A stretch of 39,962 nucleotides of DNA from Bacteroidota bacterium (GTDB lineage: Bacteria > Bacteroidota > Bacteroidia > UKL13-3). Under the pieces are notes generated by a model that did not search any database, was not told where the DNA came from, and saw only the letters and a program-made list of their open reading frames with translations. Positions 1 through 39,962 of the stretch are shown here, piece by piece; position 1 is the first letter of the stretch; each line of letters begins with the position of its first letter. Both the position numbers and the translations under genes were made by a program. The DNA lies in the NCBI GenBank assembly GCA_947453415.1, contig CANGGG010000025.1, positions 1 to 39,962 of the forward strand, read 5' to 3'.

Positions 1-79
1 AAAATGTCAAAACAATGGGGTAATTATTTTAAACAAATATATCTAAAAATACATATCAAGCAGAAAAGTTTATATATAA

Positions 80-1129
80 TTATGCTTTAATAGCCCAACG
101 TAACTTGGCAGAACGTGCTCTTGGGTTACTTCCTACTTCTTGTGGAGTTGGTCTAATTGGATCGGGTGCTACACTGCTGTAAATGCCTTGTCGGTTCAAA
201 CTTTGAAAAGCTTTTTTTACTCTTCTATCCTCGCCAGAATGGAACGAAATAATGGCTACTTTGCCTCCTGACACCAACGCATCGGGAAGTTTTTCTAAAA
301 ATTTATCTAACACGCCAAATTCATCGTTTACTGCTATTCGCAATGCTTGAAATGTTCTTTGACATGATTTTTTGATTCGATCTATTTTATCGTTTGCAGG
401 TAAAAAATCGAGGGTTTCTTTAATGATATCTTTTAACTGAGCGGTGGTTTCTACTAATCTACCTTTTTTGATACTTTTTACTATTGCCTCGGCAATGTAT
501 GAAGCATAAGGTTCATCGGCATTTTCTATTAATATTTCTTCTAGCTCTTCTTCAGAAACTGTTTTTAAAAATGCTGCTGCCGACTTACCACTTTTGGGAT
601 TTAACCTTAAGTCTAAAGGGCCTTCTACTTTTAACGAAAAACCCCTATCAGGATTATCTATTTGCATGGATGATACGCCTAAATCGGCCAATACAAAGTT
701 TAATAAACCCGCTTCATGAACTATTAAATCAATGTTTGAAAAATTCATTTTACGAGGAAAGAATACATCGGCACCAAAACCCAAATTAGCCAATCTTTCT
801 GTGGTTTTTGGTAATTCAAATGGATCTACATCGGTGGCAAAAAGTTTCCCTCCTGGCGTTAAACATTTTAACATTTCATGACTATGTCCACCATAACCTA
901 GCGTAGCATCTAATCCCACTTGACCGGGTGTAATTTGCAATATTTCTAATATTTCATTTACACAAATAGAACGATGCATTCCCGCAGGAGTATTGCCTTT
1001 GAGCATTATTTTTTCAATGTCTTTGGCATATTTTTCAGGCTGTAATTCCTTGTACTTTTCATTGAATGTTTTAGGATTCTTTCCTGAATATCTTACCCTA
1101 CGAGGTGGTTTAGCATCTTGGTTTTCCAT
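80..1129 (-). CDS. RsmH/MraW-family 16S rRNA (cytosine-N4)-methyltransferase, possibly a paralogue
   Basis: SAM-dependent methyltransferase of the family that N4-methylates C1402 of 16S rRNA in the decoding centre. Visible motifs, in order: SAM-binding LDATLGYGGHS (residues 73-83), DLGVSS (149-154) followed by RGFS and PLDLRL, FQALRIAVN (260-268), SFHSGEDR (295-302) and a basic C-terminus around NPRARSAKLRW (335-345). At 349 residues it is longer than the usual 300-315. About 50 N-terminal residues rich in Lys, Arg and Tyr precede the core, and the core opens with MHRSICVNEIL where the housekeeping enzyme normally has YH(x)PVLL. The usual HSLEDR is HSGEDR. These differences, and the absence of mraZ, ftsL or ftsI next door, suggest a divergent second copy and not the dcw-cluster gene. 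The ATG at 1129 is the only sensible start. Family is certain; which paralogue is inferred. Confidence 0.88.
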   Translation of the reverse strand: MENQDAKPPRRVRYSGKNPKTFNEKYKELQPEKYAKDIEKIMLKGNTPAGMHRSICVNEILEILQITPGQVGLDATLGYGGHSHEMLKCLTPGGKLFATDVDPFELPKTTERLANLGFGADVFFPRKMNFSNIDLIVHEAGLLNFVLADLGVSSMQIDNPDRGFSLKVEGPLDLRLNPKSGKSAAAFLKTVSEEELEEILIENADEPYASYIAEAIVKSIKKGRLVETTAQLKDIIKETLDFLPANDKIDRIKKSCQRTFQALRIAVNDEFGVLDKFLEKLPDALVSGGKVAIISFHSGEDRRVKKAFQSLNRQGIYSSVAPDPIRPTPQEVGSNPRARSAKLRWAIKA

Positions 1130-1180
1130 GCGGTAAAATTAGTGTTTTATAGTTAAAGTATGAAGGATAAAGTATGAATT

Positions 1181-1236
1181 GAGATGTGAGCATTGAGATG
1201 TGAGCACTGGGATGTGAGCACTGAGATGTGAGAATT
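1181..1236. repeat. Tandem repeat, four copies of a 14-bp unit
   Basis: Units begin at 1181, 1195, 1209 and 1223 with consensus G(A/G)GATGTGAGCA(C/T)T. The copies differ at one to three positions. A related degenerate array lies at 7671-7748, so this is a dispersed minisatellite family in this genome. Confidence 0.85.
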
Positions 1237-1248
1237 GAGGAAGTGGAA

Positions 1249-1268
1249 AGTATGAAGTATGAAGTATA
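1249..1268. repeat. AGTATGAAG short iterations (repeat A, left copy)
   Basis: A 9-bp word, AGTATGAAG, is repeated head to tail, ending at 1268. The same iteration occurs three times inside the tandem array at 2042-2248 on the other side of the acetyltransferase gene. Confidence 0.7.
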
Positions 1269-1345
1269 AAAAAATTAATTTCGAAATACTAAATTCAAAA
1301 ATACAAACTTCCAAAAGCTAGCAACCATTTGCCAGCAGCCAAAAA

Positions 1346-1403
1346 AACATCAACAATCGTCATGCTGTAAGCATCTTCTTTCCTTATAACCTTCATTGAG
1401 ATA
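1346..1403 (+). repeat. 58-bp direct repeat B, left copy
   Basis: Aligns without gaps to 2257-2314, with 50 of 58 positions identical by eye. The core CGTCATGC...GCATCTTCTTT contains a short imperfect dyad. The two copies lie in the same orientation on either side of the GNAT gene. Confidence 0.85.
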
Positions 1404-1554
1404 TAAATTTTATTTGTCATAGTAAGCTTTCCCGAAAATTATCAGGAGAATCCAGATACGTTTAAAATTTGATACGATATTAAAAGTAATGCTATTTTTA
1501 TTGTATAAATTAATTATGATTGCACAGCAACCAATATTGCTTAAAAAAATAAAC

Positions 1555-2037
1555 ATGAACACCTTATATAGAAGTATAAAAGCAAGTGACAATATTGCGC
1601 TAGCAAGCATTATTAGAAGCGGCATAGAAGCTTTTAATTTGCCTACCGTTGGCACTGCTCACTCCGACCCTACTACTGATCATTTGTTTCAATTGTTCAG
1701 CGCTCCAAACTCTTATTATATAGTTTTGGAAATAGCTGGCGAGGTAATGGGCGGTTGTGGCATATATCCTACAAACGGATTACCAAATAAACATGCGGAA
1801 TTAGTAAGGTTTTTTTTAGATAAAAAAGCGCAGGGGAATGGATTTGGTAAAATATTAATTCAGCAATGTGAGGAACTTGCCAAGCAATTCGGTTATACAC
1901 ATTTATACCTTGAATCGTTTCCTGAAATGGAAGCGGCTATTCACTTATATGAATTATATAATTTTAAACGAATAGAAAAACAATTGGGGAATTCTGGACA
2001 TTTTTCATGCAATGTATATATGTTGAAGGAGCTTTAG
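1555..2037 (+). CDS. GNAT-family N-acetyltransferase
   Basis: Predicted acetyl-CoA-dependent N-acetyltransferase of 160 residues, a usual length for a single GNAT domain. The N-terminal half has the conserved SIIRSGIEAF helix (18-27). Strand beta-4 GEVMGGCGIYP (62-72) is followed by ELVRFFLDKKAQGNGFGK (82-99), which carries the Q-x-x-G-x-G pyrophosphate-binding loop (93-98). The C-terminal part, YLESFPEMEAAIHLYELYNFKRI, is the typical final helix and strand. I chose the ATG at 1555 because the longer reading frame from 1489 adds 22 residues with no family counterpart. The acceptor substrate cannot be told from sequence. The gene stands alone between repeat-rich gaps, and repeats A and B occur in the same order on both sides, which suggests a mobile or recombined cassette. 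Confidence 0.9.
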   Translation: MNTLYRSIKASDNIALASIIRSGIEAFNLPTVGTAHSDPTTDHLFQLFSAPNSYYIVLEIAGEVMGGCGIYPTNGLPNKHAELVRFFLDKKAQGNGFGKILIQQCEELAKQFGYTHLYLESFPEMEAAIHLYELYNFKRIEKQLGNSGHFSCNVYMLKEL

Positions 2038-2041
2038 TCCC

Positions 2042-2248
2042 GACACATCGGAAAGTATGAAGTATGAAGTGAGCACCAATTGTCATGGTGAGCCTGCCGA
2101 ATCCATACACGTAATTTTTTACGTTCTGACACATCGGGAAAGTATGAAGTATGAAGTGAGCACCAATTGTCATGGTGAGCCTGCCGAATCCATACACGTA
2201 ATTTTTTACGTTCTGACACATCGGGAAAGTATGAAGTATGAAGTATGA
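2042..2248. repeat. 87-bp tandem repeat, two full copies and a partial third
   Basis: The word GACACATCGG recurs at 2042, 2128 and 2215, giving periods of 86 and 87 bp; the first unit lacks one G. Each unit holds the AGTATGAAG iteration, a segment TGGTGAGCCTGCCGAATCC, and a perfect small hairpin CGTAA-TTTT-TTACG. The copies are almost identical, which indicates recent amplification. Two units without spacers do not make a CRISPR. Confidence 0.93.
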
Positions 2249-2256
2249 AAAATACT

Positions 2257-2314
2257 AACACCAACAATCGTCATGCCGCAGGCATCTTCTTTAATTATAA
2301 CCATCATGGAGATA
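2257..2314 (+). repeat. 58-bp direct repeat B, right copy
   Basis: Second copy of the repeat at 1346-1403, same orientation, eight mismatches and no gap. Confidence 0.85.
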
Positions 2315-2319
2315 CAACT

Positions 2320-2350
2320 ATCCTTAGAGTTAGCAAAGCGCTCTAAGGAT
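2320..2350. other. Intergenic hairpin with 10-bp perfect stem
   Basis: ATCCTTAGAG (2320-2329) pairs with CTCTAAGGAT (2341-2350) across an 11-nt loop. No T tract follows on either strand, so it is not an obvious intrinsic terminator. Confidence 0.7.
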
Positions 2351-2392
2351 TTACAATGATTGTAGTGTCTCTGACACGGGCTCATTTAAAAC

Positions 2393-2412
2393 GAGTCTGA
2401 AGACTCTTTTTT
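2393..2412 (+). terminator. Weak possible terminator hairpin
   Basis: GAGTC-TGAA-GACTC followed directly by six T on the plus strand. The stem is only 5 bp and lies about 350 bp downstream of the acetyltransferase stop, so assignment to that gene is tentative. Confidence 0.4.
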
Positions 2413-2427
2413 CATTTTAAATCCATA

Positions 2428-2445
2428 GTCCGATAGCTATCGGAC
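2428..2445. repeat. 18-bp perfect palindrome
   Basis: GTCCGATAGCTATCGGAC is its own reverse complement. From memory, this CCGATAGCTATCGG core is a frequent intergenic palindrome in Bacteroidota; I cannot count its copies here. Confidence 0.75.
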
Positions 2446-2485
2446 CCAACCCGCAATGGCTTGGCCTCAGACTACAGATAGTTAT

Positions 2486-2527
2486 GTTCTCGACTCCGCT
2501 CGAACTGACAATCCTTTGCCTATGGTT
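2486..2527 (+). repeat. Direct repeat flanking the restriction gene, 3'-side copy
   Basis: The first 25 bp (2486-2510, starting GTTCTCGACTCC and ending CGAACTGACA) are identical to 5896-5920. Similarity continues through a shared CCTATGGTT ending at 2527 and 5936, with one indel. This copy ends 8 bp beyond the stop codon of the restriction gene. Confidence 0.9.
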
Positions 2528-2535
2528 GGTATTAT

Positions 2536-5500
2536 TTATTCTAACTTTCTCTCTACAATTTTTATTTCATCTTCCGTTAGCTCATACAAGGCATACACCA
2601 TTTGGTCTATTTCTTTATCAGTTTTTGCTATTTGGGTTTTTAATTCCAGTGCTTTTTTGGCTTCTGTGCTAAAGTAAGTTTCCCATTCTGCTTCTTCGCT
2701 TAGCGATAATTTTATTTTCTTTTTGCCTAACTCTTTAATAAACTCAGCATACGAAAGCAAATACCAATCTTGTAGTTTTTTGGGCAATTCAGTTAATGCA
2801 AATTTGCGTTCTAAACTTCGTTGGAATTTTTGACATTGTTCTTGAAGTTCCTTGTTGAGGAAAAGCATTGTGTCTGCTTTTTCGATAAATACAATTTGTT
2901 CATTTTTGTTAATTTCGATCATAGGAATATTTCTAACATCATTAACTAATATCTTTGGAAATAGACCCTTATTTGCTTTCGGAGACACTTTTTTAACGTA
3001 CCATCCAATTAATTTTGAATTTAAGATACATAGTGTATATCTTAAATGGAGGATTTTTTTAGCATCAATTACGTTTATGCAGGAAGGTGTATTGTAATAT
3101 TCTTCTTTCGTATAACCACAATAAAGTTTGTCTGCTAAAATTTCTCGTACTAGAATTCTTTCATTATTAAAAAATTCTGGTTTTCTGGGTGCGGCAAGCC
3201 ATTGACCGTAACTTATCCATAACATGCCATTCCAATTAATTAGGTATCGATTTACATCTCCACCTTTTAGTTCTTTTTTAAATGTTTCGTCTTTTTGATA
3301 TGTTGAATGCCATATACGATTTTTTATAGTTTGTTCATCATGTCCACGATATTTATCATATGGAATTAACCCTTGTGAAACTTCATGGAATTTAGATAAA
3401 ATATTATACCTTTTTAACTTATCTATGATGAAAATCTCATTATTTGTTTGATTAAATAAACTCATTAAATTATCGCTATTTAGCAATAATTCTTTTTTTG
3501 TATATTTACTAAATAGTTCAAATGATTCATTGTTTGGTTTGATAAATTCTGAAACATATTCATTACCGTTTTTTCTGAATGAAAAAATACATGTTCTAAC
3601 AGCTGCATCAGCAAAAGTATTATCCTCAGATAAATCTACGATTTGATAAACGGAAACGTTATTTAATAATTCATCTCGATATTTCTTGCCGTATAAAGTT
3701 GATAAAAATGTATTTGGAAAGATATAAGAAAGAACAGAATTGAATTTTAAAAATTTTTTGTAAAGGGAAATGAAGTAAATAAATATTTCAAAATCAGGAA
3801 CAGATTTGTCAAAATTGGAGAGATACTTTTTTTCAATTTCATTAAAATTTACACCATAAGGTGGATTCCCAATCACCACATCAAAACCACCATTGGCAAA
3901 TACTTCAGGAAATTCCTTTTGCCAATTAAATGCTTTGTCACCGGCTACAGCAGGGTCGTCAATTAAGGAGTTTCCGCATTTAATATTATTACTTAGGTTA
4001 GAGAGTTTACGGCCTTGTTTGGCAGTGCGTAACCATAAAGACAGCTTGGCAATTTCAATGCTTTCTTCGTTAATGTCTACCCCATAAATATTGTTTTCCA
4101 AAATGGCTAAGTCGGTATCAAATAAGCGCAAAGGCGTATTGGTTAACTCTGCAATGATATCATCCACAAATGTATGTTCTTGTACCAAGGAATTTACTGC
4201 CTGGTTTAAAAATGCACCACTGCCACAAGCAGGATCCAGAATTTTTAAAGTGAGCAACCAATCTTTGTATTGGTTCAAGGTTTCATAAAGTTCAATGCCT
4301 TTTGCATTGAGTTTTCCATCGGCTTTTTGGTGTTCAAAAATGGCAATGTCAATATCTAATTTCAGCGCTGCTTTTTTCTCGGCACATAATTTTCCAATGG
4401 TGTTTTCTACTATGTATTTGGTAATGTATTTGGGAGTATAAAACACGCCATCTTTTTTGCGCTTTCCTTTTGTTTTATCGGCTACTTCGCCTTTTAACTC
4501 CGCTTCTACTTCTTCTATTTCACTTAAAGAATGTTCAAAAATATGTCCTAAAATATTTACATCTACATCGGTATTGAAATCGTATTTCGAGAGTTTTAAT
4601 AAATCATCTTTCAGCACGCCATCATCTACCAATAAAGTATCCAATACTTCATCGGGCGCAAATATTTCACCGCCAAATTCAGGTATCAATATGCCACCTT
4701 TTTGGTCTTTTTTCCCTATAAATAAATTATTAAAAAACAAAGCTACCAATTCGTATAAAGGCTTAGGCGTATCAAAGGCATCGTTCTTTAAGTTCTGCCA
4801 CTTTTCTACTATTTGCACTATGGAGTTAGTAGCTACCAATCCTTTGTCTTCGGCAAAAAGCACAAACAATACTTTGTCTAAAAACTTCTGTGATTTTTTA
4901 AAGAGTAATAATTTATCGTGTTGCGGATTATTCTTCAACACATTTTGGAAAAAACTATTTTTAAAAGATGAATAGTCTTTGTATAAACTCTTGGTTATAT
5001 TCTCTTCATGAAACTTGGTTTCTTGTCGTAATAATTTAGGAATATTTTTATCAAGTAATCCTTCTTTGCGCAGGTAAAGGTAAAATCGTTTAAAGGTTTC
5101 TTTGTCTAAATTATACAAATCAAACTCTTCATAATCGGTTGCATCGTCTAAATAAAATCGGAGTTTATGAAAATTAGAAGAGATAACATAGCTGCAATCT
5201 TTGTGGTTATTTTTGTAGCCAAAAGCTTGGTCTTTTACTGCATCTAGGTTTTTGGTTTTATTGTCTTTTAGTTCAATGACCCCAACTACATTTTCCCCTT
5301 GCATAATGGCACCATCGGCTTTTTTCGAATTGGCCTCGTTTTTCTTTTCGGTTTGTATGTTAAATGGTTGTTCTGGAAAAACAGAATAGCCCAACACTGC
5401 ACCGAAAATATCTTTAATAAAACCTTCTTGGTATTGCTCTTCCTTAGCAACTTTAATATTGCTTATTTTATTGTTGCTATATACTTCTTTAAAACGCAAA

Positions 5501-5574
5501 TAAGCCTGGTCAACCACTTCTTGGTCAAGGTAGCCTAAATGTTTCCGTATGATAGATTCTTGAAATAATGACAT
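2536..5574 (-). CDS. Type IIG restriction-modification protein (fused endonuclease and N6-adenine methyltransferase)
   Basis: Single-chain restriction enzyme that should both cut foreign DNA and methylate host DNA. The N-terminal nuclease domain shows a PD-(D/E)xK-like centre: D87 in KKADGAI, then E101-L-K103 in GVIELKDNK. A helical region follows (about 190-440). The methyltransferase carries SAM motif I DPACGSG (447-453) and catalytic motif IV NPPYG (570-574), typical of gamma-class N6-adenine enzymes. The C-terminal 350 residues look like the target-recognition domain, including a KGLFPKILVNDVRNIP segment of the kind found in TaqI/Eco57I-type specificity domains, and end in a charged helix. 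At 1012 residues it has the expected length and no separate specificity subunit is nearby. It is alone on its strand, about 0.5 kb from tRNA-Phe, and bounded by 42-bp direct repeats. The reading frame is intact with both active sites, so it is probably functional. Recognition sequence cannot be predicted. Confidence 0.93.
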   Translation of the reverse strand: MSLFQESIIRKHLGYLDQEVVDQAYLRFKEVYSNNKISNIKVAKEEQYQEGFIKDIFGAVLGYSVFPEQPFNIQTEKKNEANSKKADGAIMQGENVVGVIELKDNKTKNLDAVKDQAFGYKNNHKDCSYVISSNFHKLRFYLDDATDYEEFDLYNLDKETFKRFYLYLRKEGLLDKNIPKLLRQETKFHEENITKSLYKDYSSFKNSFFQNVLKNNPQHDKLLLFKKSQKFLDKVLFVLFAEDKGLVATNSIVQIVEKWQNLKNDAFDTPKPLYELVALFFNNLFIGKKDQKGGILIPEFGGEIFAPDEVLDTLLVDDGVLKDDLLKLSKYDFNTDVDVNILGHIFEHSLSEIEEVEAELKGEVADKTKGKRKKDGVFYTPKYITKYIVENTIGKLCAEKKAALKLDIDIAIFEHQKADGKLNAKGIELYETLNQYKDWLLTLKILDPACGSGAFLNQAVNSLVQEHTFVDDIIAELTNTPLRLFDTDLAILENNIYGVDINEESIEIAKLSLWLRTAKQGRKLSNLSNNIKCGNSLIDDPAVAGDKAFNWQKEFPEVFANGGFDVVIGNPPYGVNFNEIEKKYLSNFDKSVPDFEIFIYFISLYKKFLKFNSVLSYIFPNTFLSTLYGKKYRDELLNNVSVYQIVDLSEDNTFADAAVRTCIFSFRKNGNEYVSEFIKPNNESFELFSKYTKKELLLNSDNLMSLFNQTNNEIFIIDKLKRYNILSKFHEVSQGLIPYDKYRGHDEQTIKNRIWHSTYQKDETFKKELKGGDVNRYLINWNGMLWISYGQWLAAPRKPEFFNNERILVREILADKLYCGYTKEEYYNTPSCINVIDAKKILHLRYTLCILNSKLIGWYVKKVSPKANKGLFPKILVNDVRNIPMIEINKNEQIVFIEKADTMLFLNKELQEQCQKFQRSLERKFALTELPKKLQDWYLLSYAEFIKELGKKKIKLSLSEEAEWETYFSTEAKKALELKTQIAKTDKEIDQMVYALYELTEDEIKIVERKLE

Positions 5575-5600
5575 TATTTGTTTTGAATTAATTAGTATAA

Positions 5601-5617
5601 AAGCATTCGTGATGCTT
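5601..5617 (-). promoter_or_regulatory. Hairpin in the leader of the restriction gene
   Basis: AAGCAT-TCGTG-ATGCTT, a 6-bp stem with a 5-nt loop, sits 26 nt upstream of the ATG at 5574. It could affect translation or be incidental; no ribosome-binding sequence is evident. I found no good -33/-7 promoter close by. Confidence 0.35.
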
Positions 5618-5721
5618 CATTTGTTAAAGCACTACAAATAGCATATTGATACAATAATTATTTATATTTATTTAAAAACAAAACTATGTTTAAATTGCTT
5701 TTTTCCTAAGCTTAATTTTTT

Positions 5722-5817
5722 GTCTGAACCATGATTTGAATGATTCATTTGATTCTTTTGATTCCTTACTTTATTTTTCACCTTAATCATATTTATCTCT
5801 ATAATCATAGTTCAGAC
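5722..5817. repeat. 96-bp inverted-repeat element with 9-bp GATT periodicity
   Basis: The left end GTCTGAACCATGATT (5722-5736) matches the reverse complement of the right end (5803-5817) at 14 of 15 positions. Inside the left arm GATT recurs at 5733, 5742, 5751 and 5760, exactly every 9 bp. The right arm has AATC at 5785 and 5803 with a degenerate TATC at 5794, the same register. There is no transposase and no coding potential. I recall similar elements bounded by GTCTGAACCATGATT as common in Bacteroidota, so it is probably a non-autonomous dispersed element. Confidence 0.85.
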
Positions 5818-5895
5818 TAAGGTTTTATTTCGTATTGGTTGGTGAAAACATCGGCCATAGACAAGCATTTATCTTTGGCTAACCTAAACTAAAAG

Positions 5896-5936
5896 GTTCT
5901 CGACTCCGCTCGAACTGACAGGCATTACCTATGGTT
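5896..5936 (+). repeat. Direct repeat flanking the restriction gene, 5'-side copy
   Basis: Second copy of the repeat at 2486-2527, same orientation, 25 identical bases followed by a similar tail. The two copies enclose the restriction gene and its leader, about 3.4 kb apart. Confidence 0.9.
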
Positions 5937-6001
5937 ACACATTTTTTGTAGCATTTAAAAACTTGCCCCCAAACGTGCCCAACCGACAACCAATCCGACC
6001 A

Positions 6002-6045
6002 CAAAAAACAAAAAACCCTCATAAACTATTCGTTTATAAGGGTTT
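6002..6045 (-). terminator. Intrinsic terminator of tRNA-Phe
   Basis: On the minus strand a 14-bp stem with a single mismatched position (arms 6032-6045 and 6013-6026) and 5-nt loop is followed by TTTTTTGTTTTTT. It starts 15 bp beyond the 3' end of the tRNA. Confidence 0.92.
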
Positions 6046-6060
6046 AATATTCCATTAGTG

Positions 6061-6133
6061 TGGTGTAGGAGGGAATCGAACCCCCGACACAAAGATTTTC
6101 AGTCTTTTGCTCTACCGACTGAGCTACTGCACC
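6061..6133 (-). tRNA. tRNA-Phe (anticodon GAA)
   Basis: A 73-nt cloverleaf: D stem GCTC/GAGC, anticodon stem AAAGA/TCTTT with loop CTGAAAA (anticodon GAA), 5-nt variable loop, T loop TTCGATT. The discriminator base is A and CCA is not encoded. The acceptor stem GGTGCAG/CTACACC has one non-Watson-Crick position, C5 opposite A68. The T stem has one G-T pair. The gene borders the repeat-rich accessory strip and is followed by a strong terminator. Confidence 0.95.
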
Positions 6134-6362
6134 ATTTTTGTGGGAGCGCAAAAGTAGTTTTTTTAGCATTTTATACAAGTTATTTTCCAAATATTTTTAA
6201 AATATATACAATATAGCTACTAAATCAATTCATTTTCAGAAACTAACAACTTAAAATATATTTTTAAATGTGATAATTATTCCATTTAAAACAAAATGTT
6301 TTTTTACTTTCGTTCGTTTCAAATAAATATTATTTATACTTGCGCTAATTCAACCATTGATT

Positions 6363-7667
6363 ATGATATCACAAATACTTTTTGTAATTATTACAGGCAT
6401 TGCCACCTATTTTTTTGTAAAAAACTTAGGAAAAATCAGGCGTAATATATTGTTAGGTAAAGACATTGACAGAAGCGACAATAAGCCAGAACGTATAAAA
6501 ACCATGATGCGTGTGGCTTTTGGCCAAAGTAAAATGGGTACAAAACCATTACCTGCTTTTTTACATTTTATAGTATATGCCGGTTTTATTCTTATCAATA
6601 TTGAAGTTTTAGAAATTTTAATTGATGGAATTTTTGGAACTCATAGGGTACTTTCATTCCTTGGTCCTGTATATAATTTTGCCATTGGCTTTTTTGAAAT
6701 ATTGGCTTTTGGAGTACTTGTAGCTTGTATTATATTTTTATGCAGGCGATTTGTAATAAAAATTGGCCGTTTTCAAAGTCCCGAGTTAAAAGGTTTTCCT
6801 AATAAAGATGCAGCCATTATTTTAACCATAGAAATAGTTTTGATGGGCGCATTGCTTAAAATGAATGCAGCTGATCAACTATTGCAAAGCAAAAATTTAG
6901 CACATTATATTACAGCTGGCTCCTTCCCTATTAGTTCTTGGTTATTTGTTCCAATATATCAAAATTTTTCAACCGAAACATTAATTGGAATCGAACGAAT
7001 TACCTGGTGGTTTCATATTTTAGGGATTTTTGCATTCATGAATTACCTTCCTTTCAGCAAGCATTTTCATGTGATATTGGCTTTCCCAAATACTTATTAT
7101 TCTAATTTAAAAGCAAAAGGTAATTTAAACAACATGGAATCGGTTACGCAAGAAGTAAAATTAATGCTTGACCCCAGTGCTACCGTTCCTGAAGGTTACG
7201 AAGCACCCATGAGTTTTGGAGTAAAAGATGTAACAGATTTAACATGGAAAAACTTAATGGATGCATACAGTTGCACTGAATGTGGCAGGTGTACCAGCAG
7301 CTGCCCGCAAAACCAAACAGGGAAACTACTTTCGCCACGAAAAATTATGATGGATACGCGCGATAGATTAGAAGAAGTGGGACGAAATATAGATGCAAAT
7401 AAAGGCACATTTATAGCCGATGATAAAAACTTACACAGTTATATCAGCGAAGCCGAATTATGGGCTTGCAATACTTGCAATGCCTGCGTAGAAGCTTGTC
7501 CAATAAACATTAATCCAATGGAAATAATAGTGGAAATGCGCAGGTTTAAAGTAATGGAAGAAACAAAAGCGCCAGCATCATTGAACAGCATGTTTAATAA
7601 CCTTGAAAATAACCAAGCTCCTTGGCAATTCAGCCCAATGGACAGAGCAAACTGGACGCAAGAGTAG
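6363..7667 (+). CDS. Membrane-bound iron-sulfur electron-transfer protein (HdrC/NarI-like fusion)
   Basis: Predicted inner-membrane electron-transfer subunit of 434 residues. The N-terminal half (1-245) has about five hydrophobic segments, roughly 2-20, 65-90, 104-126, 150-165 and 211-229, in the manner of NarI-like b-type cytochromes, with histidines at 68, 94, 218, 234 and 236 as possible haem ligands. The C-terminal half is a soluble 4Fe-4S dicluster domain with CTECGRCTSSCP (Cys 304, 307, 310, 314) and CNTCNACVEACP (Cys 369, 372, 375, 379), as in heterodisulfide reductase subunit C. I start at the ATG at 6363; a TTG two codons earlier is possible. In many Bacteroidota I would expect the next gene to encode the CCG-domain (HdrB-like) partner, but here a repeat and an unrelated lipoprotein follow. 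Electron donor and acceptor are unknown. Confidence 0.88.
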   Translation: MISQILFVIITGIATYFFVKNLGKIRRNILLGKDIDRSDNKPERIKTMMRVAFGQSKMGTKPLPAFLHFIVYAGFILINIEVLEILIDGIFGTHRVLSFLGPVYNFAIGFFEILAFGVLVACIIFLCRRFVIKIGRFQSPELKGFPNKDAAIILTIEIVLMGALLKMNAADQLLQSKNLAHYITAGSFPISSWLFVPIYQNFSTETLIGIERITWWFHILGIFAFMNYLPFSKHFHVILAFPNTYYSNLKAKGNLNNMESVTQEVKLMLDPSATVPEGYEAPMSFGVKDVTDLTWKNLMDAYSCTECGRCTSSCPQNQTGKLLSPRKIMMDTRDRLEEVGRNIDANKGTFIADDKNLHSYISEAELWACNTCNACVEACPININPMEIIVEMRRFKVMEETKAPASLNSMFNNLENNQAPWQFSPMDRANWTQE

Positions 7668-7670
7668 GTT

Positions 7671-7748
7671 GAGAGATGAGCGTTGGGAGATGGGAGATGG
7701 GAGATGAGCATTGAGAGATGAGAGTTGTTGGGAGATGGTAGATGGGAA
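7671..7748. repeat. Degenerate GGGAGAT / 14-bp minisatellite
   Basis: Begins 3 bp after the stop codon at 7667. Units such as GAGAGATGAGCGTT, GGGAGATGAGCATT and GAGAGATGAGAGTT alternate with bare 7-bp GGGAGAT units. It belongs to the same family as 1181-1236. Confidence 0.8.
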
Positions 7749-7828
7749 TAATTTGCGAAAAATATTTTATCCAATTAAACCTTTTATTTTTTATCATATC
7801 ACAGAAAAACAAATTTAAAAAGAACATT

Positions 7829-8755
7829 ATGAAAACTACAAAAATCAGCTTACTAATTCTGCTATTAAGTATTTTTACTTTTAGCGTGCAATCATGCAAA
7901 AAAGCAACTAAAGAAGATAATTCAGACGATACCGCATCACAACTACAACATTCGGCTGACGAATCTTGTTACTCTAACGAATCAGAAAATTCATTGAACG
8001 ATGTGAACAATACCATGTCGGCTTCAAGTTTAGGAAAAGGTTTTAAAATAGCCGGAGCAACCATTGATTCTGTAATTGGCGACAAAAAGTTTATTATTAC
8101 TTATAATGGTAACAATGCAGACGGAAGCCGTTATCGTACAGGAAAAATTTCAGTTCAATTAACTACTGGCGCAAGATGGAGAGATGTGAATTCAGTAATT
8201 ACCATTACTTTCATTGACCTCATGATAAAAAATAACAATAATAACAAAAGCATTACTATTAATGGAACGCATGTTATTACCAATGTTAATGGTGGTTTAG
8301 TTGGCTTACTAACTCCAGGTGGAGCAAGTATTATACATAAAATTACGGGCAATATGGTTATTGCATTTGAAGATGCTACCACTAGAACATGGAATATTTT
8401 CCGTCAACGTGAAATATTAATTACATCAGCGGGAATTCCAAAAGTAAAAATATCAGGATTTGGTGCAGCCGATGGAATTGAAAACATTGTAGTTTCAGGT
8501 ACAAACAGAGCTGGAAATCCATTTTCAACCGTAATCAACCAAACAGTAGTATTTAGTTCAAATAGCACTTGTTTTAATGGCGCTTGGATTCCTGAAAGTG
8601 GTATAAAAACACATAAAAAATTAACAAAAGAAATTTCTGCAACATTTGGTGTAGATATAACAGGAAATCCTGTTACAAGCGGTTGTCCTTATGGTTATAA
8701 AATTAATTGGACTAATGCCAGAAACGAATCAAAACAAGCTGTTATTAGCTACTAG
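7829..8755 (+). CDS. Lipoprotein of unknown function
   Basis: I do not recognise the family. The 308-residue product begins with a lipoprotein signal peptide: Lys-rich n-region, Leu/Ile-rich h-region, and lipobox VQSC with the lipidated Cys at residue 23, followed by KKATKEDNSDD. A polar low-complexity stretch to about residue 65 probably tethers a globular domain. The rest is rich in Thr, Gly, Asn and Ile with alternating hydrophobic residues (for example NKSITINGTHVITNVNGG), suggesting an all-beta fold. Five Cys, including the lipidated one, are present; the late pair could form a disulfide. The ATG at 7829 is chosen over an in-frame start at 7742 because only the former gives a signal peptide directly at the N-terminus. 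A strong terminator follows. It is probably a stand-alone surface or periplasmic protein. Confidence 0.8.
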   Translation: MKTTKISLLILLLSIFTFSVQSCKKATKEDNSDDTASQLQHSADESCYSNESENSLNDVNNTMSASSLGKGFKIAGATIDSVIGDKKFIITYNGNNADGSRYRTGKISVQLTTGARWRDVNSVITITFIDLMIKNNNNNKSITINGTHVITNVNGGLVGLLTPGGASIIHKITGNMVIAFEDATTRTWNIFRQREILITSAGIPKVKISGFGAADGIENIVVSGTNRAGNPFSTVINQTVVFSSNSTCFNGAWIPESGIKTHKKLTKEISATFGVDITGNPVTSGCPYGYKINWTNARNESKQAVISY

Positions 8756-8775
8756 TTTTCTAAATAAATAACATG

Positions 8776-8809
8776 AAAAAACCGAAGCGTATATGTTTCG
8801 GTTTTTTTT
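8776..8809 (+). terminator. Intrinsic terminator of the lipoprotein gene
   Basis: ACCGAA (8781-8786) pairs with TTCGGT (8797-8802), extended by an A run on the left and eight T on the right, 20 bp after the stop at 8755. It may also work in reverse for the toxin-antitoxin cassette. Confidence 0.9.
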
Positions 8810-8887
8810 ATGGTTAAAAACTACCAATGAATTTTGTTACAGTTGATTTTTGAAATTATAAATCCTCAAATTCTGTTCAAATTATTT

Positions 8888-9097
8888 TTAATTTAGCCAT
8901 GATTCCACTTCATTTTTTAATTGAATATGTTCTTTAACTAAACCGTCATTGGCTTGCTTAGCACTCTTATTTAAAAGTAATGCGATTCTTTCGTCAAATT
9001 TATTTTTAGGTAAAACAGTATAATTTAACTCTTTCAACAAAGTCAAAAGCATTTTACCTTTATCAGTTTCTTCGTTTATATCTACTTCGTAAATCAT
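8888..9097 (-). CDS. Small protein downstream of the PIN toxin, antitoxin-like
   Basis: A 69-residue acidic and helical protein starting MIYEVDINEETDKGKMLL and ending KEHIQLKNEVESWLN. A short beta segment followed by a charged helical tail resembles the N-terminal layout of many small antitoxins, but I recognise no named family. The ATG at 9097 leaves a 16-bp gap from the toxin stop at 9114; the longer frame to 9139 would need a TTG start and would overlap the toxin. It is very likely cotranscribed with the two upstream genes from the promoter at 9743-9772. It may be an extra antitoxin, a remnant of a second pair whose toxin is lost, or an unrelated passenger. Translation as a real gene is likely from position and composition; function is inference. 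Confidence 0.65.
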   Translation of the reverse strand: MIYEVDINEETDKGKMLLTLLKELNYTVLPKNKFDERIALLLNKSAKQANDGLVKEHIQLKNEVESWLN

Positions 9098-9113
9098 ATT
9101 CAAAAACAGTGAA

Positions 9114-9494
9114 TTATTTAACTTTATCAATTGGATCAATAACTATCAAATTTTTAATATTACTAAAGTCTTTGATATTATTTGTAATCAAAATAAATTT
9201 ATTTACAATTGATGTTGCAGCTATAATTGCATCTGGTAGCCTTATTTTATATTTTCTTCTTAGTTGAATTGTATGCATAACTATGGCTTCATCTAATTCG
9301 AAAATATTTGCTGCTTTCACAAATTCAATTAAGGAATCATCTTTACTTAAAACTTCAATTTTTGTGATAATTGATATATTAAAAGAGTCATTCAGAATTG
9401 CTGTTAAAAATGATTTAGAATCGTCCGTTAAATTATTTTCTGTGGCTAGTTTTATAATAATATTACTATCAACTAAATATTTCTCTCGTCCCAT
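9114..9494 (-). CDS. PIN-domain toxin, VapC-type endoribonuclease
   Basis: A 126-residue PIN-domain protein, predicted to be a Mg-dependent ribonuclease that cuts specific RNAs when released from its antitoxin. The acidic active site is visible: D9 in YLVDSNIIIKL, E47 in TKIEVLS, D88 in RLPDAIIAAT, and D109 in ITNNIKDF, where T104-N105 matches the T(R/N)N motif. Length is standard for VapC. The start overlaps the antitoxin gene by 22 bp, implying translational coupling. The reading frame is intact with all four acidic residues, so it is probably active. Its tRNA or rRNA target cannot be inferred. Confidence 0.9.
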   Translation of the reverse strand: MGREKYLVDSNIIIKLATENNLTDDSKSFLTAILNDSFNISIITKIEVLSKDDSLIEFVKAANIFELDEAIVMHTIQLRRKYKIRLPDAIIAATSIVNKFILITNNIKDFSNIKNLIVIDPIDKVK

Positions 9495-9691
9495 TCGTCT
9501 CTGCTTTCATTAACATATTTAAGCATTTCTTCTCCTTTTTCTTTCGATAATATTCCAAAATAATCAGAAGGTTTTTTCTTTGGTAAAACTTCAATATTAT
9601 TAGGTAAAATCTTAATAATTTTTAGTTCCTCCAAGTCAAGTAATAATTTTTCAGCTTTATCATTTAATAGCTCAACAACAACTTTTTTCAT
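9473..9691 (-). CDS. Antitoxin of the PIN-domain pair
   Basis: A 72-residue protein directly upstream of and overlapping the PIN toxin. It starts MKKVVVELLNDKAEKLLLDLEEL, a short strand plus amphipathic helix. After a KKKPSDYFGILSKE linker it ends in an acidic helix around ESRDEWDERN, the kind of tail that blocks a PIN active site. I recognise this layout from small Bacteroidota antitoxins paired with PIN proteins but cannot name a family. As first gene after the promoter at 9743-9772 it would be made first, and such antitoxins usually repress their own promoter; no operator is evident. Confidence 0.82.
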   Translation of the reverse strand: MKKVVVELLNDKAEKLLLDLEELKIIKILPNNIEVLPKKKPSDYFGILSKEKGEEMLKYVNESRDEWDERNI

Positions 9692-9742
9692 ATTGCAATA
9701 TACTTAAAATTAGATTATTTGTTTTCTCTTAAAATGCGTATA

Positions 9743-9772
9743 CAAAAATATGAGATTATTTTATGGAAACAA
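9743..9772 (-). promoter_or_regulatory. Promoter of the toxin-antitoxin cassette
   Basis: On the minus strand TTG (9772-9770), a 19-bp spacer, then TATTTTTG (9750-9743), a full match to the Bacteroidota -33/-7 pattern. Transcription would start near 9736, about 45 nt before the antitoxin ATG. Confidence 0.75.
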
Positions 9773-9778
9773 AAAATG

Positions 9779-9800
9779 CCACCAATGAATTTATTGATGG
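9779..9800. repeat. Imperfect palindrome
   Basis: CCACCAAT-GAATTT-ATTGATGG, 8-bp arms with one mismatch. The 12-bp word ACCAATGAATTT within it recurs at 8823-8834, on the other side of the toxin-antitoxin cassette and in the same orientation. Confidence 0.6.
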
Positions 9801-9822
9801 ATTTTGAATGTGAGTTTAAAAT

Positions 9823-10878
9823 TTATCTTCCCATGTACATCGTATCGTAATAGTTGGCGTAATCGCCACTAGTTACTTCGTCCATCCATTGTTGGTTATC
9901 CATGTACCAATGTATGGTTTTTTCTATGCCTTCTTCAAACTGTAAACTTGGTTCCCAGCCTAATTCTTTCATTATTTTATTGGCATCAATGGCATAACGC
10001 AAATCGTGGCCAGCACGGTCGGTTACATAAGTAATTAGCTTTTCACTTTCGCCAATTGGGCGGCCTAAAATTTTATCCATGGTACTGCAAATCACTTTAA
10101 TCAAACCTAAGTTTGTCCATTCATTGAAGCCACCAATATTATAAGTTTCGCCAATTTTTCCATTGTGGTAAACCACATCAATTGCCCTGGCATGATCCAC
10201 TACATATAACCAATCACGCACGTTTTCACCTTTTCCATAAACTGGTAATGGTTTATTGTTTCTAATATTATTGATAAATAATGGAACTAATTTTTCAGGA
10301 AACTGATTTGGTCCATAATTATTAGAACAATTGGTTAAAACCACCGGAATTTTATACGTATTTTGATAAGCTCTTACAAAATGATCGGAGCTGGCTTTAC
10401 TGGCCGAATAAGGACTTTGTGGATCGTAAGGAGTAGTTTCTAGAAAGAATCCACCATCGTGTAAGCTACCATAAACTTCATCGGTTGATACATGGTAAAA
10501 CAACTTTCCTTCCATGTTACCTTTCCAACATTCTTTGGCTGCATTTAGTAAATTTACCGTGCCAACTACGTTAGTCATTACAAACTCCAAAGGATTGGTA
10601 ATGCTTCTGTCCACGTGGCTTTCGGCTGCTAAATGAATCACAGAATCAAACTGATGTTCGTTAAATAAATTGGTTAAAGCCAATGCATCTACTAAATCAA
10701 TTTTTACAAAATGATAGTTGGGTTCATTTTCAATGTCTGTCAGGTTTTTTAAATTACCTGCATAAGTTAATTTATCTAGGTTATAAATTTCGTAATCAGG
10801 ATATTTATTTACAAATAAACGAACCACGTGAGAGCCAATAAAACCTGCTCCGCCTGTTATTAATATTTTTCTTTTCAT
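9823..10878 (-). CDS. rfbB: dTDP-glucose 4,6-dehydratase
   Basis: Converts dTDP-glucose to dTDP-4-keto-6-deoxyglucose, the branch point to rhamnose and other deoxysugars of surface polysaccharides. It is a cytoplasmic extended short-chain dehydrogenase of 351 residues, normal length. NAD-binding GGAGFIGS is at 9-16, the catalytic STDEVYG (Thr-Asp-Glu that distinguishes dehydratases from epimerases) at 131-137, and YSASK at 157-161. The N-terminal KLTYAGNL segment is characteristic of RmlB. I start at the ATG at 10878; an upstream in-frame start would add 10 residues before the Rossmann strand. It lies 90 bp downstream of galE on the same strand with palindromes between. No rfbA, rfbC or rfbD is in the window, so the end product is unknown. 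Confidence 0.95.
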   Translation of the reverse strand: MKRKILITGGAGFIGSHVVRLFVNKYPDYEIYNLDKLTYAGNLKNLTDIENEPNYHFVKIDLVDALALTNLFNEHQFDSVIHLAAESHVDRSITNPLEFVMTNVVGTVNLLNAAKECWKGNMEGKLFYHVSTDEVYGSLHDGGFFLETTPYDPQSPYSASKASSDHFVRAYQNTYKIPVVLTNCSNNYGPNQFPEKLVPLFINNIRNNKPLPVYGKGENVRDWLYVVDHARAIDVVYHNGKIGETYNIGGFNEWTNLGLIKVICSTMDKILGRPIGESEKLITYVTDRAGHDLRYAIDANKIMKELGWEPSLQFEEGIEKTIHWYMDNQQWMDEVTSGDYANYYDTMYMGR

Positions 10879-10897
10879 TTGTGTTTTGTATTTGTAG

Positions 10898-10917
10898 AGA
10901 CGTAACATGTTACGTCT
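10898..10917. repeat. 20-bp perfect palindrome between galE and rfbB
   Basis: AGACGTAACATGTTACGTCT is fully self-complementary. A second, smaller hairpin GCCCAT-GGTCT-ATGGGC is at 10939-10955. Neither has a T tract on the minus strand, so they do not clearly separate the two genes. From memory, similar GAGACG...CGTCTC palindromes are common intergenic repeats. Confidence 0.75.
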
Positions 10918-10968
10918 TTAAAATTAATAATATTTTTTGCCCATGGTCTATGGGCTATTTTCTATGGT

Positions 10969-11982
10969 CTATTTTCCTGCTAAATGTTTTTCCCAAATCC
11001 ACGAAGTAAGCATACAATTGTCTAAATCGCGTTCTGTTTTCCAACCTAATTCGTTGGTTGCTTTATCGCAATTTGCATAAATTTGTGCAATATCGCCTGC
11101 TCTTCTTGTTCCTATTTTATAATTTACTTTTACACCCGTAACTTTTTCAAACGAATGAATGGCTTCTAAAACCGAACTTCCTTGTCCTGTACCTAAATTA
11201 AATACGCTATAAGCATCTGTATATTTTTTCATTTCTAAAAACTCAATGGCTTTCACATGCGCTTTTGCCAAGTCTACTACGTGAATATAATCGCGAATAC
11301 AAGTTCCGTCAGGTGTGGTATAATCGTTACCAAATACGGTTAAAACTTCTCGTTTTCCAATGGCAGTTTGAGTAATAAATGGCACTAAATTATTGGGAAT
11401 GCCTATTGGCAATTCGCCAATTAAAGCAGAATCGTGGGCGCCAACTGGATTAAAATAGCGCAATGAAACAACTTTTAAATTACTGGCTTTGGTATAATCA
11501 AATAACACTTCTTCGCATATTTGTTTGGTATTACCATATGGCGATTGCGCAGCTGGTCGAGGTGTATTTTCATCAACGGGAGGATTGGCTTCACCATAAA
11601 CCGTACATGATGACGAAAAAGCAATTTGATGAATTCCCGCGGCTTCCATTGCATAAAGCAAATTAACGGTTCCGCCTACATTGTTTTCGTAATATTTTAA
11701 AGGATTTTCTACACTTTCGCCAACAGCTTTAAATGCTGCAAAATGAATCACCGCATCAATGCCTTTTTGAGCCACTAAAAAATCGGTTAAAGCTTGCTTA
11801 TTTCTAATGTCAACATTAGTAAAGTCAACCTTTTTACCAGTAATTTTTTCAATATTTTCTAATACTTCAGGATATGAATTATCAAAATTATCGATGACTA
11901 CTACTTCATGGCCTGCATTAAAAAGTTCCACTACCGTGTGCGAACCAATGTAGCCGGTTCCGCCTGTTACCAATATTTTCAT
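10969..11982 (-). CDS. galE: UDP-glucose 4-epimerase
   Basis: Interconverts UDP-glucose and UDP-galactose in the cytoplasm, for galactose use and for supply of galactosyl donors to glycan synthesis. It is a 337-residue extended short-chain dehydrogenase with NAD motif GGTGYIGS (7-14), catalytic serine within SSSCTVYG (123-130), and Y149-x3-K153 in SPYGNTK. The GalE-type RYFNPVGAHDSALIGE segment is present. The ATG at 11982 is preferred over a start 16 codons upstream because the Rossmann strand begins directly after it. The adjacent dTDP-glucose dehydratase points to polysaccharide or LPS sugar supply. A promoter is visible at 12052-12081. Confidence 0.95.
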   Translation of the reverse strand: MKILVTGGTGYIGSHTVVELFNAGHEVVVIDNFDNSYPEVLENIEKITGKKVDFTNVDIRNKQALTDFLVAQKGIDAVIHFAAFKAVGESVENPLKYYENNVGGTVNLLYAMEAAGIHQIAFSSSCTVYGEANPPVDENTPRPAAQSPYGNTKQICEEVLFDYTKASNLKVVSLRYFNPVGAHDSALIGELPIGIPNNLVPFITQTAIGKREVLTVFGNDYTTPDGTCIRDYIHVVDLAKAHVKAIEFLEMKKYTDAYSVFNLGTGQGSSVLEAIHSFEKVTGVKVNYKIGTRRAGDIAQIYANCDKATNELGWKTERDLDNCMLTSWIWEKHLAGK

Positions 11983-12282
11983 TTTATATAATAATGCAAG
12001 TTTATTTTTAGGTTTAAAATATGTTCGCAAATTAGGAATTTAGTCTAATAATAAAAGTACGTTTAATTAGATTTTTAACAACTATAATGAAGTTGATGAA
12101 TTAAAATAAAATTTCATAATTTTATCATTGTTAATTAAAAAAATCTGATAAAAAAAAAGCAATAAATTCAATATCAATTATAGCATGAAAAGTTTTTATT
12201 TTACATTTGATAAATAATTAAATGAAATTCAATTAGAATTTTCCATATTTGTTTTTTTTACCAAAACCCATTTAGTTGATTA
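11983..12282. other. AT-rich divergent intergenic region
   Basis: Separates galE (minus) from a TonB-dependent receptor gene (plus). It holds the galE promoter. For the receptor a TACATTTG (12202-12209) matches the -7 pattern but lacks a TTG at the right distance. No riboswitch-like conserved core or small gene was seen. Confidence 0.5.
12052..12081 (-). promoter_or_regulatory. Promoter of galE
   Basis: On the minus strand TTG (12081-12079), 19-bp spacer, TACTTTTA (12059-12052), one mismatch from TAnnTTTG. Predicted start near 12045, leaving a leader of about 60 nt. Confidence 0.6.
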
Positions 12283-14604
12283 ATGAAATATATTTACCTG
12301 CTTTTATTTACATTTTTTACATGCGTGATTGCCGTAGCACAGCAAGCTAGAATTAAAGGAACTGTAATAGATTTAGTTACTCAAAAACCCGTTGAATACA
12401 TCGTAGTAACACTCGACAAAAAAAAGCAACTATTTACAGACAGTTTAGGTACTTTTTCGTTCAATACAATTGCGGGAAAACATAATTTAAAAATCTCGAG
12501 GGTTGGTTATAGAACTGCTTTTTTAACCATAGATTTAGACGAAGGCGCCAATAAAAAAATTCAAATTGAGTTGGAAGCATTTTCTGATCAAATGAATCAA
12601 ATAGTAATTGCTGGTTCACGCGAAGGTAAGCAAGTAGCAAAAGAAATTGCTTCGGTAAGTATCATCAAACCTTATTTAATAGAAAACACAAATAGCACCG
12701 ATTTATCGCAGGTTATTAACCGATTACCAGGTGTGCAAGTGGCAGATGGGCAGGCAAGTATTAGAGGCGGTGTGGGCTGGAGTTATGGAACTGGAAACAG
12801 AATTGCAGTTTTATTAGACGACATGCCTTTATTAGGAGCCGATTTGGGTGATGCACGATGGAAATTTTTACCAATAGAAGCGGCCGAACAAGTGGAAGTA
12901 ATTAAAGGTGCTTCATCGGTTTTATATGGCTCAGCGGCACTAAACGGAACTATCAATGTAAGAACTGGCTGGCCAACTATGAAGCCACAAACTAAAATTC
13001 AAAGCTATCAAGGTGTGATGCAAAATTATGATAGGTCAGAAATTAATTGGTGGGAAAAATCGACCCAACCGTTTAATAATGGTATGTTTTTTTCGCATAA
13101 ACAGATGTTTGGAAATTTTGATTTGGTGCTAAGTGGGAATGTTTCAAGCACGCGCAGCCATTTGCAATATAACGATGAACTGAGAGCTAGAACTTATTTT
13201 AAAACACGCTATCGCCCTAAAAACAATAAAAATCTTTCATTTGGATTGAATGGTAATTTGATGTTTGAAAAATCGGGAAATTATTTTTTATGGGCCAATG
13301 CCGATTCAGGTACGTTAAAACAGTTTGACAGCAAAAAAATTATTGATAATTTTTACAGAATTATAAGCGTTGATCCACATTTGGATTATAAGCGTGGAAA
13401 CATGAGTCATTCTGTAAAATTCAGGTTTTATCAAATAGCTAGATTGGTGGAGGTAAAAAGATATCAATCGGAACATGATGCGATAGCAAGTTTGTATGCA
13501 TTTGACTATAATAACAAGTATAAAATTAATAAATATTTTACTTTAAATAGTGGCATTTATAGTACCACTTTACTTGCAAATGGCAATTTATATAAAGGTG
13601 TTTTTGGAGGGGCAACTGCTGCTATTTATTCCCAAGCCGATTTTACTTATAAAAAATTAATTGTTACTGCTGGTTTGCGATATGAAGCCATTGCTCAAGA
13701 TACCAGCAAAGTAGAAAAAGCACTTTTAAGAAGAATAGGTTTAAATTGGCAAGTAGCTAAAAAAACATTTATCCGTTCTAATTATTCTGAAGGTTATAGG
13801 GTGCCTTCTATCAGTGAAAAATTTGTAGAAGATAAAATTTCATTTCTTTCTGTAATCCCAAATACAACATTGGTTCCAGAAAAAGGTTGGACTGCAGAAA
13901 TTGGCGTGCAACAAGGTTTTAAAATTGCAGGATTTGTAGGCTCACTTGATTGCGCTATTTTTATGCAAGATTATGACAGTATGATTGACTATAAATTTGA
14001 CCAATACAACAAACATCCAACACCTGATAATCCGGATCCTAATTTAGGTTTTAAAGCATTTAATGTAGGTCATGTTCGTGCTGGCGGAATTGATTTAAGT
14101 GTACAAGGCGAAGGAAAAATTAAAGATGTAATGATTCGTATTTTAACAGGTTATACTTATAGTTTACCAGTGAATATGAGCGTTGACAATAGCCTAAAAG
14201 ATTATGGAAATTATACCAATTTATTTCTTAAAAGTTTAAGCGTAGATAAGGCCCAACCAGGAAGTGATTTATACAAAGCTTTGCTGACAAATAGGAATAG
14301 AACAACTGCCAAATTTGATATAGATTTAACCTACCATAAACTTACTTTTGGATACTCTATTTTTTATTACAGTGTATATGAACGTGTAGATGAATTTGTA
14401 TTGCTTTTACCTGGTGTAAAAAAGTTTTTTGAAAATGCAGGAATTGCAGATGTAGTTCATAATGTTCGCATAGGATTTAAACCTGCTAAAAACTATTCAT
14501 TTGGGTTTTTGGTAAATAATTTAACCAACAGAGAATTTGCTACAAGACCAGGAAAAATGGATCCCGCAAGAACAGTTGTTGTTCAATTATTGGTGAATTT
14601 TTAG
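12283..14604 (+). CDS. TonB-dependent outer-membrane receptor with N-terminal carboxypeptidase-regulatory-like domain
   Basis: Predicted outer-membrane gated channel of 773 residues that would import a ligand with energy from TonB-ExbBD. It has a signal peptide (1-20, cleaved near VAQQ), a carboxypeptidase-D regulatory-like beta domain (about 22-105: RIKGTVIDLVTQKPVEYIVV), a plug domain (about 118-228) with VINRLPGVQV, IRGGVGW and EVIKGASSVLYGSAALNGTINV, and a 22-strand barrel ending in a terminal Phe (VVVQLLVNF) as outer-membrane insertion requires. The shape and size are those of siderophore, haem, cobalamin or metal receptors and not of the larger SusC group, and no SusD gene is adjacent. 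The substrate cannot be told. It is transcribed alone and no Fur box or cobalamin riboswitch is evident upstream. Confidence 0.9.
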   Translation: MKYIYLLLFTFFTCVIAVAQQARIKGTVIDLVTQKPVEYIVVTLDKKKQLFTDSLGTFSFNTIAGKHNLKISRVGYRTAFLTIDLDEGANKKIQIELEAFSDQMNQIVIAGSREGKQVAKEIASVSIIKPYLIENTNSTDLSQVINRLPGVQVADGQASIRGGVGWSYGTGNRIAVLLDDMPLLGADLGDARWKFLPIEAAEQVEVIKGASSVLYGSAALNGTINVRTGWPTMKPQTKIQSYQGVMQNYDRSEINWWEKSTQPFNNGMFFSHKQMFGNFDLVLSGNVSSTRSHLQYNDELRARTYFKTRYRPKNNKNLSFGLNGNLMFEKSGNYFLWANADSGTLKQFDSKKIIDNFYRIISVDPHLDYKRGNMSHSVKFRFYQIARLVEVKRYQSEHDAIASLYAFDYNNKYKINKYFTLNSGIYSTTLLANGNLYKGVFGGATAAIYSQADFTYKKLIVTAGLRYEAIAQDTSKVEKALLRRIGLNWQVAKKTFIRSNYSEGYRVPSISEKFVEDKISFLSVIPNTTLVPEKGWTAEIGVQQGFKIAGFVGSLDCAIFMQDYDSMIDYKFDQYNKHPTPDNPDPNLGFKAFNVGHVRAGGIDLSVQGEGKIKDVMIRILTGYTYSLPVNMSVDNSLKDYGNYTNLFLKSLSVDKAQPGSDLYKALLTNRNRTTAKFDIDLTYHKLTFGYSIFYYSVYERVDEFVLLLPGVKKFFENAGIADVVHNVRIGFKPAKNYSFGFLVNNLTNREFATRPGKMDPARTVVVQLLVNF

Positions 14605-14695
14605 CAAGAAGACTAGAGAAATAAATTAAAAAAAAGATCTTAAAAGTCCGCTATAATTGTTATAATAAATTTAGCCAAATTGTTTTCCAATAAAA

Positions 14696-14757
14696 AAACC
14701 ACATAGATAATAGGAAACATAGTTAAGTGCTATGTTCTCTATGTTTCTATGTGGTTT
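14696..14757. repeat. 62-bp nested palindromic element
   Basis: Outer arms AAACCACATAGA (14696-14707) and TCTATGTGGTTT (14746-14757) are perfect complements. Inner arms AACATAG (14716-14722) and CTATGTT (14730-14736) also pair. It sits between convergent genes and could help end transcription, but lacks a long T tract and looks like a dispersed intergenic element. Confidence 0.8.
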
Positions 14758-14867
14758 AAATTCTTTTATATAAATAAGGCAAAGAAAGTCATATCGTTTT
14801 TTATAAAAGGCCTAACTGACTAATCTTATAAAGTTTTGAATCAATATCTTTTTTGTTATATTTATAC

Positions 14868-16028
14868 TTACTCCCCGCTCTCCGTTTTAGGTTCCGCATC
14901 AAAAACTCTTTTGGTTCCTTGATACATTTCGTATTGGTGAAATTTACATTCGAGCGGACCGTTAAATACCAACAATCGTTGTGATGTTTTTAGGCGAATA
15001 CTTTTCATAGCATTTTGGTTAGATGAAAGTACCCAAGCTTGCCAACCTGAAAAATCTTTTTTGAATTTATCACCTATCATTTTATAAAAAGCATTTGCTT
15101 CCTCTAATTCCAAACGTTCGCCATAAGGTGGATTCATAATTAAACATCCTTTTGGCGCATTGGGTGTAAGGTTTTCAAAAGGAATTTTATCTAATTTTAT
15201 TACTCCAGCTAATCCCGCTTTTTCTACATTGCTTTTAGCAATTTCTAAAGTATCCCACGAAATATCAGAACCATTTATTTTTAAAGGAATGTCTTTGATT
15301 CCAGCTTTTCCTTCGTGTTTTACTTCTTGCCAAAGTTGATGGTCATAATCTAACCACGATTGAAAACCGAAGCGTTTTCGTAAATAATTTGCAGGAATAT
15401 TTAAAGCAATCATGGCTGCTTCTATCAAAATAGTTCCACTTCCACACATGCCATCCATTAAAGGTTCAGCACCATTCCAACCACACATTTTTACAATGGC
15501 AGCAGCAGTAACTTCGTTCAATGGCGCCTTGTTAGCATCTTCGCGGTAACCTCTGCGATGCAAAGAATCGTTGCTTGAATCAAGTGAAAGGGTGGCAGTA
15601 TCTTGAAAAATATGTAAGTTTAAACGTAAATCAGGATTTACAACATCTACATCTGGACGTTTTTTGTATTTTTCTCTAAATTGATCAACAATGGCATCTT
15701 TGGTTTTTAAAGCGATGTATTGTGAATGATTAAAATAATCGGAACGTAATAATCCATCAACTGCCAAAGTACCGTTTACACTTAATAAGTCATCCCAATT
15801 AATAGAACTAATGGCATCGTAAAGTTGTTTATCATTGATAGCTTTAAAGTTAAAAAAAGGTACCAAAATTTTTAACGACAAACGTGAATGTAAATTCACT
15901 TTATACAATAATCTTTTATTGCCTTCAAAACTAACGGCACGCTTATGTCGTTGAGTATTTACAGCTCCTAATTCTAATAATTCTTTTTCTAATAATGGCT
16001 CAAGACCTTGTTGAGTTTTGGCAATCAT
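14868..16028 (-). CDS. THUMP-domain RlmL-like 23S rRNA guanine-N2 methyltransferase
   Basis: Predicted SAM-dependent RNA methyltransferase, 386 residues from the ATG at 16028; a frame 10 codons longer needs a TTG start. An N-terminal ferredoxin-like plus THUMP region (to about 150) binds RNA. The catalytic Rossmann domain carries DGMCGSGT and then NPPYGER, the N2-guanine methyltransferase signature, near residues 192-199 and 299-305 from that ATG. LHRRGYRED before the domain is also typical of the RlmL/YcbY group. E. coli RlmKL is a two-domain fusion modifying G2445 and G2069; this protein has only the RlmL half, as is usual outside Gammaproteobacteria. The specific target nucleotide is inferred from family. 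Confidence 0.9.
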   Translation of the reverse strand: MIAKTQQGLEPLLEKELLELGAVNTQRHKRAVSFEGNKRLLYKVNLHSRLSLKILVPFFNFKAINDKQLYDAISSINWDDLLSVNGTLAVDGLLRSDYFNHSQYIALKTKDAIVDQFREKYKKRPDVDVVNPDLRLNLHIFQDTATLSLDSSNDSLHRRGYREDANKAPLNEVTAAAIVKMCGWNGAEPLMDGMCGSGTILIEAAMIALNIPANYLRKRFGFQSWLDYDHQLWQEVKHEGKAGIKDIPLKINGSDISWDTLEIAKSNVEKAGLAGVIKLDKIPFENLTPNAPKGCLIMNPPYGERLELEEANAFYKMIGDKFKKDFSGWQAWVLSSNQNAMKSIRLKTSQRLLVFNGPLECKFHQYEMYQGTKRVFDAEPKTESGE

Positions 16029-16114
16029 TTTAAATTGCCCAGATGTAATGTTTTTCAAAATTGTATTTTATTTATATTTTTAAACCAACTCATATCCTTT
16101 TAATAAGCTGGCAA

Positions 16115-16142
16115 CAGGCTTAATATAAAATTATTAAGCCTG
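16115..16142. other. Hairpin between divergent genes
   Basis: CAGGCTTAATA (16115-16125) pairs perfectly with TATTAAGCCTG (16132-16142) over a 6-nt loop. It lies between the divergent methyltransferase and dehydrogenase genes, so termination makes no sense there. It may be an operator-like dyad or another dispersed palindrome. Confidence 0.7.
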
Positions 16143-16274
16143 CAATAATAAACAAAAAAAAGGGGAAGATTTGAAATAAATTCAAATGATAGATGAAGTT
16201 ATTCTTGGACAAGTAATCAATTTGTGTAATCTTGCTCCCAATTAATCGGGATTCAAATCTTTCAATCCAACAAT

Positions 16275-16976
16275 ATGAATTTACAAAACAAAATAGCAGT
16301 TGTAACAGGCGTAAGCAAAGGAATAGGCAAAGCAGTTTGCCAAAAATTATTAGAAAATGGCGCTCAAGTTTTTGGTTTTGGCCGAAACAATAATGACATT
16401 TCAAATCCAAATTACACGTTTATTCTTTGCGATGTTAGAAGTTTTGAATCGGTACAAAATGCATTTTCACAGGTTTTTGCTGCAAGCAATGAAACCATCG
16501 ATATTTTAATTAATAATGCTGGCTTAGGTTATTTTGGTTTTTTAGAAGACCTGCCAAATGAACAATTTCATGAAATGCAAGAAACCAATGTAAATGGCAT
16601 TTTTTATTGTTGTAAAATGGCCTTACCTAAAATGAAAGAAAAGGAAAGTGGCCATATTATAAATATTGCTTCTACAGCTGCATTAGAAGGAATGGCGCAG
16701 GTTTCGGGATATTGTGCTACAAAATGGGCGGTGAAAGGTTTGTCAGAATCATTATTTCGTGAAGTGCGCGATTTTAAAATAAAAGTAACATGTATTTATC
16801 CTGGCTCAACCAAAACTGATTTTTTTAGAAATAGTCCGGGAGTAAAACCCCACGATTATATGTTAATGCCCGAGGATGTGGCGGCTAATTTAATTTTTGC
16901 TTTGCAAATGCCTGATAATTTTCACACGGTAAATTTAGAAATTAGACCCTTACAACCCAAAGGTCCTAAAAAATAA
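16275..16976 (+). CDS. Short-chain dehydrogenase/reductase
   Basis: Cytoplasmic NAD(P)-dependent oxidoreductase of the classical short-chain family, 233 residues. The cofactor loop TGVSKGIG (residues 11-18), NNAGLGYFG, the catalytic serine in NIASTAALEG and the catalytic pair in YCATK are all present, and the order and spacing are normal. An unusually short region between the first strand and NNAG is within family range. The substrate cannot be assigned: members with this layout reduce 3-keto or sugar compounds, and the neighbours (an rRNA methyltransferase and glutamine synthetase) do not help. The ATG at 16275 gives the expected N-terminus MNLQNKIAVVTG. Confidence 0.92.
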   Translation: MNLQNKIAVVTGVSKGIGKAVCQKLLENGAQVFGFGRNNNDISNPNYTFILCDVRSFESVQNAFSQVFAASNETIDILINNAGLGYFGFLEDLPNEQFHEMQETNVNGIFYCCKMALPKMKEKESGHIINIASTAALEGMAQVSGYCATKWAVKGLSESLFREVRDFKIKVTCIYPGSTKTDFFRNSPGVKPHDYMLMPEDVAANLIFALQMPDNFHTVNLEIRPLQPKGPKK

Positions 16977-17094
16977 TTTGCTCAAGGTCTTTGAGTTTAA
17001 AAGGCCCTGCAAATTATCTTGAAAAATAATTATAAAAAAATAGGGCTAATTTTTTGTTATTTATTATTTTTACACCAAAAATAAATCTAATTAA

Positions 17095-19284
17095 ATGTCA
17101 ACTTTACGCTTTAACGCTTTAAAAACTGCCTTGAGCAGAACTCCAGTATTAACAAAAGCCCCTTCAGATAAAGTTTCTGATTTTTACAACAGCAATGTTT
17201 TTAACGACAATGCCATGAAAAACTTTTTAAGCAAAGAAGCTTATGAAGCAGTTTCAAGAGCAGTAAAAATGAGCGAAAAAATTGACCGTGTTCATGCAGA
17301 TGCCGTAGCCTCAGGAATGAAAAATTGGGCAATGAGCCGTGGGGTTACTCATTATACTCATTGGTTCCAACCGTTAACAGGCGCTACCGCTGAAAAACAT
17401 GATGCTTTTTTTGAACCTACTGAGGAAGGTCGTTCAATGGAAAAGTTTTCGGGTGGTGCATTGGTTCAACAAGAACCAGATGCAAGTAGCTTTCCAAATG
17501 GTGGCATAAGAAATACTTTTGAAGCACGCGGTTATACTGCTTGGGATCCTTCATCTCCTGCTTTTATTATGGAAGAAAGCAATGGTAAAACATTGTGTAT
17601 TCCAACTATTTTTGTGGCTTATACAGGTGAAGCATTAGATTTTAAAGCACCTCTTTTAAAAGCATTGCATGCAGCCGAAAAAGCTGTTGTATCTGTTTGT
17701 TCAAGTTATTTTGATAAAAATGTTACCAAAGCATCTATCAGTTTAGGAATAGAACAAGAATATTTTTTAATAGACGAGGCCATGTATTATGCTCGTCCTG
17801 ATTTAATGCTTACTGGCAGAACTTTATTGGGACATGCACCCGAAAAAGGCCAACAATTAGACGATCATTATTTTGGTTCAATTCCTCCAAGAGTTCATGA
17901 CTTTATGGTAGATTATGAAACTGAAGCTTACAAATTAGGAATTCCCTTAAAAACTCGGCACAATGAAGTGGCACCTGGACAATTTGAGTGCGCACCAAAT
18001 TTTGAAGAAGCAAACTTAGCCGTTGACCACAATCAATTGTTAATGGATTTAATGGAAAAAGTAAGTCAACGTCATGGTTTAAAAGTTTTGTTACACGAAA
18101 AACCATTTGCTGGAGTAAACGGAAGCGGAAAACATAATAATTGGAGTTTAATTACCAATACAGGTATTAATTTATTATCGCCTACAAAAAATCCAGAAAC
18201 AAATATTCAGTTTCTTACATTTTTTGTAAATGCAGTAAAAGCCGTGAACGATAACGCGGATTTATTACGTGCATCCATTGCATCGGCAAGTAACGACCAT
18301 AGGCTTGGGGCTAATGAAGCACCACCAGCTATCATGAGTATTTTTATTGGTAGCCAAATGACCAATGTGTTAGATTCTATTTTAAATGATAAGTCGAGTG
18401 CTAAAGTAAATACCAAATCAAAACAAGCTATAAATGTTATAAAAATACCAGATATTTTATTGGACAATACCGATAGAAACCGTACTTCACCATTTGCATT
18501 TACAGGAAATAAATTTGAATTCCGTGCGGTAGGTTCTAGTGCAAATTGTGCTAACGCAATGATTGTGTTAAACACAGTAATGGCCGACCAATTGAATAAG
18601 TTTAAAGTGGAAGTAGATGCTTTAATTAAAAAAGGAAAAACTAAAAACGAAGCAATTTTAACCATTCTAAAAGCCTATTATAAAGCTTCAAAAAATATTT
18701 TATTTGAAGGAAATGGTTACAGTGACGAATGGGTAAAAGAAGCGGTAAAACGTGGCTTATCTAATGTAAAAACTACTCCTGAAGCATTGAACGCTTATGT
18801 ATCAAAACAATCAACAGAATTATTTATTAGAAACAATATTTTTAGTAAAATAGAGTTAGATGCGCGTTATGAAATTATGCAAGAAGTGTATGTAAAAAAA
18901 ATAGACATTGAAGCAAAAACGATTTCACAATTAGCTATTTCGCATGTGGTTCCTGCTGCCGTTGAATACCAAAGCAAATTAGCTATTAATGTGCAAGCTT
19001 TAAAAGGAGCGGGTTTAAGCAAAACAACTTATGAAACACAATTAAAAACCATTGAAGTAATTTCAAAACATATCAAAACTATTTGCGATAATGTAGATAA
19101 ACTTTTAGTGGAAACAGATAAGGCACATCATGCAGCCGATACGCATAAAACAGCCTTAATTTTCTGTCATAAAGTAAAACCATTATTTGACAATGTAAGA
19201 GCAGCAAGTGACGCTTTGGAGTTTATAGTAGATGATACTTTATGGCAATTACCAAAATATAGAGAAATGTTATTTATAAAATAA
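17095..19284 (+). CDS. glnN: Glutamine synthetase type III
   Basis: ATP-dependent ligation of ammonia to glutamate, the main entry of ammonium into metabolism. The 729-residue length and N-terminal VSDFYNSNVFND (about 27-38) identify the large type III form common in Bacteroidota, which forms dodecamers unlike the type I layout. Active-site segments: SLGIEQEYFLID (216-227) with metal-binding Glu, NEVAPGQFECAP (290-301), HEKPFAGVNGSGKHNNWSL (334-352) for glutamate and ATP, and NRTSPFAFTGNKFEFRAVGSS (462-482). The C-terminal helical extension typical of GSIII is complete. It is followed by a strong terminator and appears to be monocistronic. No P-II or amt gene is adjacent. Confidence 0.97.
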   Translation: MSTLRFNALKTALSRTPVLTKAPSDKVSDFYNSNVFNDNAMKNFLSKEAYEAVSRAVKMSEKIDRVHADAVASGMKNWAMSRGVTHYTHWFQPLTGATAEKHDAFFEPTEEGRSMEKFSGGALVQQEPDASSFPNGGIRNTFEARGYTAWDPSSPAFIMEESNGKTLCIPTIFVAYTGEALDFKAPLLKALHAAEKAVVSVCSSYFDKNVTKASISLGIEQEYFLIDEAMYYARPDLMLTGRTLLGHAPEKGQQLDDHYFGSIPPRVHDFMVDYETEAYKLGIPLKTRHNEVAPGQFECAPNFEEANLAVDHNQLLMDLMEKVSQRHGLKVLLHEKPFAGVNGSGKHNNWSLITNTGINLLSPTKNPETNIQFLTFFVNAVKAVNDNADLLRASIASASNDHRLGANEAPPAIMSIFIGSQMTNVLDSILNDKSSAKVNTKSKQAINVIKIPDILLDNTDRNRTSPFAFTGNKFEFRAVGSSANCANAMIVLNTVMADQLNKFKVEVDALIKKGKTKNEAILTILKAYYKASKNILFEGNGYSDEWVKEAVKRGLSNVKTTPEALNAYVSKQSTELFIRNNIFSKIELDARYEIMQEVYVKKIDIEAKTISQLAISHVVPAAVEYQSKLAINVQALKGAGLSKTTYETQLKTIEVISKHIKTICDNVDKLLVETDKAHHAADTHKTALIFCHKVKPLFDNVRAASDALEFIVDDTLWQLPKYREMLFIK

Positions 19285-19306
19285 AATTTGAGTTTTTATG
19301 CCTTTT

Positions 19307-19347
19307 AAAACAGCCATTTAGTTTATAATTAAATGGCTGTTTTTTTT
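19307..19347 (+). terminator. Intrinsic terminator of glnN
   Basis: AAAACAGCCATTTA (19307-19320) pairs perfectly with 19330-19343 and runs into a T tract ending at 19347, starting 22 bp after the glnN stop. Confidence 0.95.
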
Positions 19348-19399
19348 AAAAGTATTCATATTTAGGCATTTAAAAAATAAATTCTTACAAAAAAAAACA

Positions 19400-19429
19400 T
19401 TGTTTTATACGTTAAAATGTATAAAATTG
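19400..19429 (+). promoter_or_regulatory. Promoter of the PorE-like gene
   Basis: TTG (19400-19402), 19-bp spacer, TAAAATTG (19422-19429), one mismatch from TAnnTTTG. Start of transcription would be near 19436, about 28 nt before the ATG. Confidence 0.6.
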
Positions 19430-19463
19430 CGTTTATCCTAAATCAAAAGCAAAGTATTTAAAC

Positions 19464-21587
19464 ATGAAACAAAACTACATGATAAAATTATCAGGATTTG
19501 TACTAATCCTTTCAGCATTATTATTTGCATGTAAAGGTGGAGGCGGAGGAGATATTAATGAAGCACGCAAAAAATTTAAAGGCTTAGAATATGCTGCAGC
19601 TGGCGATATTTACAAAAAAGTTTATGGTAAAACCAAAAATAAAGACATTAAAAAAGAAGCAGCTTTTTATGCCGCTGAATGTTATAGAATTTCTAATAAT
19701 TGGCCTGTAGCTGAAGCTTGGTATACCAAGGCTGTTCAACAAGATCCAACCAATGCAGAAGCAAAATATCGTCAAATTCAAGCATTGAAATTTTCAGAAA
19801 AATATGTTGAGTCGATTACTGAGGCTAACAAATACAAAAAAATTGTAGGTTCTGATCCTAAAATAGATTTAGAAGATTGCGGTAGCGTAAACGCTCAAAA
19901 GTGGAAAACAGAAAAAACCCGTTATTTAGTAGAAAACGTTGTGAAATTGAATACTAAATGGAGTGATTTTGCTCCTATGTATTACAGAAAAGACCAGTTA
20001 ATGTTTACTAGCGATAGACTAGAAGTTGGGGTAAGTGGAAAAAACAAATATGGTTGGTTTAATAATGGATATAGCGATGTTTATAATACTACTTTAAAAC
20101 TAAATAAAAAGAACAAAGAAATTATTGAAAGTTATAGTTTACCTGCTTTAGTTGACAAAACAAATATTAATGGTAAATGGAATGATGGTACAGTTTGTTT
20201 TGATGCAAAATACACCACCATGTATTTTACAAAATGTAATTACGGAGCAAAATTTGATGGAAAAGGCGCTCATTGCAGAATATACGAATCAAAATTAAGT
20301 GGTACAGAATGGAGCGTTCCAGTTGCACTTCCTTTTAGTACCGATTCATTTGATTGTGGTCATCCTTTTTTAAGTAAAGATGGAACAGTTTTATATTTTT
20401 CAAGTAATATGCCTGGAAGTATTGCAAAGCCTGTTACCAGCGCTGAAAATCCTGAAGGAGCTGAATTAAGTAAAGATATTTACAGTGTAAGTTTTAGTAA
20501 AAGAGGAAATGCTTGGGGCGATCCAGTAAATTTAGGACCAACTATTAACACGGAAGGCGATGAAGGTTTTCCTTTTTTACACGAAGATGGAACTTTATAT
20601 TTTTCATCAAATGGAAAATGTGGAATGGGTGGATTTGATATTTATCGTGCTACAGGACAAGGAAAAGATTGGGGCGATGCAATTAATATGAAATCACCTA
20701 TTAATTCTGGTGGTGACGATTTTTCAATCATTGTTTCTAAAGATAAGGAAAGTGGATTTTTCTCATCAAACAGGGCAAATGGTAGCAAAGGAAGTGATGA
20801 TATTTATAGATTTACAAAAACTCCTTTGGTATTTACTTTAAGTGGTGTGGCTCGTAATTCTGAAACTAGAGAAATATTGAAAAATACTACTATTTCATTT
20901 ACGAACAGTTCAGATACTGTAAAATTGGTATTGAAAACAGATGGCGTTGGTTCATATAAAATTCCATTGCGTGCTGGTACTGATTATGATTTGTATGGTA
21001 ATAAACCATTATTTTATGATAGTAAAATATACTCACAAACAACCAAAGGTTTAGAAGTGTCAACAGATTTAATTCAAGATTTAGAATTGATGCCAATCAA
21101 TATAAAAACGTTTGAAGTACAAGGTATTTTCTATGGTTTAGATAGCGCAAATATTAGACCACGTTCGGCTGAAATATTAGATTCATTATTGATCATTATG
21201 AACAAATATCCAATGTTAAAATTTGAGTTAGGTTCACACACAGATTGTAGAGCAGATTCATTGTACAATATTAGATTATCACAAAGACGTGCAGATTCAT
21301 GTGTTGGTTATTTAATTAGCCACGGTGTAGATTCAAACAGATTGATTTCAAAAGGTTATGGCGAAAACGAATTAGCAGTTCCCGCTTGTGCTTGTGAAGG
21401 ACCAAATGAAAGAGAACAAGGACAAAAATGTCCTGAATCTGAGCATCAAAAAAACAGAAGAACTACTGTAAAAGTAATTGATATTAATTATGTGGCTCCC
21501 GCTGTTAAACTGAAAGAAAAAGAAGCTGAGCCAAAACAATTATTGCCAGGTCAAAGAGTAAGACCCGGAACACAACCAAGAAGGTAG
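19464..21587 (+). CDS. PorE-like OmpA-family lipoprotein (TPR, beta-propeller, regulatory domain, OmpA C-domain)
   Basis: A 707-residue lipoprotein whose domain order matches PorE, the type IX secretion component that anchors the outer-membrane rings to peptidoglycan. Lipobox LFAC puts the lipidated Cys at residue 23. A TPR-like helical part (about 35-130) contains EAAFYAAECYRIS and AEAWYTKAVQQDP. PD40/WD40-type propeller repeats (about 165-455) are recognisable by FTSDR, LYFSSN, LYFSSNGKCGMGGFDIYRA and FFSSNRANGSKGSDDIYRF. A carboxypeptidase-regulatory-like domain follows (about 460-540). The OmpA C-domain (about 555-685) has the peptidoglycan signature SHTDCRADSLYNIRLSQRRA. The tail is Pro, Lys and Arg rich. 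It sits alone between terminators, as PorE does in Porphyromonas. Bacteroidota have several proteins of this design, so exact orthology is inferred. Confidence 0.82.
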   Translation: MKQNYMIKLSGFVLILSALLFACKGGGGGDINEARKKFKGLEYAAAGDIYKKVYGKTKNKDIKKEAAFYAAECYRISNNWPVAEAWYTKAVQQDPTNAEAKYRQIQALKFSEKYVESITEANKYKKIVGSDPKIDLEDCGSVNAQKWKTEKTRYLVENVVKLNTKWSDFAPMYYRKDQLMFTSDRLEVGVSGKNKYGWFNNGYSDVYNTTLKLNKKNKEIIESYSLPALVDKTNINGKWNDGTVCFDAKYTTMYFTKCNYGAKFDGKGAHCRIYESKLSGTEWSVPVALPFSTDSFDCGHPFLSKDGTVLYFSSNMPGSIAKPVTSAENPEGAELSKDIYSVSFSKRGNAWGDPVNLGPTINTEGDEGFPFLHEDGTLYFSSNGKCGMGGFDIYRATGQGKDWGDAINMKSPINSGGDDFSIIVSKDKESGFFSSNRANGSKGSDDIYRFTKTPLVFTLSGVARNSETREILKNTTISFTNSSDTVKLVLKTDGVGSYKIPLRAGTDYDLYGNKPLFYDSKIYSQTTKGLEVSTDLIQDLELMPINIKTFEVQGIFYGLDSANIRPRSAEILDSLLIIMNKYPMLKFELGSHTDCRADSLYNIRLSQRRADSCVGYLISHGVDSNRLISKGYGENELAVPACACEGPNEREQGQKCPESEHQKNRRTTVKVIDINYVAPAVKLKEKEAEPKQLLPGQRVRPGTQPRR

Positions 21588-21605
21588 TTGTTCCATAATA
21601 TAAAT

Positions 21606-21643
21606 AAAAAAACCCGATAACTAAATTAGTTATCGGGTTTTTT
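21606..21643. terminator. Bidirectional intrinsic terminator
   Basis: AACCCGATAACTAA (21611-21624) is the exact reverse complement of 21626-21639, flanked by an A run on the left and a T run on the right. It ends both the PorE-like gene (plus) and the HIT gene (minus). Confidence 0.93.
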
Positions 21644-21657
21644 ATTTAGTAAATTTT

Positions 21658-22050
21658 TTATAAAAAACTAGCTATTGAATTTGCTATTTCTATAAATTCA
21701 TCTTTTGTAAAAGTGAGTTTATTATTTAAAAAGTTCATGTCACTTACCTCATTTATTGGAATTAAATGAATATGTGCATGTGGAACTTCCAAACCTATTA
21801 CAGTAACTCCAATTCTGTTACACTTTATGGCTTTTTTTAAAGCAATTGCAACAGTTTTAGCAAATAAATGAAGCTGTACATAGCTTTCGTTTTCTAAATC
21901 GAAAATATAATCTGTTTCTATTTTAGGTATTACCAGTAAATGTCCTTTTGTTAATGGATTAATATCTAAAAATGCTAAACAATGCTCAGATTCTGCCACT
22001 TGATAACAAGGAATTTTACCAGCAATAATTTTAGCAAAAATACTGGCCAT
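21658..22050 (-). CDS. HIT-family nucleotide hydrolase
   Basis: Small cytoplasmic histidine-triad protein of 130 residues, predicted to hydrolyse nucleoside phosphoramidates or dinucleoside polyphosphates. The N-terminal SIFAKIIAGKIPCYQVAES and FLDINPLTKGHLLVIPK are diagnostic of the Hint branch, and the catalytic triad HAHIHLIP has H91, H93 and H95. It starts only 3 bp after the greA stop, so the two are translated from one message. This greA-HIT pairing recurs in Bacteroidota as far as I recall. No zinc-binding Cys pair is seen. Confidence 0.93.
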   Translation of the reverse strand: MASIFAKIIAGKIPCYQVAESEHCLAFLDINPLTKGHLLVIPKIETDYIFDLENESYVQLHLFAKTVAIALKKAIKCNRIGVTVIGLEVPHAHIHLIPINEVSDMNFLNNKLTFTKDEFIEIANSIASFL

Positions 22051-22053
22051 GAT

Positions 22054-22554
22054 TTAGCTAAATGAAATATTTAAAATTTCTAATTTTATAACGCCTGCGG
22101 GTGCAGTAATTTCAGCTATTTCGCCTAATTTTTTTCCCATTAATCCAGCACCAATTGGCGATTTAGCCGAGATTTTACCAATTTTAAAATCAGCTTCGTT
22201 TTCAGAAACAACTATATATGTAAACTCTTTTTTTACATTATGATTCATCACTAAAACTTTACTCAAAAGCATAACTTTAGTATTATCGAGTTTTGATTCA
22301 TCAATAATTCTACTGATTGCCAAAAGAGATTCTACTTGTGATATTTTAGTTTCCAAATGCCCCTGATCTTCTTTAGCAGCATGGTATTCAGCATTCTCGC
22401 TCAAATCACCTTTGTCTCTAGCATCTGCAATTTGTTTAGAAATAAAAGGACGTTTTACAAATTTTAAATCGTGAAGTTCATTTTGTAACCTTTCAAATCC
22501 CTCTTTCGATAAATAATTTAAAGCTGGTGGAACTGATAATGTTTTTTTACTCAT
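22054..22554 (-). CDS. greA: Transcript cleavage factor GreA
   Basis: Rescues backtracked RNA polymerase by inserting a coiled coil into the secondary channel and stimulating cleavage of the nascent RNA. The 166-residue protein has the N-terminal coiled coil (about 15-85) with the acidic-tip motif DARDKGDLSENAEY (44-57), and a C-terminal FKBP-like domain that starts near VMNHNVKKEF and includes KISAKSPIGAGLMGKKLGE. The first 10 residues are a short extension before the core. It is first in the greA-HIT pair. The full tip distinguishes it from non-cleaving relatives. Confidence 0.95.
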   Translation of the reverse strand: MSKKTLSVPPALNYLSKEGFERLQNELHDLKFVKRPFISKQIADARDKGDLSENAEYHAAKEDQGHLETKISQVESLLAISRIIDESKLDNTKVMLLSKVLVMNHNVKKEFTYIVVSENEADFKIGKISAKSPIGAGLMGKKLGEIAEITAPAGVIKLEILNISFS

Positions 22555-22578
22555 TTTTTTTAATATTTTGATACCATT

Positions 22579-22619
22579 AAAAACAAAAAGAAACGTTCGG
22601 AATATGCATTCCGAACGTT
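22579..22619 (-). terminator. Intrinsic terminator of the receptor-cargo-PorV operon
   Basis: A perfect 12-bp stem AACGTTCGGAAT (22592-22603) with 22608-22619 and 4-nt loop. On the minus strand it is followed by TTTCTTTTTGTTTTT. It lies 25 bp past the PorV-like stop codon at 22645. A TATATTTG on the minus strand (22639-22632) could be a -7 box for greA, in which case the hairpin would also be in the greA leader. Confidence 0.9.
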
Positions 22620-22644
22620 CCTTTGTATTAGCAAATATATTATT

Positions 22645-23742
22645 TTAGTTGTTATTTCCTAAAGTTAGTTTAAGACCAATGCTATGAATTCCGCTAAAAA
22701 TAACAGTTGGTTGATATGCATAATCAATAGATAAAGCAGTACCAGCATCACTTATTGGTAAATTAAAACCAACACCATAACTTAAACCATATTGAGGAGT
22801 TCTGTAGTCAGAATTTGAAAAATTACCTTCTTGATGCGCATATCCTGATCTAACCATGAACATACTTTTAAATGAATATTCTAAACCTAATGCAGTAATA
22901 TTTGATGAAAAAGCATTGTAATTAAAGTTACCAGAAACTGATAATCTATGGTCATAAGTTTCTTCACCTTTATCTAAACGCATGTCATAAGTAACACCAA
23001 TATTAGCTAAAGCCGGCATATTAAATGGTTGAGAACCAAATAAAGTTTTACGAGTTGCTCCAGTAGCAGTAACAGTAGTATTAGTCGATAAACCAGTACC
23101 TTGATAGGCAAAATCTGGACCTAGATTACGAATAGCAATACCAAATCTAAAATCTTGTTTTTTAATTTTCTTTGTAGGATTTAGAGCAGTTTGATATTGA
23201 ACACCAGCATCTAAGGTAACGCCACTTGCATTCACATTAGCAGTACCTTCACTTACATATCTTACCATTAAACCACCAGTTATAGAATTAGAAAAAGTTT
23301 TTGAATATGCTAATCCTAAGTTCATAATTTGTGTAGTATAAGAACCCAATGTCATGTCAGGTGCTTCAGTAGTGGTAATAGGAATACTTCCCATATCCCA
23401 ATAAGAAAATGCCATACCCAATACACCACCACTTCCATTTTCGCCTAATGCTTGCGCAATACCAAAATTATTGATGTAAATGTCTGTACCTACCAAGTAT
23501 CTTGTTTGAGATGCTTGAATTTCCATTTTCTTTACATAAGCCAAACCACCAATATTTAAATAATATGATTCTAAGCCACGGGCAGAAGCGGTATTTGAAC
23601 CACTTAAACCAACTCCTCTAACATAAGGATTAACCAAAAGCTGAGTTGCACCAGCTCCACCAGCTCTATCTGGATTTCCTGCATTAACTGTAGCCAAAAT
23701 ACCAAAACAGGCTACTAAACTTTGTAAAATATACTTCTTCAT
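22645..23742 (-). CDS. PorV/PorQ-family outer-membrane beta-barrel protein
   Basis: Predicted 14-strand FadL-like barrel of 365 residues. PorV carries type IX secretion substrates from the translocon to the attachment complex, and PorQ is its relative. Signal peptide is residues 1-21 (cut near VNAG). The family start GGAGATQLLVNPYVRGVGLSGSNTASA resembles the canonical F-L-R-I-G-V-G-A-R-A-A-G-M-G segment in altered form, and LNIGGLAYV replaces the usual N-P-A-G-L. Alternating hydrophobic strands run to the end (HSIGLKLTLG). These changes place it away from the main PorV, so it may serve only the protein encoded upstream. It is the last gene of a three-gene minus-strand unit and is followed by a perfect terminator. 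A hairpin lies in the 79-bp gap before it. Confidence 0.82.
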   Translation of the reverse strand: MKKYILQSLVACFGILATVNAGNPDRAGGAGATQLLVNPYVRGVGLSGSNTASARGLESYYLNIGGLAYVKKMEIQASQTRYLVGTDIYINNFGIAQALGENGSGGVLGMAFSYWDMGSIPITTTEAPDMTLGSYTTQIMNLGLAYSKTFSNSITGGLMVRYVSEGTANVNASGVTLDAGVQYQTALNPTKKIKKQDFRFGIAIRNLGPDFAYQGTGLSTNTTVTATGATRKTLFGSQPFNMPALANIGVTYDMRLDKGEETYDHRLSVSGNFNYNAFSSNITALGLEYSFKSMFMVRSGYAHQEGNFSNSDYRTPQYGLSYGVGFNLPISDAGTALSIDYAYQPTVIFSGIHSIGLKLTLGNNN

Positions 23743-23775
23743 ACGAGTAATTTATTTTATACTTTTTTTTATAAA

Positions 23776-23808
23776 ATATCACTTAATCAATAAATGACTA
23801 AGTGATAT
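23776..23808 (-). other. Hairpin between the cargo and PorV-like genes
   Basis: ATATCACTTA (23776-23785) and TAAGTGATAT (23799-23808) form a perfect 10-bp stem with a 13-nt loop. On the minus strand the following T tract is short and broken (TTTAT), so it may attenuate or stabilise the message but not end it fully. On the plus strand a T-rich tract follows, but no plus-strand gene lies upstream. Confidence 0.6.
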
Positions 23809-23821
23809 CGTTTTTGTTTTA

Positions 23822-26800
23822 TTAAAATGAATCAAAATCAGCTGGGCGCATTACACCAAACCATTTTATAATTCTTTCACCAATTCCAGGAGCTTCTACA
23901 TGTATTAAATATACGCCACTTGATACTGGAACATTTGCGTCATTACGTAAGTTCCACTCAATGTATGTTTTGGAATCATCGTCTTTGTTAATTCTACGAA
24001 CTAAGAATCCATTTTGAGTATAAATAGAAACAGTACATTTTTTTGGAGTATTAATAATTTTAACCCTGTTATCTAAAGCATTTCCTGGATCTTCATAACC
24101 ACTATAAGCATAGTAAGGATTAGGAGAAACATTGATCATATCCATTGCTTTATTACCTGCCGTTTTATCGTTAATTTGAGGTGCAATACTTGCTGTGTTA
24201 AATTCATATAATGGTTGACCCGCATTCATTAAAGGCGTATCAATATTATTTGTGTATTTTGCAAAAGGACGTTTTACTCTTAATTTTACAACGGCTTCAT
24301 TTGGAACTATACCATCTGCCATTGAACTTAATTTTGAAGTAAATGAAAGCATTGGCATGGTAACCCACATAAATTGTGATAAGAAATAACGTTTTTTCAA
24401 TTGATTTGGATCTTCAGAAGGACTATTTACAGCCATTAATGTATTATAGTTAGCGCAACCATCATATTTAGGGCCTTTGTAAAGAACATTAGAACCAATT
24501 TTAAGTTCTTTTGCTCCCATGATATAAACGTGATGTTTTCCACCAAATGAAGGAATAGCATTATTTGAAAATTTATCAAAGAAACTATTGGTAGGATTCC
24601 AAATCATATCAGCACCATTTTCTGTTGGTAATGATGAATCTTCGCCAAAAACAATATTTAATCTTTCGCCAGTTTCTACATTTATAGCATAACCTGGAAA
24701 CCAACTTAAACCATAGCTACCTGGTATTTGTTTACCGTCTTTATCTACTGAAAGTGAATACCTGATATTACCTTTGGCAACATTTCCAATATTTTGCTCT
24801 CTGTTTTCACCCATTTCCAAAACGATACATTGTGACCATTTGCTTTTATCATTTGTAAATACAACATCCACACCTTGTAAAGTAGACAAAGGATTGTCTT
24901 CAGATATTTGGTTGGTATTAGGAGTTAAACTAAGTCCAGGACCATAACTACTTGTATATTGATTTGTAGCAGTTTTTGTTAAAGTAGCTTTTGCAGCTAA
25001 TTCAAAAGGAGCCCATGTTCCACCTAATATATTTCCAAATTGTTTTCTAGGATCAATTGCTACTTTGCTACCACCAATTGATCTAAAATAATCATGTTCA
25101 CCCACATTTCCAAAATCTGGAGTTCCGGTATTACCTGATCTAATCCAATTAAAAGGAGGAATAGCAATCATACCATCTGGTACGCCTTGTAACCAGCGGT
25201 CTGTTGGGTCAGAAAATGTAATGGTACCATCTACAAAACCATTTGATAAATCTGTACTATTATTTGGATCACCGGGGGCGGCAACTTGACTCACAGTAAC
25301 TGATAAACCTAATTCTTCAAAAATTTGTTCATTATTTAATTCTAAATTTCTTTTACCTAAAAAAGTATCATTAGTAATTGTATTTACAATATACCACCTA
25401 GCATTTGCTCTTGAAAGAGAATCACTTAATTTGGAATTTGCTGAATTATCATTAATAAATAATCTAAAATCTGATAAAGGAACTTTAAATGGATTTACTA
25501 CTTTAATAATAACAGGACCTTGACCTTCTACATATTTTGGTTTTTTAGAAAAATATGGAGCTGCTAAAGCTTCTTCTATCGATTGTTTTGATAAATTTAA
25601 AAAGTTACCGCTGTTTCCAATTCCTTCAACTCTTGTTAAAGCAGGACCACTTGTATAACTACCATTTAATTGAGTTCCCTGTTGGTGACCATATGATAAG
25701 TGAGGGGTGCAAGTTATAATTACAGGTTTAGAACCTGATAAATATTGTAAAGCTTCATCTACACAATTAGTTACAGCAGCATATGGAACAATTAAGAAAT
25801 GGTAGTTTTTATAGTTTACCAAAGTTTGATCTGATTCAATTGAAAACACATCACGTGTTATTTGGAAAGAATGACGGATGCCTTTGTCTTCACCATTCAC
25901 CATTATTTTCTTCACATTTCCTAAATCTGGATCATTTACTATATTAACTATAAAACCAATACCATCTTGTAAATCGCATTGTGCAACTAACCTAGCTTGA
26001 TCTCTGTCAGAGAAATCACTTGGCGTAGTAGGTATTTTAAGTTGGTAAATTTGGTAACCTTGGAATTTATAGTCAGTTGAATCAGTGCATAAACCTGATA
26101 CTTTTGCTTTAAAAGCTTCTGGTTTTTCAGCATTGATAATATTAATTACTAATTCGCGGTTCAATTCAGTAATTTTTACTGCGTTGTCATCAAATTCTGG
26201 TCCTCTTAAAATTTTGAAATTATTTTTAAATAAAACAGTTGCTTTATCACTTGCTTCTTTTAATAAATTAAATGAACCAGTAGCACCACCAGTAGTAGCT
26301 CTTGACCAAACTACTCCAATTGTAACTCTATTAACTGCGCCTGGCAATAATTTAAATGAACCAGCAGTTTGTAAAAAACGTCTATCAGCAGGAGTATTTC
26401 CGGCAATTCTTTCAGTCCATGCAGCTCTTTTTCCAGGATCGGTAGAACCAGGGAACATATAACTAGCAGTATCAGAACCACCTCTACCATTACCACCATA
26501 AGTAATTTGTTGTCCATCTTTCCAACGGCCATTTAAATAATTCCAGTAATGTGCAGGATTAGAAGGATTTCCTTGTTGAGATTGGTTGTTATCATAATAT
26601 ACAAATTTTGTTAAACCAATTTGTTTCCCATTTTCATTTAAAGGACCTTCAAAAAAGTTGACTCCAATACTAGGTGGATTTAATCCATAACCTAAAATAC
26701 CTTCATCATTATCGTCACCATTATAGCAAATTCCTAAATTTCTTTTTACATCACATTCAACATAATCATCTATATAATTACCTAAATCAGGATCAACCCA

Positions 26801-27685
26801 TTGGCCAAAAACACAGCTATCAATAATTTCAGTACCTCTATTTATAATAGTAGTTTTATAAAAAGTCATATTATTTACTTCGTCATTGGTAGCAAAACCA
26901 AATGCTTGTAATCTAAATTCTAAGTTTAAAGGCAAACCTTGAGTTTCAGTATGAATATTTCCTTTGTCATTATAACAAATAAACATCATTTGATCAGGGA
27001 TAGAAGCCAAGCCAGCCTCTCCTTGATTGAAAGTAGGATAATCACCTTCATCGTAGCTATAAACTCCATCATTATTTGCATCAAAAAATGGTGCTAAAAA
27101 CTTAGCCTCACCAGTACTTCCGTTTCCTGGCCATTGTTGGATATCAACGGGAGCGTTTAAAGGATCACCGTCAATATGAGCAGCAATTTGAGAACGTGTT
27201 ACAGTCCAAACTTTATCAAAAGTTTTACATCTATCGGCAGAAATACTAGCGGAACCATCAATTTGTAATGGACCTGGATAAAAATCGTTACCAGTTTGAC
27301 GATACGTTTGTGCTGCTAATCTTAAATTTCCTTGTGTGATTCCACCAATCCAAAGTGCTCCTGAAAACAAAGAGTTTTTAGCTACTTGACCTGTTTGAAC
27401 TTTAGGAACTTCGTAACGGGCGTTACTTAAATTCCACCACATGTCACCACCATTTAATATAATGGTTCTAACATTGTTTATAGAAAGTTCTTTTTGAGCA
27501 GTTGCTGGTAAGCAACCAGCGCCCATTTTAGATAATGGATTACTTGATTTAAATGAAGGATTTTCGTTAGCTGATTTACCCGCTAAATTTCCTTTTCCAA
27601 TATTTTCACGTGCTTGAAGATTTAAACAAAATCCTAAAGCACTTAAAAATAATGCTGCTGTTTTTATATTTTTAAAGTTTAACAT
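23822..27685 (-). CDS. Large exported protein with T9SS-like C-terminal domain
   Basis: A 1287-residue secreted protein that I recognise only as a Bacteroidota family of unknown role. An N-terminal signal peptide (about 1-25) is followed by MWWNLSNARYEVP (82-94) and LFSGALWIGG (106-115), then FDANNDGVYSYDEGDYP (201-217), which has the spacing of a calcium-binding loop. The middle (about 230-1150) is beta-rich with many Asn, Gly and Pro and alludes to several Ig-like units. The last 100 residues resemble a type A sorting domain: NVSPNPYYAYSGYED, VSIYTQNGFLVRRI, SSGVYLIHVEAPG. After the final strand GERIIKWFGV there is an extra MRPADFDSF tail. It starts 18 bp after the receptor gene stop and precedes a PorV-like gene, so it is probably the cargo of that pair. 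Confidence 0.8.
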   Translation of the reverse strand: MLNFKNIKTAALFLSALGFCLNLQARENIGKGNLAGKSANENPSFKSSNPLSKMGAGCLPATAQKELSINNVRTIILNGGDMWWNLSNARYEVPKVQTGQVAKNSLFSGALWIGGITQGNLRLAAQTYRQTGNDFYPGPLQIDGSASISADRCKTFDKVWTVTRSQIAAHIDGDPLNAPVDIQQWPGNGSTGEAKFLAPFFDANNDGVYSYDEGDYPTFNQGEAGLASIPDQMMFICYNDKGNIHTETQGLPLNLEFRLQAFGFATNDEVNNMTFYKTTIINRGTEIIDSCVFGQWVDPDLGNYIDDYVECDVKRNLGICYNGDDNDEGILGYGLNPPSIGVNFFEGPLNENGKQIGLTKFVYYDNNQSQQGNPSNPAHYWNYLNGRWKDGQQITYGGNGRGGSDTASYMFPGSTDPGKRAAWTERIAGNTPADRRFLQTAGSFKLLPGAVNRVTIGVVWSRATTGGATGSFNLLKEASDKATVLFKNNFKILRGPEFDDNAVKITELNRELVINIINAEKPEAFKAKVSGLCTDSTDYKFQGYQIYQLKIPTTPSDFSDRDQARLVAQCDLQDGIGFIVNIVNDPDLGNVKKIMVNGEDKGIRHSFQITRDVFSIESDQTLVNYKNYHFLIVPYAAVTNCVDEALQYLSGSKPVIITCTPHLSYGHQQGTQLNGSYTSGPALTRVEGIGNSGNFLNLSKQSIEEALAAPYFSKKPKYVEGQGPVIIKVVNPFKVPLSDFRLFINDNSANSKLSDSLSRANARWYIVNTITNDTFLGKRNLELNNEQIFEELGLSVTVSQVAAPGDPNNSTDLSNGFVDGTITFSDPTDRWLQGVPDGMIAIPPFNWIRSGNTGTPDFGNVGEHDYFRSIGGSKVAIDPRKQFGNILGGTWAPFELAAKATLTKTATNQYTSSYGPGLSLTPNTNQISEDNPLSTLQGVDVVFTNDKSKWSQCIVLEMGENREQNIGNVAKGNIRYSLSVDKDGKQIPGSYGLSWFPGYAINVETGERLNIVFGEDSSLPTENGADMIWNPTNSFFDKFSNNAIPSFGGKHHVYIMGAKELKIGSNVLYKGPKYDGCANYNTLMAVNSPSEDPNQLKKRYFLSQFMWVTMPMLSFTSKLSSMADGIVPNEAVVKLRVKRPFAKYTNNIDTPLMNAGQPLYEFNTASIAPQINDKTAGNKAMDMINVSPNPYYAYSGYEDPGNALDNRVKIINTPKKCTVSIYTQNGFLVRRINKDDDSKTYIEWNLRNDANVPVSSGVYLIHVEAPGIGERIIKWFGVMRPADFDSF

Positions 27686-27703
27686 AAATTATTTTTTTTC
27701 TTT

Positions 27704-30700
27704 TTAAAACTGAACTGAAATTCCAATACGTGTTAAGCGTGGTAATAAAAATCTGTCAGAGTTTACCATTCTTGTATTATATAAGTCAACAAATGATTGA
27801 GCATTGGTTGCAGTTCTAATTTGATCGGCTGCAAACGGTGAACTTAAATAACCATCGCTGTATGCGCTACCTGTGTATCTATAAACACTTGTTACATTTG
27901 CAGCATTTAATAAATTAGTAACAGTTAGGAATACACGCATGCGATATTCTTTAACTTTAGCTCCTGCATTACCATTTTTAATGGTAAAGTTTTTATCAAT
28001 GTTAATATCCACATTAAACTGAGCTGGTAAATTAGCTCCATTTGGTGTTCCTTTAATTGAACTTCTAGTAGCTGCTCCCGATTGTGCATCTGGTGTAGCA
28101 GTTAAGTTTTGAGTATAAGGGCGACCAGAATATGCTGAGAAAATAAAATTACAACCAGCATTTTCCAATATTTTTTTACCACCAATAATAGGACCATCAT
28201 ATTTTTTACCATCTTTATAATGGAAATCAAAATTGGTTTTAAAAGTATGACGAGTGTCAAAATCTAAGGGGAAAATTGTTCTAGTATTTGGCAAACCAGC
28301 TTGAATTAAAGCAGAACTTGATGAAATATTTGAACCTGAACCATCGGCAAACTGTAAATTATAATTTGCATCAATATTTACATTTCCCATGTCAATTAAT
28401 TTATACTCTAAACCTACAGACTTAACAGTTGAAAAATCTATATTTCCTACAGTAGTATAAGTATTTGGCCAAGCTTGAATAAAGCTATATAATTGAGTCA
28501 TGTTTCTATTTTCCCTGTAAGTAGCAATTAAACCAATGGCTGAGTTTTTACCAATTTGTTGACGGAAACCAATTTCATAAGCAGTTACTTGTGTCATTTT
28601 CAAATCAGGATTTGCAATAATGCCTGTTAATCTGTTTGATAAGTAAAAATAATCATCAATTTGAGCAACATTTCCACCTGGTCTTTGATTTAAAATATCG
28701 TAAGTACCATAGAATTGAGAAGAAGTATTAATAGGGAAAGAGAACCAAACACGAGGTGAAATTTTTACATCTGGCACGTAATCTTTAAAAGAAGCTGCTG
28801 TTGGTACTTTTGGACTTTTAGCATCCGCAACATAAGGAATATTTTGACTAGTTCCAGCTGCACGTTGAATAGCTGCTGGATCTGAAACAGGGTTACCGTT
28901 TTTGTCATACCAATTATTACCATTTCTAAATCCGGCTACACCATAAGTATTTGAGCTAAAATTATCTGTGTTAATATATACTTTCCAATCGTCTTGAACT
29001 ACCGAAGGAATTGCATCTTTTTCTATTTTCAAAGAACCTGCTGCAGCAGTTCTAATTTCTCCTGCCGATAAAATTGGAACCATTGAATAAGGATCACGTA
29101 ATACTAATTGATTTGCATCAAATCTTTCAACACGTAAACCAACGCGTAAAATTAAATCTTTGAATTGGAATTTATCTTGAATCCAAGCTGCAGCATATAT
29201 TGGCTGATAAGCTCCTAAGATTCTGTTTTTGAAAAATTCATTAATTCCAGGTTTACCTGATACTTCGTTTCCTAAATGGTCATAACCAAAATAACCAACA
29301 TACGAATTTCCATTATTTAATAAATCATTTGCCGAAAACATATTTAAATTATACGTTCCAGGTGAATATGAATTTACATCAAGATAAGTTTGACTTGTAA
29401 TTGGGTTTCCATTATTATCTGTAGCATTAGTACTAATTAATTTATCTCTTAAATTTTTATCAAATTCAGTTTGATCAGCAGCTACTATTCTTCTGTCGAA
29501 AGTAATGGTATCTTGAAAAACTCCATTGGCATCAAACTTTGCATAACCAATTGAATCTAAACCTGAGAATTGGCGATTTGCTAATAATGGCATTAAGTTC
29601 CATAAGTTACCAGCTGCTAATGAGTAATTTCTTTGAATACGTTGTTCGTAAGTTAGTCCAAATTGCAAATTATGTTTTGCTTTTAAGTTTCTACGAGGAG
29701 CAATGGTGGCATTTGATTCAATATAAACAATATAGTTTTCAAATAAACTTTTTGAATATCCTGTTTGAATATCACCTACATTTCCCCACATACCTGAATA
29801 TATTGAGAGTGGATCATCACCATTTTGCAAAGCACCCAAACCTCTTAAAGGAGCAAAGTTTGCAAAATTATCGGCACCATAAAAGTTTAAGAATGCTTGC
29901 GTGTAATTTCCTCTTACAGTATTAAAGTCAGCTTTGGTAAAACGGAAAGCAGTATCTCTAAAACCAGTTTGACGGGTATAACCAGTTAAGAAAAGTTGTT
30001 TGCCATCTTTTAAAGTAATAGTATCAACTGGTGATTGAAATCCTTTTCTAATATTGGTATAAGCAGGTGCATTATAAGTTTTAAACTTTCCTACATAACC
30101 ATATTTAAAAAAGTCCTTGCCATTATTAGGATCAAATGTTTCAGAGAAGTTACGTTCGTAACTAACCCTAACAGTATAATAAGCATCCGAAATTTTTACA
30201 CCCTTAGTAATAGCAGCTTCTAATCTGGCTTTAGTAGTATCTTCTTTTTTATTAAACATTTGGGTAAACTGTAAATAAGTTACCGTTCTATATCCTTGCG
30301 AAACTGAATTGTTTGCAGTATTTAAAAGAGAAGCATAGCTATTCCAATTATTTTGATTGAAAAAATTATAAATATAACCTAATTTTACGTTTATATTATT
30401 ACTTGGTTGGTAGTTAAAATTACCACTAGCACTTACATTATAACCAGAAGCATTTACACGATAATCTGTTTTTTCTAAATCGCTTTTTCTTAAAAATTCA
30501 CCCGCTGGAACCAATGAACCTAATGCATTTGGTCGAACAGGAGTTGCCTCTATTTCTTTCATTTTGGCATCTTTCACTTTATACATATCTACAGCGGGTA
30601 AACCACCGTCTAATGCATAAGCAGCTCTAATTGAATTGGTAAATCCTATTAATATTTTTTCCCTATCTTTATTTCCTTTGTCTCTTAATAAAATTGGACC

Positions 30701-31471
30701 AGATATAAATGAGGTAAATTCATTGTGGTTTGAATTATCTAAATAGCCATAAAAAGGACTTGAAGTTCTATATTCAAAAAAGCGAATCCATTGTTTGGTT
30801 GGCGCTTTGGTAGTAGCACTAATTGCTCCACCCGTAAAATCGCCATAAGAAGCAGGAGTTCCACTTGTAATAACTTCTAAATTTTCAATTGCGTTAGCAG
30901 GCAAACTAATTCCAGTTACCCTTACACCATCTATATAATAAGCAGTGTTTTCAGAACGTGAACCTGCAATATTTGGTGTTCCGCCTCCTCTTGAATCAAC
31001 TCCACGTTGGCTTCCAGCCAATGCATTGATATTTTGAGTTCCTTGTTTGTTTATATTTTTTAGTGTTTTTTGAGTCGGGTCATCAGGATCAATTAATTGA
31101 ACCTTATCCCTAATAGTTACTGGACCTAAATTGGTTTTATTACTTGGGCTTAAACTAAACGACCTATTAGTAATTTTGTTATCACCTTTAACCGGAATAT
31201 CTTCAGTTTTAGCTTTTTGGTATCCTGTTAATGAAATTGTTACATCGTAATTTCCTGCGGGAATAGCTGTAAATTCAAATTCCCCATCTTTATCGGTGTA
31301 TTTTGATTTTTTTATTCCTCCACCACCTTCTATGGTAACCAAAGCAAATTCTATCGGCTTTTTGGTGGTTTCATCGTTGACTTTGCCTGCAAGTGAACCC
31401 AAGTTTGACTGGGCCGTTGCAATAGCAGAAATGCCTATTAAGGCAGCTAGTAATAAATATATCCTTCTCAT
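27704..31471 (-). CDS. Large TonB-dependent receptor-like protein with carboxypeptidase-regulatory-like domain
   Basis: A 1255-residue outer-membrane protein, much larger than iron receptors (650-800) and beyond typical SusC (about 1000). Signal peptide is residues 1-21 (IATAQS). A carboxypeptidase-regulatory-like domain (about 25-105) has LAGKVNDETTKKPIEFALV and GNYDVTISLTGYQK. The plug-like region (about 130-225) has AGSQRGVDSRGGG, SENTAYYIDGVRV and ENLEVITSGTPASYGDFTGGAI. The rest is barrel with long loops, ending in RIGISVQF. No SusD partner is present; the two following genes are an exported protein and a PorV-like barrel. This suggests a role in surface assembly or export and not nutrient uptake, but that is inference. 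TACATTTG on the minus strand (31553-31546) could be the -7 box, about 75 nt upstream; a proper -33 is missing. Confidence 0.85.
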   Translation of the reverse strand: MRRIYLLLAALIGISAIATAQSNLGSLAGKVNDETTKKPIEFALVTIEGGGGIKKSKYTDKDGEFEFTAIPAGNYDVTISLTGYQKAKTEDIPVKGDNKITNRSFSLSPSNKTNLGPVTIRDKVQLIDPDDPTQKTLKNINKQGTQNINALAGSQRGVDSRGGGTPNIAGSRSENTAYYIDGVRVTGISLPANAIENLEVITSGTPASYGDFTGGAISATTKAPTKQWIRFFEYRTSSPFYGYLDNSNHNEFTSFISGPILLRDKGNKDREKILIGFTNSIRAAYALDGGLPAVDMYKVKDAKMKEIEATPVRPNALGSLVPAGEFLRKSDLEKTDYRVNASGYNVSASGNFNYQPSNNINVKLGYIYNFFNQNNWNSYASLLNTANNSVSQGYRTVTYLQFTQMFNKKEDTTKARLEAAITKGVKISDAYYTVRVSYERNFSETFDPNNGKDFFKYGYVGKFKTYNAPAYTNIRKGFQSPVDTITLKDGKQLFLTGYTRQTGFRDTAFRFTKADFNTVRGNYTQAFLNFYGADNFANFAPLRGLGALQNGDDPLSIYSGMWGNVGDIQTGYSKSLFENYIVYIESNATIAPRRNLKAKHNLQFGLTYEQRIQRNYSLAAGNLWNLMPLLANRQFSGLDSIGYAKFDANGVFQDTITFDRRIVAADQTEFDKNLRDKLISTNATDNNGNPITSQTYLDVNSYSPGTYNLNMFSANDLLNNGNSYVGYFGYDHLGNEVSGKPGINEFFKNRILGAYQPIYAAAWIQDKFQFKDLILRVGLRVERFDANQLVLRDPYSMVPILSAGEIRTAAAGSLKIEKDAIPSVVQDDWKVYINTDNFSSNTYGVAGFRNGNNWYDKNGNPVSDPAAIQRAAGTSQNIPYVADAKSPKVPTAASFKDYVPDVKISPRVWFSFPINTSSQFYGTYDILNQRPGGNVAQIDDYFYLSNRLTGIIANPDLKMTQVTAYEIGFRQQIGKNSAIGLIATYRENRNMTQLYSFIQAWPNTYTTVGNIDFSTVKSVGLEYKLIDMGNVNIDANYNLQFADGSGSNISSSSALIQAGLPNTRTIFPLDFDTRHTFKTNFDFHYKDGKKYDGPIIGGKKILENAGCNFIFSAYSGRPYTQNLTATPDAQSGAATRSSIKGTPNGANLPAQFNVDINIDKNFTIKNGNAGAKVKEYRMRVFLTVTNLLNAANVTSVYRYTGSAYSDGYLSSPFAADQIRTATNAQSFVDLYNTRMVNSDRFLLPRLTRIGISVQF

Positions 31472-31545
31472 GTAAATTTTTGTTACAAATTATAAATTGG
31501 ATTGAGTTTAAGTGCGGTAAATTAAATCGGTTTCGATTAATAAAT

Positions 31546-31553
31546 CAAATGTA
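31546..31553 (-). promoter_or_regulatory. Possible -7 element of the three-gene operon
   Basis: TACATTTG on the minus strand is a full match to TAnnTTTG. At the expected distance upstream the sequence is TTT/TTC and not TTG, so this is a weak call. Confidence 0.35.
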
Positions 31554-31587
31554 GAAGCAATTAACCGCTAAAGAAATTTTATTGTGC

Positions 31588-32514
31588 TTATTTTAAGTTA
31601 GTTAATTTTAAGAGTATGGATTGCGCAATTTTTTCATAACTCTCAAAAGTCCAACCGGCAATATGCGGTGATAAAACTACTTTTTTGTTGTTTATAAGGT
31701 AGTCAAAATCTTTTTGCTGTTGGTTGCTTAGTGTGGTTAATTTTTCGTTTTCAAGTACATCAAACGCGGCACCTAATACGATGTTATTGTTAATATATTC
31801 AATGGTTTCAGGCATATTTACCACCTCTCCCCTACACATATTTAACAGGTAAATTTTTTTCTTAAATTGACCCAAGAATTTACCGTTTACCATATTTTGG
31901 GTTTCGGAAGTTAGCGGCACATGAAGAGATAAAATATCGACTTTTTCAAAGATTTCGGCCAAATTTGCTTCTTGGGCATTTTGGTTAGAATAATTTTTTA
32001 AATATTTATCATAGGCCAAAACTTTCACATCAAAACCGGATAATTTTTTGGCAAAAGCCTTTCCTGTGTTTCCAAAACCAATAATTCCAATTGTTTTTCT
32101 GTTCAATTCTATTCCCCTATTTCCCTCACGGTCCCAAATTTTGTTTTGAACTTGGAAATTTGCAATATTGATGTTCCTAAATAAATTCAATAAAGCGCCT
32201 AAAGTAAATTCGCCAACCGCATCGGCATTGGCTTCGCCAGCATTGAAACAAATAATTTTTTGTTGCGCAGCAATGTTTAAATCAATATTGTCTAATCCAC
32301 TTCCTGCTCTGGCTATTATTTTTAAATTTTTAGCAGCCTCAAAAATTTCATTGTCAATGAGCGTTTTGGTTCTTAGCACCAACACCTCAAAAGGTGCAAT
32401 GAGTGCAATGATTTCTGCTCGGTTTATGTTTGGTAAATAAGTTACAGAATAACCAATTTCTTGTAAACCAGCAATTAGTAAGTCAGCTACATCGTCTATT
32501 ATTAAAACTTTCAC
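31588..32514 (-). CDS. D-2-hydroxyacid dehydrogenase, phosphoglycerate dehydrogenase-like
   Basis: Cytoplasmic NAD-dependent dehydrogenase of 308 residues, probably acting on a 2-hydroxy acid such as 3-phosphoglycerate (first step of serine synthesis). It shows RAGSGLDNID (69-78), the Rossmann loop GFGNTG (146-151), and the catalytic set R228 in MCRGEVVN, E257 or E255 in DVLENE, and H284 in LSPHIAGWT. It lacks the ACT regulatory domain found in longer SerA proteins, so feedback control by serine at that site is not expected. The first codon is GTG at 32514, since no ATG gives the N-terminal Rossmann-like strand MKVLIIDD. Substrate is inferred; a broader reductase role is possible. Confidence 0.88.
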   Translation of the reverse strand: MKVLIIDDVADLLIAGLQEIGYSVTYLPNINRAEIIALIAPFEVLVLRTKTLIDNEIFEAAKNLKIIARAGSGLDNIDLNIAAQQKIICFNAGEANADAVGEFTLGALLNLFRNINIANFQVQNKIWDREGNRGIELNRKTIGIIGFGNTGKAFAKKLSGFDVKVLAYDKYLKNYSNQNAQEANLAEIFEKVDILSLHVPLTSETQNMVNGKFLGQFKKKIYLLNMCRGEVVNMPETIEYINNNIVLGAAFDVLENEKLTTLSNQQQKDFDYLINNKKVVLSPHIAGWTFESYEKIAQSILLKLTNLK

Positions 32515-32525
32515 GGGTGCAATTA

Positions 32526-32577
32526 AGGTATTTTTGATTTAAACTTTGTCAAAGTCTTAAACTTTGACAAAATACCT
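32526..32577. repeat. Nested hairpin element
   Basis: TTTGTCAAAGT (32545-32555) pairs perfectly with ACTTTGACAAA (32561-32571), and an outer AGGTATTTT (32526-32534) with AAAATACCT (32569-32577). The arms share the words AAACTTTG/CAAAGT. It sits 12 bp upstream of the dehydrogenase start, between divergent genes. The remaining gap up to 32812 is AT-rich and shows nothing else firm. Confidence 0.75.
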
Positions 32578-32812
32578 GTAAAATATTTTTATCCCAGGTT
32601 GGTGTCCACATCAATCGAAAATATAATATTCCGCAATTTTTTTGAAATTTTTCACAGAAAACTCAGATAATTTAAAAAAAACAAAAATGCACTTTACTTA
32701 TTAAGTATGGAACAAAACTACTTTTTCAGTCAAAAATCTCCAAATCGGAAATCAAAAATCATTTAATACTCAACAAAAATCAATTTTTATTTCCTAATAT
32801 CGAAGCTTTAAT

Positions 32813-33889
32813 ATGATGATACTTTTTCGAATTTTAGTTGCACCCTTAACCTTATTATATGGCTGTATTTTATACATACGTAACTTATGCTATAACAAAG
32901 GTATATTGACCGAAACATCCTTTGAATTACCTATTATAAATGTTGGAAACTTGGCATTTGGCGGAACGGGAAAAACACCTCACATTGAATACTTAATTCA
33001 TTTACTAAAACCTAATAATAAAGTTGCCGTTTTAAGCCGAGGTTATAAAAGAAAAACCATTGGTTATTTGTTTGCAAGCAATGAAAGTACTGCTGCCCAA
33101 ATTGGCGATGAGCCAAGACAAATTAAGCAAAAGTTTAAAGATGAAATTGATTTAGCGGTTTCTGAAAACAGGGTGATTGGCGTGCCTAATTTATTGTTTG
33201 ATGCACCCGAAACCGATATTATTTTATTAGATGATGCTTTTCAACACCGCGCTATCAAAGCCGGATTAAATATTTTATTGACCGATTACAATAATTTATT
33301 TACCCAAGATTATTTAACACCCTCAGGTACTTTACGAGAATACCGAGCTGGATATAAACGAGCGGATATAATTATAGTTACCAAATGCAACGCTGATTTA
33401 ACCGAGAACGAGCAACAAAAAATAATTGCTGAAATAAAACCTTTGGCGCATCAAAAAGTATATTTTACTTACCAAAAATTCAGCGATTTGGAACATTATT
33501 ATAACAATACTATTTTGCCAATTCATGAAATAAAAAATAATGATTTGCTATTGTTTAGTGGCATTGCCAAGGCAAGCAGTTTTGAAAATTATTTAGAAAC
33601 TAATTCAAATGCTATCATTGATGCTTGGCAATTTGGCGACCATCACGATTTTACAATCGAAGAAATGGAGAAACTTTTAGCTGCTTTCGACTCCAATTCA
33701 TCTACCAACAAAATAATTATAAGCACCGAAAAAGACAGCATGCGTTTAATGACAGATGAGTTTAAAGCTTTACTTCAAAACTATCCAATTTATTATTTAC
33801 CATTGGAAATAGCCTTTTTCGAGAACGATAAACCCAATTTTAACAAGCAAATTTTAAATTATGTTAACCAAAATAAACGAAGCTATTGA
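32813..33889 (+). CDS. lpxK: Tetraacyldisaccharide 4'-kinase
   Basis: Phosphorylates the 4' position of the tetraacyl disaccharide to give lipid IVA, an essential step of lipid A synthesis on the cytoplasmic face of the inner membrane. The 358-residue protein begins with a single hydrophobic anchor (about 3-22: ILFRILVAPLTLLYGCILY), then the P-loop VGNLAFGGTGKTPH (44-57). RGYKRKT, DEPRQIKQKF and DDAFQHRAIKAGLNILLTD are the other family signatures in normal order. The first codon may be the ATG at 32813 or the next one at 32816. Its end overlaps the purine phosphorylase start by 29 bp, so the two are cotranscribed and coupled. The gene implies a genuine LPS outer membrane. Confidence 0.95.
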   Translation: MMILFRILVAPLTLLYGCILYIRNLCYNKGILTETSFELPIINVGNLAFGGTGKTPHIEYLIHLLKPNNKVAVLSRGYKRKTIGYLFASNESTAAQIGDEPRQIKQKFKDEIDLAVSENRVIGVPNLLFDAPETDIILLDDAFQHRAIKAGLNILLTDYNNLFTQDYLTPSGTLREYRAGYKRADIIIVTKCNADLTENEQQKIIAEIKPLAHQKVYFTYQKFSDLEHYYNNTILPIHEIKNNDLLLFSGIAKASSFENYLETNSNAIIDAWQFGDHHDFTIEEMEKLLAAFDSNSSTNKIIISTEKDSMRLMTDEFKALLQNYPIYYLPLEIAFFENDKPNFNKQILNYVNQNKRSY

Positions 33890-34664
33890 ATATATTAATA
33901 GTAAAACACAAATAAAACCTGAAACTGGAATTATACTTGGTACAGGTTTAGGCGCATTAGTGAATGAATGTGAAATATTAGATACAATAAACTACCAAGA
34001 CATTCCGCATTTTCCAATCAGTACAGTTGAAAGTCATACAGGCCGATTAATTTTTGGATATATCAATAAAAAACCAGTAGTTATTATGCAAGGCCGTTTT
34101 CATTACTACGAAGGTTACAGCATGCAAGAAGTTACTTTTCCTGTGAGGGTTTTTAAATTTTTAGGAATTCAAAAATTATTAATTAGTAATGCATCGGGAG
34201 GCTTAAACCGAAACATAAAAGTGAGTGAATTGATGTTGCTTACCGATCATTTGAATTTATTACCTGAATCGCCATTACGAGGAAAACATTACAAAGAATT
34301 TGGACCAAGGTTTCCTCAAATGAGTGAACCTTACAGTATGGTTTTAATTGAAAAAGCACGTGAAATTGCCAAGCAACACAATATAAAACTACACGAAGGT
34401 TGTTATGCTGCTGTGCAAGGACCAGCATTAGAAACCAGGGCTGAATACAAAATGATAGACATTTTAGGTGCCGATGCAGTAGGAATGAGTACCGTTCCCG
34501 AAACCATTGTAGCGGTTCAAATGGGCATACCTGTTTGTGCCATTTCGGTTATTACCGATTTAGGATTTCCTGAAGGAAATGAAACAGTAAGCATGGAGTC
34601 AATTATAGCTGCTGCCAATAGTGCGCAACCATCACTAACAAAGTTATTTAGTGAATTGGTATAA
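33861..34664 (+). CDS. Purine nucleoside phosphorylase
   Basis: Phosphorolysis of inosine and guanosine (and deoxy forms) to base and ribose-1-phosphate in purine salvage. It is 267 residues, matching the trimeric PNP-I class. Phosphate-binding LGTGLG (26-31), ESHTG (57-61) and MQGRFHYYEGY (76-86), the base-pocket segment VQGPALETRAEYKM, and MSTVPE are all present. In the segment that normally reads V-T-N with an Asn contacting the base, this protein has ISVITDLGFPEG with Asp, which may alter base preference. It overlaps lpxK by 29 bp, an arrangement I believe recurs in Bacteroidota, although the pathways are unrelated. Confidence 0.93.
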   Translation: MLTKINEAIEYINSKTQIKPETGIILGTGLGALVNECEILDTINYQDIPHFPISTVESHTGRLIFGYINKKPVVIMQGRFHYYEGYSMQEVTFPVRVFKFLGIQKLLISNASGGLNRNIKVSELMLLTDHLNLLPESPLRGKHYKEFGPRFPQMSEPYSMVLIEKAREIAKQHNIKLHEGCYAAVQGPALETRAEYKMIDILGADAVGMSTVPETIVAVQMGIPVCAISVITDLGFPEGNETVSMESIIAAANSAQPSLTKLFSELV

Positions 34665-34717
34665 GGGATATAAAAACTACTTAATAAATTATATAAATTT
34701 ACATTTTAAAAACTAAG

Positions 34718-34748
34718 TTGGTGTTTTAATTCATAAAACCTATTTTCG
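34718..34748 (+). promoter_or_regulatory. Promoter of the pyrophosphatase gene
   Basis: TTG (34718-34720), 20-bp spacer, TATTTTCG (34741-34748), one mismatch from TAnnTTTG. The predicted start near 34755 leaves about 33 nt of leader. Confidence 0.6.
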
Positions 34749-34787
34749 CAGCCTTTAAAAATTAAAATAAACAATACAATAAAATAA

Positions 34788-37313
34788 ATGATACAAAGTG
34801 TAATGTACGCAATACCCTTGTTGGGTGTAGTTGGCCTAATAGTAATGGCCGTTAAAAGTGCTTGGGTTAACAAGCAAGATGCAGGTGATAAAAACATGAA
34901 AGAATTGGCAGGTTATATAGCCGATGGTGCCATGGCCTTTTTAAAAGCAGAATGGAAAGTGTTAAGTATTTTTGTAGTTTTTGCCGCAGCTTTGTTGGCT
35001 TATTCAGGAACTATTCATGAAGTAAATGGTAAAGAAATTCACGGAAGTTGGATTATTTCTATTGCCTTTATTATAGGTGCGGTGTTCTCGGCTACTGCTG
35101 GTTATATTGGAATGAAAGTAGCTACTAAAGCAAATGTTAGAACTACACAAGCTGCTCGTACAAGTTTAAAGCAAGCTTTAAAAGTTTCATTTACTGGTGG
35201 AACTGTTATGGGTTTAGGGGTAGCTGGTTTAGCTATTTTAGGATTAGGTGGTTTATTCATTGTATTCCTAAATATTTTTGCTGACTTAGGCACAAACACT
35301 GTTAAAACTGCTATTGAAGTATTAACAGGATTTTCATTAGGTGCTGAATCTATAGCTTTATTTGCCCGTGTTGGTGGTGGTATTTATACCAAAGCTGCTG
35401 ATGTTGGAGCTGATTTAGTTGGAAAAGTAGAAGCTGGAATTCCTGAAGATGATGTTAGAAACCCTGCTACCATTGCCGATAACGTTGGTGATAACGTAGG
35501 TGACGTGGCTGGTATGGGTGCCGATTTGTTTGGTTCATATGTAGCAACTATTTTAGCTACCATGGTTTTAGGCCAAGAAGTGGTTGTTCAAGATAATTTT
35601 GGTGGTATGTCGCCCATATTATTACCCATGGTAATTTGTGGATTAGGAATTTTATTTTCAATCGTTGGAACTTGGTTCGTTACCATTAAAGATGACAAGT
35701 CGAATGTTCAAAATGCTTTAAATTTAGGAAATTGGGCTTCTATGGCATTAACTGTTATAGCTTCATATTTTATTGTAAATTGGATGTTACCAGAAGGAAT
35801 TATTTCGTTACGTGGTATTGAATTTACTAAAAATGGCGTATTTGGTGCTATTTTAGTTGGAACCGCAGTTGGTGCAATTATGAGTATAGTTACAGAATAT
35901 TACACCGCAATGGGTAAAGCTCCTGTAATGTCTATTATTAAACAATCAGCAACTGGTCATGCTACCAATATCATTGGTGGTTTATCAGTTGGAATGAAAT
36001 CAACAGTTATTCCAATATTAACATTAGCTGCTGGTATTATGGGTTCGTATTATTGTGCAGGTTTATATGGTGTGGCAATAGCTGCTGCAGGTATGATGGC
36101 AACTACTGCGATGCAATTAGCCATTGATGCTTTTGGACCAATTGCGGATAACGCAGGTGGAATTGCAGAAATGAGCCAGTTACCTCCCGAAGTTCGTGAA
36201 CGTACCGACAATTTAGATGCAGTAGGAAATACCACTGCAGCTACAGGAAAAGGATTTGCTATTGCTTCGGCAGCTTTAACTTCATTGGCATTATTTGCTG
36301 CATTTGTTGGTATTGCTGGTATTGATGCCATCAATATTTATAAAGCAAATGTTTTAGCTGGTTTATTTGTTGGTGCTATGATTCCATTTATATTTTCAGC
36401 ATTATGTATTCAAGCAGTTGGAAAAGCTGCTATGGATATGGTTCAAGAAGTTCGCAGACAATTCCGCGAAATTCCAGGAATTATGGAATATAAAGCTAAG
36501 CCAGAATATGAAAAATGTGTAGCTATTTCAACGGAAGCTTCTATTAGAGAAATGATGTTGCCTGGTGCAATTGCTTTAATTACTCCAATTATAGTTGGTT
36601 TCACTTTTGGACCTGAAGTATTAGGTGGTTTATTAGCTGGTGTAACAGTAAGTGGTGTGTTAATGGGAATTTTCCAAAGTAACGCAGGTGGTGCTTGGGA
36701 TAATGCTAAAAAATCATTCGAAAAAGGGGTAGAAATTAACGGTGAAATGTTCTATAAAAAATCGGAACCACATAAAGCTTCAGTTACTGGTGATACAGTA
36801 GGAGATCCTTTCAAAGATACTTCGGGTCCTTCTATGAATATTTTGATCAAATTAATGTCAATTGTTTCGTTAGTAATTGCTCCTTATATAGCTGTTCAAG
36901 GTGGTTTAACTGACCAAGCTGGAATGGTAAATGGTGCAAAAACTGAATGCTGCGCAATGGATTCAATGGATATGGATCATTGTGAAATGATGGGCAATTG
37001 CGATATGAGCAAATGCATGGAAATGACTAAAGAAGAATGCGCTGCTTATTGCGATAGCATGAAATGTACTCCAGCACAAAAAGACATGTGCCAAAGCATG
37101 TATGGTGCCGATGGAAAATTTGATATGGCTAAATGCAAATCAATGTGCAAAGCTGAAATGGAAAGTGATTGCATGGAAGCTTGCGAAAAAGGTTGTAAAA
37201 CAGAAGAAGAGTGCATGAAAAGCTGTGGCGATGCTTGCGTTACCTCACATAAGGAAGCTAAGGCTTGTTGTGCTGAAGGCGAAAAAGAAGGTCATAGCAA
37301 AGACAAAAAATAA
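34788..37313 (+). CDS. hppA: Membrane ion-pumping pyrophosphatase with Cys/Met-rich C-terminal tail
   Basis: Couples hydrolysis of pyrophosphate to export of H+ or Na+ across the inner membrane. The core (1-705) has about 16 membrane helices and the family motifs [11 protein letters not shown] (205-215), [19 protein letters not shown] (221-239), DNAGGIAEM (454-462), and [15 protein letters not shown] (668-682). GNTTAA (480-485) has the Ala pattern of potassium-dependent pumps. The ion cannot be decided by eye. After the last helix (about 683-702) comes a 123-residue tail (719-841) with 19 Cys and 16 Met, including repeated Cxxx[20 protein letters not shown] and CMKSCGDAC. The latter two are near-duplicates. 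Normal family members stop shortly after helix 16. Known topology puts the C-terminus outside the cytoplasm, so the tail should be periplasmic. A terminator follows directly. Reading frame and composition run smoothly into the tail, with no sign of a frameshift. Confidence 0.95.
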
Positions 37314-37336
37314 TTAAATAGATTAAGTTTTAATAT

Positions 37337-37364
37337 AAAAACACGCTCTCGGGCGTGTTTTTTT
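37337..37364 (+). terminator. Intrinsic terminator of hppA
   Basis: ACACGC (37341-37346) pairs with GCGTGT (37353-37358), extended by four A-T pairs and followed by a T tract, 24 bp after the stop. Confidence 0.92.
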
Positions 37365-37470
37365 GTTTATTCACATTATTCTTTTAAAAATAAATTTGAT
37401 TGTTATTTAAATGTAAATAAAATGTTTTTAGTTTTAGCATTTAATTATCAAAACTTAATTATTAGCACCT

Positions 37471-37478
37471 TACATTTG
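37471..37478 (+). promoter_or_regulatory. -7 element of the mrdA-rodA operon
   Basis: TACATTTG fully matches TAnnTTTG. With a start near 37485 the ATG at 37500 lies just downstream, while the in-frame ATG at 37422 would lie upstream of the transcript. No TTG stands at the ideal -33 distance. Confidence 0.45.
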
Positions 37479-37499
37479 CCTTGCATTTTATTTGCAATA

Positions 37500-39365
37500 A
37501 TGGAAAGTCAAATCAAGCAAAAAATTTTATTCGGGGTGTTTCTTTTTGTAGCATTAGTTTATGTTATCAGGCTACTTACGTTACAAATATTTGACGATAG
37601 TTATGTTCGATATGCGCAAAATAATGTTTTGCAAGAGCAAACTATTTATCCTGCCCGCGGATTATTAATGGACAGAAACAGCGAGTTATTAGTATATAAC
37701 GACAATATTTACGACTTATTTGTAATACCAGAGCAGGTAAAAAAATTAGATACTGTTTCTTTTTGCCAAGTTATTGGCATTACCAAAGAAGAATTTATAG
37801 CGAGATTTGAAAAAATAAAACGTCAGAAAGGCTATGCTATTTATAGGCCATCGGTTTTTGAAAAGCAATTAACAATTTCAACGTATGCAAAATTCCAAGA
37901 AATGCTTTTTGATTTTCAAGGATTTTTTGTAGATGTAAGAACCGATAGAAAATACAAATACAGCAATGCCGCTCATATTATGGGTTATATTGGTGAGGTT
38001 ACTGAAAAAACCATTGAAGCTTCGAACGGATATTACCGAATGGGTGATTTTATAGGTATTAGTGGCGTAGAAAAAACTTATGAAAAAGAATTAGGTGGAA
38101 TAAAAGGGGTTAGGTATGTATTAGTTGACAGTAAAAGCAGAACACAGGGAAGATATAAAGCGGGTGAATTTGACACAGCTGCCATTGCAGGAAAAAAAAT
38201 AAACTTGACCTTAGATTTAAAACTTCAAGAGTTAGGCGAGCAGTTAATGCAAAACAAAATTGGAAGTGTAGTTGCAATAGAACCAAGCACTGGCGAAATT
38301 TTATCAATGGTGAGTAGTCCTGCTTATGATCCAAATTTATTTGTAGGACGCGACAGAGGAAACCATTATATGGAATTATTACGCGACCCAAGTAAACCAT
38401 TATTTAACCGACCAATTGCAGCTCCTTATCCTCCAGGTTCTATTTTTAAAATTATCATGAGTTTAATTGGTCAGCAGGAGGAAGTACTTTTTCCAAACAC
38501 GGAGTACTATTGTGGGGGAGGATTTAATTCAGGCGGATTGCATGTTGGTTGTCACGCTCATGGTTCACCATTGCCACTGCAAGGTGCAATAGCTGTAAGC
38601 TGTAACGCTTATTTTTGCCATGTATATAGAACAGTAGTAAACAATCCAAAATATCCAAAAGTAGAAGATGCATATAATAAATTATACGACCATTTGGCAA
38701 GCTTTGGAATGGGCCGAAAATTGGGCGTAGATTTATATGGTGAAGGTACAGGATTTGTTCCAAAAGCTACTTATTACGATAAAATTTATGGTAGAAATCA
38801 TTGGCAAGCATTAACCACTATTTCATTAGGAATTGGACAAGGAGAATTAGGAATTACACCATTACAAATGGCCAATGCAACTGCTTTAGTAGCTAACCGT
38901 GGCTATTATATAACACCACATATAGTAAGAAGAATTGAAAGTAAAAAAAATCCTAATCCTGAATATAATATTAAACATTGGTGTACGGTAGATACCAGTT
39001 ATTTTCCAGTAGTAATTAACGGTATGGAAGATGTGGTAAACCATGGAACTGCATATATAGCAAGAATTCCGGGAATAGCTATTTGCGGAAAAACAGGAAC
39101 AGCACAAAATCCACATGGGAAAGATCACTCTATATTTTTTGCTTTTGCACCCAAAGACAATCCAAAAATTGCCATAGCAGTAGTAGTTGAAAACGCTGGA
39201 TTTGGAGCTACTTGGGCTGCGCCAATTGCTAGCTTAATGATAGAACAATATTTAACAAAAAAACACGATACACGACCAGCTTTAGTAGAACGAATGGTGA
39301 AAGGAAACTTAACACATAAACCAATTTTAAATGACTCAACAGCAACCAAAACCAGCACACATTGA
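37500..39365 (+). CDS. mrdA: Penicillin-binding protein 2, elongasome transpeptidase
   Basis: Cross-links peptidoglycan during lateral wall growth, anchored in the inner membrane with its catalytic domain in the periplasm. The 621-residue protein has one membrane helix (about 8-29), a dimerisation region starting ARGLLMDRN (52-60), and the transpeptidase domain. The active site shows S314-x-x-K317 in PPGSIFK, S368-C-N370 in AVSCNAYF, and KTGT (531-534). GIGQGELGITPLQMANA is also diagnostic. I start at 37500 and not 37422 because the longer frame adds 26 hydrophobic residues with no counterpart and begins upstream of the -7 box. It overlaps rodA by 35 bp. The normal upstream mreBCD genes are absent; the preceding gene is the pyrophosphatase with its own terminator. 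Confidence 0.95.
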   Translation: MESQIKQKILFGVFLFVALVYVIRLLTLQIFDDSYVRYAQNNVLQEQTIYPARGLLMDRNSELLVYNDNIYDLFVIPEQVKKLDTVSFCQVIGITKEEFIARFEKIKRQKGYAIYRPSVFEKQLTISTYAKFQEMLFDFQGFFVDVRTDRKYKYSNAAHIMGYIGEVTEKTIEASNGYYRMGDFIGISGVEKTYEKELGGIKGVRYVLVDSKSRTQGRYKAGEFDTAAIAGKKINLTLDLKLQELGEQLMQNKIGSVVAIEPSTGEILSMVSSPAYDPNLFVGRDRGNHYMELLRDPSKPLFNRPIAAPYPPGSIFKIIMSLIGQQEEVLFPNTEYYCGGGFNSGGLHVGCHAHGSPLPLQGAIAVSCNAYFCHVYRTVVNNPKYPKVEDAYNKLYDHLASFGMGRKLGVDLYGEGTGFVPKATYYDKIYGRNHWQALTTISLGIGQGELGITPLQMANATALVANRGYYITPHIVRRIESKKNPNPEYNIKHWCTVDTSYFPVVINGMEDVVNHGTAYIARIPGIAICGKTGTAQNPHGKDHSIFFAFAPKDNPKIAIAVVVENAGFGATWAAPIASLMIEQYLTKKHDTRPALVERMVKGNLTHKPILNDSTATKTSTH

Positions 39366-39962
39366 TTGGATAAGTTTAACCCTTTATGTGGTTTTTGTTT
39401 TATCAGGATTGTTGTGCATTTATGCCTCGGTTTTTAAAGAAACCAATCCAAATATTTATGATATGGATATGAATTATGGCAAGCAATTGTTATGGATTGT
39501 AATCTCTTCATTTATTGCTTTATTGATTTTACTGGTTGATGAAAAACTATTTTATGCATTTGCCTATGGCTTTTATGGCATCACAATTATTTTACTTTTA
39601 GCCACTTTTGTTATTGGAGCTGAAATTAAAGGAAGTAGCAGCTGGATTAGAATTGGTGGATTTCAAATTCAGCCCGCGGAGTTTGCTAAGTTTGGAACAG
39701 CTTTAGCTCTTGCAAAATTCTTAAGTGGATATAATATTAGTTTTAAGGATTTAAAAGTAAAATTGATATGCTATGCAATTATTGGCATACCCATGGTTAT
39801 TATTTTATTACAAAACGAAACAGGTTCGGCTTTGGTTTTTGCTTCTTTTTCTTTGGTTTTATACCGTGAAGGATTACCTGGATGGTTACTTTTAGGAGGA
39901 GTTGGTTTAGCTATTTTAGCAGTATTAGCCTTACTTTTTCCGCCACTTAATATTATAATATT
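39331..39962 (+). CDS. rodA: SEDS peptidoglycan polymerase RodA (3' end outside the window)
   Basis: Glycan-strand polymerase that works with PBP2 in cell elongation. The open frame from the ATG at 39331 runs to the window edge without a stop, giving 210 residues of a protein usually 370-430 long. It begins MTQQQPKPAHIDWISLTLY, then has several membrane helices. The SEDS signature SSSWIRIGGFQIQPAEFAKF (about 107-126) is clear, followed by LLQNETGSALVF where most RodA proteins read Q-P-D-L-G-T-A. The start lies inside mrdA, a 35-bp overlap that implies coupled translation. The truncation is only the window limit. Confidence 0.93.
   Translation, partial: MTQQQPKPAHIDWISLTLYVVFVLSGLLCIYASVFKETNPNIYDMDMNYGKQLLWIVISSFIALLILLVDEKLFYAFAYGFYGITIILLLATFVIGAEIKGSSSWIRIGGFQIQPAEFAKFGTALALAKFLSGYNISFKDLKVKLICYAIIGIPMVIILLQNETGSALVFASFSLVLYREGLPGWLLLGGVGLAILAVLALLFPPLNIII

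Follow-up and report, generated by a model that had tools for sequence, protein, structure and literature searches.

PorZ and PorU, two surface proteins exported by the T9SS, retain their C-terminal domain (CTD), and the barrels PorQ and PorV, respectively, keep them attached to the surface (PMC5562754). T9SS cargo of type B has a cognate PorP/SprF shuttle that is encoded just downstream (PMC12618676, PMC9143113), whereas type A CTDs all use PorV as their single shuttle: One-to-one cognate shuttles are, according to work published in 2025, a matter of type B (PMC12618676). For a TonB-dependent transporter (TBDT) that carries a lid, BtuB–BtuG is the precedent (PMC10404256). The locus described here is built from parts of known kinds, the combination of which is new as far as tested: Each cargo of PorZ type has one PorV-family barrel and one TonB-dependent receptor (TBDR) as its partners, and this one-to-one coupling extends across the phylum. 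We found no description of such an operon in the open-access literature, which is weak evidence as most subscription journals and bioRxiv lie outside this scope; the same literature yielded no description of a PorV-family barrel that is dedicated to one cargo and linked to a TonB receptor, and nothing relevant on UPF0164 or PorV paralogues.

The locus lies in a window of 39,962 nucleotides, which is contig G000:C25 in its full length; the assembly comprises 2.9 Mb in 107 contigs. As in the original prediction, three genes follow one another on the minus strand with gaps of 18 bp (receptor to cargo) and 79 bp (cargo to barrel). The first gene of this triad (27704..31471; ORF, domain search, and family alignment) encodes a TBDR of the predicted 1255 residues, the second (23822..27685; ORF and family alignment) an exported cargo of 1287 residues, and the third (22645..23742; ORF, domain search, and tree) a PorV-family barrel of 365 residues. 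All three proteins begin, by inspection, with a Sec-type signal sequence. In agreement with the earlier reading, the domain search detected no SusD gene among the neighbors of the triad, which are greA/HIT and a 2-hydroxyacid dehydrogenase gene. PADLOC returned nothing for the three proteins.

Like PorZ–PorQ and PorU–PorV, the triad would comprise a surface protein that is exported by the T9SS and keeps its Ig-like CTD, with a PorV-family barrel as its holder; it differs in the body of the cargo, in a barrel that belongs to neither the PorV nor the PorQ clade, in the linkage of its genes with a TBDR, and in the many copies found in some genomes. With the type B pairs SprB–SprF and Fjoh_3952–3951 it shares the arrangement of one cargo and one cognate barrel encoded directly downstream. 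The triad barrel, however, belongs to the PorV family, the CTD of the window cargo is not of type B, and the gene upstream of the cargo encodes a receptor. SusCD and BtuBG likewise contain a TBDR with a CarboxypepD_reg and a plug domain that is encoded beside a likely extracellular partner, but in the triad this partner is a T9SS cargo without lipobox instead of a SusD-type surface lipoprotein, the receptor has no SusC match, and a PorV-type barrel is added. Oar is a large TBDT with a carboxypeptidase-regulatory domain, and Oar–PopC also links such a transporter to an exported protein; unlike PopC, the triad cargo comes with a T9SS CTD and a barrel of its own.

The original prediction had named conservation of the three families as neighbors across Bacteroidota as its test, and such conservation is indeed seen. 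Of 58 related genomes, 56 encode a homolog of the cargo, and the order receptor–cargo–barrel is kept in the loci fetched from them. Among 80 loci taken from a named collection of genomes, 68 of 75 eligible ones have the receptor gene directly upstream of the cargo gene, and 63 of 74 have the barrel gene directly downstream. The same order was found in nearly every locus examined from other classes of the phylum, and this phylum-wide conservation excludes chance. Altogether, the fetched loci contain 173 non-redundant proteins with this CTD, 142 of which are directly flanked by both receptor and barrel on the same strand and within 700 bp; as the loci were picked by similarity to cargo or barrel, these figures measure linkage and not abundance. 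Contig ends truncate several of the remaining 31, and among the others are stand-alone paralogues of the cargo. Eleven loci (L031, L044, L050, L052, L093, L097, L122, L127, L132, L134, and L144) carry such stand-alone paralogues at full length, with CTD and tail intact and neither a linked receptor nor a linked barrel; they may borrow the barrel of the triad. All five relatives in which a stand-alone copy was seen (G049, G051, G055, G056, and G057) also possess a receptor-linked one. Bacteroidia usually have one copy of the core triad, which is near-universal in the family of the window genome.

AlphaFold2 modeling of the cargo as two overlapping fragments gave confident models (pLDDT 92 and 91). 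Residues 58–495 (26201..27514, minus strand; pLDDT 92) are predicted to form a supersandwich-type domain as it is found at the N-terminus of GH15, GH65, GH94, and GH116-type enzymes: The best structural match of the predicted model is 9ju0 (VIA Z 19.1, 255 aligned residues, 3.3 Å), and cellodextrin phosphorylase reaches Z 18. The catalytic (α/α)6 barrel that follows the supersandwich in those enzymes is, on inspection, missing from the secondary structure of the cargo. The predicted fold thus suggests that the cargo handles carbohydrate, a fold in common with carbohydrate enzymes being no proof of a ligand. An FN3-like sandwich at residues ~493–663 (25697..26209, minus strand) matches at Z 8–9.5 and represents a common arrangement. 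The domain search contributed only a weak C-terminal FlgD-like match, a profile of the cargo found no match among PDB sequences, and the protein has no lipobox.

Residues 1174–1279 of the cargo (23849..24166, minus strand) are predicted to adopt a PorZ-type T9SS CTD fold, followed by the conserved tail FGVMRPxDxDSF. PorZ itself (5m11) is the best PDB match (Z 11.2, 2.3 Å over 92 residues, 27% identity; next match 9.5) and exceeds the background of common FN3-like matches elsewhere in the model; Foldseek also retrieved PorU and the CTD of RemZ, the latter as seen in the translocon, and the sequence models of PorZ and PorU agree by matching weakly. The T9SS-like CTD that had been proposed from the sequence is thus supported by the predicted fold, and an Ig-like C-terminal domain of CTD fold places the protein among T9SS CTD cargos in the broad sense. 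It is no type A cargo by TIGR04183 (13.6 bits at a cut-off of 23), and searches of Pfam and NCBIfam with E values of up to 0.1 gave no match to the type B models (CHU_C/TIGR04131) either. Because PorZ and PorU keep their CTDs and stay surface-held by PorQ and PorV, a PorZ-like CTD, unlike that of an ordinary type A cargo, points to a permanent anchor more than to a shuttle.

The barrel was likewise recognized correctly as a variant of the PorV/PorQ family. It scores 128.5 bits with the family model (NF033709, PorV_fam; cut-off 90), far below the thresholds for PorV proper (NF033710, 67.7 bits at a cut-off of 250) and PorQ (NF033711, 54.3 bits at a cut-off of 220), and its profile matches the PorV structure 6h3i with E 3.9e-17. 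A tree calculated for 57 barrels resolves PorV and PorQ as one clade each (100/99 in both cases), and the triad barrels constitute a third group outside both, which includes one unlinked barrel of the window genome (100/95). Within this group, the barrel from the window belongs to a core subclade with members from other classes (100/100). Elsewhere, the genome encodes PorU, SprA, and full-scoring versions of both PorV (contig C34, 469 bits) and PorQ (contig C1, 308 bits); since true PorV and PorQ are present at other places, the linked barrel is additional, in line with the private PorV paralogue that had been postulated. Contig G000:C24 (L158, 7393–8463) encodes a PorV-family barrel that is neither PorV nor PorQ and has no linked receptor.

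That the module is self-contained, as originally envisaged, is not supported. SprA is encoded in all 58 related genomes, in the window genome on contig C12, and in a sample of 296 genomes drawn over GTDB Bacteroidota each of the 141 genomes with the cargo family also has SprA, compared to 86 of the 155 cargo-negative genomes. This corresponds to a Fisher P of 3e-24, a value that ignores phylogeny and includes many SprA-negative genomes from one family. Because SprA accompanies the cargo in 141 of 141 genomes, the cargo is most likely secreted through the common translocon, with SprA as the general T9SS channel.

Two domains of the receptor score above their Pfam cut-offs. A CarboxypepD_reg extension occupies its N-terminus (residues 26–99, 31175..31396, minus strand; PF13620, 55.4 bits, cut-off 32.3) and is succeeded by a plug domain (residues 136–215, 30827..31066, minus strand; PF07715, 29.6 bits, cut-off 23.9). 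Between the two, reading of the alignment by eye suggests a TonB-box-like stretch at residues ~115–122 (31106..31129, minus strand), for which the family consensus is LxEVxVxxY and from which the window protein diverges. Neither barrel nor SusC models matched in the domain search; against the PDB, the family profile found the plugs of siderophore receptors. Nothing here supports the idea of a TonB-type pore that handles the cargo itself; the plug is that of a normal importer.

We propose that the triad forms one outer membrane complex. The cargo would be exported by Sec and then pass through the general T9SS channel SprA, from which the dedicated barrel would take it over by recognizing the PorZ-type CTD. 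Instead of releasing the cargo, the barrel would retain it as a permanent surface anchor in the way PorQ retains PorZ and PorV retains PorU. Thus anchored, the cargo with its supersandwich domain would sit on the TBDR of its own operon and present a ligand for TonB-driven import, so that the triad would correspond in function to SusCD or BtuBG, with a T9SS-delivered lid in place of the lipoprotein lid. The role of the barrel as dedicated carrier or anchor of the cargo is well supported, and we infer it with considerable confidence. Import with the cargo as lid is more speculative, and the chances for and against it appear balanced; the full explanation, which takes complex, dedicated anchor, and lid together, we likewise regard as an even matter. 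If confirmed, the triad would add a third class of T9SS carriers, explain many unassigned PorV/PorQ family proteins, tie T9SS export to TonB uptake, and provide a natural set of matched pairs for carrier–CTD recognition.

An expanded form of the triad is seen in other classes. Two single-contig genomes (G290 and G086), in which we inspected most PorV-like genes, contain eight divergent triads each and in addition one rearranged triad each; true PorV and PorQ are among the remaining PorV-like genes of G290. In these expanded triads the families of CTD, receptor, and barrel are kept while the bodies of the cargos are diverse, and Pfam recognized no named body domains in nine of these cargos. Genes adjoining the expanded triads carry ordinary type A-like tails, which the triad CTD model does not recognize. 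Within each of the two genomes, pairwise distances correlate between receptor and barrel (r 0.84 and 0.82), CTD and barrel (r 0.61 and 0.70), and receptor and CTD (r 0.58 and 0.77), with permutation P values from 0.00005 to 0.0033. Such correlated divergence means that triads stay together through duplication; by itself it does not show contact, since joint diversification is also expected if the operon merely duplicates as a unit. Regarding SusD (PF07980), there is none in four barrel-rich genomes (G278, G321, G297, and G290), whereas the 68 SusD matches of one Bacteroidia genome go with a single PorV-like barrel of the triad type. Triads and SusD are both present in G086, G104, and G127, and the window genome has two SusD matches away from the triad; the comparison covers thirteen genomes, too few for statistics. 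We tentatively, and at somewhat less than even chances, conceive of the triads as a phylum-wide class of TonB importers in which a T9SS-secreted protein, and not a lipoprotein, forms the lid that captures the substrate and is held by a lid-specific PorV-type barrel. This class, which has expanded in genomes with little SusD, would solve the same problem as SusCD in a second and perhaps more ancient way and would at the same time be a third class of T9SS carriers.

Several observations speak against the full explanation, among them the genomes that have both triads and SusD, the stand-alone cargo paralogues, and a TonB box that is matched by eye and divergent in the window. Moreover, the core triad, usually single-copy, near-universal in its family, and fixed beside greA–HIT, has the look of a housekeeping locus and less that of a variable nutrient system. 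The same surface complex might, instead of importing nutrients, serve to maintain the outer membrane or a surface glycan, for which its presence in nearly all relatives, its fixed greA–HIT neighborhood in 83–89 loci from many families, and a CTD closest to that of PorZ, whose partner complex handles LPS (PorZ–PorQ: A-LPS attachment), can be adduced. The many divergent copies with differing cargo bodies in other classes, however, look like ligand diversification, and whole families of Bacteroidia have SprA but lack the triad; we therefore judge envelope maintenance to be unlikely, though a serious competitor.

Doubts could also be raised about the complex as such. With a true PorV and PorU in the genome and with cargo paralogues that stand alone, the three genes might be merely co-regulated, the canonical pair handling the cargo and the linked barrel being employed otherwise. 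A CTD that is PorZ-like and scores 13.6 bits where type A requires 23, the divergence of CTD and barrel in step, and a linkage that is kept across the phylum make this improbable. Still less credit is due to a route on which the receptor itself secretes the cargo in the manner of Oar and PopC in Myxococcus: A TBDT together with the Ton system can indeed secrete a protein (PMC6434023), and the receptor gene directly precedes that of the cargo in most loci, but neither a T9SS-type CTD nor SprA in every cargo-positive genome would be expected of a T9SS-independent export. For these two reasons we set Oar-type export aside as the main route. The proposed complex with a dedicated anchor and a lid on a TonB importer hence remains our preferred reading.

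The borders of the operon were also inspected. Directly past the stop codon of the barrel gene, a hairpin of 17 pairs (22587..22624, minus strand; -23.9 kcal/mol, z -8.8) precedes a T-rich tail. This is the strong terminator that had been called perfect; by direct reading one of its pairs is G-T, so that it is nearly but not strictly so. A second hairpin occupies the gap between cargo and barrel (23775..23809, minus strand; z -7.9). It was present in every locus of the genus that we checked (L005, L006, L008–L012, L021, and L023), while its sequence is largely replaced between species, and it may play a role in the stoichiometry of cargo to barrel or in protecting an mRNA end. An Rfam scan of the window found a tRNA alone.

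Upstream of the receptor gene, at a distance of 116 bp and on the same strand, the domain search identified a 2-hydroxyacid (phosphoglycerate-type) dehydrogenase gene (31588..32514, minus strand), which is itself preceded by a promoter-like site, TTTG-N20-TAGTTTTG. The operon may start one gene earlier, the dehydrogenase gene being possibly co-transcribed. In Bacteroidia the dehydrogenase is often found upstream of the core triad, with mostly less than 140 bp in the 38 gaps measured, and homologs also occur upstream in loci of other classes (L152, L156, L173, L174, L180, and L187). Downstream, greA and a HIT-family gene (21658–22554) adjoin the triad; across many families of Bacteroidia, greA holds this position in 89 loci and HIT in 83. 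Such a fixed neighborhood, including the dehydrogenase, suggests that the core triad is inherited vertically and has a basic role; envelope maintenance finds its main support here.

Three further genes of the window are worth mentioning. A PorE/CHU_0125-type TPR-PD40-OmpA protein is encoded near the triad on the opposite strand (19464–21587), a proximity that is not kept in relatives. A Type IIG restriction enzyme–methyltransferase with Eco57I and TaqI_C domains (PADLOC, 752 bits) is located at 2536–5574, and positions 12283–14604 encode another TonB-dependent receptor, this one of the ordinary kind, which matches both the plug and the full barrel.
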